This document shows, one piece after another, positions 1 to 47,611 of a stretch of DNA of 47,611 bases. The notes under the pieces are model-generated. The model was given only the letters and a program-made list of their open reading frames with translations, was not told where the DNA came from and did not search any database. Both the position numbers and the translations under genes were made by a program. The first letter of the stretch is position 1, and each line of letters opens with the position of its first letter. This DNA comes from Clostridiales bacterium (GTDB lineage Bacteria; Bacillota; Clostridia; Saccharofermentanales; Saccharofermentanaceae): the NCBI GenBank assembly GCA_017511005.1, contig JAFWLP010000030.1, positions 1 through 47,611 of the forward strand, written 5' to 3'.

Positions 1-21
1 AAGATGATCCCTTACGCTTAA
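1..21 (+). CDS. rpmI: Ribosomal protein bL35, C-terminal tail only (partial)
   Basis: The first 21 bases read in frame as KMIPYA and a stop. bL35 proteins commonly end in a short tail of the type LPYA, and rpmI normally sits directly upstream of rplT in the infC-rpmI-rplT operon. The gene begins outside the window. The assignment rests on six residues plus gene order, so the context carries most of the weight. Confidence 0.7.
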   Translation, partial: KMIPYA

Positions 22-48
22 TTGCTTAGAATTTAGGAGGACAAGATA

Positions 49-402
49 ATGTCAAGAGTTAAAAGAGGAATCCGCACAAGAGCGCGTCATCATAAGATTT
101 TAAAGGCAGCAAAGGGTTACTGGGGTCATAAGAGCAAGCTTTTCAAGGTTGCTAACCAGCAGGTACTCAAGTCCGGCAACTATGCTTACCGTGACAGAAG
201 AAACAAGAAGAGAGAGTTCAGAAGACTCTGGATCGTTCGTATCAACGCAGCTTGCCGTCTTAACGACATGAGCTACTCCAGATTCATGAACGGCCTCAAG
301 AAGGCAGGCATCGAGCTCGACCGTAAGGTTCTTTCCGACATCGCAGTTACAGATGCAGCAGGTTTCACCTCTCTCGTTGAGAAGGCTAAGGCAGCTCTCT
401 GA
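49..402 (+). CDS. rplT: 50S ribosomal protein bL20
   Basis: Encodes bL20, a 23S rRNA-binding protein needed for early assembly of the large ribosomal subunit; it also autoregulates the rpmI-rplT operon in several bacteria. The 117-residue length is normal. The N-terminus is very basic and matches the family (SRVKRG start, then [16 protein letters not shown]), followed by the conserved [14 protein letters not shown] helix and the globular part with [12 protein letters not shown]. An AGGAGG ribosome site lies about 7 bases before the ATG. It follows rpmI closely and is followed by a good intrinsic terminator, so it is the last gene of that operon. Confidence 0.98.
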
Positions 403-425
403 TAGCTTATTAATTCGACAATTAC

Positions 426-464
426 AACTGCGCGTGAGTGATATGCTCCCGCGCAGTTTTTTTG
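426..464 (+). terminator. Intrinsic terminator of the rpmI-rplT operon
   Basis: AACTGCGCG (426-434) pairs with CGCGCAGTT (450-458), with further partial pairing inside the loop, followed by a T-rich run to about 464. It lies 24 bases after the rplT stop. Confidence 0.9.
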
Positions 465-516
465 TTGTTGTATGAGGTTTCAGTTGGATTCGTGGGAGTT
501 GTGGATTCATGGCTTT

Positions 517-630
517 CCGACTTTTTGTTGACGAATTGATGCTAAAAAGTCGGTCATAATGTCGGATTTCCGGAAAAACCGACTTTTTGACCGGCAAAAT
601 GGGGCCCAATAGTCGGTCATTAAGTCGGAC
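517..630. repeat. AAGTCGG inverted-repeat cluster, locus 1
   Basis: Between rplT and the methyltransferase gene the motif AAGTCGG or its complement occurs six times in about 110 bases. CCGACTTTTT (517-526) and AAAAAGTCGG (544-553) form a 10-bp inverted repeat; AAAAAGTCGG also pairs with CCGACTTTTT at 579-588. ACCGACT (578-584) faces AGTCGGT (611-617), and a further AAGTCGG lies at 622-628. The same motif builds a more regular cluster at 29657-29840. No open reading frame of the region looks real. Confidence 0.75.
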
Positions 631-657
631 GTTTTTGAACTGGCGTAAGTCTTAATC

Positions 658-666
658 TGATATAAT
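658..666 (+). promoter_or_regulatory. Extended -10 promoter of the methyltransferase gene
   Basis: TGATATAAT gives a TG-extended -10 element 28 bases before the TTG start. No -35 hexamer sits at the usual 17-base distance (TTGAAC at 635-640 is 20 bases away), which fits an extended -10 promoter. Confidence 0.6.
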
Positions 667-694
667 TAACAAAGCGAAAAGGAGACCGTTCAAA

Positions 695-1465
695 TTGCAG
701 ATCATCACCAGCCGCGACAATCCGAATGTTAAGCGCATCGCAAAGCTTACCAAAAGAGATCAGGCAAAAAAGGAGAACCTGATCTATCTTGAGGGCACAA
801 GGCTTTGCGAGGAGGCTCTGGCGAGCGGTCAGGCTGCGGTCGAAGTTATCGTAACCGAAGATAAGACCGGCTGGGCAGAAGAGCACACACCGGGCGTTGA
901 GCCACTGGTGCTGAGCAGTGATGTTTTCAGAAAGATATCGCAGACCGTCAATCCGCAGGGAGTCGCGCTCGTCATCAGAGAACCCGAGCTGACGGCGGAG
1001 ATCCCGCATGGCAAAGATGGTAAGGATATCTATGTGGTGCTCGAAAATACGCAGGACCCCGGCAACCTCGGTACAATAATAAGAACGGCTGATGCGTTTG
1101 GATTAACCGCGGTCATTGTGAGTCCGACGACATGCGATCCTTTCAACGACAAAGTCATCAGGGCCACCATGGGATCAGTGTGGCATATCCCGGTTATCAG
1201 GAAGACCATGGATGAGTGTTTCAGATTCTTCGATAATGCCGGTATCGATACTCTTGCGATGCATCTTAACGGAAGCGAACTGGATTCGGGCATCCTCAGA
1301 CTTCCGTGCGCGTTTTTTATCGGAAACGAAGGTGACGGCCTGACTGATGAGACTGCCGCCAGGTGCAGTAAGCTGATCAGGATCCCCATGCGCGGAAAAG
1401 CGGAATCGCTTAACGCCGCTGTGGCTGCTTCCGTTATAGGTTATGAGCTCTCAAAGCTTCTATAA
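695..1465 (+). CDS. TrmH/SpoU family RNA 2'-O-methyltransferase
   Basis: Probable SAM-dependent ribose 2'-O-methyltransferase acting on rRNA or tRNA. The 256-residue protein has an N-terminal substrate-binding region (about 1-100) and a C-terminal SPOUT trefoil-knot domain. The three SpoU motifs are visible: NTQDPGNLGTIIRTADAFG, then FIGNEGDGL, then IPMRGKAESLNAAVAASV. The chosen start is TTG at 695, ten bases after a GGAG at 681-684; there is no ATG nearby that would keep the N-terminus. A paralogue of this type (ysgA-like) commonly follows rplT in Bacillota. Exact target nucleotide cannot be told from sequence. Confidence 0.9.
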   Translation: MQIITSRDNPNVKRIAKLTKRDQAKKENLIYLEGTRLCEEALASGQAAVEVIVTEDKTGWAEEHTPGVEPLVLSSDVFRKISQTVNPQGVALVIREPELTAEIPHGKDGKDIYVVLENTQDPGNLGTIIRTADAFGLTAVIVSPTTCDPFNDKVIRATMGSVWHIPVIRKTMDECFRFFDNAGIDTLAMHLNGSELDSGILRLPCAFFIGNEGDGLTDETAARCSKLIRIPMRGKAESLNAAVAASVIGYELSKLL

Positions 1466-1494
1466 CCGTATTTTATCAACGAACTTAACAATAC

Positions 1495-1513
1495 TATGCA
1501 TAGACTATGCATA
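1495..1513. promoter_or_regulatory. Double TATGCATA palindrome upstream of citrate synthase
   Basis: Two copies of the 8-bp palindrome TATGCATA (1495-1502 and 1506-1513) are separated by GAC, giving centres 11 bases apart, about one helical turn. A candidate -10 TATACT lies at 1537-1542. The arrangement resembles a tandem operator for a dimeric regulator; the regulator is unknown. Confidence 0.45.
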
Positions 1514-1599
1514 ATTATTCGTAAAACATTGAGCAATATACTTTAACGCGGAAGATATATAATATATCGCGTATTAAAAGGAAACAGGAAGACACGGAC

Positions 1600-2967
1600 A
1601 TGGAATCTCGAGAGAACAAAGAGCTGATCGATAAGCTGGCCGAAGTGGCAAAAGTAAAGTCGCATATAAATGCGGACCTATATTCCAAATACAACGTTAA
1701 GCGCGGACTCCGCAACAATGACGGTACCGGTGTTCTCGTCGGTCTTACCGAAGTTGGTGAGGTCATGAGTTATATTGTCGATGATGCAGACAGGATCCCT
1801 GTCGAAGGTAAGCTCTTCTATCAGGGCTATGAGGTCAAGGATCTTGTTAACGGTTTTTTCTCCCAGGGAAGATACGGATATGAGGAGACGGCTTTTCTGC
1901 TCCTTACGGGAGAACTCCCGACTGAATCCGAACTTAAGGAGTTCAGTCAGCTGCTCTCAAGCGTAAGACCTCTTCCTGACGGATTTACCGAGGACATGAT
2001 CATGAAGGCACCTTCGCCTGATATCATGAATAAGCTTGCAAGATCCGTTCTTGCTCTCTATTCGTATGATGACAATCCCGATTCCACCGAGATATCCAAT
2101 GTCGTAAGACAGTGCACCGAGCTCATTGCAAGATTCCCCGTGCTCATCTCATATGGCTATATGGCAAGAAGACACTATATCGAGCACAGGGATCTTTACA
2201 TTCATGCTCCTGTTGCTGAATACAACACCGCACAGAACATCCTTCACATGATCAGACCGGATGGAAAGTTCACTGAGCTCGAAGCAAGGATCCTTGATCT
2301 TATGCTCGTTCTTCATGCCGAGCACGGCGGCGGCAACAATTCGACGTTCGTCACCCATGCTGTATCTTCTACGGGTTCTGATACTTATGCTGTAATCGCT
2401 TCCGCTGTAGGCTCTCTGAAGGGTCCCCAGCACGGCGGTGCGTCCAACAAGGCTTATGCCATGATGAAGGATCTCCGTGAGCACGTAAGCGACTGGAAAG
2501 ACGAGAAGGCGATAAGAGAGTATCTTGCCGACATCATCAACAAGAAGGCTTTCGATAAGTCTGGACTTATCTACGGCATCGGTCATGCGGTCTATACGCT
2601 GTCCGATCCGAGAACCGTCGTGATAAGGAAATATGCGGAGCTTCTCGCCAGGGAGAAGGATCAGATGGATCTTTATAATCTGTATCTTCTCGTTGAGAAA
2701 CTTGCGCCTGAGGTATTCCATGAGGTAAAGAAGTCCGACAAGCTCGTCTGCGCAAACGTTGACTTCTTCGCAGGCCTTGTATATTCGATGCTCGGAATTC
2801 CGTCTGAGCTCTATACTCCGCTTTTCGCATGCGGAAGGATCGCAGGCTGGAGCGCGCACAGGATCGAGGAGCTCGTCTCGGGCGGCCGCATCATGAGACC
2901 TGCCTTCAAGTGCGTCAACAAGAGAAGACCGTACATTCCTTCTGATAAGAGGACAGATATCATCTGA
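1600..2967 (+). CDS. gltA: Citrate synthase
   Basis: Condenses acetyl-CoA with oxaloacetate to give citrate, here probably serving glutamate synthesis in an anaerobe. The 455-residue protein shows the family active site: HAEHGGG with His239/His242, the catalytic His278 in GPQHGGAS, His329 in GIGHAVYTLSDPR and Asp388 in NVDFFAGL. It is somewhat longer at the N-terminus (about 60 residues before the conserved DRIPVEGKLFYQGY) than the short bacterial form. An AGGAA ribosome site lies about 9 bases before the ATG. It appears monocistronic, with no aconitase or isocitrate dehydrogenase gene beside it. Methylcitrate synthase is a less likely alternative. Confidence 0.93.
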   Translation: MESRENKELIDKLAEVAKVKSHINADLYSKYNVKRGLRNNDGTGVLVGLTEVGEVMSYIVDDADRIPVEGKLFYQGYEVKDLVNGFFSQGRYGYEETAFLLLTGELPTESELKEFSQLLSSVRPLPDGFTEDMIMKAPSPDIMNKLARSVLALYSYDDNPDSTEISNVVRQCTELIARFPVLISYGYMARRHYIEHRDLYIHAPVAEYNTAQNILHMIRPDGKFTELEARILDLMLVLHAEHGGGNNSTFVTHAVSSTGSDTYAVIASAVGSLKGPQHGGASNKAYAMMKDLREHVSDWKDEKAIREYLADIINKKAFDKSGLIYGIGHAVYTLSDPRTVVIRKYAELLAREKDQMDLYNLYLLVEKLAPEVFHEVKKSDKLVCANVDFFAGLVYSMLGIPSELYTPLFACGRIAGWSAHRIEELVSGGRIMRPAFKCVNKRRPYIPSDKRTDII

Positions 2968-3066
2968 TATTTTTGTTCTGCGAATATCCGTTTTTTTCCT
3001 GCCGGGATATACTGCGGGACTGGCATCAACGTTTTTATCAACAAAGCGGGTCCGAAAACATATCAT

Positions 3067-3096
3067 AAAAGTTGATTTTCGCCGTAATCAACTTTT
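3067..3096. repeat. AT-rich inverted repeat after citrate synthase
   Basis: AAAAGTTGATT (3067-3077) and AATCAACTTTT (3086-3096) form an 11-bp perfect inverted repeat with an 8-base loop, followed by another half copy CATCAACTTTTA. It could terminate the citrate synthase transcript, though the stem is weak and there is no separate T-run. Confidence 0.45.
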
Positions 3097-3163
3097 CCAT
3101 CAACTTTTATACATCGAAAAGCTGTCAAAAATGTTGAGTATGCTTTCAATATGCCCGTTCCAC

Positions 3164-3192
3164 TTGCGTATATTATTATCCTGTGGTAATAT
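3164..3192 (+). promoter_or_regulatory. Promoter of tRNA-Glu
   Basis: TTGCGT (3164-3169), 17-base spacer, TAATAT (3187-3192), ending 18 bases before the tRNA 5' end. Confidence 0.65.
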
Positions 3193-3210
3193 ACTCGGGC
3201 GAACAAACAA

Positions 3211-3285
3211 GGCCCCATGGTCAAGTGGTTAAGACGGCGCCCTCTCACGGCGCAATCAGCGGTTCGAATCCGCTTGGGGTCACCA
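3211..3285 (+). tRNA. tRNA-Glu (anticodon CTC)
   Basis: A 75-base cloverleaf with acceptor GGCCCCA/TGGGGTC, anticodon stem GCGCC/GGCGC around loop CTCTCAC (anticodon CTC), T-arm with GGTTCGAATCC, and an encoded CCA end. A single-gene transcript is suggested by its own promoter and a following hairpin. Confidence 0.95.
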
Positions 3286-3299
3286 AATACAGAAGGAAG

Positions 3300-3330
3300 G
3301 ACGAACATCTTGCTTGATGTCCGTCTTTTT
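3300..3330 (+). terminator. Terminator after tRNA-Glu
   Basis: GACGAACATC (3300-3309) pairs with GATGTCCGTC (3316-3325) apart from one A/C mismatch, followed by TTTTT. It lies just before uvrA. Confidence 0.75.
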
Positions 3331-3348
3331 GTTCAATAAGGCATAAAA

Positions 3349-6300
3349 GTGATTATGGACGAGAATAAATACATAAAGATAAGGGGTGCGAGGGAGCACA
3401 ACCTGAAGAACATAGACATAGACATCCCGAGAAGGAAGATGGTCGTACTGACAGGTCTTTCCGGTTCGGGCAAGTCTTCTCTGGCTTTCGACACTATCTA
3501 TGCCGAAGGACAGAGACGATATGTGGAGTCTCTGTCCTCGTATGCGAGAATGTTCCTGGGACAGCTCGACAAGCCGGATCTGGACAGCATCGAAGGTCTG
3601 TCTCCGGCTATTTCCATTGACCAGAAATCAACCGTAAGCAATCCGAGATCCACCGTCGGTACCGTTACCGAGATATATGATTATTTCAGGCTTCTGTACG
3701 CGAGGGTAGGAGAGCCTTTCTGTCCCAATTGCGGCAAGCCGATCAAGTCCCAGGGTATCGATCAGATCATAGACAGGCTCAAGCTCTATACCGAAGGCAC
3801 GAGGGCGATAGTGTATGCTCCCGTGGTAAGAGGGAAGAAGGGTGAGTTCGGCAAGCTTTTTGAGGGATTCAGGAAATCAGGATACGCAAGGGTCCGTGTC
3901 GACGGGATCACATATGAACTTGATGAGGAGATAAGCCTCAACAAGAACAACAAGCATGAGATCGAGGTTATCGTTGACAGGCTTGTCATAAAGGAAGCCA
4001 ATACGACCAGACTGTACGATTCGTGCGAGCAGGCCCTGAAGCTTTCGGACGGACTGCTGCTCGTTGAGCTTCAGACCGCGTCAACGGATGATAAGGGTGA
4101 GAAGACTTATGAGACCAGTGAGGAATTCTTCTCGCAGAATCTGGCATGTCCTGACTGCGGCATTTCCTTCGGTGAGATCAACACGAGAAGCTTCTCGTTC
4201 AACAGTCCTGAGGGCGCATGTCCGAACTGCTCAGGCATCGGAACGCTTACTGCGGTAGATCCCGAGCTCTGCGTTACCAATCCGAAGCTCTCGATAAATG
4301 AGGGCGCGGTCAGGACCGCAGGATGGAATTTCGACGATCCGAAGAGCTGGGGAAGGTGCTTCATCGAGGCATTGGCAAAGAAATACAAGTTCTCTCTGGA
4401 TACTCCTTACTACAAGCTTCCGGAGAACATCAAGAACATAATCCTTTACGGCAACGGCGGGGAGATGCTCAAGGTCGATACAAAGAATTCCATCTATCCC
4501 AGGAGCGGTGATTACTATTCCGACTGGGAGGGCGTCGTTCCGAGTGTCATGAGACGCTGGAGGGAGTCCGGAAGCGAAGAGGCGAAGGCTGCTTATGAGA
4601 GATACATGAGCATTGACATCTGCCCGGTCTGCAATGGCGCAAGGCTTAACAAGAACAGTCTTTCCGTCAAGGTGGGCGGTCTTAACATCAGCGAACTGAC
4701 GGATATGTCCGTAAAATCGATGCGGAGGTTCTTTGAGGAGCTGAAGCTCAAGGGCAAGAATGCCGAGATAGCCGCTCCAATATTAAGAGAGGTCAGATCA
4801 AGGCTTGAGTTCCTGTATGATGTCGGTTTGGATTACATGACCCTGTCAAGATCATCGGCGACGCTGTCGGGCGGTGAGGCGCAGAGAATAAGACTTGCGA
4901 CACAGATCGGTGCGGGCCTTCAGGGCGTTCTGTACGTTCTTGACGAGCCTTCGATCGGTCTCCACCAGAGGGACAATGACAAGCTCATCAAGACACTGTT
5001 CAAGCTCAGGGATCTTGGCAACTCCATACTTGTCGTTGAGCACGATGAGGATACCATGAGGGCTGCCGATCACCTGGTTGACATTGGTCCGGGCGCAGGC
5101 TCTTTCGGAGGTCAGATTGTGGCGCAGGGATCCGTTGATGACATCATTGCCGAGGAGAAGTCCGTTACGGGACAGTATCTGTCAGGCAAGAAGTTCATCC
5201 CGGTACCGCTGAACCGCAGAAAAGCTGATGAGAAGAAGCTCCTGAAGATCACGGGAGCCCACGTAAACAATCTCAAGCATATCGACGTGTCAATCCCGAT
5301 CGGCCTCTTTACGGTAATTACGGGCGTGTCAGGTTCAGGCAAGTCGTCGCTCATCAATTCGACTCTCGTTCCGTACCTTTCACACGAGCTTAACGGCTCC
5401 AGAAAGACGAGGGTGAAGTGCGAGAGGATAACGGGGTATTCGAACCTCGATAAGATCATTTGCATAGACCAGAGCCCCATTGGAAGGACGCCGAGGAGCA
5501 ATCCGGCAACTTATATCGGACTTTTCGATCTCATCCGGAAACTGTATGCCGAGACTCCCGACGCGAAGCAGAGAGGCTATAAGGCCGGCAGATTCTCGTT
5601 CAATACCAAGGGCGGAAGGTGCGAGGCATGCTCCGGTGACGGCGTAAACAAGATCGAGATGCATTTCCTTCCCGATATCTACGTCACATGCGACGTCTGC
5701 AAGGGAAAGAGATACAACAGGGAGACGCTCGAGGTCAGATATAACGGGAAGAACATCTCAGACGTTCTCGAGATGTCGGTCGATGAAGCTTGTGAGTTCT
5801 TTAAGAACCACCCGGCCATCTACAAGAAGGTAAGGACCCTTCAGGATGTCGGTCTCGGCTATATAAAGCTCGGACAGCCCTCCACGACGCTCTCGGGCGG
5901 TGAGGCACAGAGGATCAAACTTGCCTCGGAATTGTCGAGAAGATCGACGGGAAAAACGATATATGTATTAGATGAACCGACCACGGGCCTTCATGTTGCT
6001 GACGTCCATAAATTGGTTGACATTTTAGAACGCCTAACCGAAAATAAGAACACTGTGGTCGTAATCGAGCACAATCTTGATGTCATAAAGACGGCAGATT
6101 ACATAATAGACCTGGGTCCCGAGAGCGGTGACGGAGGCGGCGAGATCGTTGCCACTGGTACGCCCGAAGAGATCGCGAGATGCAAGAACTCTTACACGGG
6201 ACAGTTCTTGAAGCCTGTTCTTGACAAGGCAAAGAAGAACGGTCAGTACAAGGATATATCTGCGTTTATCGACACGGCAAGGCTCGAGGAAGAACAATAC

Positions 6301-6369
6301 GACATTCTTACCGGTCCCAGGGTAAGACGCAGGATAAGGGAAGAGATAGAGAATAACGGAGAAGAATAA
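3349..6369 (+). CDS. uvrA: Excinuclease ABC subunit A
   Basis: DNA damage recognition ATPase of nucleotide excision repair, acting with UvrB and UvrC in the cytoplasm. Two ABC ATPase modules are visible: Walker A GLSGSGKS at residues 36-43 and GVSGSGKS at 659-666, signature motifs LSGGEAQRI in both halves, and Walker [10 protein letters not shown] and LDEPTTGLH. Zinc modules appear as CPNC/CPDC/CPNC and CEAC/CDVC pairs. The protein is 1006 residues, longer than the usual 940 or so because of a charged C-terminal extension of about 50 residues ending in [14 protein letters not shown] at 3349 is chosen because AGG at 3339-3341 is 7 bases away; ATG at 3355 is possible. The stop overlaps the next start by one base. 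Confidence 0.97.
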
Positions 6370-8819
6370 TGGCTATTTGCAGTATTTGTAAGAAAAGACA
6401 TGCTATTGTCTTTACGAGCCGCTATGAGAACGGCACCAGGATAGACGAGGGCTTTTGCCTTAAGTGCGCCTATGAATCGGGCATATCGGGCGTTACCGAT
6501 ATGTTCAAGGCAACAGGGATCAATGCGGATAACATTGATGAGATGAGCGACAGGCTCGAAGAGCTTGTTTCGCAAAACGGTTTCTCGGCAGACCCTACTG
6601 ATTTTCTCAAGTCACTTGCTTCAGGAGATGATTTCAGCGGGATGCCTTTCGGTGACGACGATGACGAGACATATGAATTCGATGAGGATTCAACGCCCGT
6701 CAATATTGCCGATCCCGAGGAATCCAAGGACGGAAATCCTGAGGAAGAAGGCGGGAAGAGACCCGGTAACATCTTTGATTCGCTTTTCGGAAGAAGACCG
6801 GGAAGCCAGGACGGGGATGATGCGCAGGGAGCCAAAGGCAGCAAGGAGCCCGGTAAGGGAAGAGGCAAGCCAAGGCTCAAGTATCTCAATGAATTCGGTA
6901 CCAACCTTACCGAACGCGCCGCAGAAGGCAAGATCGACCGTATAATCGGACGTGACAAAGAAATCGAGCGCTGCATCCAGATCCTTAACAGACGTTCCAA
7001 GAACAATCCGGTGCTCATCGGTGCTCCGGGTGTAGGTAAGACAGCCATAGCGCAGGGTCTTGCGGTCAAGATCGTGGAAGGAACGGTTCCGGAGAAGCTT
7101 CTCAATATGCAGATATGGCAGCTGGACCTTCCCGCAATGGTTGCAGGAACCCAGTTCAGAGGACAGTTCGAGAGCCGTATCAAGGGTGTTATCAATGAGG
7201 CCATCAAGGCTGAGAATATCATCCTCGTCATCGATGAGCTTCATACGATCATCGGTGCCGGTGATGCCGAAGGCTCAACAAACGCGGCAAATATCTTAAA
7301 GCCTGCCCTGGCAAGAGGCGAACTCCGCATTCTTGGTTCGACCACAACGGCTGAATACAAGAGGATCGAGAAGGATTCCGCTCTCGAGAGACGTTTCCAG
7401 AAGGTCATGCTCGATGAGCCTTCCGTAGAAATGTCCATAGAGATACTGAAGGGTATCAAGGATTATTACGAGAAGCATCATAACGTCACATATTCCGATG
7501 AGGTAATCGAATTTGCCGTAAAGGCATCCAAGAGATATATCACGGACAGATATCTGCCGGACAAGGCAATCGACCTTATCGATGAGGCCGGTTCGGCTGC
7601 AAATCTTAAGAACGTCAAGCTTGTTAAGCTCGCCAATACACGCAAAGCTCTAGAAAAGGCAAAGCGTGAGCATCAGATGCAGATCGATGCAATGGAGAAT
7701 TCTTCTCCCGAGGAGCGTGAAGCTGATTATGAGAAAGTCGCAGAGCTCAAGGCAAAGGCTGATAAGCTCCAGAATGAGCTCGATCAGCTCGAGAGTGACA
7801 TCGCTCCCGATCCCATTCAGGTCGAGGATATCGCAAGGGTCGTAGAGATGTGGACGGGCATTCCGCTGAAGTCCATTTCGGAGACCGAGACAGAGAAACT
7901 CAAGAATCTCGAAGAAAGGCTTCATAAGCGTGTCATCGGCCAGGAAGAGGCCGTCCACGCCGTTGCAAGCGCGGTAAGACGTACAAGAGCCGGCTTCACA
8001 AAGAAGCATAAGCCGACGTCATTCATTTTCGTCGGACCTACAGGTGTGGGTAAGACCGAGCTTGTAAAGGCCCTTGCTGAAGTCATGTTCGATACTGAAG
8101 AGGCACTCATCAGGATCGATATGTCAGAATACATGGAGCCGCATTCCGTTTCCAAGCTCATCGGTTCTCCTCCGGGATATGTCGGATTCGACGATGCCGG
8201 ACAGCTTACTGAGCAGGTTAGAAGGAAGCCCTATTCGGTAATCCTTTTCGACGAGATCGAGAAGGCTCATCCTGACGTGTTCAATCTCCTTCTTCAGATG
8301 CTCGATGACGGTGTCCTCACGGACAGCCACGGACTGCATGTTAATTTCGAGAACTGCATAATCATAATGACTTCCAATGCGGGTAGTTCTGCAAAGGCCG
8401 CTACCATCGGTTTCTTTAATGAGACTCACGAAGCTATGGAGCAGCACGTTCAGAGCGCTCTTAAGGAGACGTTCCGTCCCGAGTTCCTGAACCGTGTAGA
8501 CGAGACCATCATATTCAAGTCGCTGAAGCCTGAGGAGATCCGCAAGATCGTCAATATCATGATCAAAGACGTCTTCCAGTCTCTTGAGGATAAGCATATC
8601 AAGGGTACGATGTCGAAGGCGGCAGGCGACAGGCTTGCAGAGATCGGCTATGATGAGAAATACGGGGCAAGACCGCTCCGCAAGGCTATTAGAACGAACG
8701 TTGAAGATCCTCTTTCTGACATGTTCCTCACAGGTGCGCTTAAGGATGTAATAAGCCTTAAGATCGATTACAGAAGAGGAAAGTTTGTTTTCGATACGAT
8801 CAAGAAGAGTGAGCAGTAA
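6369..8819 (+). CDS. clpE: ClpE-like AAA+ unfoldase with N-terminal zinc finger
   Basis: Clp/Hsp100 ATPase that likely unfolds proteins for ClpP or for refolding. The 816-residue protein starts with a zinc finger, Cys4-x2-Cys7-x22-Cys30-x2-Cys33, the spacing that defines ClpE, instead of the double ClpN repeat of ClpC. An acidic, Gly/Pro-rich linker follows (about 90-170), then AAA module 1 (Walker A GAPGVGKT at 218-225, Walker [14 protein letters not shown]), a coiled middle domain (about 410-490) and AAA module 2 (GPTGVGKT at 556-563, [13 protein letters not shown]). It is longer than typical ClpE (about 700) because of the linker. TAATG overlap with uvrA indicates translational coupling to DNA repair. 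No CtsR-type operator was recognised. ClpC-like naming would also be defensible. Confidence 0.85.
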
Positions 8820-10689
8820 CAGCAAGATAGCTGACAGGATGATCGCCGCCGGTGATAAGACCGGATATTACGCGGAAAGAGTCTATTTGTATGGACTTGT
8901 TTTTTTCCTTGCTTCACAGGCGTGCTTATTGTCCGCTTCCGTATCGCAGGTATTCTATTATGTGCTTTTCTATGCCGGTGCGGCCCTTCTGGCCGTTGCC
9001 GGCATATACCGCGCGGTATTCACTTCTTTCAGTGATCTTCGAAAAGCTCTGCCGGTAATTTCCGTTTTGCTTATCGGTCTGGCGTATTTCCTTTATTCGG
9101 TCAGAACAGAGGGCGTTACAGATGCCCTGGTCTATCTGCTGATCGCATTTGCGATCGCGGGTGCCGTAAACGTCAAAGCCGGTCATATCCTTATTGCGGG
9201 TATCATCGGTAATCTCGTCATGATCATAAATAACGTGTATACGAACTTTGTCAGGGCGGATGAACCATTCATAAACACGCATACAAGCAATGATTTCTTC
9301 TATTTCGGAGATGACCTGTTCTACTTCAGCAAGATGAATAACCGTTCCACCACGGACTGGGCTTCTCATTATTTCTGGATCATTGTCGCTTATCTCTGGA
9401 TCAGGGGAAAAAAGATCACCTGGGGAGAGATACTGGCAGGTTTCGCACTGGATGCGCTTGTATATTCAATGACCGGCGCAGCAACATCGCTGGTCTGTAT
9501 CTCACTGGCTCTGCTTATAACTCTTGTCTATAAACTGTATCTGACTTTCAGCGCTCATCCTGACAGTAAAAAAGCATCCGGATCAGAGAACAAAGGATCA
9601 GCATTATCCGCTTTGGCCGGAAAGATCCTGGGATTCTGTTCAAGGTATTCCTTTGTCATTATTGCGGCCCTGATGATCGTTCTTACGTTGTCATATAACA
9701 TCGGCAATCCTTTGATGTACAGGCTGAACCGTCTTCTGCACGAACGTCTGGCTTTGGGGCAGCGGGGCATTATCGAGCATGGAGTCCATCTGCTCGCTTC
9801 CGGTGTGCCGATCTACGGAAATGATTCCACCATAGACTACTTCTACAATTTCCTGGATTGCTCTTATATCTCGGTCCTTGTAAGAATGGGTATCCTTCCG
9901 TTTGTCTTTTATATCGGGAGCATGACGGCAGTTCAGTCAAAGCATAAGAAATACCTGTACGGTTCCTTGCTGATTGCAGTCTGCGCATTGTCTTGCATCG
10001 AGGAGCATCACCTGACGGAGATACCTTATAACTTTTTTATCCTGATTCTTTTCGCAGATCTTGATACAGAGAAGAGCGAAAAGTCATTTGATGCCGTCAG
10101 AAGCAGCAAGAAGGATCCCGGCTTGATGATAAACATTGCCGCAGTTGCTTTGTCTATCGTTTTTGCCGCTGCGGCCGTCTGGGTCAATTATCCGAGATAT
10201 ACCGCCGTAAAGGAATGCGACAGGCTTGATGAGAAAGCGACGGAGATATATTACTCGCTGCAGAATAACCTTGATGATCTGGTGGAGAGCGGGCAGTGGC
10301 AGGAGCAGACTGCTCTAATGAGTTCCGCTCAGTTGGGCGAGGTCCTCTCGGAACCGTACGATTATCCTGCCGTGACCGGCAATACATGGAAAGAAGCGAT
10401 CAAGGATACGAAGGTTCATTCTTTTTATTCGGTTCCGTATGATGCTTCGGGCAATGACGGATCTTATGACGTGCTCGAAATGCTGATCTCCGGTGAAACA
10501 AAGGAGCTTATAGGCAGCGGCAGTGTCGTCATCGAATATGATGCTGCAGCCGGCAGTATATATTCAGTATGGTATTCGGATAAATCCGGCTGCAGACCTG
10601 TACTCGGAGGAAGACCGATGCACAGATCGGAGCGGTTAAGGCTTGGCGATGACATGGAAGGTTATTCAACGGGTGGTGTAAATGGCTGA
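8785..10689 (+). CDS. Polytopic membrane protein, Wzy/O-antigen-ligase-like
   Basis: Integral membrane protein of about 630 residues. About ten or more hydrophobic segments fill the first 480 residues, then a soluble part (about 490-634) follows a last membrane segment and should be extracytoplasmic. The arrangement of a large loop containing RLNRLLHERLALGQRG and later DCSYISVLVRMG before two more membrane segments resembles polysaccharide polymerases and ligases of the Wzy/WaaL type; this is an inference from topology, not a firm family match. Start is uncertain: TTG 8785 has a GAGGA five to six bases upstream but overlaps the Clp gene by 35 bases; GTG 8809 and ATG 8839 are alternatives. Its end overlaps the following lipoprotein gene by 8 bases. 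Confidence 0.6.
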   Translation: MFSIRSRRVSSNSKIADRMIAAGDKTGYYAERVYLYGLVFFLASQACLLSASVSQVFYYVLFYAGAALLAVAGIYRAVFTSFSDLRKALPVISVLLIGLAYFLYSVRTEGVTDALVYLLIAFAIAGAVNVKAGHILIAGIIGNLVMIINNVYTNFVRADEPFINTHTSNDFFYFGDDLFYFSKMNNRSTTDWASHYFWIIVAYLWIRGKKITWGEILAGFALDALVYSMTGAATSLVCISLALLITLVYKLYLTFSAHPDSKKASGSENKGSALSALAGKILGFCSRYSFVIIAALMIVLTLSYNIGNPLMYRLNRLLHERLALGQRGIIEHGVHLLASGVPIYGNDSTIDYFYNFLDCSYISVLVRMGILPFVFYIGSMTAVQSKHKKYLYGSLLIAVCALSCIEEHHLTEIPYNFFILILFADLDTEKSEKSFDAVRSSKKDPGLMINIAAVALSIVFAAAAVWVNYPRYTAVKECDRLDEKATEIYYSLQNNLDDLVESGQWQEQTALMSSAQLGEVLSEPYDYPAVTGNTWKEAIKDTKVHSFYSVPYDASGNDGSYDVLEMLISGETKELIGSGSVVIEYDAAAGSIYSVWYSDKSGCRPVLGGRPMHRSERLRLGDDMEGYSTGGVNG

Positions 10690-12247
10690 CCGTTCAATGA
10701 AAGCAGTAAGAATGATTATTGTAAGGATTACGGCGTTGATCCTTGTGGTATCTTTTGCTTTTTCTTTATGTTCATGCGCGAAAGACAACAGGGATTTTGA
10801 CGGTACCCGATTCTCAAAGACAAGGAAGATCACGGTACTAGTTGATTCTAGTACTGATAACTCTTCTGATCTGACTGTCGGCACGTCAGCCGTTGCATCA
10901 TATATCCATGACAGAGTGCTTAGCGAATGCAATATCGACGTGACGTTTGTGGAATCGTATAAGCTTGATTTCCATAACGGGATTGCTACCGACATCTCGT
11001 TTACCGATAACTATAATGAACTTGCGACGTATTACAGGATGGGTGCGGTTATCAATCTCTCGCCATATCTCAATGAATATGCCGATTCACTGACTGATCT
11101 GACAGACTTGCTCGGTAATGAGAACCTGTATTACTGCAATGATGATCCCGGTGAGATATGGTGCCTTAATTCGAAGGATGATCACCCTGAAGCGAGGGTT
11201 ACTTTTATCAGAAAAGACTGGCTTGAGAAACTTGGACTTGATGCTCCGTCAGATATTGATGGGCTTCACGAATGTCTCGTTGCATTCCGTGACAATGCGG
11301 AGCTGCTTCTGGGAGACGACGCTTCCCGCATGATACCTTTCCTCATAGATTCGGAACCGGGAATAAGCGCGAAGCCGCTTTTCGATTCATGTCTGGACAC
11401 TTCGGTCAGCGGCAGGGAGTTTTTCGCGCACGGTTACTGCAGGGACATGCAGGATGGATACAGTGATGGTCTCAGGATCCTGAACGGATGGTATCTGGAA
11501 GGTCTTCTGCCAAGTGATTTTATGAACATAAGCCCTCTGACCAGGGAATCGTATGAACCTGTCGAGTATGGCTATGTCGGCGCATTCTGCTCCCAATACG
11601 ATTATCTGTATGCTAACGGTGAGAACTCTCACATCAGCGCGCTTCATAAGAACTGCGGGGATGAAGCAGATTATATAGCCGTAAATACTTTTAAAGACCG
11701 TTACGGCGCTTACACCGCATGGCAGGAGGATTATCTCCATGAGGAAGATACCAGAATATTCATGCCGTCGACATGCTCCGATCCTCTCGCATGTCTTGTA
11801 TATCTCAACTGGATCTCAAACAGTGATAACATCTCTGAGATCAGGGCTCTAAATTCCGGTGATCCCTACACATACGACAGATTTCTTATAACCTGCCGTG
11901 ACATGTTCCGGAGAGATGACTTAAGTAATGATCCCGCCTGTGAATCCGCACGGAAAACCGCAATGGACGTCGAATTCATTCACCACGGAAATATGTGCGT
12001 AAGCTACGATCCTGAAGTGTTCAATTTCATCAGATCGGAAACAGATTACTATGCTGAATATCATGATTCCGCAAAGGATTATACTAACAGCGTGATCAGT
12101 GCAGGCGAGGGGAGCTTCGATGCTGTTCTGGATGAACAATATAACATCTGTAAGGAAAGAGGCTCATGGATCCTGTATCTGGCCAGAGACGAGGAATGGG
12201 TCAAGGTCATGGAACAGGGCAACAGATATCCCCGTGTGAGAAACTGA
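10682..12247 (+). CDS. Lipoprotein resembling extracellular solute-binding protein
   Basis: A 521-residue secreted lipoprotein: basic N-terminus, hydrophobic stretch, and lipobox LCSC with Cys32 as the probable lipidated residue. The mature part has features of family 1 / LipO-type binding proteins: an early beta-strand (RKITVLVDSS), a segment like NELATYYRMGAVINLSPYL, RKDWLEKLGLD, and Trp/Tyr-rich ligand-type regions. The ATG at 10682 overlaps the upstream membrane protein stop by 8 bases and has GGTGG six bases before it, so the two are probably made together. No ABC permease or ATPase adjoins it, so it may serve glycan binding or surface assembly with the polymerase-like partner rather than uptake. 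Confidence 0.65.
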   Translation: MADRSMKAVRMIIVRITALILVVSFAFSLCSCAKDNRDFDGTRFSKTRKITVLVDSSTDNSSDLTVGTSAVASYIHDRVLSECNIDVTFVESYKLDFHNGIATDISFTDNYNELATYYRMGAVINLSPYLNEYADSLTDLTDLLGNENLYYCNDDPGEIWCLNSKDDHPEARVTFIRKDWLEKLGLDAPSDIDGLHECLVAFRDNAELLLGDDASRMIPFLIDSEPGISAKPLFDSCLDTSVSGREFFAHGYCRDMQDGYSDGLRILNGWYLEGLLPSDFMNISPLTRESYEPVEYGYVGAFCSQYDYLYANGENSHISALHKNCGDEADYIAVNTFKDRYGAYTAWQEDYLHEEDTRIFMPSTCSDPLACLVYLNWISNSDNISEIRALNSGDPYTYDRFLITCRDMFRRDDLSNDPACESARKTAMDVEFIHHGNMCVSYDPEVFNFIRSETDYYAEYHDSAKDYTNSVISAGEGSFDAVLDEQYNICKERGSWILYLARDEEWVKVMEQGNRYPRVRN

Positions 12248-12319
12248 CGGGATTTACTGGAATGAAGTGTCTCATTAGAGAAAATAAGAGTGTGCACAAA
12301 AACGTACGTTTTTTCCAAT

Positions 12320-12376
12320 AAAAAGGTACGCCAAAGAGCAAATAACCCTAAAATTGCTCCAGATCGTACCTTTTTT
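12320..12376 (+). terminator. Long hairpin, probable terminator of the lipoprotein operon
   Basis: AAAAAGGTACG (12320-12330) pairs with CGTACCTTTTT (12365-12375); inside, after a symmetric 5-base internal loop, GAGCAA (12336-12341) pairs with TTGCTC (12354-12359). The T-run ends the structure, as in an intrinsic terminator. It also borders the 62-bp array. Confidence 0.6.
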
Positions 12377-12586
12377 GGCGGAAATCGGTACACTTTTGAG
12401 CACAGTAAATCTTACACGCAACTGTGTTGTTTTCGGGCCCAAATGTGCACGCCGGCGAGTAAACCTCGCAAATTTGCACGCAACTGTGTTGTTTTCGGGT
12501 CCAAATGTGCACGCCGGCGAGTAAACCTCGCAAATTTGCACGCGAGCGTACTCGATTTTCGCGAAAATCAGCACACTTGCGTGCAC
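12354..12586. repeat. Degenerate tandem array with 62-bp period
   Basis: Two nearly identical 62-base units occupy 12415-12476 and 12477-12538, differing at one position (C in GGGCCC against T). A diverged copy precedes them (about 12354-12414, sharing the TTTT-G-rich-AAAT then GTACAC pattern) and another follows (from 12539), which contains the perfect 16-base palindrome GATTTTCGCGAAAATC at 12554-12569. The period is not a multiple of three, and apparent reading frames through it are repeat artefacts. The whole 12248-12696 interval is otherwise gene-free and lies between convergent genes. Confidence 0.85.
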
Positions 12587-12640
12587 TCAGCCTTTCGGCG
12601 GGAGATTGGTTACTCATGCCTGTCTATCTTCAAAAGTAAA

Positions 12641-12672
12641 CGGGGTATCTCATTTGATCTTGAGATACCCCG
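12641..12672. terminator. Bidirectional hairpin between convergent genes
   Basis: CGGGGTATCTCA (12641-12652) and TGAGATACCCCG (12661-12672) form a perfect 12-bp stem with an 8-base loop. It sits just past the end of the reverse-strand gene. T-runs are poor on both sides, so termination strength is uncertain, but the position fits a shared terminator. Confidence 0.7.
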
Positions 12673-12696
12673 TAAAACATTTAATTGTTGTTGTTA

Positions 12697-15543
12697 TTAC
12701 TTATTCCATTCGAAGAATGCGTAATTGTAACCGTAAAGGCTTACACCTGAACTTGTCGAAACATAAACGGTGAATGTGTAGGTCTCGCCGGGTTCAACAG
12801 TGATGTCCTTAGGAACGCCCCTGTATGCTTCTCCGTCTCCCGTGAATGTCATTCCTTCAGATGTAACTTCAGTGATGGTTGAATCGCAGAAGATGTTGAT
12901 ATCAAGACCCTTAAGGGACTTAGGCAGGCTTGCAAGCTTACGGCTCTTGTTTGTCAGTTCGATATCGAACTTGAAACCGCCTGCGGTAGTGGAGAATCTT
13001 GTTATGTTAGTGCTGAAGCTGGTGACACATACTCCGTCAGATGTGTCTTTGGCTGTTGTCTGCCTCGTTCTTTCAGTGGTTTCCTCTGTTGTCTCCTCAA
13101 CGGTTGTCGTTTCTTCAGTTGTTGTCTCTTCCGTTGTGGTAGTAGCTTCCGTGGTTTCCTCTGTTGTTTCTTCGGCGGTGGTAGTTGCTTCTGTTGTTGC
13201 TTCAGTTACGGTAGTGGTAACTTCAGTCTCTTCCTTTGAAGAAGCGGATGTTTCCGTAGCAACCGTTGCGATCGTCTCTATGGATCTCTGACCAAGGAGA
13301 TTCTTGATGATACCTGTGTTGTCAAGGATCCAAAGAACGGCTATGGCAACGATAATGATCGCAAGGAATGTGATAAGACCTGCAAGTCCCGGATCTTTCT
13401 GGGCCTTGGGTTCCTTCTTTTTCTTAGGCTTGTTGACCGTGGTAACAGGTGAGATGGTCTTGTTGTCATGATGAGAACCGGATGCCTGATTGGCATTTGC
13501 ATTCGCATTGGCGTTGGCATTCATGACACCTCTTGTTGCAGCAACAGGCTGTTTGCTCCTAGGCTCGAAAGGTGAGTTTGCAGGATTGATAGGAGCGGGC
13601 TGATTCTGAACCGTTCCGGGTCTGTGAGCATGCTCGGCTGTTGTTTCAGGTTTTGACTGGGCAGGTCCGGGTGCCGGAGCAGGCTTAACGGGTCCCGGTG
13701 CGGGAGCGGGTGCTGCTTTTGCCTGGGCAGGTGCTTCAGCAGGCTTTGCCGGAGCAGCGGCAGGCTTCTGAGCTTCGTTAGCCTTGGTACTAGCAGAAGC
13801 GGCAGGTCTCTGAAGAGGTTTCTCGCCTTCGGCAGGTGCCTTAACGGGATCAAATTTCTGAGCAGCGGGACGTACTGATTCTGCCGGTTTTGAAGCAGCA
13901 GGGGCAGCAGGAGCCTTATGAGCAGCCGCTGCGGTTGCAGCGGTTGCTGCCGTGATCGTAGCTGCCGTTGCGGCTACTGCAGCCGTATTTGACTTTGCAG
14001 GTTCGGCAGGTTTTGCCGATGCTGCAGGTCTTGTGGGTGTTGGCGATGCAGAAGCGGCCGGTCTGGTCTGTGCTGCCGCAGCTGCAGGTCTGGCCGGAGC
14101 CTGGGAAGCAGGAGCTGCAGGCTTAACAGGTTCAGCGGGTTTTGCAGAAGCAGCAGGCCTGGAAGGTGCTGTTGTTTGCGGTGCCGCAGGCTGAGGTGCT
14201 TTCTGAGTAAAAGTCTGCGGTGCAGCCTGTGGTGCATGAGGAGCAGCTGCAGGTCTTGTCGGTGCAGCTGCGGATGCAGGTGTTGAAGCAGGAGCTGCAG
14301 GCTTGACACTTGCAGGAGCCGGAGCAGCTGAAGGAGCTGCAGGTTTGACAGATTCAGCAGGTCTTGCCGAAGCGGCAGGCCTTGTTGAAACGAAGGGTGC
14401 AGCGGCGGGTTTAGCGGGTTCAGCAGCTTTGAGAGGCTTGTTAAGATCTTCTCTCTTCTCGGCAACTACGTTTGCTGCGGGATTAAAAGGCTGAGCGGGC
14501 TTTGCTGCCTCGGCAGGTCTGCCTGCAGGTGCTGACGGTGTGAAAGGTCTGAGTGAATCAGATCTGACTGCCGCTGCGGCTTCTTCAGCCTCCTGAGCAG
14601 CCTGAGCTGCCTGAGTGGGTGTAGTAAATACATCAGTCTTGTTTGCAGAAGGATAAGGTCTGTAACCTGCAGACTGTGCAGAAGGTCTGTTTGCAGGGGA
14701 TACGGGCTTTTGCTTTTCCTGAGCCTGTGATAAAGGTGATGAAGCCGGTGAAACAGGAGCAGCAGGTGCTGCAGGTTTTGCCGTTCCGGGAATGTCAACG
14801 TTTATGGGCTTGGGAGGTTCGGGAACTTCAGCGTTCACGAACGGGCTCGTCTTCTTGTCGTGTTCCGAAGTAGCATAATCAAGACCGTTGCCTGATTTAA
14901 ATATCTTATCGCTGCCGGGTTTTGTCTGCGCGTTATTGGAACCTGAATCAATATCATTGAATTTGGGAAGAGATCCCTTGGGCGGTTGAGGTACCTGGGG
15001 AGCCGGAGCAGGCTTGTCAAAAGTGCCGCCGTCCTTGGGGAAGGCAGGTGCTGCCGGTGCGAATACGGGTTTAGTCTCTGCGCTGGAGCTCTTTGCAGGT
15101 GCAACAGGCGCGAAAGCGGGCTTAGCCTCTTGGGCAGCACTCTTTGCCGGGTCTGCCGGTGTGAAAGCAGGCTTAGCTTCTGCGGCAACACTCTTTGCAG
15201 GTTCCTGAGGAGCAGCCGGAGTGAAAGCGGGCCTGGTATCCGCAGTGTTCTTTGCCGGCTCTTCAGGTGCCTTGTAAGGCTTGAAGGCGGTTATAGAGGA
15301 GTCATATTCGAAATTGTCGAATTCATCCATAAAACTGTCATGGTCAGAACTGAATTCAAAACTGCTTTTTGCACTGCCAATGGTATTATCAGCGTTTTCT
15401 TTTGACTCTTTAAGCTTGTCTGCAACAGATTCGGTCTTGTCGCCCGGTTTAAACTGCACCGCGAAAGAAGAATCAATAAAATCATCTTTGCGCTCAGGCT
15501 TGTTAGGACCGTTAAAGTTAAAATCGTCAGGATTGTTAGGCAT
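12697..15543 (-). CDS. Pro/Ala-rich single-pass membrane protein with Thr/Glu linker and C-terminal beta domain
   Basis: A 948-residue protein of unknown function. Residues about 1-95 are acidic with Asp/Phe motifs (DDFNFNG, SFMDEFDNFEYDS). Residues about 95-700 are low-complexity and rich in Pro, Ala and Lys, with recurring units such as AKPAAP, RPAASAKPAEP and an Ala-Asn run. A Lys-rich stop (KPKKKKEPKAQK) precedes one membrane segment at about 719-742. Then comes a Thr/Glu linker (about 771-836, units like EETTEETT) and a 110-residue domain with beta-strand character and a DITVEPGETYTFTVYV motif. No signal peptide is present, so the likely topology is long tail inside, linker and beta domain outside. 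An AAGGAGA ribosome site precedes the ATG. The Ala/Pro coding gives unusually repetitive DNA. Confidence 0.85.
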   Translation of the reverse strand: MPNNPDDFNFNGPNKPERKDDFIDSSFAVQFKPGDKTESVADKLKESKENADNTIGSAKSSFEFSSDHDSFMDEFDNFEYDSSITAFKPYKAPEEPAKNTADTRPAFTPAAPQEPAKSVAAEAKPAFTPADPAKSAAQEAKPAFAPVAPAKSSSAETKPVFAPAAPAFPKDGGTFDKPAPAPQVPQPPKGSLPKFNDIDSGSNNAQTKPGSDKIFKSGNGLDYATSEHDKKTSPFVNAEVPEPPKPINVDIPGTAKPAAPAAPVSPASSPLSQAQEKQKPVSPANRPSAQSAGYRPYPSANKTDVFTTPTQAAQAAQEAEEAAAAVRSDSLRPFTPSAPAGRPAEAAKPAQPFNPAANVVAEKREDLNKPLKAAEPAKPAAAPFVSTRPAASARPAESVKPAAPSAAPAPASVKPAAPASTPASAAAPTRPAAAPHAPQAAPQTFTQKAPQPAAPQTTAPSRPAASAKPAEPVKPAAPASQAPARPAAAAAQTRPAASASPTPTRPAASAKPAEPAKSNTAAVAATAATITAATAATAAAAHKAPAAPAASKPAESVRPAAQKFDPVKAPAEGEKPLQRPAASASTKANEAQKPAAAPAKPAEAPAQAKAAPAPAPGPVKPAPAPGPAQSKPETTAEHAHRPGTVQNQPAPINPANSPFEPRSKQPVAATRGVMNANANANANANQASGSHHDNKTISPVTTVNKPKKKKEPKAQKDPGLAGLITFLAIIIVAIAVLWILDNTGIIKNLLGQRSIETIATVATETSASSKEETEVTTTVTEATTEATTTAEETTEETTEATTTTEETTTEETTTVEETTEETTERTRQTTAKDTSDGVCVTSFSTNITRFSTTAGGFKFDIELTNKSRKLASLPKSLKGLDINIFCDSTITEVTSEGMTFTGDGEAYRGVPKDITVEPGETYTFTVYVSTSSGVSLYGYNYAFFEWNK

Positions 15544-15577
15544 TAGTCTAATCTCCTTTTTATAAATAATTATCTAA

Positions 15578-15605
15578 ATTTTAGCGAATATGAGTTTTCA
15601 ATCAA
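15578..15605 (-). promoter_or_regulatory. Promoter of the 948-residue protein gene
   Basis: On the reverse strand TTGATT (15605-15600), 16-base spacer, TAAAAT (15583-15578), about 35 bases before the start codon. Confidence 0.55.
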
Positions 15606-15662
15606 TAAGTTTATGTTACGGTTTGTTGTCTTTTTAAATGATGCGAAGGGGCATCATGTGCC

Positions 15663-15691
15663 TTGACTTTGAACAGTCATGATGTTAATAT
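15663..15691 (+). promoter_or_regulatory. Promoter of tRNA-Leu/tRNA-fMet
   Basis: TTGACT (15663-15668), 17-base spacer, TAATAT (15686-15691), 21 bases before the tRNA-Leu 5' end. It is the only clear promoter before the two tRNAs. Confidence 0.75.
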
Positions 15692-15712
15692 CATGTTCGC
15701 ACTTACGGATAG

Positions 15713-15799
15713 GCTCGTGTGGCGGAATTGGCAGACGCAACGGACTTAAAATCCGTCGGAGTAAAATCCGTACCGGTTCAAGTCCGGTCACGAGCACCA
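15713..15799 (+). tRNA. tRNA-Leu (anticodon TAA)
   Basis: Acceptor GCTCGTG/CACGAGC, anticodon stem ACGGA/TCCGT with loop CTTAAAA (anticodon TAA), a long class II variable arm, T-arm GGTTCAAGTCC and encoded CCA. 87 bases. Confidence 0.96.
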
Positions 15800-15828
15800 T
15801 TTATTCCTTTAAGTGCAGGCGATGATAT

Positions 15829-15905
15829 CGCGGAGTGGAGCAGTTGGTAGCTTGCCGGGCTCATAACCCGGAGGTCGTGTGGTTCGAGTCCCGCCTCCGC
15901 AACCA
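15829..15905 (+). tRNA. Initiator tRNA-fMet (anticodon CAT)
   Basis: 77-base cloverleaf with a C1/A72 mismatch at the top of the acceptor stem and three G:C pairs (GGG/CCC) next to the anticodon loop CTCATAA; both are initiator hallmarks. CCA is encoded. Confidence 0.95.
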
Positions 15906-15910
15906 GAATG

Positions 15911-15949
15911 ATAAAGGCTGATCAGGATACTGAGCAGCCTTTATTTTTG
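15911..15949 (+). terminator. Terminator after tRNA-fMet
   Basis: ATAAAGGCTG (15911-15920) pairs perfectly with CAGCCTTTAT (15935-15944), followed by TTTTT. Confidence 0.88.
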
Positions 15950-16086
15950 CTCTCAAATAATCCTGTCGGCAAAATCCTTGACTAGGATGCCGGGTTTAAT
16001 GCCGGATTTTTCAACTAAGTATGCCCGAAATAATCAACAGTAGATGATGTTTTCGGGAAAATGTCATCCACTGTCGCCAAAACCAC

Positions 16087-16172
16087 GGGTTGATGGTTGA
16101 AATAACAGAGGCGAAAAGACATAGTGGATGGGTGATAGTTGAAAAACAGGGGATTGGAAAGACATTTGTGTT
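16087..16172. repeat. Degenerate 43-bp tandem duplication in gap before redox operon
   Basis: The gap 15950-16240 has no gene. Within it 16087-16129 and 16130-16172 align as two diverged 43-base units; both start GGGT, share GTTGAAA and AACAG, and both contain GAAAGACAT or GAAAAGACAT. An imperfect inverted repeat also links CATCCACTGTCGCC (16065-16078) with the segment 16110-16130. A TATAAT lies at 16173-16178 but without a good -35. Confidence 0.5.
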
Positions 16173-16240
16173 TATAATTTCTGCCCGTTGACCTATGCTA
16201 AAATAGTGCCGTAAATCCATTGTCTGAAAAGAGGATGAAC

Positions 16241-17077
16241 ATGAGAAAATCGGCCAAGTATATCAGTGTTATTCTGGCATTTGCATTGTCGCTTGCGGGA
16301 CTGTCATCGTGCTCGGGAAACAGCACGGCTGAAACCACGGAAAAGCCCGTGTCAAAGCCTGTTCAGGCCAATATAGAGTATGAGGTGATAAATGATTTTT
16401 CTGTTGAATGTATCGATGGTTCGGCATTCACCTTGTCAGATGAACTGAAAGAACATGAACTTGTCATGATCAATCTTTTCGCTTCGTGGTGCGGACCCTG
16501 TGCCATGGAGTTTCCGTTCATGGAGGAAGCTTGGGAGGAGTGCTCCGGTAAGGTCTCGGTGATCGCTCTCTCGTGTGAGAAGGAAGACACTGTGGAAGTA
16601 CTGAAAGACTATGCCGCGGAGATGGGCCTGAAGTTTCCCATAGGTCGTGAAGAAGGCACCGGTCTTGACAAATATGCGCCGGGTTATCCCACGTCGCTGC
16701 TCGTTGATAAAGAGGGCCGCATCCTTGCCAGAAACGTCGGTACTGATCCGAATGTCTCGAAAAACACATTCCTTGACTGGTTCGACGGATATACCGGCGA
16801 TAACTATAATCCCGCACAGTGTACATATACCGTTTATGCATATGGCATCGAGAACGGAGAGGATGTTGTCGGAGTGGTAATTAACTTCTGTTCTGACACG
16901 GCCTGCACACCCGTTACGACAACGGAAGACATGGGGAAAGCGGTTTTCCGCGGAGCTCCCGGAAAATACCACGTTCAGGTAGTAAGCGTTCCTGAAGGAT
17001 GGAAACTGGCAGACGAGGAAGAACTGTACACCGAGCCTTTCTCCGAGTCCATTTACATACCGTTCGCAAAGGAGTAA
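16241..17077 (+). CDS. TlpA-type thiol-disulfide oxidoreductase lipoprotein with C-terminal beta domain
   Basis: Extracytoplasmic thioredoxin-fold lipoprotein of 278 residues. After a signal peptide the lipobox LSSC gives Cys24 as lipidation site. A linker leads to a TlpA/ResA/AhpC-TSA domain (about 45-195) with active site ASWCGPC and the cis-Pro region GYPTSLLVDKEGR. Unlike the simple family members it has an extra 80-90 residues, with strands reading YTVYAYGIENG and YHVQVVSVPEGWKL that resemble a Cna-B/prealbumin-like fold. ATG 16241 is chosen because GAGG at 16231-16234 is 6 bases away; in-frame TTG 16220 and ATG 16235 are poorer. The next gene begins two bases after its stop, so it heads the redox operon. 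Confidence 0.88.
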   Translation: MRKSAKYISVILAFALSLAGLSSCSGNSTAETTEKPVSKPVQANIEYEVINDFSVECIDGSAFTLSDELKEHELVMINLFASWCGPCAMEFPFMEEAWEECSGKVSVIALSCEKEDTVEVLKDYAAEMGLKFPIGREEGTGLDKYAPGYPTSLLVDKEGRILARNVGTDPNVSKNTFLDWFDGYTGDNYNPAQCTYTVYAYGIENGEDVVGVVINFCSDTACTPVTTTEDMGKAVFRGAPGKYHVQVVSVPEGWKLADEEELYTEPFSESIYIPFAKE

Positions 17078-17079
17078 CT

Positions 17080-17220
17080 GTGACGCGGAAAAGAGTGATA
17101 CGGATACTGCTGTGTGCCGCAGCCGTCATATTTATAGTAGTAGGCGTTCTTAACGGCGGAGCGCGTGACGTGCTGGCCAAGGCAGTCAAGATATGCTCGG
17201 AGTGTATCGGCCTTGGATAA
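17080..17220 (+). CDS. CD1871A-type CXXC membrane peptide
   Basis: A 46-residue protein easily missed by gene finders. It has a basic N-terminus (VTRKRVIRI), one membrane helix (about 8-24) and ends in KICSECIGLG, with the two Cys as CSEC. The size, single helix, VLAKAVxICxECIGxG ending and location match the CD1871A family of CXXC peptides described from Clostridia, whose function is not established. GTG 17080 has GGAG at 17071-17074 five bases upstream, inside the end of the previous gene. Its stop overlaps the TTG start of the following NapH-like gene by 8 bases, so all are translated together. A redox or cluster-carrier role is inferred from context only. Confidence 0.85.
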   Translation: MTRKRVIRILLCAAAVIFIVVGVLNGGARDVLAKAVKICSECIGLG

Positions 17221-18106
17221 GAAACAGAGAAAACCGCTGACCAGAAGGCTCATACAGGTATATACGGCATTGCTCTATAATGCCTATCTCAAAGGCTTTG
17301 CGGAAGGGCAGATATACACCGGACCGCTTAAATCGGTATGTGTTCCCGGGCTGAACTGTTATTCATGTCCGGGTGCAATAAGTGCATGTCCTTTGGGATC
17401 TCTGCAGAATGCGGTATCGGCTTCCGCAGACAGACCTGCTTTTTATGTGGCCGGATTGATAATAATGTTTGGAATGTTCCTGGGCCGTGTAGTCTGCGGA
17501 TTCTTATGTCCGTTCGGACTTATACAGGAACTGCTCCATAAGATACCGTCACCTAAGATCAAAAAGAATAATATCACCCGCAAACTCAGCTGGTGCAAAT
17601 ATGTGATCCTGGCTGTTTTCGTTATAGCGATACCTGCGTTCTATGCTGTAAGGCGTCTGCCGCTTCCCGCTTTCTGCAAATTCATATGTCCTGCGGGAAC
17701 GCTCGAGGGTGCCGTGATGCTCCTTATCCATCCCGCGAATTCGGATCTGCGCGAGATGACGGGAGGCCTGTTCTGGTGGAAATTCACGGTGATGATACTG
17801 ATCCTGACTGCCTGTGTATTTGTATTCCGCGCTTTCTGCAGATTCCTTTGTCCTTTGGGCGCGTTATACAGCCTTTTCGCGAAGATCGCATTATTGGGAG
17901 TGAGAGTCGATCTGCCTAAGTGTACGGACTGCGGTGCATGCGTTAAGTACTGTCCCGTTGATATCAGGAAAGTGGGCGACAGGGAGTGCGTTCAATGTGG
18001 GAACTGTATCGATGTGTGTCCCGAAAAGGCAATATCTTTCAAGGCCGGAAAGCTTGTCCTGCGAGGTCCTGACATCAATCCTGCAGGCGGGGAGGAACAT
18101 ACATGA
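17213..18106 (+). CDS. NapH/YccM-like 4Fe-4S membrane ferredoxin
   Basis: Polytopic membrane protein of 297 residues with several Cys-rich motifs: CYSCPGAISACP, CGFLCPFG, CKFICPAG and CRFLCPLG near the ends of membrane segments, then two C-terminal ferredoxin clusters CTDCGACVKYCP and CVQCGNCIDVCP. This pattern is that of NapH/RnfE-associated or YccM-type proteins, which move electrons through iron-sulfur clusters at the membrane. About four to five membrane segments are visible. Start TTG 17213 is preferred (GGAG at 17199-17202, ten bases upstream); a GTG at 17165 would add 16 unsupported residues. It lies between two TlpA-like genes and overlaps both neighbours. Confidence 0.88.
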   Translation: MDKKQRKPLTRRLIQVYTALLYNAYLKGFAEGQIYTGPLKSVCVPGLNCYSCPGAISACPLGSLQNAVSASADRPAFYVAGLIIMFGMFLGRVVCGFLCPFGLIQELLHKIPSPKIKKNNITRKLSWCKYVILAVFVIAIPAFYAVRRLPLPAFCKFICPAGTLEGAVMLLIHPANSDLREMTGGLFWWKFTVMILILTACVFVFRAFCRFLCPLGALYSLFAKIALLGVRVDLPKCTDCGACVKYCPVDIRKVGDRECVQCGNCIDVCPEKAISFKAGKLVLRGPDINPAGGEEHT

Positions 18107-18630
18107 GAAAGCCTGTTTCAGCAGTTCTTTGGACGGCAGCAGTATTATTCCTGATCGCCGTTATGGTCTTCGTAAATCTCCCGAAAAAAGTAGCCGCCGG
18201 AGGTGACAGCGGGAAGGAAGGAGACATTCCTGATTTCTCGATAACCTGTCTTGACGGCACGGAATTTAAGCTTTCAGAACAGCGGGGAAAGGCAGTCGTG
18301 ATCAATCTCTGGGCCACCTGGTGCATTCCGTGCATAGACGAAATTCCGGACTTCGACAGATTGAGCAGGGAATACCCTGACACGGTGTCCGTTATCGCGA
18401 TCCATACGGATCCCGTAACAGATGATGTGGCGGAATGGGTTTCCGGTCACGGATACGATATGCTTTTTGCGGTTGATGAAGAGGGCAGATTGAGTGACAT
18501 CCTGAATCCTTCGTCTGTCCTGCCTCAGACAATCGTTATGGACGTTGACGGGAACGTTGTTTATAACGGTACCGGCAGTCTTGAATATGAGGAACTCTCA
18601 AATATCGTTTCCGGTGCGGTGAAGCGCTGA
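18103..18630 (+). CDS. TlpA/ResA-like membrane-anchored thioredoxin
   Basis: 175-residue thiol-disulfide oxidoreductase with an N-terminal signal-anchor (about 7-26) and an extracytoplasmic thioredoxin fold. Active site is ATWCIPC; IPDFSITCLDGTEFKLSE upstream and VLPQTIVMDVDGNVVY (cis-Pro loop) downstream are standard for the family. ATG 18103 overlaps the previous stop as ATGA. No lipobox is seen, so it is anchored by the uncleaved helix. With the TlpA lipoprotein at the head of the operon it gives two different thioredoxin-fold partners for one membrane ferredoxin. Direction of electron flow (reducing extracytoplasmic thiols, cytochrome maturation or peroxide removal) is not shown by sequence. 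Confidence 0.9.
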   Translation: MRKPVSAVLWTAAVLFLIAVMVFVNLPKKVAAGGDSGKEGDIPDFSITCLDGTEFKLSEQRGKAVVINLWATWCIPCIDEIPDFDRLSREYPDTVSVIAIHTDPVTDDVAEWVSGHGYDMLFAVDEEGRLSDILNPSSVLPQTIVMDVDGNVVYNGTGSLEYEELSNIVSGAVKR

Positions 18631-18700
18631 CGGAGACTCTTCCGGTGCCGTTGTAATACTGATGTAAACAAAATGACGGAATACTGCCTTTACCGTATAT

Positions 18701-18729
18701 TTCTTGTTTTAATATTATTTGTGTATAAT
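18701..18729 (+). promoter_or_regulatory. Promoter of the sensor-MFS operon
   Basis: TTCTTG (18701-18706), 17-base spacer, TATAAT (18724-18729), 37 bases before the ATG. Confidence 0.6.
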
Positions 18730-18765
18730 GTATGCGGTTTATAAGCAAAGCGGGAGGCTTTTTAA

Positions 18766-21700
18766 ATGGCTAATCTTCAGAATGAACGCACGGCAGAACA
18801 TAACGATGTTGCCGGTAGAATAGTTCGTATCTGTATATTGATAATCGTTTCATTTGTTGTAGCGATCGCGGCGGTATCATTTGCTGTGCATCATATGAGA
18901 CTTCAGTTCGAGGAAGAATTCAAGAAAATCTCGGATGCGAAGATGCAGCAGGTTACTGACGTTGTCAGAATGAGTGTAGACGGAGATGACCTGGTGTCCA
19001 ATACCGTTAATGCTCCGGCAAGATACAGTGCGCTTTTGGATCTTATGCTCGCGGATACTTCCACTGAGAATCTCTCTGCGGAAGGTTACGGTCTTTTCGG
19101 ATACAATCAGGGACAGTTATCACTCCTGTTAAGCCGCGGTGTTAATGATCCGTCCGAGTTCGCAGTAGCGAGCCGCGATATCTCCGAATGGCTTGGAGGC
19201 TCCAATTCCCAGACGGTAATAACCGGAAAGAACTATGAGAGCATAATCGTTCCCATTACTGACAGCACAGGTATGTGTGTCGGTGTGTTTGAGTATAAGT
19301 GCACCTTCGGTGTGCTCTATGATATCGGAGATAAGCTCGAGTCAAGGATACTTACGGCAGTCATAATCGCCGTACTTGCAGGTGTAGTCCTTTTCGCGGT
19401 ACAGGAAGTCCTCATCCGCCTGATAAGGGGAAGACAGGGCGGTGCATCCGGAAAGAAGAATACGGAGACACCTCAGAACCGTGACAGAAGACTTATTTCT
19501 TCCACGATCGGATACTGCTTTACCATCATTCTTGTCGTGCTGCTCGTCATGGCAACACAGCTTTCCAAGACATATATCAAGGCTCTTGAGAGCGAACGTG
19601 CCGACATGATGGAAAAGTGCGCCGTATCTTCCGCTGCGGCACTGACTTATACGGAAGTCAGGGAGAATATGTCATACATGCTTCCTGTCTATAAGTACGG
19701 TAACGACAAGTCTTATATCGTCAATATCTATACCATGGCCGGAGATTCGTTCTTAAGGCTTTATTCTTCAACGTCCACGGGTAATGTACAGCAGTACTAT
19801 CTGACAGGAGCCGGCAACCAGTACATCGATTGCTTCGGTCTCCAGCAGGCTGCGTTCACGTCGCGCAACGAAGGCGGAACGTCTTATGTCTGTGCCATTG
19901 CACCGATAATCTCCTCAGAGAATACCGTATCGGGCGTACTTGAGGTGATGATGCCACGTTCGGATTTCGAGAGTTCCGTAAACGGAATGAGCCTGTCCTG
20001 GATATTTACGATCATCTCGATCGCAATCTCGATGGGCATTATGATCTTCGAACTCAACCTTCTCATCTCGACCATATCCAAGGGCATTTCGGGCAATGCT
20101 CCCGTCCTTGTAATGTACGGTGAGAACGCGAACAGGTTCCTGTCTTTCTTCACGGCTTTCGGTTCGGTAATGATGCCGGTCGCTTTCGCGGATTATTTCA
20201 AGGAACAGCTGGACTATCTTCCGATGCCGGCGGTTCAGGGATTCATCTGCGTTACCTTGCTGCTCTATATCTGGGGTTACCTTGGATTTGCAGGTATCAG
20301 AAACAGCATCAAGATGAAGTTTACCAGCAGGATCGCGCTAATTGCCATTACATGCGCCGGTTATTTCTTCGCGCTTATTGCCGGAGTCATCAGTTTCCCT
20401 TATCTGACTGCTGTTCTGGCTCTTCCGACAGGTTTCTGCTTCGGAATGACTTTCGATTATCTCAGAGACTACCGCATCAATGCTGGCAGGCTCGGTTACA
20501 AGGACTATAACGACAGAATGATCCATAACGTTCAGTCGTCTTCGTATTTTCTCGGCGTATCGGTCGGTGCCGTCATTGCAGGTATCTGCTATGAGAGATA
20601 CGGTCTGTTTGTAGTTACGATCATCAGCGGCGCAGCTCTCGTTCTCACGAGCATCGGCATGATCTACTTCATGCAGAACAATACACAGGTAAGAGAGGCT
20701 CCTTTGTCTATAAGCGGATTCCTGTCGGTCTTCGCAGATTCGAAAATAGCGAGATTCCTCAATTCCTCATTCCTTATGCTCGGTGTTGCGCTGGCGTTCA
20801 TGCTCATGTTCATTCCGAACTATTTGGATGCTGTTGGCATTTCGCTCCCGACCACATCGTTCTACTTCATGGTATGCGGTTTTACGGCATGCTTTGTATG
20901 CGGTTTTGTGAAAAACAAATTCGCCCACTTGCTCACTTCGAGAACAAGGGTATTGATCCAGGCTGCCTCAACGGTACTGGGTCTGTTCCTGTTTGCCCTG
21001 ATGCCTTCCGCTAAGATGCTTGTCGTTACATGTGCTTTCCTCGGAATCGCATTGGGTATCCATGATTACTATTACATCTACGTTCTTTATCTTATTTGCA
21101 ACGGCAAGATAAAGGCCAATCTTAGAAAACTTGCCGAATACACCGTTTACATGGGCGCAGGATTAATGCTCCCGATAATCATGGTGTCTTTCATCGTCAA
21201 TAACGTCAGGATCACATTCCTCATCCTTACGCTTATTGTTGCGATACTGGCATTCATCTATCCTCTGTCATCGTTCTCCGGCAAGATAGATGAGCGTGAT
21301 ATCTCTCTGAAGCCTCAGAAGAAGCAGCGCAGCAAGTCTGCTTCGAAGGCGGCGCCGGCATTCGGTACTCCAACAGGTCCTCAGGCTCCTGCAGATGCAC
21401 GTCTTCCTGAAGGAAATGTGATGTCAGATCCGGCAGGAATAACCGATCCACAGGTTGATGCGGTTATTCCCGGTCAGCAATATAATGATGCTTACAGTCA
21501 GCAGGATGCATATCAGGCACAGCAGTATTCGCAGCCTGCACCCCAGGCTCCGGTTCAGCAGCAGTATCAGCAGTACAGCCAGCCTGTGGAACAGCAGTAT
21601 CAACAGTCTGTTCAGCCGCAGTATCAGCAACCTGTTCAGCAGTACGATCAGCCGGTTGAACAACAGTATCAGCAGCCGCCGCAACAGCAGTACAGCCAGC

Positions 21701-21885
21701 CTGTACAGCAGCAGTATCAGCCTGCTCCTGATCAGTATGCGGCACAGCAGTACGGCGCACAGACAGGCGATCCCTATGCAGGCAGCAGTCCTGCCCAATA
21801 CGGCACTCAGCCTCAGCAGGCTCCTTCGGATCCGCTTGCTTTCCTGAATGGAGATGAAAATGAAGGAGGTGGACGCAATGGCTAA
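18766..21885 (+). CDS. Sensor-MFS fusion protein with Gln-rich C-terminal tail
   Basis: A 1039-residue membrane protein combining parts not normally found together. Residues about 20-42 and 203-222 are membrane helices around an extracytoplasmic region of about 160 residues; a second helix pair (about 251-270 and 416-440) encloses another 145 residues. Both loops look like Cache/PAS-type sensing regions. From about 465 to 850 there are ten to twelve helices with MFS-like features, including PTGFCFGMTFDYLRDYR. A cytoplasmic tail (about 865-1039) is very rich in Gln, Pro and Tyr, with recurrent QQYQQ and QYSQPV units. GGGAGG precedes ATG 18766. It is transcribed with a single-pass protein and a GGDEF protein, which suggests a ligand-sensing receptor rather than a plain transporter. 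No PAS, kinase or HAMP output domain is visible. Confidence 0.75.
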   Translation: MANLQNERTAEHNDVAGRIVRICILIIVSFVVAIAAVSFAVHHMRLQFEEEFKKISDAKMQQVTDVVRMSVDGDDLVSNTVNAPARYSALLDLMLADTSTENLSAEGYGLFGYNQGQLSLLLSRGVNDPSEFAVASRDISEWLGGSNSQTVITGKNYESIIVPITDSTGMCVGVFEYKCTFGVLYDIGDKLESRILTAVIIAVLAGVVLFAVQEVLIRLIRGRQGGASGKKNTETPQNRDRRLISSTIGYCFTIILVVLLVMATQLSKTYIKALESERADMMEKCAVSSAAALTYTEVRENMSYMLPVYKYGNDKSYIVNIYTMAGDSFLRLYSSTSTGNVQQYYLTGAGNQYIDCFGLQQAAFTSRNEGGTSYVCAIAPIISSENTVSGVLEVMMPRSDFESSVNGMSLSWIFTIISIAISMGIMIFELNLLISTISKGISGNAPVLVMYGENANRFLSFFTAFGSVMMPVAFADYFKEQLDYLPMPAVQGFICVTLLLYIWGYLGFAGIRNSIKMKFTSRIALIAITCAGYFFALIAGVISFPYLTAVLALPTGFCFGMTFDYLRDYRINAGRLGYKDYNDRMIHNVQSSSYFLGVSVGAVIAGICYERYGLFVVTIISGAALVLTSIGMIYFMQNNTQVREAPLSISGFLSVFADSKIARFLNSSFLMLGVALAFMLMFIPNYLDAVGISLPTTSFYFMVCGFTACFVCGFVKNKFAHLLTSRTRVLIQAASTVLGLFLFALMPSAKMLVVTCAFLGIALGIHDYYYIYVLYLICNGKIKANLRKLAEYTVYMGAGLMLPIIMVSFIVNNVRITFLILTLIVAILAFIYPLSSFSGKIDERDISLKPQKKQRSKSASKAAPAFGTPTGPQAPADARLPEGNVMSDPAGITDPQVDAVIPGQQYNDAYSQQDAYQAQQYSQPAPQAPVQQQYQQYSQPVEQQYQQSVQPQYQQPVQQYDQPVEQQYQQPPQQQYSQPVQQQYQPAPDQYAAQQYGAQTGDPYAGSSPAQYGTQPQQAPSDPLAFLNGDENEGGGRNG

Positions 21886-22651
21886 TGAACTCTGGAATCA
21901 GAAACTGACACGTGAGAATATCCGTGATTTCTATATGTCGACCGTGGTAATGGTCTATTCATCATGCTACGGGATCACGAAGGAAGCCACCAGATGCGAG
22001 AATGCCATCGTAAAGTCTTATCTTGATGTTTATTCAAAGCGCAATGCCATTCCCGCCGAGAAAGTAATCTATGAGTTCGGTGATATACTTCTTGAGAATT
22101 CGAAGAACATCGTTGCTCAGTATCCGCTTCCCGCGAATATGCAGTTCGAGGAAAGACAGCTCGATGAATATACCCGCAACTCAATGCTCGAGAAGATCCT
22201 CTCCAAGATCGATTCCAGAAGCTTTAAAGCCATGGAATTCATCAATACGGATGTGAAGAAGGGCAGACGTCCGAAGCAGATGCGTAAGCTCAACGATCTG
22301 TTCCAGATCACGCCTCTGCTTATCCTTGAGATCATTGCTCTCGCCATCGTTATCTGGGCTGTAAGCTATATTGCCATAACGCTTCCTTACAGGAATTCCG
22401 AACTCATTAACGAGAAGAGTATCTTCGAGACGGCTTCGATCCAGGAACAGTATATAAATGCACTGCCTTTCTATCCGTTCAGGATACAGATAAACAAATC
22501 AACTGAGGAAGGTTTCCTTCCCGCACCTACGGTGGAGACTGTGTCACCTGATGCTTCTGCCGAGAGTCTGGAAGAAACGACTACAGCCGGTGTGCCCGGA
22601 CCTGTGTTAGCTGAGACGGGAACTACCGAATTATCCGCCACAAGCGGATGA
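21878..22651 (+). CDS. Single-pass membrane protein of unknown function, operon partner of sensor-MFS
   Basis: 257 residues, not recognised. The N-terminal 150 residues look helical and cytoplasmic (for example MSTVVMVYSSCYGITKEA and ARG/LYS-rich KKGRRPKQMRK just before the membrane), followed by one helix (about LLILEIIALAIVIWAVSY) and an extracytoplasmic C-terminus rich in Thr, Ser and Glu. Start ATG 21878 has an excellent AAGGAGGT 8 bases upstream; an in-frame ATG at 21848 would place that site inside the gene. It overlaps the upstream stop by 8 bases. A structural or adaptor role for the sensor-MFS protein is an inference. Confidence 0.7.
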   Translation: MANELWNQKLTRENIRDFYMSTVVMVYSSCYGITKEATRCENAIVKSYLDVYSKRNAIPAEKVIYEFGDILLENSKNIVAQYPLPANMQFEERQLDEYTRNSMLEKILSKIDSRSFKAMEFINTDVKKGRRPKQMRKLNDLFQITPLLILEIIALAIVIWAVSYIAITLPYRNSELINEKSIFETASIQEQYINALPFYPFRIQINKSTEEGFLPAPTVETVSPDASAESLEETTTAGVPGPVLAETGTTELSATSG

Positions 22652-22664
22652 TGAAGGTGGACGT

Positions 22665-24068
22665 ATGGATTTTCAGAGTTTTGTTGACGGTTTTTATTCA
22701 ACGACCTGTGTTATTTCCGTCGAAAAGAATAATGACGGAGGATGCGGAGATCTGCGTATAGTTGCCGGTAACCAAAAGTTTGTTGCCATGGCGGAACACC
22801 CGCCGTATATTACTGATCCCGATATTCCTCTGCCCAAGTTCGAACCCGGACATCTGTATGATGTATATCTTCCCAAAACACCGGATTTTGAGGATAAGTG
22901 TTTTCGTGCTGCCACGCAGAAGAAGACCATACACACGTATATCTATCTCAACGTCTGCAACCTGTGGTTCAACATGTCCTTTGTGCCTGTGGAATATGAG
23001 GACGGCAATAAGTGCTACTGCACCTATTCGACGGAACCTGTCGAGGTCGATGACATAGATACGAATTCCTCCAGCTCGATGACCATTGCGAACAATGTTC
23101 TTAAGACATGTATCAAGCTCCGCTCGACAAATGATTTCAAAGCGACCATGAATGATGTCATTAAAGACATCCGTGTTTTGTGCGGTGCGGAAGTTTGTAC
23201 CGTGCTTACGGTTGATCAGGATAATGCGACATCTTCGATCCTTGCAGCCAGCAAGGCCGATGACAGTACCATCAAGACTTTGTCCAAATACACGAATATG
23301 TATGATGTTGCAATGTCGTGGCTTGATACCATCGGTGAAAGAGACAGCATCATCGTAAAGAGTGAAAAAGACCTTGAATATGTTAAAACTGTGAATTACG
23401 CATGGTATAAGACTCTTGCCGATTCCAATGTAAAGAGTATCGTCGTTTTCCCTTTGAGACATAACAAGGAACTCCTCGGATTTATCTGGGCGACCAATTT
23501 CGATGTTGATGAAGTCGCCAGGATCAAGGAGACGCTTGAACTCACTACATTCTTTATCTCATCGGAGATCGCAAGCTACAAGATGCTCAGGCAGCTAGAG
23601 CGCATCAGCTATACCGATCTGCTTACGGGTATCATGAACCGTAATTCAATGAACAACCGTGTTACGGGGATCGTTGACGGTGAGCCGGTTACAAAGCCTT
23701 ACGCAGTCATATTTGCCGATCTTAACGGCCTTAAGCGCGTAAATGACGAGAATGGCCATTCCGCAGGTGACCTGCTGCTTAAGAAAGCCGGTCTTGTCCT
23801 CCAGGAAGTCTTCGTTGATGACGAAGTCTACCGCGCCGGTGGCGACGAATTTATGGTCATTGTCTCCGGAAGCAGAGATGAATTTGATAAGAAGATAAGT
23901 CTGCTCAGAGCCAAGGCAAGCGATCCTGACTACGTATGTCTCTCGTTCGGTTACTGTTTCAATGATTCTGACATGGATATCCGCGATGCGATGAGGATAG
24001 CGGACGAGGAAATGTATAAAGATAAAGAGAAATATTACTCTGAACATCCGGACCGCAGATACAGATAA
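22665..24068 (+). CDS. GAF-GGDEF diguanylate cyclase
   Basis: 467 residues, probably cytoplasmic. The N-terminal 130 residues are PAS-like in look but unassigned, the middle (about 140-310) fits a GAF domain (TMNDVIKDIRVLCGAEVCTV), and the C-terminal 155 residues form a GGDEF domain: DLLTGIMNRNS, FADLNGLKRVNDENGH and the catalytic RAGGDEF at 390-396. The two Asp/Glu metal and nucleotide residues are intact, so it should make c-di-GMP. The RxxD inhibitory site that normally stands five residues before GGDEF is absent, so product feedback is probably weak. AAGGTGG precedes ATG 22665. It follows the single-pass protein by 13 bases in the same operon. Confidence 0.88.
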   Translation: MDFQSFVDGFYSTTCVISVEKNNDGGCGDLRIVAGNQKFVAMAEHPPYITDPDIPLPKFEPGHLYDVYLPKTPDFEDKCFRAATQKKTIHTYIYLNVCNLWFNMSFVPVEYEDGNKCYCTYSTEPVEVDDIDTNSSSSMTIANNVLKTCIKLRSTNDFKATMNDVIKDIRVLCGAEVCTVLTVDQDNATSSILAASKADDSTIKTLSKYTNMYDVAMSWLDTIGERDSIIVKSEKDLEYVKTVNYAWYKTLADSNVKSIVVFPLRHNKELLGFIWATNFDVDEVARIKETLELTTFFISSEIASYKMLRQLERISYTDLLTGIMNRNSMNNRVTGIVDGEPVTKPYAVIFADLNGLKRVNDENGHSAGDLLLKKAGLVLQEVFVDDEVYRAGGDEFMVIVSGSRDEFDKKISLLRAKASDPDYVCLSFGYCFNDSDMDIRDAMRIADEEMYKDKEKYYSEHPDRRYR

Positions 24069-24069
24069 T

Positions 24070-24591
24070 ATGAAGAGATCTTTTGCGGTTGCTGCAGTAA
24101 TTGTCCTGATTTTGTTGCTTTCCGGATGTGCCGGCGGAAAGGAACCCGAGGTGTCTTTGTTCAGCAGGGAAAAAACTGTCGGTAAGGATATCCTGATGGA
24201 AGATATAACCGACTTTTACTATACAGAAGAAAATATCAACTTTAATGCTCATTATCAGAGATACCGTTTTTATGTCGAAAACGGGAAATATATGTTCTTC
24301 CATGAGACAAGGGACCGGGCCGGTGATTACGGCTGGTGTACCGAAGAAGATACTACTGCGATAGGAACACTTGAACTGACCGGTGAACAGTGGTCTGCTT
24401 TTTATGATCTTGTGTGCGGAGGGACTGTTACGGCAAGGAAGGATAATGCTGATGCGGGGGATTCAGGACCCTGGTATTATCTTTACTGGAAAAATGACGG
24501 TGACAAGTATCAGGTGTATGCTTTTGATTCTTATGACACCGAAAAGAAGTTCGTTGAGTATTGTCTCACATTGGTTCCGCTTTGTGACTGA
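24070..24591 (+). CDS. Small lipoprotein of unknown function
   Basis: 173 residues. Signal peptide with lipobox LSGC (Cys20). The mature protein reads as a compact mixed alpha/beta domain with Trp/Tyr-rich strands (YRFYVENGKYMFFHE, WYYLYWKNDG) and four Cys (CGG, YCLTLVPLC) that could form disulfides. Start ATG 24070 follows the GGDEF stop by one base, so it is coupled to the signalling operon; no separate Shine-Dalgarno is evident. No family was recognised. It could be the extracytoplasmic ligand-facing or output component of the operon. Confidence 0.75.
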   Translation: MKRSFAVAAVIVLILLLSGCAGGKEPEVSLFSREKTVGKDILMEDITDFYYTEENINFNAHYQRYRFYVENGKYMFFHETRDRAGDYGWCTEEDTTAIGTLELTGEQWSAFYDLVCGGTVTARKDNADAGDSGPWYYLYWKNDGDKYQVYAFDSYDTEKKFVEYCLTLVPLCD

Positions 24592-24678
24592 AACGGTTTA
24601 TCACGTAGTCCGGCCTGGATTTAGAACAGCCGTTTTTCCGCATTATCAAAAATATATGATTATCAATGCGATAAAAAT

Positions 24679-24710
24679 GACCCAAAATGTAGTAGTTTCG
24701 GGTCTTTTCT
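24679..24710 (+). terminator. Weak terminator after the signalling operon
   Basis: GACCC (24679-24683) pairs with GGGTC (24700-24704) with some A/T pairing further in, followed by TTTTCT. Confidence 0.5.
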
Positions 24711-24780
24711 CTTGTGTATGATTATGGTGTATTTCAATTATTCCAAAGGCATTTCCGCCATTTTGAAAGGAGAAGGATCC

Positions 24781-25959
24781 ATGTTTGATTTTAAGTATTA
24801 CACACCCACCAAAGTAGTTTTCGGTAAGAATACGGAAGCGCAGGTTGCCGATCTCATCAAAGAATTCGGCGGAACAAAGATCCTGATCCATTACGGCGGC
24901 GGAAGCGTTGTCCGTTCAGGGCTTCTCAAGCGTGTAACAGATACTCTTGACGCTGCCGGCATCAGTTATGTGACTTTGGGCGGTGCCGTTCCGAATCCGC
25001 ATCTGGGACTCGTTTACGAGGGCATAGAGCTCTGCAAAAAAGAAAATGTTGATTTCCTTCTTGCGGTAGGCGGCGGAAGCGCGATCGATTCAGCCAAAGC
25101 CATCGGTTACGGCGTCGCAAATGAAGGCGATGTCTGGGACTTCTACGATTATAAGCGTCAGGCGGAAGGATGTCTTCCGCTGGGTGTTATCCTCACGATC
25201 GCCGCAACGGGCAGCGAGATGAGCGATTCTTCAGTAATCACCAAGGAGGAAGGACTCGTTAAGCGTGGCTACAGCAGCGATTTCTCGCGTGCAAAGTTTG
25301 CTATCATGAATCCGGAACTGACAATGACGCTTCCCGATTATCAGACAGCATGCGGATGCACGGATATAATGATGCATACGATGGAAAGATATTTCACGAA
25401 CGGCGGCAATATGGAGATCACGGATGCCCTCGCCGAAGGACTTCTCCGTACGGTCAAGAAGAATGCCGTCATCCTGCGCGACGATCCTCAGAATTACGAT
25501 GCAAGAGCAGAAGTCATGTGGGCAGGAAGCCTTGCGCATAACGGACTTACCGGCTGCGGAAATGACGGAGGTGACTGGATGACTCATAAGCTCGAGCACG
25601 AACTCGGCGGCCTTTATGATGTCGCTCACGGTGCCGGTCTTGCAGCAATCTGGGGCAGCTGGGCAAGATACGTCTATAAGGATTGTCTGCCGCGATTCAA
25701 GAAGTTTGCCATTAATGTTCTGGATGTTTCTGATTCAGGAACTGACGAGGAGATCGCGCTCCGCGGCATTGAAGCCATGGAAGACTTCTACAGGTCCATC
25801 AACATGCCTACAAATCTCCGTGAACTCGGTGTTGAGCCTACTGAGGAAGAACTCGTTGACATGGCTCATAAGTGTGCAGTCGGCGTCGGCGGTGAGATGG
25901 GTTCTGCCAAGGTGCTTAACGAAGAGGCAATGCTCGCGATATATAGGGCAAGCATGTAA
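24781..25959 (+). CDS. Iron-containing (NADH/NADPH-dependent) alcohol dehydrogenase
   Basis: 392-residue type III alcohol dehydrogenase close to the clostridial butanol dehydrogenase A/YqdH type, interconverting aldehydes and alcohols with NAD(P)H. Residues about 1-190 form the Rossmann-like part (TPTKVVFGKNTE, then GGGSAIDSAKAIGYG), and the helical C-terminal half supplies the metal ligands: Asp and His in CTDIMMHTMERY (about 193/197) and His residues in KLEHELGG and DVAHGAGL (about 272/286). ATG 24781 is chosen for its AAAGGAGAAGG ribosome site. It heads a run of oxidoreductases with short gaps. Substrate cannot be told from sequence. Confidence 0.9.
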   Translation: MFDFKYYTPTKVVFGKNTEAQVADLIKEFGGTKILIHYGGGSVVRSGLLKRVTDTLDAAGISYVTLGGAVPNPHLGLVYEGIELCKKENVDFLLAVGGGSAIDSAKAIGYGVANEGDVWDFYDYKRQAEGCLPLGVILTIAATGSEMSDSSVITKEEGLVKRGYSSDFSRAKFAIMNPELTMTLPDYQTACGCTDIMMHTMERYFTNGGNMEITDALAEGLLRTVKKNAVILRDDPQNYDARAEVMWAGSLAHNGLTGCGNDGGDWMTHKLEHELGGLYDVAHGAGLAAIWGSWARYVYKDCLPRFKKFAINVLDVSDSGTDEEIALRGIEAMEDFYRSINMPTNLRELGVEPTEEELVDMAHKCAVGVGGEMGSAKVLNEEAMLAIYRASM

Positions 25960-26023
25960 TGGTTATTTAGCTACACCGGTTTCGTTTTTGGCACAAAGTT
26001 TTAATATACAGGAGGACTAACTT

Positions 26024-26995
26024 ATGTCAGTGAAATGGGGCGTTTTGGGCACCGCAAATATTGCACAGGGATGTACCATTCCCGGTATGAAGGAAGCCGG
26101 TAATTGCGAATTGTATGCGATCGCCGGCAGAAACGAAGTTAAGGTCAATGATTACAAGGAGCGTTTCGGTTTCGAAAAGGGCTACGTCGGATACGACAAG
26201 TTGCTCGAAGATCCTGATGTTCAGGCTATATATATTCCTCTTCCGAATAATCTCCACAAGGAGTGGGTCATCAAGGCTTTGAAGGCCGGAAAGCACGTTC
26301 TTTGCGAGAAACCGATGGCACTTAATGCAGACGATGCACGCGAAATGTTCACCGCTGCGAAAGAGAATAATGTCATCCTAATGGAAGCGTATGCTTACCT
26401 GCATGGCCAATATATTGCTTCGCTCAAGAGTGATATAGCGAGTGGCGTCATCGGTGATGTCGATTTTATCGAGACTGCTTTTTATACCCAGGGATATGAA
26501 GAAGACATAAGGCTCTATAAGGAGCTTGGCGGCGGTGCAGTTTATGATCTCGGGTGTTACTGCACGACCATGATTCTCTCGCTGATCGATTCAGAACCTG
26601 AATATGTTATGGCGAATGCGGAATTCAATGACAAGGGGGCGGATGTTTTCGCTTCGGCGCTCATGAAGTTTAAGAACGGCGCGAGAGCGGCTTTCAATGT
26701 CGGCATGATCTTCGATCCGGGTAAAGACGGCAGGCGTGACAGGCTTTACATCCATGGATCAAAGGGCACAATTACTTCCGATGTTGAATACAATCAGGCT
26801 GGAAAAGTGTCTTATACCATTAAGACCGGGACGAGTGAATATCACCCGTCCATCAATGTCTATCACAATTACATGCTTGAGGTCGAGCAGCTCGGAAGAT
26901 GTATTGAAAACGGTGAGACCCCTCATGTATCACCCGAATTCACTATAAAGAACGCGGAAGTGCTCGATAAGATACTTGCGCAGATCGGATATTGA
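26024..26995 (+). CDS. Gfo/Idh/MocA family NAD(P)-dependent oxidoreductase
   Basis: 323-residue dehydrogenase, typically acting on sugars, inositols or their derivatives. N-terminal Rossmann domain with GVLGTANIAQGCTIPGM, the family EKP motif in VLCEKPMALNADDA, and the mixed C-terminal domain with GGGAVYDLGCY, where the His/Lys/Tyr catalytic region lies. GGAGG precedes ATG 26024 by about 8 bases. Together with the adjoining alcohol dehydrogenase and nitroreductase it may belong to a detoxification or sugar-derived redox set; the substrate is unknown. Confidence 0.9.
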   Translation: MSVKWGVLGTANIAQGCTIPGMKEAGNCELYAIAGRNEVKVNDYKERFGFEKGYVGYDKLLEDPDVQAIYIPLPNNLHKEWVIKALKAGKHVLCEKPMALNADDAREMFTAAKENNVILMEAYAYLHGQYIASLKSDIASGVIGDVDFIETAFYTQGYEEDIRLYKELGGGAVYDLGCYCTTMILSLIDSEPEYVMANAEFNDKGADVFASALMKFKNGARAAFNVGMIFDPGKDGRRDRLYIHGSKGTITSDVEYNQAGKVSYTIKTGTSEYHPSINVYHNYMLEVEQLGRCIENGETPHVSPEFTIKNAEVLDKILAQIGY

Positions 26996-27010
26996 TCAGG
27001 AGGACATATA

Positions 27011-27535
27011 ATGAACGAGACTTTAAAAGTATTGGAGACAAGAAGAAGCTGCAGGAATTTCAAGCCTGACATGATAAAAGAGGATGAGCTTAAGGCTATC
27101 CTCAGGGCAGGAACATATGCCGCCACGGGAATGGGCAAGCAGAGTCCGGTGATCATTGCGGTTACCGATAAGAAGACAAGAGATGAGATCTCTGAAGCCA
27201 ACAGAAAGATCGGCGGATGGGGAGAAGGATTCGATCCGTTTTATGGCGCACCTGTTATTCTCATTGTTCTTGCAAAGAAGGATGTTGCAACTCATGTTTA
27301 TGACGGTTCTCTCGTAATGGGCAACCTCATGAATGCAGCAGAAAGCCTTGGTGTCGCAAGCATCTGGATACATAGGGCAAAGGAAGAGTTTGAATCGGAT
27401 TTCGGTAAGGGCATTCTGGCCGGGCTCGGTATCAGCGGTGAATACGAGGGAATAGGTCACTGCGCGCTCGGATATGCGGCTGAACCGTATAATGATCCGG
27501 CGCCCCGTAAAGACGACTACGTCTATTACATCTAA
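27011..27535 (+). CDS. Nitroreductase family FMN protein
   Basis: 174-residue NAD(P)H:FMN oxidoreductase of the nitroreductase fold. The family start ETRRSCRNFKPDMIKEDEL, the FMN contact region RAGTYAATGMGKQSP and the C-terminal HCALGYA are present. AGGAGG precedes ATG 27011. It lies 15 bases after the Gfo/Idh/MocA gene, so the two are likely cotranscribed. Electron acceptor is unknown; many members of this group act as general flavin-dependent reductases. Confidence 0.88.
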   Translation: MNETLKVLETRRSCRNFKPDMIKEDELKAILRAGTYAATGMGKQSPVIIAVTDKKTRDEISEANRKIGGWGEGFDPFYGAPVILIVLAKKDVATHVYDGSLVMGNLMNAAESLGVASIWIHRAKEEFESDFGKGILAGLGISGEYEGIGHCALGYAAEPYNDPAPRKDDYVYYI

Positions 27536-27576
27536 TGTAAGAGCTGGATCCATATTTTTATATTAAGGAGTGCTTT

Positions 27577-28206
27577 ATGGACAAGCGTTTCAAAGTTTTG
27601 ATGCTCAACGGCAGCCCGAGAGAGAACGGAAACATCGCTCTTGCTTTTCGCGAGATGGAGAAGGTTTTTGAAAACCTGAACGTGGATTGTGAGATCATTC
27701 AACTCGGGAAGAAAGACATAAGAGGGTGCATTGCCTGTGAGACATGCCGCGGGACAGGAAAGTGCGTGTTTAATGACGTCGTCAATGAGATCGCCGTTAA
27801 GTTCGAAGAAGCGGACGGCATTGTGATCGGTTCGCCCGTGTATTACGGTTCCGCCAACGGCACGTTGATGTCAGCACTTCAGAGACTGTTCTACAGCTCG
27901 CATTTTGATAAGAGCCTTAAAGTCGGAGCAAGCGTGGTCAGTGCCAGACGCTCGGGATGCACAGCGACTTTTGATGAACTCAACAAATTCTTTACGCTCT
28001 CGAACATGCCGGTTGCCACCAGCCAGTATTGGAACAACATCTACGGATGGGAGCCCGGAGAAGGCGAAGTTGACGGTGAAGGCAAACAGGTCATGCGTGT
28101 TCTGGCAAGGAATATGGTCTTTCTTATGCAGAGCATTGCGCTCGGGAAAGAACAGACAGGTCTTCCGGAGACGGAAGACCGCGTATGGACGAACTTCACG
28201 AGGTGA
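27577..28206 (+). CDS. Flavodoxin-fold reductase with compact Cys motif (iron-sulfur flavoprotein-like)
   Basis: 209 residues, NADPH-dependent FMN reductase family. The FMN phosphate loop is LNGSPRENGN, followed by a tight Cys cluster C51-x2-C54-x2-C57-x5-C63 (CIACETCRGTGKC). That spacing fits the CX2CX2CX4-7C motif that binds a 4Fe-4S cluster in archaeal and clostridial iron-sulfur flavoproteins. IGSPVYYGSANGTLM, the second flavin loop, is intact. AAGGAG precedes ATG 27577. It continues the oxidoreductase run and could supply electrons to its neighbours. A simple FMN reductase with structural Cys is the alternative. Confidence 0.85.
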   Translation: MDKRFKVLMLNGSPRENGNIALAFREMEKVFENLNVDCEIIQLGKKDIRGCIACETCRGTGKCVFNDVVNEIAVKFEEADGIVIGSPVYYGSANGTLMSALQRLFYSSHFDKSLKVGASVVSARRSGCTATFDELNKFFTLSNMPVATSQYWNNIYGWEPGEGEVDGEGKQVMRVLARNMVFLMQSIALGKEQTGLPETEDRVWTNFTR

Positions 28207-28264
28207 TCAGCTGCCTGTAAATATGGCACCTGAATTGTTTGTAAGTCAGTCCGGGAGCATTATC

Positions 28265-28273
28265 TGTTATAAT
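28265..28273 (+). promoter_or_regulatory. Extended -10 promoter before the zinc-ribbon protein gene
   Basis: TGTTATAAT gives TG-N-TATAAT, 39 bases before the ATG at 28313; no good -35 hexamer. Confidence 0.5.
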
Positions 28274-28312
28274 TCTAAAGTGTGAAAACATTAAGAATCA
28301 ACAGAGGTATAT

Positions 28313-28999
28313 ATGGAACTTAATAAATGCCCTAATTGCAACGGTAAACTGGAACTTGCTCCAAGCAGGAAAAGAATGATCTGTCCTTACTGCGGCAGTG
28401 AATTCACGTTGGATGACACTACGAAAGAAGAGATCGGAGATAACCCGATCCATAAAGACTGGTTCATATATGAATGGGATTATCAGAAGCTTACGGAGAA
28501 TCCCAAATACAGTGTCCCGGTCACGGCATTCGTACGCACTTTAAATGAATTCGATTCCTCAGATAAGATCGAGCAGTACATGCGTGATTTTCTTTTCAAA
28601 TTCGATGAGATATCGGCGCCTGGAATACGCGAAAAGAATTACGCTGATATAGCTAAGAGATTATCAGGCAGCATGACTCCCGGTGAGCACATTATCTGCT
28701 ATAACGATGACGGCATATTCGTGCGCGGCAAGACCGGCGTGGTCATCACGAACAAGAGAACGATTTTCGTGGATAAGAAGAGCTTCAAGGACATTATGCA
28801 TTCATCAGTTCCTTATCTGCTCTTCGGGTATTCCGTCGGTCTCCCGGAGATCAAGCTCGGTGAACAGTATGCCAATAATATCGGCATTTTCAATTCGCAT
28901 TTCGATCTTATGGGAACTGCGGCTGCTCTTATCTGCACATTGGCGTTTGAACAGAATCCTGACAGACCGAAGATCAGACTGACAAGCAACGTTAAGTGA
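28313..28999 (+). CDS. Zinc-ribbon protein with PH-like domain
   Basis: 228 residues, probably cytoplasmic. The first 30 residues hold a two-knuckle zinc ribbon (CPNC then CPYC), followed by a linker and a middle-to-C-terminal region (about 120-165) with the pattern GVVITNKRTIFVD of short bacterial PH-like domains. AGAGG precedes the ATG. No enzyme motif is visible. Many such proteins occur in Clostridia as uncharacterised single genes. Its own extended -10 promoter suggests independent transcription within the oxidoreductase run. Confidence 0.7.
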   Translation: MELNKCPNCNGKLELAPSRKRMICPYCGSEFTLDDTTKEEIGDNPIHKDWFIYEWDYQKLTENPKYSVPVTAFVRTLNEFDSSDKIEQYMRDFLFKFDEISAPGIREKNYADIAKRLSGSMTPGEHIICYNDDGIFVRGKTGVVITNKRTIFVDKKSFKDIMHSSVPYLLFGYSVGLPEIKLGEQYANNIGIFNSHFDLMGTAAALICTLAFEQNPDRPKIRLTSNVK

Positions 29000-29047
29000 G
29001 CGTTTTAACAGTACAGACCGGCAAAACAGCACAAAGGGGATAAGACA

Positions 29048-29614
29048 ATGTCAAAGATCAGTTTAAAGCCATACAACGACTTTTGTCCGCAGACGTTATT
29101 CCTTTATGGAACCTACGATGAGGACGGCAATCCGGACTTCGGACTGTTTTGCTGGTTCAGTTACATATGGGACGGCGAGATGGGTGTAATGTGCTGCATC
29201 GGTGGCGATAAGCCCACCAAGTCGAATATTAAGCGCTGCAAGATCTTCTCAGCAAATCTTGTTACGGAAGAATTGCTCCCTGTTGCCGATTATATGGGCT
29301 GTGTCAGCGGCAGGAATCCCGATAAGATGAAGATCGGTCTTGATATCGGAAAGGGCGAAGTCCTTAATGTTCCGGTCCTCAACAATTCACCCGTCAATTT
29401 TGAGCTTGAAGTTACGGATATCATTTCGAAGCATGACGGTGACGTGTTCCTCTGCAAGATCCGTAATGTGCTTCAGGATGAGTCTCTGTCTTCAGATGAG
29501 ACTGCTTACGCAAAGCTCTCGAGAATCGCTCCCGTAAAGACTACATGCAAGCGGTATTTCGGCTTCGACGGGCATGACATGGGTGCCTGGGGTGAACCGA
29601 TGAAGACACTGTAA
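29048..29614 (+). CDS. Flavin reductase-like protein (flavoredoxin type)
   Basis: 188 residues, FMN-binding split-barrel domain of the flavin reductase/flavoredoxin family. Opening strands read FLYGTYDEDGNPDF and the flavin-contact region CCIGGDKPTKSNIKRCK matches members that bind FMN but often use other electron carriers. Nearby Cys residues (CNGC-like spacing is not present) are unremarkable. AAGGGG precedes ATG 29048. It ends the oxidoreductase run; flanked on the right by the GTCGGT inverted-repeat cluster. Confidence 0.85.
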   Translation: MSKISLKPYNDFCPQTLFLYGTYDEDGNPDFGLFCWFSYIWDGEMGVMCCIGGDKPTKSNIKRCKIFSANLVTEELLPVADYMGCVSGRNPDKMKIGLDIGKGEVLNVPVLNNSPVNFELEVTDIISKHDGDVFLCKIRNVLQDESLSSDETAYAKLSRIAPVKTTCKRYFGFDGHDMGAWGEPMKTL

Positions 29615-29656
29615 GAAGTGCCTTCTATGGAATAATCACATGGATTTTCCGTCGAT

Positions 29657-29840
29657 AACCGACGGATTGTCAAATTACGATATCTGAGTCGGTTCCTGGA
29701 AGGCAAAATAAAAGAGCTTAGCCTCGAAAATACCGACTGATAACTCTATTTGAGCAAAAGGTCGGTATTATTTTCGAATTATTGGAAGAAAACGATAATC
29801 AGATACCGACTTGTCAGTACAATAAGTGTTTTAAGTCGGT
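29657..29840. repeat. GTCGGT inverted-repeat cluster, locus 2 (three regular hairpins)
   Basis: Three inverted repeats stand at nearly equal spacing. AACCGAC 29657-29663 with GTCGGTT 29688-29694; AATACCGAC 29729-29737 with GTCGGTATT 29761-29769 (extends to CGAAAA/TTTTCG at 725-730 and 771-776 with a 3-base bulge); ACCGACTT 29805-29812 with AAGTCGGT 29833-29840. Loops are 24, 23 and 20 bases and the centres are about 73.5 bases apart. The core AAGTCGG is shared with locus 1 (517-630). The array abuts the 3' end of the tyrosine recombinase gene. The loops do not match each other, so it is not a CRISPR. Confidence 0.8.
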
Positions 29841-29865
29841 TGGTGGCGCGAAAAACAGGATAGTT

Positions 29866-30846
29866 TCAGTTCTTCTTCTCCGGATCGAAATTTGCCAGCG
29901 GGTTGCTCTCGATAGCGCGCTGAAGGGCCTCGTCATCGACGTGAGTATAGATCTGCGTTGTCGAGACGCTCTGATGTCCAAGGATCATCTGAAGGTTCCT
30001 GATATCGACCTTCCCGTACTTGTACATAAGCGTCGCGGCTGTGTGCCTGAGTTTGTGGACTGAATAGATCCGTGTGTCGATCCCGGCTTCCTCCAGAAGA
30101 CGCTTGATCGTTATCTGGATCATGTCATCGGAGATTCTCGTTCCGCGCTTGGATACGAAGAGGGCTTTGCCTGCTTCGGGTTTGATCTTAATGGTCATAC
30201 GCTTGTTCATCCAGTCATCCAGAGCCTCAAGGCAGGCATCATTGAGATAGATGGTGCGCTCTTTGTTGCCTTTACCGATAACTGTCAGCGTGGTGCCGTG
30301 TATGTCATTGGTATTGATGCCGCGGAGCTCTGAAAGACGCATTCCGCAGTTAAGGAATAAAGTGAGCATGCAGTAATCACGCTCGTTGGAGTCTTTGGGT
30401 GAATCGTATGCGGTCTTGAGGAGGTTCTGGCTCTGTTCGAGCGTCAGATACTTCGGGAGACGTTTGCCGATCTTCGGTGTCTCGATATCATAAGCGGGAT
30501 TGCTGTCGATAACTCTCCGCTTTGAATGAAGATACTTGAAAAAACTCTTGAGTGATGCGACATGCCTTGCCCTTGCCGAGTTGGACTGTTTGCGTGATCT
30601 CGAGAGCCAGATAACGAAGGCGAGAAGATCGTCCGTTGTTACCGAGTTAAGGATCTTAACATCGATGTCGGAAATGTCGATCTCTTCGAGCGGTGTGTTC
30701 TGGGGGACCATGCCTCTGTCGAGCTTGAGGAATCTAGCGAAAAGAATGAGGTCATAGCGGTATTCTTTTACAGTCAGTTCCGAGCGTCCGAGAGCAGCCA
30801 GCATATAGCTGCAGTAATTCTCAAGAAGCGGAAATGTAGGTGACAT
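29866..30846 (-). CDS. Tyrosine recombinase (XerC/XerD type)
   Basis: 326-residue site-specific recombinase. N-terminal SAM-like core-binding domain (about 1-105) and catalytic domain (about 120-315) with the RHRHY set: Arg in NCGMRLSELRG, Lys in the beta-hairpin IGKGNKERTIY, His/Arg in HKLRHTAATL, His in LGHQSVSTTQ and the Tyr nucleophile in IYTHV. Length and sequence fit Xer-type recombinases. GGAGG lies about 9 bases before ATG. No excisionase, integration scar or phage genes are nearby, so it may be a chromosomal Xer enzyme or a lone integrase. A cluster of GTCGGT inverted repeats begins just after its stop. Confidence 0.9.
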   Translation of the reverse strand: MSPTFPLLENYCSYMLAALGRSELTVKEYRYDLILFARFLKLDRGMVPQNTPLEEIDISDIDVKILNSVTTDDLLAFVIWLSRSRKQSNSARARHVASLKSFFKYLHSKRRVIDSNPAYDIETPKIGKRLPKYLTLEQSQNLLKTAYDSPKDSNERDYCMLTLFLNCGMRLSELRGINTNDIHGTTLTVIGKGNKERTIYLNDACLEALDDWMNKRMTIKIKPEAGKALFVSKRGTRISDDMIQITIKRLLEEAGIDTRIYSVHKLRHTAATLMYKYGKVDIRNLQMILGHQSVSTTQIYTHVDDEALQRAIESNPLANFDPEKKN

Positions 30847-30960
30847 AAAGGATTGACCTCCGTTGATTCATGTTCTCATTCTATCACAACGCATATGTGT
30901 TATTTGCGCGGCGTGAAGCAATAAACATTTTATTTTGAGGACAATTTTGTATGCAAAAGA

Positions 30961-31815
30961 TTACAGCTTTACGCTGCCCAACTGGACGCCTTCGACCAAT
31001 TGTTTGGATAACAGGAGAAAAACTATGATCGGCGGGATGGACGTGACAAATATAGGGATCGTTGTTTCCCCCATTGCGAGATTCATGAGCAGTGAGAGGG
31101 GGAGTGTATACTTCTTTTGATCTAATAAAAGGACCATGGGACGGAATGTCTCATTCCAGCTGCTTACGAATGCGAAAATAGCCTGTGTGGCAATGGCGGG
31201 CTTCATGATGGGCAGGACTATCTGATTGAATATCCTGAATTCTCCGGCGCCGTCGATCCTCGCGGAATCCAGAAGCGCCTTGGAAAGTGTGGTTTCCAGA
31301 TACAGTCTCATAAATACTACGGATATCGGAGTTGCGATTGAAGGGAGGATCAGGAGGGAAAGTTTGTTGATAAGATCAAATTTATAGGCCAGATTAATGA
31401 ATCCGCCGGTCGCGACAACGGTAGGGATCATCATGAGGGCAACGACAAAGTTTGAAAAGACCTTTTTGAGCTTCCAATTGTATGAAGTGATCGCATGCGC
31501 GGTAAGTGCCGAAAAATAAACGTTTAGCAATGTGCTCGATACGGAGACAATAACTGAATTGATAAAACCGGTAATCGTTCTGGAAGTAAAGAATTTTACA
31601 AGCTGGTTCCATCTTTGGGGAAGGATCTTCAACACTCTTGCGGGTTTATCAAACTGAAACCCGGTAAAGTCCGCGAGCATCAAAAAGAACGGATACAAAG
31701 AAATTAATGCAAGAATGATCGATACAACGTATACGATAATACGAAGTTTGATCTCTTTGCGCCTGACGGTTAATCTGTTTACTACGTTATTTTCCAAGAA
31801 CTGCTCCCCATACAT
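30961..31815 (-). CDS. Carbohydrate ABC transporter permease (MalG type)
   Basis: 284-residue permease with six membrane segments. The EAA loop reads ALLDSARIDGAGEFRIFNQ and is followed by LPIMKPAIATQ, the MalG pattern. Its promoter is divergent from the MalF-type gene with overlapping -35 elements. ATG 31815 lacks a good ribosome site, while in-frame TTG at 31797 has GGGGAG six bases upstream and is a plausible alternative start. No ATPase or binding protein adjoins; it must share an MsmX-like ATPase encoded elsewhere, a common arrangement in Bacillota. Confidence 0.88.
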   Translation of the reverse strand: MYGEQFLENNVVNRLTVRRKEIKLRIIVYVVSIILALISLYPFFLMLADFTGFQFDKPARVLKILPQRWNQLVKFFTSRTITGFINSVIVSVSSTLLNVYFSALTAHAITSYNWKLKKVFSNFVVALMMIPTVVATGGFINLAYKFDLINKLSLLILPSIATPISVVFMRLYLETTLSKALLDSARIDGAGEFRIFNQIVLPIMKPAIATQAIFAFVSSWNETFRPMVLLLDQKKYTLPLSLLMNLAMGETTIPIFVTSIPPIIVFLLLSKQLVEGVQLGSVKL

Positions 31816-31849
31816 GTCACTGATACAAGTAAATCAGATAACAAAATAA

Positions 31850-31913
31850 ATTCTATTGTTATCACGGATTGTTGTCAAATAATCTTGTGTTTGCAGTATA
31901 ATTATTCTATTGT
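31850..31913. promoter_or_regulatory. Divergent overlapping promoters of the two ABC permeases
   Basis: Reverse: TTGACA (31878-31873), 17-base spacer, TAGAAT (31855-31850). Forward: TTGTCA (31872-31877), 19-base spacer, TATAAT (31897-31902). The two -35 elements occupy the same bases on opposite strands. The 10-mer ATTCTATTGT is repeated at 31850-31859 and 31904-31913, flanking the pair, and may be a regulator site. Confidence 0.65.
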
Positions 31914-31945
31914 AATTTTGCGCTTTGCAGAACAGACGGGGACAC

Positions 31946-32941
31946 ATGGGAAAAAAGAAATCGCTGGAGAGACACTATAATAAATGGGGGTATATCTTTA
32001 TTATCCCATTTATGGCCGCGTTCCTGATCTTCCATTTCTGGCCGATGGCAACCACTTTTTTGTATGCGTTCTGCGATCTTAAGCATACAACTGTTGTTGA
32101 CAATCCTCAGCTGTTGGTTTCCAAAGGGCTTCCGTGGTACAAGAATTTTACTGATCTGTTCCAGACGTCAACGATTACTATCGCAATGAAGAATACATTC
32201 AAATTCTGGATATGTCAGACGATCCCGGAGTTCATTCTTGCTTTCTGGCTGGCTGCAATGATGACTGACAGGAGGCTGAAGGTCAAGGGAAGAACGGTAT
32301 TCAAGACCGCGTTCTTTTTCCCGAATCTCATGACGGGAAGCGCTTTGGGTGTTCTCGTTCTTTCAAATATAATCACTACTGCGGCAACTGTTGCAGGTTA
32401 TGTGCTTATGGCTGCTTCGGTAGACGGATTCGGAGTAACGGTGAAGGATTTTGAGTTTTTCCTGTCCGAACATTTCCTGATCATAGTAACAGGTGTTTTG
32501 GTGCATTTCGGGAAGACCTTTATCTATGCCGTTGCCGGTATGACAAGTGTTCCCGTAGAGATATTTGAAGCGGCGGAGATCGACGGTTCTTCAAGACTTC
32601 ATACTTTGCTCCACATAACACTGCCCAATATGCGCCCCATACTGTTTTTTATCATGATGCTTTCCGTTATTGACGGACTTGCCTTCAGTGATGTTCCGAG
32701 CATGATCGCCAATCCTTTCGATGTCATGAGAACGAGTGTGACGATCATGACATTCCTTGAGAATATACTCGGTTTCGGAAATGCTTATGACAGGGCATCC
32801 GCGTTCTGCCTCATACTCCTTGCCATTTCAGCCGTTATGTCGGCACTTATCTATTTCTTCTTCATTAGAGACAGATATGATGCCAAACTTAAGCGTCAGA
32901 TGAGGAAGGCAGAGAGACAGAGCAGAGCTGCTAACGGATAA
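31946..32941 (+). CDS. Carbohydrate ABC transporter permease (MalF type)
   Basis: 331-residue sugar permease with about six membrane segments. It has the EAA loop with VPVEIFEAAEIDGSSRLHTLL and a long first extracytoplasmic loop, both of the MalF type. ATG 31946 is chosen; TTG 31925 in frame has no ribosome site, while a GGGG ends four bases before 31946. It is divergent from the MalG-type gene. With no binding protein or ATPase gene between or beside them, the pair probably works with parts encoded elsewhere. Confidence 0.88.
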   Translation: MGKKKSLERHYNKWGYIFIIPFMAAFLIFHFWPMATTFLYAFCDLKHTTVVDNPQLLVSKGLPWYKNFTDLFQTSTITIAMKNTFKFWICQTIPEFILAFWLAAMMTDRRLKVKGRTVFKTAFFFPNLMTGSALGVLVLSNIITTAATVAGYVLMAASVDGFGVTVKDFEFFLSEHFLIIVTGVLVHFGKTFIYAVAGMTSVPVEIFEAAEIDGSSRLHTLLHITLPNMRPILFFIMMLSVIDGLAFSDVPSMIANPFDVMRTSVTIMTFLENILGFGNAYDRASAFCLILLAISAVMSALIYFFFIRDRYDAKLKRQMRKAERQSRAANG

Positions 32942-32977
32942 GTTCCTGAACAGCCAACCTGCATCGCATCTGAATTT

Positions 32978-34339
32978 TTATTTTGCCGGATCCTTGATTG
33001 ATTCTTTCGATATCTTTGAGAAGAAGCTTACCGTGAAAGGTATGCATGTAAGACATGTAAGAACATCAGCTGCCGCCTGGGATACCTGTATTCCCGGAAG
33101 TCCGAAAAGATAACTTGCCAAAAGCAGTACGGGAATGAAGAATAATCCGTTTCTCAAAGATGAGAGAAAAGTCGCGTTGAACTTATAGCCGATGCTCTGG
33201 AACATCATGTTGTTGCATACCTGGAAAGGAACGAAGAAAAGTCCGATGCACTGTGCCTGAAGGGCAGGTATTCCGATCTTTATTACCTCCGGATCATCCC
33301 TGAAGACCTGAATGCAGGCTCCCGCATTGAAGAAGACCGCCATGGATGCGATGCCAAGCATTATCGAGCCGAATACCAGTGTGAAGAAGAATCCCTGACG
33401 GACACGTTTGTATTTTTTCGCTCCGAAATTAAACCCTGCTACAGGCTGGAATCCCTGTCCGATGCCGAGTGCGGCACTGAAGATGAACATGCTGACCCTG
33501 TTCGCGATTCCCATTGCGGCGATCGCAGCGTCACCGTATACGCCTGCGGCATTGTTGAGAAGCATCGTTGATATGCTGGCAAGTCCCTGCCGTGCAAGGC
33601 TCGGAAGTCCCGTTGTTATGATATCCCCGAGTGTGGATATGTTGAATTTTGCATATTTGAACGAGAGGGAAGTTTGGGTCTTCTTCAGGATGAACATCGT
33701 AAGAAGAATAAACCAGGAAAGATATTGAGATATCGCGGTGGCAAGACCGGCACCGAGGATGCCCATGTTCATCTTCTGCATGAAGAGGGCATCGAGGAAG
33801 ATGTTGACGACACCGCCTGAAGTGAGTCCGATCATTGCGAAAAACGCGCGTCCTTCGTATCTCAGGATGTTATTCATTACACAACTCGAGACGAGTGCGG
33901 GTGCGGCGCAGAGGATGCACATGGCGTATGTTTTCGCGTAGGGAAGTATTGTCTCAGTGCTGCCCAGAAGGACCATGAGCGGAGTGAGCAGGATGGAGCC
34001 GAGTACCAATATGATGAATCCTATAAACAGTGCCGAATAGAAACCGGTTGCCGAATATCTTCGTGCGCTTTCAATGTCCTTTTGTCCGAGCTTCCTGCTG
34101 ATTATGCTTCCGCTTCCGTGTCCGAACATGAATCCCATCGCCTGAAGTATCGCCATAAGTCCCAGTACAACGCTGGTGGCGCCGCTTGCGGACGTGTTAA
34201 TCTGTCCGACGAAGTAGGAGTCTGCCATGTTGTAAAGAGTGGTGACGAACATGCTGATCATTGTAGGAATACCGAGCTTGACTATCAGGCTTGGCACAGG
34301 CTTTTGTGTCATCATGTCGTATTGCGTTTTGTATTTCAT
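32978..34339 (-). CDS. MATE family multidrug exporter
   Basis: 453-residue transporter with twelve membrane segments. N-terminal part PSLIVKLGIPTMISMFVTTLYN and NMADSYFVGQI match the DinF/NorM-like MATE group, with the repeat in the second half (LARQGLASISTMLLNNAAG). It should exchange drugs or metabolites for Na+ or H+. Start ATG 34339 is preferred; TTG 34348 in frame is inside the -10 element. A clear promoter (TTTACA at 34377-34372, TATAAT at 34353-34348) puts the transcription start one to three bases before this ATG, so the mRNA looks leaderless. Confidence 0.9.
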   Translation of the reverse strand: MKYKTQYDMMTQKPVPSLIVKLGIPTMISMFVTTLYNMADSYFVGQINTSASGATSVVLGLMAILQAMGFMFGHGSGSIISRKLGQKDIESARRYSATGFYSALFIGFIILVLGSILLTPLMVLLGSTETILPYAKTYAMCILCAAPALVSSCVMNNILRYEGRAFFAMIGLTSGGVVNIFLDALFMQKMNMGILGAGLATAISQYLSWFILLTMFILKKTQTSLSFKYAKFNISTLGDIITTGLPSLARQGLASISTMLLNNAAGVYGDAAIAAMGIANRVSMFIFSAALGIGQGFQPVAGFNFGAKKYKRVRQGFFFTLVFGSIMLGIASMAVFFNAGACIQVFRDDPEVIKIGIPALQAQCIGLFFVPFQVCNNMMFQSIGYKFNATFLSSLRNGLFFIPVLLLASYLFGLPGIQVSQAAADVLTCLTCIPFTVSFFSKISKESIKDPAK

Positions 34340-34347
34340 AAAGAACA

Positions 34348-34377
34348 ATTATAACGCTTTGCTCTGTTTACTGTAAA
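34348..34377 (-). promoter_or_regulatory. Promoter of the MATE gene, likely leaderless
   Basis: Reverse strand TTTACA, 18-base spacer, TATAAT, then only eight bases before ATG 34339; no Shine-Dalgarno is present. Confidence 0.6.
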
Positions 34378-34438
34378 ATAATATTAAAGTGGTAGGATAG
34401 AGTATTATATTGGAAATACATTGAGCAGGTGAACTTGT

Positions 34439-34912
34439 ATGATCGTAAGAAAAGCGTGTGAGAATGATATTCCCGGGATCCTTGATCTGCTGGTCCAGGT
34501 AGATATGGTCCATCATGCCGGCAGACCTGATCTGTTCAAAGGTCCGGCAACGAAATACAACGCGGAAGAGCTAGCGGGGATAATCGCCGACGATTCAACA
34601 CCTGTCTTTGTTTGCATTAGCGGTGACGGCAGTGTAGCGGGGCATGCTTTTTGCATTCATAAACAGGTGAAGGATGATTCAGTGCTGACGGATATACGAA
34701 CTCTTTACGTGGACGATATCTGTGTCGATGAGAATATGCGGAGACAGCATATCGGTGAAGCGCTTTTCGCTCATGTAAAGGAATATGCAAAGGAAGAGGG
34801 CTTCTACAACATCACGCTCAACGTATGGACATGCAATCCGGGTGCCATGAAATTCTATGAGTCTTTGGGCATGCAGCCGCAGAAGATAGGAATGGAATTG
34901 ATAATCGGGTAA
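34439..34912 (+). CDS. GNAT family N-acetyltransferase
   Basis: 157 residues, complete GNAT fold. Motif D/A region DDICVDENMRRQHIGEALF binds acetyl-CoA (the RRQHIG pyrophosphate loop), followed by VWTCNPGAMKFYESLGMQP, motif B with the Asn and Tyr typical of active members. A GAGCAGG is about 9 bases before the ATG. Substrate unknown; similar short acetyltransferases modify small amines, antibiotics or ribosomal protein ends. No operon partner. Confidence 0.9.
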   Translation: MIVRKACENDIPGILDLLVQVDMVHHAGRPDLFKGPATKYNAEELAGIIADDSTPVFVCISGDGSVAGHAFCIHKQVKDDSVLTDIRTLYVDDICVDENMRRQHIGEALFAHVKEYAKEEGFYNITLNVWTCNPGAMKFYESLGMQPQKIGMELIIG

Positions 34913-35336
34913 GGAGCTGCCGTGGGTTATCATCAGGTGCTGATCCGGTGAGGGATGAGCGTTTTGTTTGGGTATCCGGGATGGATTTTCGGATCGTAGA
35001 AATGGATCAAAGACATCAATCTGCCCATTTCCTGAAAATTTCCTATTTGGCAGTTATCTGGAAATGATTCAGGAAAATCTGAGGTGTTTTACCTAAAACG
35101 TTTCCTGAATCGGGCAATTTTGAACAATTTTTGGAAAATCTTGAATACAGGTTATATATGATGAAGCTGTCTCAATATACAGCACTGTCTAAAGGTGCCC
35201 AATGTCTTATAAACCTGCAGCTGTATCTCCTTTTGCCACAAATTAGCCTATCAAATATTTTTCAGACATTCCGAAAATGTGATAATCTGAAAATACTTTG
35301 ATAATCAAAGCAATGTGAGACAGGAGGAAATCAAAA
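34913..35336. promoter_or_regulatory. Intergenic region with several inverted repeats
   Basis: No gene is credible here. GATTCAGGAAA (35066-35076) and TTTCCTGAATC (35101-35111) form a perfect 11-bp inverted repeat. Between them AGGT-GTTTT-ACCT and GTTTT-ACCT-AAAAC are overlapping, mutually exclusive small stems. Further right, TTTTCAGA (35259-35266) and TCTGAAAA (35286-35293) pair around CATT/AATG, and CTTTGAT-A-ATCAAAG (35296-35310) is a perfect palindrome 26 bases before the next ATG. This could be a regulated 5' region of the following membrane protein gene. Confidence 0.5.
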
Positions 35337-36350
35337 ATGGAAAAGAAGTCCGGTGAGAAAGAATACATTGGAATGCCGGGAATATTCGGACTGATCGTTT
35401 TCTATATCAGTTTCATTCCGTATCTTATGCTCGTATGGGCAGCCGTTTTCGGTACTGACACGTTCTTCGGCGGTGACATGTTCAACCGTTATGAATACGG
35501 ATTCAATGCCGTAGCTTATATGGGAATGGTATTGTCATTGATGATCCCGGTAATTCCTGTCTGCCTGATCTATCAGATCCTGTTCGGATTGCTGTATATC
35601 CGCCGCCGTCCGCGTGAGATAAAGAGACCGGCTGTTGTCTATACGGCTGTCTTCGCTGCGCTGATCCTTGTACCGTGTCTTGTGTATTCGGGCAGGGAAC
35701 TCGTTTATTATATGCGCTCTGTTCCTGAGATACGCGCTTCTCTTTCTGGTGAATACGGAGAACGAATCGCGAAGGAATGTAAGATAAAACTCGATGACAT
35801 GACAGATGAGGAGTTTGAGGTCTACTCTCCGGTACTGCCAGAAGGTGAGGCTTTTACTGTAAGCCGCAGCCGTGATGGCGGGTTTGACGATCACGGAAAC
35901 CTTCTGCTTGCGTTCGAGAATTCGAATGAGGGCTTCAGGGAAGACCTGAACAGCTACCTTGATGAGAAGTACGGACTTCCTGATAACATGCATATTGATG
36001 CCGGCTGTACCGGGATCGGATTCGGGGATTACAGGTATGGCGATGATACTGCAGCGCTCATTCCCACGGCTGAATATACTGTTGACCGTATTTATGTTAA
36101 CGTTGATGACGCGGACCAGGAGTCGCTCAGAAGTCTCCTGGTGAGCATCTGGAAGGAAGAGTGTCCCAAATTCAGGGATTCCCTGGGGAATTCAATTGTG
36201 ATCATCGTATATGCAGACGGTCAGGCTGTTGCCCATCTCCAGATCACCATGCCCATTCCCGAGAACAACAATCTTCCCGTCGGTTCCATAGGAGCTCTCG
36301 ATGCCGGAAAAACACAGTACGGAATTATAGACGAGGCATTCTTTATCTGA
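35337..36350 (+). CDS. Membrane protein of unknown function
   Basis: 337 residues, not recognised. About three membrane helices lie in the first 130 residues (starting IFGLIVFYISFIPYLMLVWA, then VLSLMIPVIPVCLIYQILFG and VVYTAVFAALILVPCLV), separated by a short cytoplasmic RRRPREIKR stretch. The remaining 205 residues should be extracytoplasmic and have an acidic mixed alpha/beta character. The ATG has an AGGAGGA ribosome site. Upstream lies a palindrome-rich 5' region that suggests regulation. It is followed 138 bases later by a TPM-domain-like gene; both may act at the cell surface. Confidence 0.75.
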   Translation: MEKKSGEKEYIGMPGIFGLIVFYISFIPYLMLVWAAVFGTDTFFGGDMFNRYEYGFNAVAYMGMVLSLMIPVIPVCLIYQILFGLLYIRRRPREIKRPAVVYTAVFAALILVPCLVYSGRELVYYMRSVPEIRASLSGEYGERIAKECKIKLDDMTDEEFEVYSPVLPEGEAFTVSRSRDGGFDDHGNLLLAFENSNEGFREDLNSYLDEKYGLPDNMHIDAGCTGIGFGDYRYGDDTAALIPTAEYTVDRIYVNVDDADQESLRSLLVSIWKEECPKFRDSLGNSIVIIVYADGQAVAHLQITMPIPENNNLPVGSIGALDAGKTQYGIIDEAFFI

Positions 36351-36487
36351 GGATCCCCGTGTTAGTTGCATAGTTTTCCCGAAAACCTGATTTTATGCAT
36401 AAATTTGCATATTTATAGTATAATTATTCTGGAATGAGAGACCATCCGTAACAGAAATAAGCGGATCAGGATAGGGGGAGAATAGAT

Positions 36488-37543
36488 ATGCCACATTCAT
36501 CAGGGGGCGGATCGCACAGCGGCGGAAGCCACAGCGGGGGATCACACAGCAGTCATTCAAGCAGCAGGAGCAGCGGAGGCGGAAGCAGCAGTTCCAGCAG
36601 CAGACGCACATCCAACCAGCCTTTCAAGGGCGCCAAGAGATACCTTTATTACAGCAACAACAAGCCGTATCTGGTATATGCCAATTACGACATACGCAAG
36701 ACAGATTACTCGTCTTTGATATCGTACATAATTATCTATACGATCTTTTTCCTGCCTATTCTGGCAGGGGTATTCTGGGTGATGATCTCTTCGGTGCATG
36801 TTCCGAAGAAACTTGATTATTTTGAGAATAAAGGTAAAAAGCCTGAAATTGTCATAGAGGATAATCTCGGGATTTTTGAAGACGAGAAGGCACTCAAGAA
36901 ATCCATGAAGGCTTTCTACGAAGAAACCGGTATAATGCCGGCCGTCATTACCGTGAGCAATGAAACATGGAATGAGGATTATTCAAAGCTTGAAAACTAC
37001 GCATATAACACATATGTCAAACGTTTTCATGACGAAGCCCACTGGCTGATCATCTACTCTTCGTCATACAAAGATAACGGATTTGATGACTGGTATTGGG
37101 AAGGAATGCAGGGAGATCTGACTGATCCGATCATAACGTCTGAACGCGCATATAAGTTTAATATTTCTCTTCAAAACCGCTTGCTGCAGCGCGATACATA
37201 TTCAGTTGATGAGGCCATCGCGGCAACCCTTGATGAATACAGACCTGTTATGATGAAGACATATGTGGATACTGTAAGGTTCGTTATATTCCTGTTCATG
37301 TTCCTTCTTTTTTCCGGACTTTCCGTCCTAAGCTTTTTTACGACGGCCAAACCCAAAAAGGCACCGGAAAACTACAGGAATGCAAAGTTATGCGAGCTCA
37401 CGACCGTCTATCAGGAAGCGTGCGGTTTCTGCGGCGGCGTCTATATCATCGGAATGCATACGGAGTGCCCGCATTGCGGAGCTGCCATCCCGGCGCATCA
37501 TTACATAAAAGACGCTCAGGGAAATGTCGTTCAGATAATGTAA
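36488..37543 (+). CDS. TPM-domain-like membrane protein with Gly/His/Ser head and zinc-ribbon tail
   Basis: 351 residues. Residues 1-45 are low-complexity GGSHSGGSHS and Ser/Gly repeats, His-rich and probably metal-binding or flexible. A membrane helix (about 82-102) leads to an extracytoplasmic domain with the TPM/YgcG-like pattern FEDEKALKKSMKAFYEETG then PAVITVSNE. A second helix (about 260-282) returns to the cytoplasm, ending in a zinc ribbon CGFCGG...CPHC. The head and the ribbon are thus both cytoplasmic if the helices are counted correctly. GGGGGAG precedes ATG 36488. TPM-family proteins in bacteria are linked to membrane protein quality or phosphatase-like roles; the assignment is moderate. 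Confidence 0.75.
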   Translation: MPHSSGGGSHSGGSHSGGSHSSHSSSRSSGGGSSSSSSRRTSNQPFKGAKRYLYYSNNKPYLVYANYDIRKTDYSSLISYIIIYTIFFLPILAGVFWVMISSVHVPKKLDYFENKGKKPEIVIEDNLGIFEDEKALKKSMKAFYEETGIMPAVITVSNETWNEDYSKLENYAYNTYVKRFHDEAHWLIIYSSSYKDNGFDDWYWEGMQGDLTDPIITSERAYKFNISLQNRLLQRDTYSVDEAIAATLDEYRPVMMKTYVDTVRFVIFLFMFLLFSGLSVLSFFTTAKPKKAPENYRNAKLCELTTVYQEACGFCGGVYIIGMHTECPHCGAAIPAHHYIKDAQGNVVQIM

Positions 37544-37662
37544 TGGAATCTGGAAATATTTTTCAAGAACTCTTTATAAAAATTGGTAAAATATAATAGA
37601 TAACTCTTTCTCCGGCTTGAGGCTGCATGGAGGAAATCTGTTGAGTGTCCGCAGGAAGCATT

Positions 37663-39681
37663 ATGATCGACGGATTTAGTGCACAGCTTACGTTCCTGAT
37701 AGTTGAAGCGGTTATCTGCTTTGTTTTGACGCCTCTTTATGCCATAAGCAACGACCCGCTCCGTGTCCGCAAGTCTGTGGTAATCGCGCTGAATCTGGCA
37801 TGCGGCTCCATGCTGTTATGCGAATATCTCTTTTATGTTTTCAAGGGCAGCACCGGAACCGTGGATGCGATCATAATGTATGTGGTCAATGCCGCTGTTT
37901 ATTATCTTATACTGCTTCTGCTGTTCTTCTATACGATGCTTGTGTTTTACAAGCTCTTCGGAAGATTTGACTTCAAGGCGGACATGCCGTGCAGGAAACG
38001 CCTTATTATCATCTGTGCGATCGTTGTTTTAGGGATCCTGCTTATCACGGTATCCCAGTTTACGGGAATCTATTACTATTTCGACAACGACAATGTATAC
38101 CAGCGCGGACCGCTTTTCTGGCTTGCCACGGCCGTGCCGACCATCGGACTGATACTGAGCGCCACGGTAATAATCCAGCACAGGGAGAATATCACGTTTG
38201 TTCAGAGACTTGTGCTTCTGTCATACATAGTATTGCCCGTGACCGGAGAGATAATACAGATGCTGTTCTTCGGCAGTTCACTGATGAACATATGCATGGG
38301 CATGTCAGTCCTTTTGATGTTCTTTGAGAATGTGGTGGATAAAGAGAAGGAGATCGTTAACGCTTCGAAGACGGAGGCAAGGACCGGTCTGGCCAATGAA
38401 CTCGGCTGCATCGAATGGCTGAATACCATGAAAGGAATAGGCGATATCAAGAAATACTCGGCGGTATTTTTCGATCTGCGCAAATTCTCCGACATCAACA
38501 GAAACTACGGTGTCGAGAACGGTAACAGGATATTGGCTAACTTCGGAAACATAATGCTCGGAAAGATCGATAAGGATGAGATCCTGGGCAGACAGTTCGG
38601 CAATCAGTTCGTTGCGATCGTTAAGGATCGTAATCTTGACAATTTCCTGAACGTGCTGAAAGGCGTGGAAGTGCCTTTTACCGATGCGCACACGGGAACG
38701 GAGAACAGGGTCACTTTATCTGCGCGCATTGGTGTTTATCAGATCGACAGGACCGATCTTGAGGGGGAAGACATACTGGTATTTGCCGCGCAGGCACTTG
38801 TCGCCGCAAAATCAAAGGATAACGATGATGTGGTAATGCTGACACAGAATATGCTCGACAGTGCCGTGGAACGCAAGAAACTCGAGAGCGACATAAAGAA
38901 CGGCCTTAAGGCAGGTGAATTTGCGCCGTATTATCAGCCTAAGGTAAACATCTCTACCGGCAAGCTTTGCGGAACGGAAGCACTGTCGCGCTGGCTTCAT
39001 GACGGCAGCATAATCCCGCCGGGCATATTTATTCCCATCATGGAATCAAATGATACGATCCGCTCACTGGATCTTTATATGCTTAAGTGTGTCTGTGAAG
39101 ACATCTCGAAATGGCTTAAGGAAGGGATCGATGTTCCGGTAATATCGATCAACTTCTCCAGACGTAATCTGGCGGATCCCGAGCTTGCCAAGCGCGTCGA
39201 TTCGGTGGTAAAAGCTTCGGGGATTCCTAAGGATCTTATTGAGATCGAGGTTACCGAGACAAATGACGAGTTCTCGATAGATGTTCTGAGGTCTTTTGTT
39301 GAAGAACTTCATGAACTGGGATATAAGGTCTCCATTGATGACTTCGGAAGTGCAAGTTCATCACTTACGCTGCTCAGGGAAGTCAGCTTCGATACACTTA
39401 AGATCGATAAGGGCTTTGTCGACCACATCAAGGGCAGAGACCTTGTCATTCTGACACATATAGTAAAGCTCGCGAATGAGCTCGATACGGACATCGTTGC
39501 TGAGGGTGTTGAGCTGAAGAATCAGATCGAGATCCTTAACAAGCTCGGTGTTGACGTGATCCAGGGCTATTTCTATGACAAACCTCTCACAAAAGATGAT
39601 CTGACGGACAGGCTCAGATCGCCTTACTACAATGACGGGAGCGACGGGAATCAGGACGGCGGTAATCAGCAGTCTGTGTGA
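37663..39681 (+). CDS. Membrane-anchored degenerate GGDEF / intact EAL c-di-GMP phosphodiesterase
   Basis: 672 residues. About six to seven N-terminal membrane helices form a sensor-like region, followed by a GGDEF domain whose motif has become FGNQF (no catalytic Asp/Glu), and a C-terminal EAL domain. EAL residues are intact: GTEALSRW (EAL), SINFSRRN, IEVTETNDEF, the DDFG loop, LKIDKGFV, AEGVE and QGYFYDKP. It should therefore hydrolyse c-di-GMP, with the dead GGDEF perhaps acting as a GTP-sensing regulator. ATG 37663 is preferred (AGGA six bases upstream); GTG 37645 has GGAGG at 11 bases. It likely opposes the diguanylate cyclase at 22665. Confidence 0.88.
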   Translation: MIDGFSAQLTFLIVEAVICFVLTPLYAISNDPLRVRKSVVIALNLACGSMLLCEYLFYVFKGSTGTVDAIIMYVVNAAVYYLILLLLFFYTMLVFYKLFGRFDFKADMPCRKRLIIICAIVVLGILLITVSQFTGIYYYFDNDNVYQRGPLFWLATAVPTIGLILSATVIIQHRENITFVQRLVLLSYIVLPVTGEIIQMLFFGSSLMNICMGMSVLLMFFENVVDKEKEIVNASKTEARTGLANELGCIEWLNTMKGIGDIKKYSAVFFDLRKFSDINRNYGVENGNRILANFGNIMLGKIDKDEILGRQFGNQFVAIVKDRNLDNFLNVLKGVEVPFTDAHTGTENRVTLSARIGVYQIDRTDLEGEDILVFAAQALVAAKSKDNDDVVMLTQNMLDSAVERKKLESDIKNGLKAGEFAPYYQPKVNISTGKLCGTEALSRWLHDGSIIPPGIFIPIMESNDTIRSLDLYMLKCVCEDISKWLKEGIDVPVISINFSRRNLADPELAKRVDSVVKASGIPKDLIEIEVTETNDEFSIDVLRSFVEELHELGYKVSIDDFGSASSSLTLLREVSFDTLKIDKGFVDHIKGRDLVILTHIVKLANELDTDIVAEGVELKNQIEILNKLGVDVIQGYFYDKPLTKDDLTDRLRSPYYNDGSDGNQDGGNQQSV

Positions 39682-39803
39682 TCTCCTGACGGTTCCCGGC
39701 CTGATCCCATAGTGATGTTTGGGGTTATTTAACATAGCATAAAGGCTTATGTGCGCTTCGTTTGTTGACTTTTAACAATTATCCGGAAATTGTTTTGCCG
39801 CAC

Positions 39804-39832
39804 TTGTTATATAAAAGGTGTTGTGCTAATAT
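39804..39832 (+). promoter_or_regulatory. Promoter of asd
   Basis: TTGTTA (39804-39809), 17-base spacer, TGC-TAATAT (extended -10, TAATAT 39827-39832). This leaves a 5' leader of about 90 bases containing CACAGC/GCTGTG (39888-39893 with 39900-39905). No lysine riboswitch was recognised. Confidence 0.6.
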
Positions 39833-39929
39833 GTGTTTGCTCGAAAGACAAATGTGCGCGACACGCGGACAACCGGGCAGAAAATACCACAGCAAAATCG
39901 CTGTGAAGTCAAAAGTGGAGTATTTAGAA

Positions 39930-41015
39930 ATGGAACAGAAATTGAAAGTCGGCATCATCGGAGCAACAGGTTATGTCGGACAAAGGTTTATCACACTTCT
40001 CGCAGATCATCCTTGGTTTGAGATCGCTGCTTTATGCGCATCTCCGAGATCAGCAGGCAAGACATACGAGGAGGCAGTCGAGGGAAGATGGAAGCTCGAT
40101 ATACCCTGTCCGGAATCCGTTAAGAAGATGGTGGTTTACGGTACAGATAATATTGAAGAGTACTGTGAGCAGATCGATTTCACATTCTGCGCCGTAGATA
40201 TGAAGAAGGATGAGATCAGAGCTCTTGAGGAGAAGATCGCAAAGCTCGAGTGTCCCGTTGTTTCAAACAACTCAGCCAACAGATGGACTGAAGATGTCCC
40301 CATGGTCATCCCTGAGATCAATGCCGATCACGTTCAGCTTATCGAGGCTCAGAGAAAGAGACTCGGTACAAAGAGAGGATTCATTGCCGTTAAGCCCAAC
40401 TGCTCGATCCAGAGCTATGTTCCGGCCCTCACACCTTTCCTCAAGAACGGTATCAAGGCAATCTCTGTATGCACATATCAGGCTATTTCCGGTGCTGGCA
40501 AGACATTTAAGGACTGGCCCGAGATGGTAGGCAACGTAATTCCTTACATCGGCGGTGAGGAGGAGAAGTCCGAGAAGGAGCCTCTCAAGGTATGGGGCGA
40601 ATTCGCAGGCGACCACATCGAGCTTGCTTCAAAGCCTGTTATCTCCGCACAGTGCTACCGTGTGGCAGTTCAGGAAGGACATACGGCTGCAGTCAGTGTT
40701 TCCTTCGAGAATAAACCTTCTAAGGAAGAGATGATCTCCGTCTGGAATTCATATGAGAGCGAGGCAGTCAAGCTCGGTCTTCCTTCAGCTCCGAAGCATT
40801 TCCTTCAGTATCTTGAGGAAGACAACCGTCCTCAGCCCAAGCTTGATGCAGAGTTTGAAGGCGGCATGGGAGTATCTGTTGCAAGGCTCAGAGAGGACAA
40901 CCTCTTCGATTACAAGTTCTGCTGCCTCTCTCACAACACGTTAAGAGGCGCTGCTGGCGGCGGTGTCCTTACGGCTGAACTCCTTGTTGCCAAGGGATAC
41001 ATTACGGCTAAGTAA
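39930..41015 (+). CDS. asd: Aspartate-semialdehyde dehydrogenase
   Basis: Reduces aspartyl phosphate to aspartate semialdehyde with NADPH for lysine, methionine, threonine and diaminopimelate synthesis. 361 residues, of the fungal/archaeal-type branch (KVGIIGATGYVGQRF start, then SANRWTEDVPMVIPEIN). The active-site Cys is in KPNCSIQSY and the catalytic His in EGHTAAVSV. GVSVARLRED and CLSHNTLRGAAGGG fit the type II enzyme end. ATG 39930 is chosen for its GGAG nine bases upstream; the longer upstream frame has no support. It is followed by a strong terminator and is likely single. Confidence 0.95.
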   Translation: MEQKLKVGIIGATGYVGQRFITLLADHPWFEIAALCASPRSAGKTYEEAVEGRWKLDIPCPESVKKMVVYGTDNIEEYCEQIDFTFCAVDMKKDEIRALEEKIAKLECPVVSNNSANRWTEDVPMVIPEINADHVQLIEAQRKRLGTKRGFIAVKPNCSIQSYVPALTPFLKNGIKAISVCTYQAISGAGKTFKDWPEMVGNVIPYIGGEEEKSEKEPLKVWGEFAGDHIELASKPVISAQCYRVAVQEGHTAAVSVSFENKPSKEEMISVWNSYESEAVKLGLPSAPKHFLQYLEEDNRPQPKLDAEFEGGMGVSVARLREDNLFDYKFCCLSHNTLRGAAGGGVLTAELLVAKGYITAK

Positions 41016-41038
41016 TACTGTATTTGATTGAGGATCTG

Positions 41039-41082
41039 AGTGCGGCGGCTGCCGGTTTTTCCGGCAGCTCCGCACTGTTTTT
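41039..41082 (+). terminator. Strong terminator after asd
   Basis: AGTGCGG (41039-41045) and GCTGCCGG (41048-41055) pair with CCGGCAGC (41061-41068) and CCGCACT (41070-41076), followed by GTTTTT. Confidence 0.92.
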
Positions 41083-41157
41083 ATGGAGATGTGGCTTAAT
41101 TAGAGCCGTTTGTGATAAACAAAATCATACAGATAATCCGAAGTGCCAAAAAATCTC

Positions 41158-41186
41158 TTGACTTAGACAACTTAAATTACTATACT
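41158..41186 (+). promoter_or_regulatory. Promoter of the tRNA pair
   Basis: TTGACT (41158-41163), 17-base spacer, TATACT (41181-41186), before the CAT-anticodon tRNA. Confidence 0.75.
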
Positions 41187-41227
41187 AACTAAGCGCTTTG
41201 AGAAAAAGCACGATGTAGTGTTGAAGT

Positions 41228-41304
41228 GGGCCTTTAGCTCAGTTGGTCAGAGCTCCCGGCTCATAACCGGTTGGTCCTGGGTTCGAGTCCCCGAAGGCCC
41301 ACCA
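41228..41304 (+). tRNA. tRNA with CAT anticodon (elongator Met or lysidine-type Ile)
   Basis: 77-base cloverleaf, acceptor GGGCCTT/AAGGCCC, anticodon loop CTCATAA, encoded CCA. Acceptor pairing is complete, so it is not the initiator. The T-arm and D-arm fit either elongator tRNA-Met or tRNA-Ile with a modified CAT; sequence alone does not decide between them. Confidence 0.9.
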
Positions 41305-41325
41305 TTACACAACAACTTAATACAT

Positions 41326-41410
41326 GGGAAGGTTCCCGAGCGGCCAAAGGGAACAGACTGTAAATCTGTCGTCAGTGACTTCGGTGGTTCGAATCCACCC
41401 CTTCCCACCA
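41326..41410 (+). tRNA. tRNA-Tyr (anticodon GTA)
   Basis: 85-base class II tRNA with a long variable arm. Acceptor GGGAAGG/CCTTCCC, anticodon loop CTGTAAA (anticodon GTA), T-arm GGTTCGAATCC, encoded CCA. It marks the left edge of the accessory region. Confidence 0.95.
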
Positions 41411-41412
41411 GA

Positions 41413-41446
41413 GAGGATTTTGTCGTAAGATAAGATCCTCATTTTA
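41413..41446 (+). terminator. Terminator after tRNA-Tyr
   Basis: GAGGATTTT (41413-41421) pairs with AAGATCCTC (one G-T wobble) and is followed by ATTTTATT. Confidence 0.65.
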
Positions 41447-41553
41447 TTGTATTTTCAAGTGTATTAACATTTGCTGTAAATAATTAGGTTATAAGATAGA
41501 AAACAGTTCGATAAATCAACATGTTCGTTGATCTCAGATCAGATTCCTTATGA

Positions 41554-41562
41554 TGATATAAT
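41554..41562 (+). promoter_or_regulatory. Extended -10 promoter before the DUF2262-like gene
   Basis: TGATATAAT, 77 bases before the ATG at 41640. Confidence 0.5.
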
Positions 41563-41639
41563 TATTCTGATTACGATGGGAACGCTGATAGTTTATAAGA
41601 TCAACAGGAATGTGAACCGGGAAAAGCAAGGAGACATGC

Positions 41640-42485
41640 ATGGAGTTTATCAATGAACAAATGTCCAAAGATATAGTTGATAAGTTTGAAAGAGGGTTCG
41701 AACAGGAAGACTTTGAAATGCTTTTTCTGACAGTTGAGACTGTAGGTGGTGCTCTGCAGTTGGGAGATACCGTATTACAGCCCAGTCTTTCTTTTATTGC
41801 ATCAGTCGATTTGAGGACAAACACTTTCGCCAAAGAGAAAGGCAGACTCGAATGGCTCATTCCGGTTATAAAAGATAAGCCCGGTTGGGGTTATGATTTT
41901 AGAAGAATGAATATCTATCATATAAGATGCAGAAAGAGTTTTGCACCACCGGTAGATAAATATTTCGGGCAATGCTATATGGTATGCGAACAGATCAATG
42001 ACGGTGCAACCGATCCGAGGCTTGAAAAACTTAAGGCGAAATTGTCAAAGCCTGTTTATATAGATGACCCTGAAATCGGACATTTGAAACTCAATATGGA
42101 GTATTCGTGTTTCGAAGGCAACATAGATTGGCTTGGACAAGCTTGTCCTGTAAGTCTTGATACAGACAGAGAAGGGGGGAAAACTGCCAAAAATGCTTTG
42201 GCACATTTGAAAACAGTATGTTCTGGCAGAGAGGAATGGGATAAGAAATTCCGGGATTATGCTGTTGCGCAGCTATTTGATACTATAAGCAGCCAAGTAT
42301 TTGAGGGTTCTGAGATAACGTTGGAGAAGTTACATCAAATTATACATATCTCGAGTTTTTCAATTGATTCCAGGGGAATGATTACGGTCTATTATAGTGA
42401 TGACGAAGATGTGTTATGCGGCCATGCAATCGAGATAATGGCAACGACAGGCGGTGTTTTTGTTCAAGCGGATCTTGTCGGATAA
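41640..42485 (+). CDS. DUF2262-like protein
   Basis: 281 residues, probably cytoplasmic. The C-terminal 140 residues fit the DUF2262 pattern: a Cys-rich start (CPVSLDTDREG), a helical stretch (AKNALAHLKTVCSGREEWDK), then FSIDSRGMITVYYSDDEDVL followed by GHAIEIMAT and a beta-rich end. The N-terminal 130 residues are unassigned. AAGGAG precedes ATG 41640. Function of the family is not established. First of a series of short single genes after the tRNA-Tyr. Confidence 0.8.
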   Translation: MEFINEQMSKDIVDKFERGFEQEDFEMLFLTVETVGGALQLGDTVLQPSLSFIASVDLRTNTFAKEKGRLEWLIPVIKDKPGWGYDFRRMNIYHIRCRKSFAPPVDKYFGQCYMVCEQINDGATDPRLEKLKAKLSKPVYIDDPEIGHLKLNMEYSCFEGNIDWLGQACPVSLDTDREGGKTAKNALAHLKTVCSGREEWDKKFRDYAVAQLFDTISSQVFEGSEITLEKLHQIIHISSFSIDSRGMITVYYSDDEDVLCGHAIEIMATTGGVFVQADLVG

Positions 42486-42563
42486 ACTGAGAGGATTCAT
42501 AACTAAATGGCGGATTCCCTTGCGGAGATCAAATTAGCTAGGATAATCAACAGATAGTATAAA

Positions 42564-42584
42564 TAAGGAGATGGGGATAATATG
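42564..42584 (+). promoter_or_regulatory. Leader with ribosome site, copy 1
   Basis: TAAGGAGATGGGGATAATATG is 20/21 identical to 44315-44335, which differs only at one A/T position. It includes AAGGAG and the ATG of the methyltransferase gene. A 14-mer AGGATAATCAACAG stands at 42540-42553 and again at 44879-44892. Confidence 0.6.
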
Positions 42585-43202
42585 GAGGAAATACCATTTT
42601 GGGAAGAGACATATAGAAACCGTGACATAAATACTTTTCCCGCAGAACCAAACGGAACGGTTTTGGAATTTGAACATCTTCTGAAAAAAGATTCGGTCAT
42701 CCTTGAAGCCGGATGCGGGGAAGGGCAGAATGTCAGATATCTGGCTAAAAACGGTTACTGTGATATAGATGCTTTTGATCTGTCAGAGGCCGGAATCTCA
42801 AAGCTTAAGTGGCTATGTGAACGGGAAGGGTTAAGTATTAATGCTTTTGTAGATGATCTATCAAAGTTTCATTTTGCGAAATCATATGATTTGGTCATGA
42901 CATTCGCTACGCTTTGCTTTGTCGAAAAGGATAAGTGGAGACACTTTATAGAAGATGCAAAAGAGCATACAAAGCCAGGTGGAATACACATTATTCATAC
43001 ATTTACGAATACGGTTCCGGCTTCTCCTGATATCGCACCTTTCGCGGTCGGATTGGCAGATGAAGGTGAAATACTGGATCTGTATTCAGAATGGGAAGTC
43101 CTGCAGTTTAAGACATATGTATTTGATGATGAACATCCTAATGTTCCAAAACATCAGCATGCTGTTAATAAGCTTGTAGCACGGAAAAAAGCATCCTGCT
43201 GA
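42582..43202 (+). CDS. Class I SAM-dependent methyltransferase (TehB-like)
   Basis: 206 residues with the class I Rossmann core: motif I ILEAGCGEGQNVRYLAKNG, then IDAFDLSEAGISKL (acidic residue binding SAM ribose), DLVMTFATLCFV and a PGGIHIIHTF strand. The arrangement suits TehB/thiopurine-type small-molecule methyltransferases, often linked to tellurite or xenobiotic resistance. The ribosome leader is shared with another locus (44315). No neighbour points to the substrate. Confidence 0.85.
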   Translation: MEEIPFWEETYRNRDINTFPAEPNGTVLEFEHLLKKDSVILEAGCGEGQNVRYLAKNGYCDIDAFDLSEAGISKLKWLCEREGLSINAFVDDLSKFHFAKSYDLVMTFATLCFVEKDKWRHFIEDAKEHTKPGGIHIIHTFTNTVPASPDIAPFAVGLADEGEILDLYSEWEVLQFKTYVFDDEHPNVPKHQHAVNKLVARKKASC

Positions 43203-43285
43203 CAAAATATATAGAGACAACAATTATTGCCAACTAAGAAGAGATAATTGATAATTACCCTATACACACATAGGAAATAAACCGC

Positions 43286-44221
43286 ATGAAGAGAAACAGC
43301 GTGCCGACAATAATCCTTCTTATCGTAAGCTATCTTGCGGCCGGTATTTTGCTGGGCACCGTGGCCGGCTGGCTCCTGCTCAGAGATCTTTATGTGCTGA
43401 TCACCATACTTCTGCTGGAGATCATATTTATCGGCTTCGCACCTCTGACTAATCTGATTATGTTCCCGGTCGCGAAAAGAACGATGGAGAAGGGTATCAA
43501 GGCCAACAACTTCGGCAAGACAACCACGCTATTCAGCAGCGGCACTCATAGGATCAAGTCAATGCTCTGTATTGATGAGGAGACAGGCAGGGTGGCGTAC
43601 ACATCTGCGCTGAGCCCTTTCAAGTTCCAGATGGCAGAAGCGAAGGAACTGTCCAAGGTCAGATCGGGATACGAGAGAGCCCCGCTTGGCGGAACGAGAT
43701 ACGTTTTTTTCGAGTTCTACTATGGCAACAACAGGATCCGCATTCCGACGTTAGCCACAGCGAGATTAGTGTACTTTGTTCAGAGCAGACAGGTTCAGGA
43801 GGCGCTCGCGTCCGGCGAGAATTTCGGCAATCTGATCTTGAAGTTTAATCCGCAGGGGCGTCTGACTGCAGACAAGATAAATAACAGGGAGATGCCGTTT
43901 ATAAAGATCGGGATTCCGGCAACTATATGCGCGGGTGTGTCGATATTTGTTGCGGTTGTGGCAATGTGCAGCGAGATTTTCATTTCATCTTTCGAAGGTT
44001 GGAAGGAAGATCTTCTTTACAATGGTATGTTTGCTTTTGTGACGGTGTTCATTGCGCTCGCGTTGGCGGTAACGGGACTGGTATTGGGAATCAAAGGCTT
44101 AAAGCAGGCAGCGGCTGACGGACCTGTCAGAGGACTTGGATTTTCAAAGGCGGCGACGGTAATATCATCGATAGTGATAGCGGTTTTGCTGCTGACATTA
44201 GCGTTGTTTATTTTCGTATAA
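43286..44221 (+). CDS. Membrane protein with DUF4190-like C-terminus
   Basis: 311 residues. Two N-terminal helices (about 5-60), a soluble middle region (about 70-215) with an early PH-like beta pattern (LCIDEETGRVAYTSA and KVRSGYERAPLGG), and a C-terminal pair or trio of helices containing GLVLGIKGLKQA and GFSKAATVISSIVIA, the pattern of DUF4190-type membrane domains. AGGAAA precedes the ATG. No catalytic motif. It may be a small signalling or envelope protein. Confidence 0.7.
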   Translation: MKRNSVPTIILLIVSYLAAGILLGTVAGWLLLRDLYVLITILLLEIIFIGFAPLTNLIMFPVAKRTMEKGIKANNFGKTTTLFSSGTHRIKSMLCIDEETGRVAYTSALSPFKFQMAEAKELSKVRSGYERAPLGGTRYVFFEFYYGNNRIRIPTLATARLVYFVQSRQVQEALASGENFGNLILKFNPQGRLTADKINNREMPFIKIGIPATICAGVSIFVAVVAMCSEIFISSFEGWKEDLLYNGMFAFVTVFIALALAVTGLVLGIKGLKQAAADGPVRGLGFSKAATVISSIVIAVLLLTLALFIFV

Positions 44222-44332
44222 TACAGAGGAAACGATTACGGGGCGTTCTGGATTGCGGTATATGAATATTCGGAAGAGTTTTACAAGTTGCGTTAATCAT
44301 CAGGAAAGTTCAACTAAGGAGATGGGGAAAAT

Positions 44333-44386
44333 ATGACGTTTCAGTTGGCTTTGGGCAAGGTTAACTTGATAATCTGGATAAAGTAG
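44333..44386 (+). CDS. Possible 17-residue leader peptide before the HIT gene
   Basis: ATG 44333 follows a strong AAGGAG (44316-44321) within the 21-base leader copied from 42564. It runs 17 codons (MTFQLALGKVNLIIWIK) to TAG 44384-44386, eight bases before the TTG start of the HIT gene, which has no good ribosome site of its own. It may be a leader that couples translation, or a decayed gene start. Existence as an expressed peptide is unproven. Confidence 0.35.
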   Translation: MTFQLALGKVNLIIWIK

Positions 44387-44394
44387 GTAGTAAA

Positions 44395-44856
44395 TTGGAG
44401 AATTGTGCTTGGTGCAATCTAACTGAAGAAGATAAACGTTATCAATTATACGAGACTGTATTCTGGTCTGTTTTCCTTTCGGATGAGCAGGATTATATCG
44501 GACGATGTATATTGGTTTTGAAACGTCACTGTGGTTCCATGTCGGAGCTGACAGATGATGAGTGGGAAGAGCTTCACAAGCTTATATGTAAAGTGGAGAC
44601 CTGCTTAAAGACGGTTTTAGGAGCAACTTTGTGTAATTGGAGTTGTTTGATGAATAGCTTTTATAAAGAATCAGAACCTGATCCGCATCTTCATATTCAT
44701 GTCCGGCCAAGATATGATGAACCGGTGATGGTGAATGGACACGCTTATATTGACAGCGGGTTTGGACATCATTATGCGGTAAAAAAGGTCGGAGAAATAA
44801 CAGACAAAGATAGAGAAACCGTTTTCATTTGGCTAAAGGACCGGCTGAATTGCTAA
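44395..44856 (+). CDS. HIT family hydrolase
   Basis: 153 residues of the histidine-triad superfamily, which cleaves dinucleoside polyphosphates or AMP-linked substrates. The active site is HLHIHVRP, the HxHxHxxP triad, with PRYDEP following. CAWC near the start (positions 4-7) resembles the zinc-type CxxC in many HIT proteins. Start TTG 44395 is forced by an in-frame stop at 44362-44364; it lacks a strong ribosome site, and may depend on the 17-codon leader. No operon partner. Exact substrate unknown. Confidence 0.85.
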   Translation: MENCAWCNLTEEDKRYQLYETVFWSVFLSDEQDYIGRCILVLKRHCGSMSELTDDEWEELHKLICKVETCLKTVLGATLCNWSCLMNSFYKESEPDPHLHIHVRPRYDEPVMVNGHAYIDSGFGHHYAVKKVGEITDKDRETVFIWLKDRLNC

Positions 44857-45003
44857 ATTCAAGTTTGTAGGGATGGTAAGGATAATCAACAGCACTCTGA
44901 ACTAATTTTCGAAAATGCGATTTGTTTCCAATGACAAGAATGGTATAAGAATATTGGTAAAACTATCGGAATCGGTCTAAAAGCGGGATTATATGGGGAT
45001 TAA

Positions 45004-45726
45004 ATGATATTTGACGGTTCACAAACAAATATAGGATATGGTGCGCAAGCGGAAGTGCTTCTTTATAAAGGCTATGCGTATAAGGTTTATAAATCATCCT
45101 ATCCGGTTGAGTGGATAGAATTTGAAAAGAATCAGCAGAAAGCGATAAATGACGCAGAGCTCTGTAACGTAAAATATTATGATACGGCCGATCCTCATAT
45201 AACAAAAATGGATTACATCGATGGAGATACGCTTGAGAAACGGGCTTTATCCGGTGATATCAGTTGTTTTAATACGCTTTCAGATGCGTTCCGTTTTGTA
45301 CATGGTAAGAATGCGTCAAATATAAACATTCCACATTTCTCGGATACTGCCGGAATGGGTTTAAATGATAATGACAAGACGGAAGTACTTTCGATAATAT
45401 CGCGATTGTCAAATAAGATGGAATCCTGCGTATGCCACTTGGATATGCATTTCCTGAATATTATGCTTCCAAAGGACAGCCATGATTTCATAATAATTGA
45501 TTGGATGAATGCAAGATTGGCACCTTTGGTTTTTGATTATGCCCGGACTTATATTATTTTCGAGGAATTCTCAAAGGAAGGATTGGACGCATACAAACAA
45601 ATGGTATTACCGAAATTATGGGATTACGGTGTAGATGAGAATGATTTCTGTGATGCTAAACGGGCATGTTCAATAATACGGAATCGGGAGAAGAGATCAG
45701 CACAGGCGACTCAAGGAGGCATTTAG
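45004..45726 (+). CDS. Aminoglycoside-phosphotransferase-like kinase
   Basis: 240 residues, short member of the APH/choline kinase fold. N-terminal lobe has YGAQAEVLLYKGYAYKVYKS with the ATP-binding Lys. The catalytic loop is CHLDMHFLNIML, with Asp as base and Asn as metal ligand, and IIIDWMNARLAP is the DxG-type metal site. It should phosphorylate a small hydroxyl compound; antibiotic resistance is not shown by sequence. Start ATG 45004 follows GGGGATTAA. The HAD gene begins one base after its stop, and the two may be cotranscribed. Confidence 0.85.
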   Translation: MIFDGSQTNIGYGAQAEVLLYKGYAYKVYKSSYPVEWIEFEKNQQKAINDAELCNVKYYDTADPHITKMDYIDGDTLEKRALSGDISCFNTLSDAFRFVHGKNASNINIPHFSDTAGMGLNDNDKTEVLSIISRLSNKMESCVCHLDMHFLNIMLPKDSHDFIIIDWMNARLAPLVFDYARTYIIFEEFSKEGLDAYKQMVLPKLWDYGVDENDFCDAKRACSIIRNREKRSAQATQGGI

Positions 45727-45727
45727 T

Positions 45728-46414
45728 ATGAAGGCTATAGTATTTGATATTGGCCAGACTCTTACTTTTTATCCGGTACCGCTTAACTGGTCTAAGCTCT
45801 ACAGGCCAGCCTTTGAGAGTGTGGCTGAGAAGCTCGGCATTCAATTTACAGATGAAGAGTATGAACATTTCGGTGAAGTGCTCACCAGGTACAATACAAG
45901 GATCAATCCCAGGGAGAAGGAGTATTCATCGGATACGATCTTTACTGAGATGCTCGAAAACACTACCGTCAATACGCCTCTTATGCATGATATAAAGAGG
46001 GAGTTCTATTCATTTTTCAGGACTGATACCAAGGTCTATCCTGAAGCAGAAGATGTTCTTAAGAAGATAAAGAATATGGGCATTCTAACCGCGACACTTT
46101 CAGATGTTCCGTACGGCATGGATAATGAATATGCGCTGGAAGATATAGGTCATCTGATCAAGTATATAGATCTTCCCTTTACATCTAACGATACTGGTTA
46201 CAGGAAACCATGCAAGGAGGGCCTTTTAATGATCGCTTCTGAGTTCGGCATCGATTCTTCAGAGATAGCCTTTGTCGGAGATGAGAGCAAGGATATAGTC
46301 TGCGCACATAACGCAGGGACTAAGGCTGTTCTGATAAACCGGACAGGCGAGAAAAAAGACTTCGGTCAGGATATCGAGATAAGAGATCTTAACGAGCTTG
46401 TTGGCTATCTGTGA
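45728..46414 (+). CDS. HAD family hydrolase
   Basis: 228 residues, HAD phosphatase of the cap-type I group. Motif I reads FDIGQTLT: the nucleophile Asp is present but the usual second Asp is Gly, as in a recurring HAD subgroup. Motif II is ATLSDV, motif III includes the Lys in GYRKP, and motif IV is FVGDES. Insertion between about 20 and 90 forms a helical cap. AAGGAGG stands seven bases before ATG 45728. It overlaps no gene but is likely cotranscribed with the kinase ahead of it. Confidence 0.88.
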   Translation: MKAIVFDIGQTLTFYPVPLNWSKLYRPAFESVAEKLGIQFTDEEYEHFGEVLTRYNTRINPREKEYSSDTIFTEMLENTTVNTPLMHDIKREFYSFFRTDTKVYPEAEDVLKKIKNMGILTATLSDVPYGMDNEYALEDIGHLIKYIDLPFTSNDTGYRKPCKEGLLMIASEFGIDSSEIAFVGDESKDIVCAHNAGTKAVLINRTGEKKDFGQDIEIRDLNELVGYL

Positions 46415-46494
46415 TAAGCGTGAAACGTTGTTTGTTTCGCGGGCGGAATTATAGTTTTATTTTCAATATGCTTGGATTTGCCTTGTTTTCGGGC

Positions 46495-46536
46495 ATGTAA
46501 AGACATCTTTACATGCGAGAAAGACACTATGTAAAG
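46495..46536. promoter_or_regulatory. Operator-like cluster of ATGTAAAG half-sites
   Basis: ATGTAAAG occurs at 46495-46502 and 46529-46536, and CTTTACAT at 46507-46514. The first two form an 8-bp inverted repeat (10 bp with flanking GC: GCATGTAAAG 46493-46502 and CTTTACATGC 46507-46516, four-base loop). It lies ten bases upstream of a promoter at 46546-46574. Confidence 0.6.
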
Positions 46537-46545
46537 ACTATTTGA

Positions 46546-46574
46546 CTGACAGTCAGAGCCTACGGACTTATGAT
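46546..46574 (+). promoter_or_regulatory. Promoter of the small membrane protein / XRE pair
   Basis: CTGACA (46546-46551), 17-base spacer, TATGAT (46569-46574). TGACTG-A-CAGTCA just overlaps the -35 as a further palindrome. Confidence 0.65.
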
Positions 46575-46623
46575 GCAGAGTGTAAGACAAAATCATACAG
46601 GCATCAGGCCGGGAGGTATCATA

Positions 46624-46803
46624 ATGTTAAAAGGACTTGGAATAAGTGCCGGAACATTTATATTCTGCGCAATCTCGCTCTATTTCATCATTAAATGGGC
46701 TGTCAGGAACGGTATTTCCGAAGCATACACCAGGATAACCGGAAAAAAGACCAGCGAAGAACTTGAAGCAGAAAAAATGGTGGATTCAGCAAATCAGGAT
46801 TGA
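46624..46803 (+). CDS. Small single-pass membrane protein
   Basis: 59 residues. One membrane helix (about 4-25), then a basic KKTSEELEAEKM tail in the cytoplasm. ATG 46624 has GGGAGG eight bases upstream; an in-frame ATG at 46570 has no ribosome site. It is preceded by the ATGTAAAG operator cluster and followed 61 bases later by the XRE regulator gene, with which it may form a controlled unit. No family was recognised. Confidence 0.7.
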   Translation: MLKGLGISAGTFIFCAISLYFIIKWAVRNGISEAYTRITGKKTSEELEAEKMVDSANQD

Positions 46804-46864
46804 ACTGTTTGCCAAACATTCGCTGATATAGTTTAATTACCCTATCATATTGAAAGGGTTTATT

Positions 46865-47440
46865 ATGGAGATAGGCAAGAGGATAAAAGAGCTTCGCGGC
46901 GACAAAGGCTGGAATCAGGAAGAGTTTGCTGAGAAAGTCTTTGTATCACGACAGACTGTCAGCAGCTGGGAAAATGACAAGAGTTATCCTGATATTAAAA
47001 GCCTTCTCCTCATGAGCGAATTGTTTGGCATCACCTTGGATGAATTTGTCAAAGGAGATCTCGCAACAATGAAAAAGGAAATCAACAAAGATGCGGTCAA
47101 CCTGTTTAACCGTCTTTCATATATATACGGAATCGGCTTTTTGATCGCATTAGTTACTCCATACCCTTTGTTTTTCTATCTTGGCTGGGCAGGACTTATT
47201 ATTTGGTTTCTTTACATGGTTCCGCTAATTATCTTTGCTTTTTATATTGAAAAAATGAAAAAGACTAATGATATAGCAACCTATAAGGAAATTGTCGCCT
47301 TTTGCGAAGGAACGGAACTCGACAAGGATTCCAAGATAGCAGAAAAAGCAAAACGTCCTTACCAACGGGTGCTTCTTGCTATTGGTGCTGGAGCCTTGTT
47401 GCTGGCAATCCTTTTGCTTGAGAGTTATATTTTTAAATAG
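46865..47440 (+). CDS. XRE-family transcriptional regulator with membrane-spanning C-terminus
   Basis: 191 residues. Residues about 1-60 form a Cro/CI-type helix-turn-helix (RIKELRGDKGWNQEEFAEKV, SRQTVSSWENDKSYPDIKS). The C-terminal half carries three membrane helices around VTPYPLFFYLGWAGLII and VLLAIGAGALLLAILLL, so the regulator is anchored in the membrane. ATG 46865 is chosen because AAAGGG is six bases upstream; a TTG at 46850 would contain that site. Similar membrane-tethered XRE proteins in Bacillota often control neighbouring genes. It may act on the ATGTAAAG cluster upstream. Confidence 0.85.
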   Translation: MEIGKRIKELRGDKGWNQEEFAEKVFVSRQTVSSWENDKSYPDIKSLLLMSELFGITLDEFVKGDLATMKKEINKDAVNLFNRLSYIYGIGFLIALVTPYPLFFYLGWAGLIIWFLYMVPLIIFAFYIEKMKKTNDIATYKEIVAFCEGTELDKDSKIAEKAKRPYQRVLLAIGAGALLLAILLLESYIFK

Positions 47441-47500
47441 TTTTTTCTATAAAATGGAACGGATAATAGACAGGAAATGAGTCTAAGAGAGATTAAACTA

Positions 47501-47611
47501 ATGAGTGATTTTTATCTTACAACTGATATAGAAAAATACAGAGATACGCTTGAAAGCATCTGCAAAGAGTCTTCAGATTATTTAATGAAGGTCGAGGGCA
47601 GACCGGCACTG
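47501..47611 (+). CDS. Unidentified protein, N-terminal part (runs off the window)
   Basis: Open frame of 37 codons from ATG 47501 to the window end (starts MSDFYLTTDIEKYRDTLE, later YLMKVEGRPAL). A loose AGAGAG lies about ten bases before the ATG. The opening resembles the N-terminus of some GNAT acetyltransferases, but that is only a guess from a short stretch. Confidence 0.45.
   Translation, partial: MSDFYLTTDIEKYRDTLESICKESSDYLMKVEGRPAL

Follow-up and report, generated by a model that had tools for sequence, protein, structure and literature searches.

Transporter-like proteins which control partner proteins are exemplified by LysP-CadC and UhpC (passages of PMC7096432). In PhyR, a sigma-like domain with degenerate polymerase and promoter regions titrates an anti-sigma factor, and in SigO-RsoA sigma-4 and sigma-2 are split over two proteins (both in passages of PMC8103513). 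The carboxypeptidase Prc and RseP both process IutY (ECF243), in which a sigma and a membrane anti-sigma are joined in one protein (passages of PMC8999054).

The locus described here encodes a transporter-like protein, A, which would control a membrane partner, B, as in LysP-CadC and other trigger transporters (DcuB, UhpC with kinases). CadC crosses the membrane once and consists of an inner, regulatory part and an outer part. The inner domain of B, however, is sigma-2-like instead of a DNA-binding activator or a kinase, and A carries two outer sensor loops, the likeness being one of description. As in PhyR, the sigma mimic of Alphaproteobacteria, the sigma-like domain of B has degenerate polymerase-contact parts, but PhyR is a response regulator whereas B is membrane-bound and shows region 2 only. 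A sigma domain combined with a TM helix and an outer part is also known from ECF sigmas with C-terminal membrane extensions (IutY/ECF243, ECF48/52/53); these are described as sigma factors, whereas no sigma-4 was detected in B and some of its motif residues are missing. CbrA, too, joins a transporter body to signalling parts, but this is an SLC5 domain fused to a sensor kinase, i.e. another transporter family with the kinase on the same chain. Judged from sequence and by analogy, we tentatively propose, with somewhat less than even confidence, that A is a transporter-like receptor restricted to the family, for which B serves as output in a manner similar to LysP-CadC, B being a sigma mimic of the PhyR kind.

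Gene order and distribution of A and B

The four open reading frames of the initial annotation, encoding A (1039 aa), the single-pass protein B, the GAF-GGDEF protein C and the lipoprotein D, were all read at positions 18766-24591 of the + strand of the window, i.e. the whole stretch of 47,611 nucleotides analysed (Table 1). The tight junctions claimed for them hold as well, the intergenic distances A-B-C-D amounting to -8, +13 and +1 bp. The likely start of B is the ATG at 21878, which follows GGAGGTGG and gives an 8-bp overlap with the A stop. Read in the frame of A, the Shine-Dalgarno sequence and start of B form the last 'GG..NG' of the A tail.

Table 1. Positions of the features of the A-B-C-D locus in the window
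Feature	Position	Strand	Remarks
A, fused receptor-like protein (TM, sensor 1, TM, TM, sensor 2, TM, MFS body, cytoplasmic tail), 1039 aa	18766..21885	+	
Extracytoplasmic sensor 1, aa 45-192 of A	18898..19341	+	separate gene (A1) outside the fused clade
Extracytoplasmic sensor 2, aa 268-408 of A	19567..19989	+	Cache-like, weak match
MFS body, aa about 457-836 of A	20134..21273	+	limits by eye
Gln/Pro/Tyr-rich cytoplasmic tail of A	21313..21882	+	lineage-specific, imperfect DNA repeats
B, single-pass partner, 257 aa from likely start	21878..22651	+	whole ORF 21848-22651
Predicted cytoplasmic degenerate ECF sigma region-2 domain of B, about aa 12-67	21911..22078	+	
Transmembrane helix of B	22310..22378	+	by eye
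Codons of the invariant C-terminal A-T-x-G of B	22637..22648	+	ATSG in the window
C, GAF-GGDEF protein	22665..24068	+	
D, orphan lipoprotein adjoining C	24070..24591	+	
Terminator-like hairpin	24679..24712	+	counterpart in locus L033 directly 3' of B

Promoter and terminator counts in the window are about at chance level, so that the terminator claim rests on the relatives, where the hairpin sits directly 3' of B; in the window C and D intervene. By a crude rule, 13 of 70 loci have a hairpin with a run of T shortly 3' of B.

A is a single fusion of two genes, A1 and A2, which elsewhere overlap by 4 bp (distance -4 bp in 28 of 30 cases), and one change suffices on the tree to explain it (support 99). 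The forerunners of A would have been an adjoining TM-sensor-TM gene and a TM-sensor-TM-MFS gene, fused once.

A and B are each present in 102 of the 115 genomes of the window's family, A in 60 of the 62 good ones, and in the order outside this family B was not found (0 of 73 genomes). Both genes are also carried by the records YAD3003 and AB4001, whose titles make no mention of a MAG. At class level the A2 profile matched 11 of 391 genomes, all 11 from the window's genus. The A-B unit thus occurs throughout this family of gut bacteria (relatives named Saccharofermentans) and nowhere else in the genomes searched. Over 75 loci A and B form a conserved unit with B directly 3' of A in 71; two of the four misses fall at contig ends, and the other two, lost in ORF picking, were recovered by profile. 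The A-B distance ranges from -17 to +12 bp in 68 of the 71 loci, the other three being left out as the start of B was not placed by the start rule. No constant gene follows B among the 75 loci.

Sensor loops and MFS body of protein A

The MFS relationship of aa 465-850, on which the initial annotation had made its reading of A depend, was borne out: MFS_1 was matched by all 18 family members scanned (E up to 0.1, best 6e-11). A itself matched at E 5e-8, with 32.6 bits 0.8 bits under the Pfam cut-off of 33.4, and the A-family profile matched the sugar transporter STP10 (E 7e-6). The Gln-rich tail stands, too, and is encoded by an imperfect 24/33/69-bp repeat. Tail length varies from 22 to 209 aa across the tails compared; 34 of the 71 from the window's genus contain at least 15% Q, versus 5 of the 26 from other genera.

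Sensor 2 shows a weak match to sCache_3_3 at aa 370-406 (E 0.002, 18.8 bits versus a cut-off of 28.8), and matches of this type to the sensor loops were obtained in 6 of 18 members. Its residues R278, R367 and E393 are kept in 99 of 99 sequences and R331 in 98, with four of 103 A2 sequences left out as short or identical. In seven genomes of the family, the sensor 1 profile gave weak matches to portions of large ORFs (E 4e-4 to 0.009); three of these ORFs, in loci L150, L151 and L153, were read by eye and are presumably hybrid histidine kinases. In genome G051 the same profile matched the second loop of A itself (E 2.7e-4). Taken from its sequence, A is plausibly a receptor-like sensor-plus-MFS protein.

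Alternatively it might be that A is an envelope transporter whose MFS body transports a lipid, or a sugar linked to one, that is needed for a wall polymer, in the manner of LtaA, the MFS lipid flippase of lipoteichoic acid, with the sensors and B regulating or localising A. In favour of this, in 11 of the 75 loci, from four genera, A1 is preceded on the same strand, at a distance of 54-107 bp, by a gene of one family. The single scanned member of this family contains a Sulfatase domain (E 2.5e-37), and we take the gene to be kin to lipoteichoic-acid synthases. Furthermore, a gene family with a LytR-CpsA-Psr domain (one member scanned) follows directly 3' of B in 13 of 75 loci. Four acidic positions of the MFS body are conserved at at least 90%. 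E610, which adjoins the invariant R611, was counted within a hydrophobic segment in one analysis and was ambiguous in another, so that it may lie in an MFS helix or at its edge, as the transporter reading would have it. The other three (568, 583, 644), however, lie in polar stretches, leaving at most one conserved acid in the MFS helices of A, and no sulfatase gene was observed in the remaining 64 stretches, part of which were truncated. Unlike LtaA, A combines two sensor loops with a sigma-like partner, and neither the sigma-like domain nor the invariant end of B is explained by lipid transport. We consider a flippase role possible but rather unlikely.

Sigma-like domain and invariant C-terminus of protein B

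In the receptor reading, which we prefer, B is the output, and its N-terminus points to a sigma origin. At E up to 10, a profile of 14 B N-termini matched three PDB sequences, each of them an ECF sigma, with SigW best (E 0.008; best single stretch E 0.08). Sigma models account for all five of the NCBIfam families with matches to the most B members (as many as 12 of 14, best E 2e-4), at scores far under the cut-offs (15 versus 141 bits for the member shown); among the 24 NCBIfam families listed for B, 8 are not sigmas. In hhalign, B of genera g2-g5 scored 37.5 against sigma-2 (probability 83%) compared to at most 17.6 in 60 shuffles, and the full B family scored lower (30.5, 50%). For this set 5 of 105 frames without start motif were left out, 100 remaining with 90 distinct tails. 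The hhalign pair was chosen by eye and its E-value stands for one comparison, whereas the PDB and NCBIfam profile searches are unbiased tests. No sigma match was obtained in Pfam for any of the 14 members at E up to 5, and Sigma70_r2 gave no match to B in the window's own genome at E up to 10. With the whole-family B profile the top PDB matches were beta-2 receptors on the TM helix, and SigK appeared at E 0.4. Beyond this remote sigma-2 likeness B matches no family in Pfam, NCBIfam or PDB. By these comparisons, the cytoplasmic domain of B is a degenerate ECF sigma region 2 of remote ancestry. The basic stretch before the TM helix suggests an N-in/C-out topology.

The residues of the ECF region-2 motif contact RNA polymerase. 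Of this motif, AED..Q(E/D).F, the D and Q are absent from all 96 distinct B sequences; the E and the aromatic residue are kept, and the third acidic position in 21 of 96. A role of B as functional sigma factor was dropped for the missing D and Q. No sigma-4 match was obtained for B of the window (NCBIfam) or for 24 B members (Pfam), nor a receiver match for these 24 (Pfam).

At its outer end B terminates in A-T-x-G-COOH, after a hypervariable linker, in all 105 frames examined, two of which (L143, L144) are cut at the start by contig ends. No other ORF, out of 958 picked, ends in this way. An element at the DNA or RNA level can be rejected as the cause, since all four codons are used for each of Ala, Thr and Gly and 69 different 18-mers occur among 101 sequences. 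In the window's own genome (76% complete; TAA or TGA stops only) the pattern gave 8 matches, among which we take B, PBP2 and a ribosomal L15-like protein to be plausible genes; the PBP2 gene presumably adjoins mreC/mreD-like genes. Ninety PBP2 C-termini, out of 109 genomes with a match, were examined as a control. Only 8 end in ATxG, all from the window's genome and near relatives, which rules out a general or shared tag.

These observations bear on two further explanations. A might be a conventional nutrient carrier bearing accessory loops, with B as its chaperone or accessory subunit and the sigma likeness as a functionless fossil. The MFS match is real and B is tightly coupled to A, but the broad conservation across the family and the constant outer tetrapeptide would then have to be accounted for in some other way, and we regard this explanation as unlikely.

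Furthermore, B might be a tethered proto-sigma: proteolysis from the ATxG end outside the cell, by a tail-specific or PDZ protease, would free a sigma-2 fragment acting with a separate sigma-4 partner. The processing of IutY by Prc and RseP (passages of PMC8999054) and the two-protein sigma SigO-RsoA (passages of PMC8103513) are precedents. An invariant extreme C-terminus would fit a tail-reading protease, but the lost D and Q argue against a sigma function. Tail-specific proteases favour apolar C-terminal ends, unlike ATxG. We consider such a release quite unlikely.

Proteins C and D and the proposed A-B unit

C matched GGDEF at E 1e-21 and GAF_2 at E 3e-5, the latter below cut-off. An RxxD motif upstream of GGDEF constitutes the inhibitory site; as annotated, C lacks it, FVDD being read five residues upstream of an intact GGDEF. 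D carries the lipobox LSGC, read directly, and matched no family in Pfam or NCBIfam. Relatives of C (70-76%) were found in 5 of 84 other genomes of the genus, and in three genomes with A placed they lie on a contig other than that of A (contig of C first: G027, C5/C14; G053, C72/C90; G037, C66/C83). D has one 34% relative among these 84 genomes.

The operon of four genes on which the initial annotation had relied is not a conserved unit, as the window is the only one of 75 loci with a GGDEF protein among the first three ORFs after B. From its idea of a transporter-derived receptor controlling c-di-GMP, the sensor-plus-MFS protein, plausibly receptor-like, is retained; c-di-GMP synthesis as output of the system is not. 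Its statement that the set-up was not recognised as a described system agrees with our comparison. Control of C by the state of A is very improbable, since the proximity of C to B, ahead of the hairpin, and its intact GGDEF without RxxD are outweighed by this single locus, the relatives elsewhere and 18 GGDEF matches (E up to 0.001) in the window's own genome. C is probably a recent local insertion outside the conserved module. In the window's organism one transcript probably covers A-B together with C and D, so that a local wiring to A-B may exist.

Returning to A as receptor, A and B would form one membrane signalling unit in which the outer domains and the transporter-like body of A read the envelope or nutrient state, and B, translationally coupled to A, would be the output. 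As the motif residues lost from B are those touching polymerase, its sigma-2 domain would most likely bind a regulator as sigma mimic. ATxG does not vary, although the tether that carries it does so freely; an extracellular protein therefore probably binds it, in the simplest case sensor 2 of A or else an envelope protease.

A more specific version, which we find doubtful, is that ATxG would be a tethered peptide ligand in the arginine-bearing sensor 2. Its displacement by an envelope signal or a transported molecule would shift the MFS-like body and B, whereupon the pseudo-sigma would catch or free a cytoplasmic regulator; sigma activity would thus be controlled without proteolysis, kinase or c-di-GMP. 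If true, this would be a transmembrane partner switch of a new kind. The A-B system as such would join transporter-like receptors and membrane sigma mimicry, which were not found joined in the literature searched. The invariant outer tetrapeptide would offer a sharp and cheap handle on the binding partner of B, in a membrane system which is family-wide.

Distribution of A and B and their gene neighbourhood

The fused sensor-MFS protein A and its single-pass partner B were each matched in 102 of the 115 genomes of the family (mostly MAGs, with species representatives as the counting unit), and A was found in 60 of the 62 genomes with at least 90% completeness and at most 5% contamination. The relatives are named Saccharofermentans, Ruminococcaceae, Oscillospiraceae or Clostridiales/Clostridia, many coming from ruminants; the window makes up contig C2 of its genome (1.84 Mb, completeness 76%). 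The B profile gave no match in 73 other genomes of the order. The putative sensor 1 of A had strong matches in 101 of the 115 family genomes (all at E 1.3e-39 or better) and a weak one in G041; the one match beyond the family, in G146, is marginal (E 4e-4) and covers a short part of a 629-aa frame. A profile of sensor 2 and the MFS body (A2, E up to 1e-15) matched 11 of 391 class genomes, every one in the window's genus, in a search which scored at most two candidates per genome and which remote kin could escape.

In distant genera A is encoded by two genes, A1 (sensor 1) and A2, with a 4-bp overlap in 28 of 30 loci. One change explains the fused state (support 99) in a tree of 99 A2 sequences, 48 fused and 51 split, built by a quick method and with long branches flagged. 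The tree and the gene-order counts draw on shared genomes and are not independent events.

Among 75 loci (the window and 74 others) B was picked directly after A in 71; two of the four misses are contig ends (L051, L056), and in L074 and L089 B is in place by profile. The first gene 3' of B varies: presumably an integrase gene on the opposite strand (15 loci), a LytR-CpsA-Psr-type gene (13, one member tested), a gene which we take to encode a dehydrogenase (10), and rarer types. Upstream of A1, 54-107 bp away on the same strand, a gene for a multi-TM protein with a Sulfatase domain (established on one scanned member) was present in 11 loci of four genera (the window's own, g2, g4 and g5). This adjacency suggests an old tie of A to envelope polymers.

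The initial annotation proposed that ORFs A to D, all of which are present, form a unit in which the state of A controls c-di-GMP synthesis by the GAF-GGDEF protein C. Such a gene set was seen in the window alone, the only one of the 75 loci (207 ORFs) with a GGDEF protein in the first three ORFs after B. The closest relative, L032, carries two different genes there, marking the site as variable. In L033 a hairpin and T run lie within about 40 bp of the B stop, and the window counterpart is located after the lipoprotein gene D. Thus, C and D most likely joined the A-B operon ahead of its terminator. By a crude rule, 13 of 70 relatives have such a hairpin after B. The best relatives of C (70-76%) occur in 5 of 84 other genomes of the genus; three of these, G027, G053 and G037, also have A on an identified contig, and C's relative lies on a different one; D has one relative (34%) among these 84. 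The whole genome contains 18 GGDEF matches at E up to 0.001.

Features of the window and of related loci
Feature	Location	Position (strand)	Remarks
A	window	18766-21885 (+)	1039 aa
B	window	21878-22651 (+)	
C	window	22665-24068 (+)	
D	window	24070-24591 (+)	
Site after B	window	22652-24700	C and D; two other genes in L032; hairpin and presumed dehydrogenase gene in L033
Second GGDEF match	window	38449-38820 (+)	partial
Pro/Ala-rich protein	window	12697-15543 (-)	948 aa; TM, Thr-rich stretch, C-terminal outer domain; Pfam search without match; of the 60 loci with an opposite-strand gene upstream, 43 (window included) have one that its C-terminal part matches at E up to 1e-3
Three genes between tRNA genes and A	window	16220-18630 (+)	presumably thioredoxin-like, iron-sulfur membrane protein, thioredoxin-like; last two with relatives at the same place in L034, L035, L037, L050
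Sulfatase-domain gene	L083-L085, L089, L090, L098, L099, L101-L103, L105		5' of A1
Sigma-TM-outer ORF	L150 (relative)	about 5464-7074 (+)	ECF sigma factor, TM helix and outer domain on a single chain; adjoins divergent hybrid-kinase-like ORF (names by eye)
PBP2 gene	L201 (G000, contig C25)	6588-8915 (-)	beside mreC/mreD-like genes; ends in SATAG, an ATxG end like that of B

Conserved residues and tail of A

According to hydropathy, A has TM segments at 14-45, 191-221, 243-270 and 408-437, with outer loops between the first and second and between the third and fourth, and then an MFS body reaching to about 836, with 12 helices assigned by eye, before a soluble tail. In sensor 2, R278, R367 and E393 are present in 99 of 99 sequences and R331 in 98. 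At four positions of the MFS body an acidic residue is kept at 90% or more (99 sequences): 568, 583 and 644 sit in polar stretches, and E610, beside the invariant R611, falls where hydrophobicity dips between two peaks, its placement being uncertain. The tail is 22 to 209 aa long and, in the window, encoded by imperfect DNA repeats; 34 of 71 tails from the window's genus and 5 of 26 from the other genera (g2-g5) are Q-rich. Since an alignment across genera covers little of it (about 41 residues at 19% identity in 5 sequences), we give it no leading role.

The sigma-like domain and the fixed end of B

A basic stretch precedes the one TM helix of B, from which we infer an N-in, C-out orientation. 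Across 24 members, Pfam searches hit five scattered families, none with an E better than 0.09. With a profile of 14 N-terminal domains from g2-g5, a PDB search (E up to 10) hit three sequences, each an ECF sigma factor, within positions 11-57; SigW came first, with E 0.008 for its whole sequence and 0.08 for its best single stretch. Sigma models make up the five NCBIfam families hit by the largest numbers of these members (up to 12 of 14; best E 2e-4); scores are far below the cut-offs where shown, and 8 of 24 listed families are non-sigma. By hhalign, 25 g2-g5 B sequences aligned to 13 ECF sigma factors of the same bacterial family with a probability of 83% and a score of 37.5 (maximum of 60 column shuffles 17.6); with all B the values were 50% and 30.5 (shuffles at most 18.7). 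Residues of the sigma motif AED..Q(E/D).F contact the polymerase clamp. B retains the E and the aromatic residue. None of the 96 distinct sequences has the D or the Q; 86 carry V or I instead of the Q, and at the acidic place after it 21 have D or E and 71 have K. These remote matches and altered residues indicate that B probably descended from an ECF sigma factor and is unlikely to act as one. Among the papers listed by a literature search, none described a membrane protein with a sigma-like part and this architecture.

Behind a hypervariable linker, B ends in A-T-x-G in all 105 frames reaching a stop (102 distinct), x being S, R, Q, V, P, K or M and the preceding residue S (99), T (5) or K (1). 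None of 958 other picked ORFs of the 75 neighbourhoods has this end. The codons are mixed synonymous ones, so selection is acting on the peptide. PBP2, presumably another membrane-anchored outer protein, illustrates how such C-termini drift without constraint; as 8 of 90 PBP2 in the family end in ATxG, a signal shared with B was dismissed as local coincidence. To our knowledge, none of the signals described for protein sorting or processing has this pattern.

A and B as a putative receptor-output pair

That A is a flippase carries real weight as a rival explanation, since sulfatase-domain genes near A1 (11 loci) and LytR-CpsA-Psr-type genes after B (13 of 75) would suit it and the placement of E610 is ambiguous. 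The most economical reading of the sequences is a receptor-output pair, to which one or other of the following precedents may apply. LysP-CadC and UhpC are cases of a membrane partner under transporter control (PMC7096432), and A-B would resemble them in that a transporter-like protein steers a membrane partner. The degenerate sigma-like domain of B resembles that of PhyR, which has degenerate polymerase and promoter regions and can titrate an anti-sigma factor (PMC8103513); its sigma-like part with a membrane extension is reminiscent of IutY, a sigma factor that Prc and RseP can set free (PMC8999054). As a receptor, A would sense through its putative outer sensor domains and transporter-like body, and B may respond through its pseudo-sigma domain, its fixed tail possibly serving as the outer contact.
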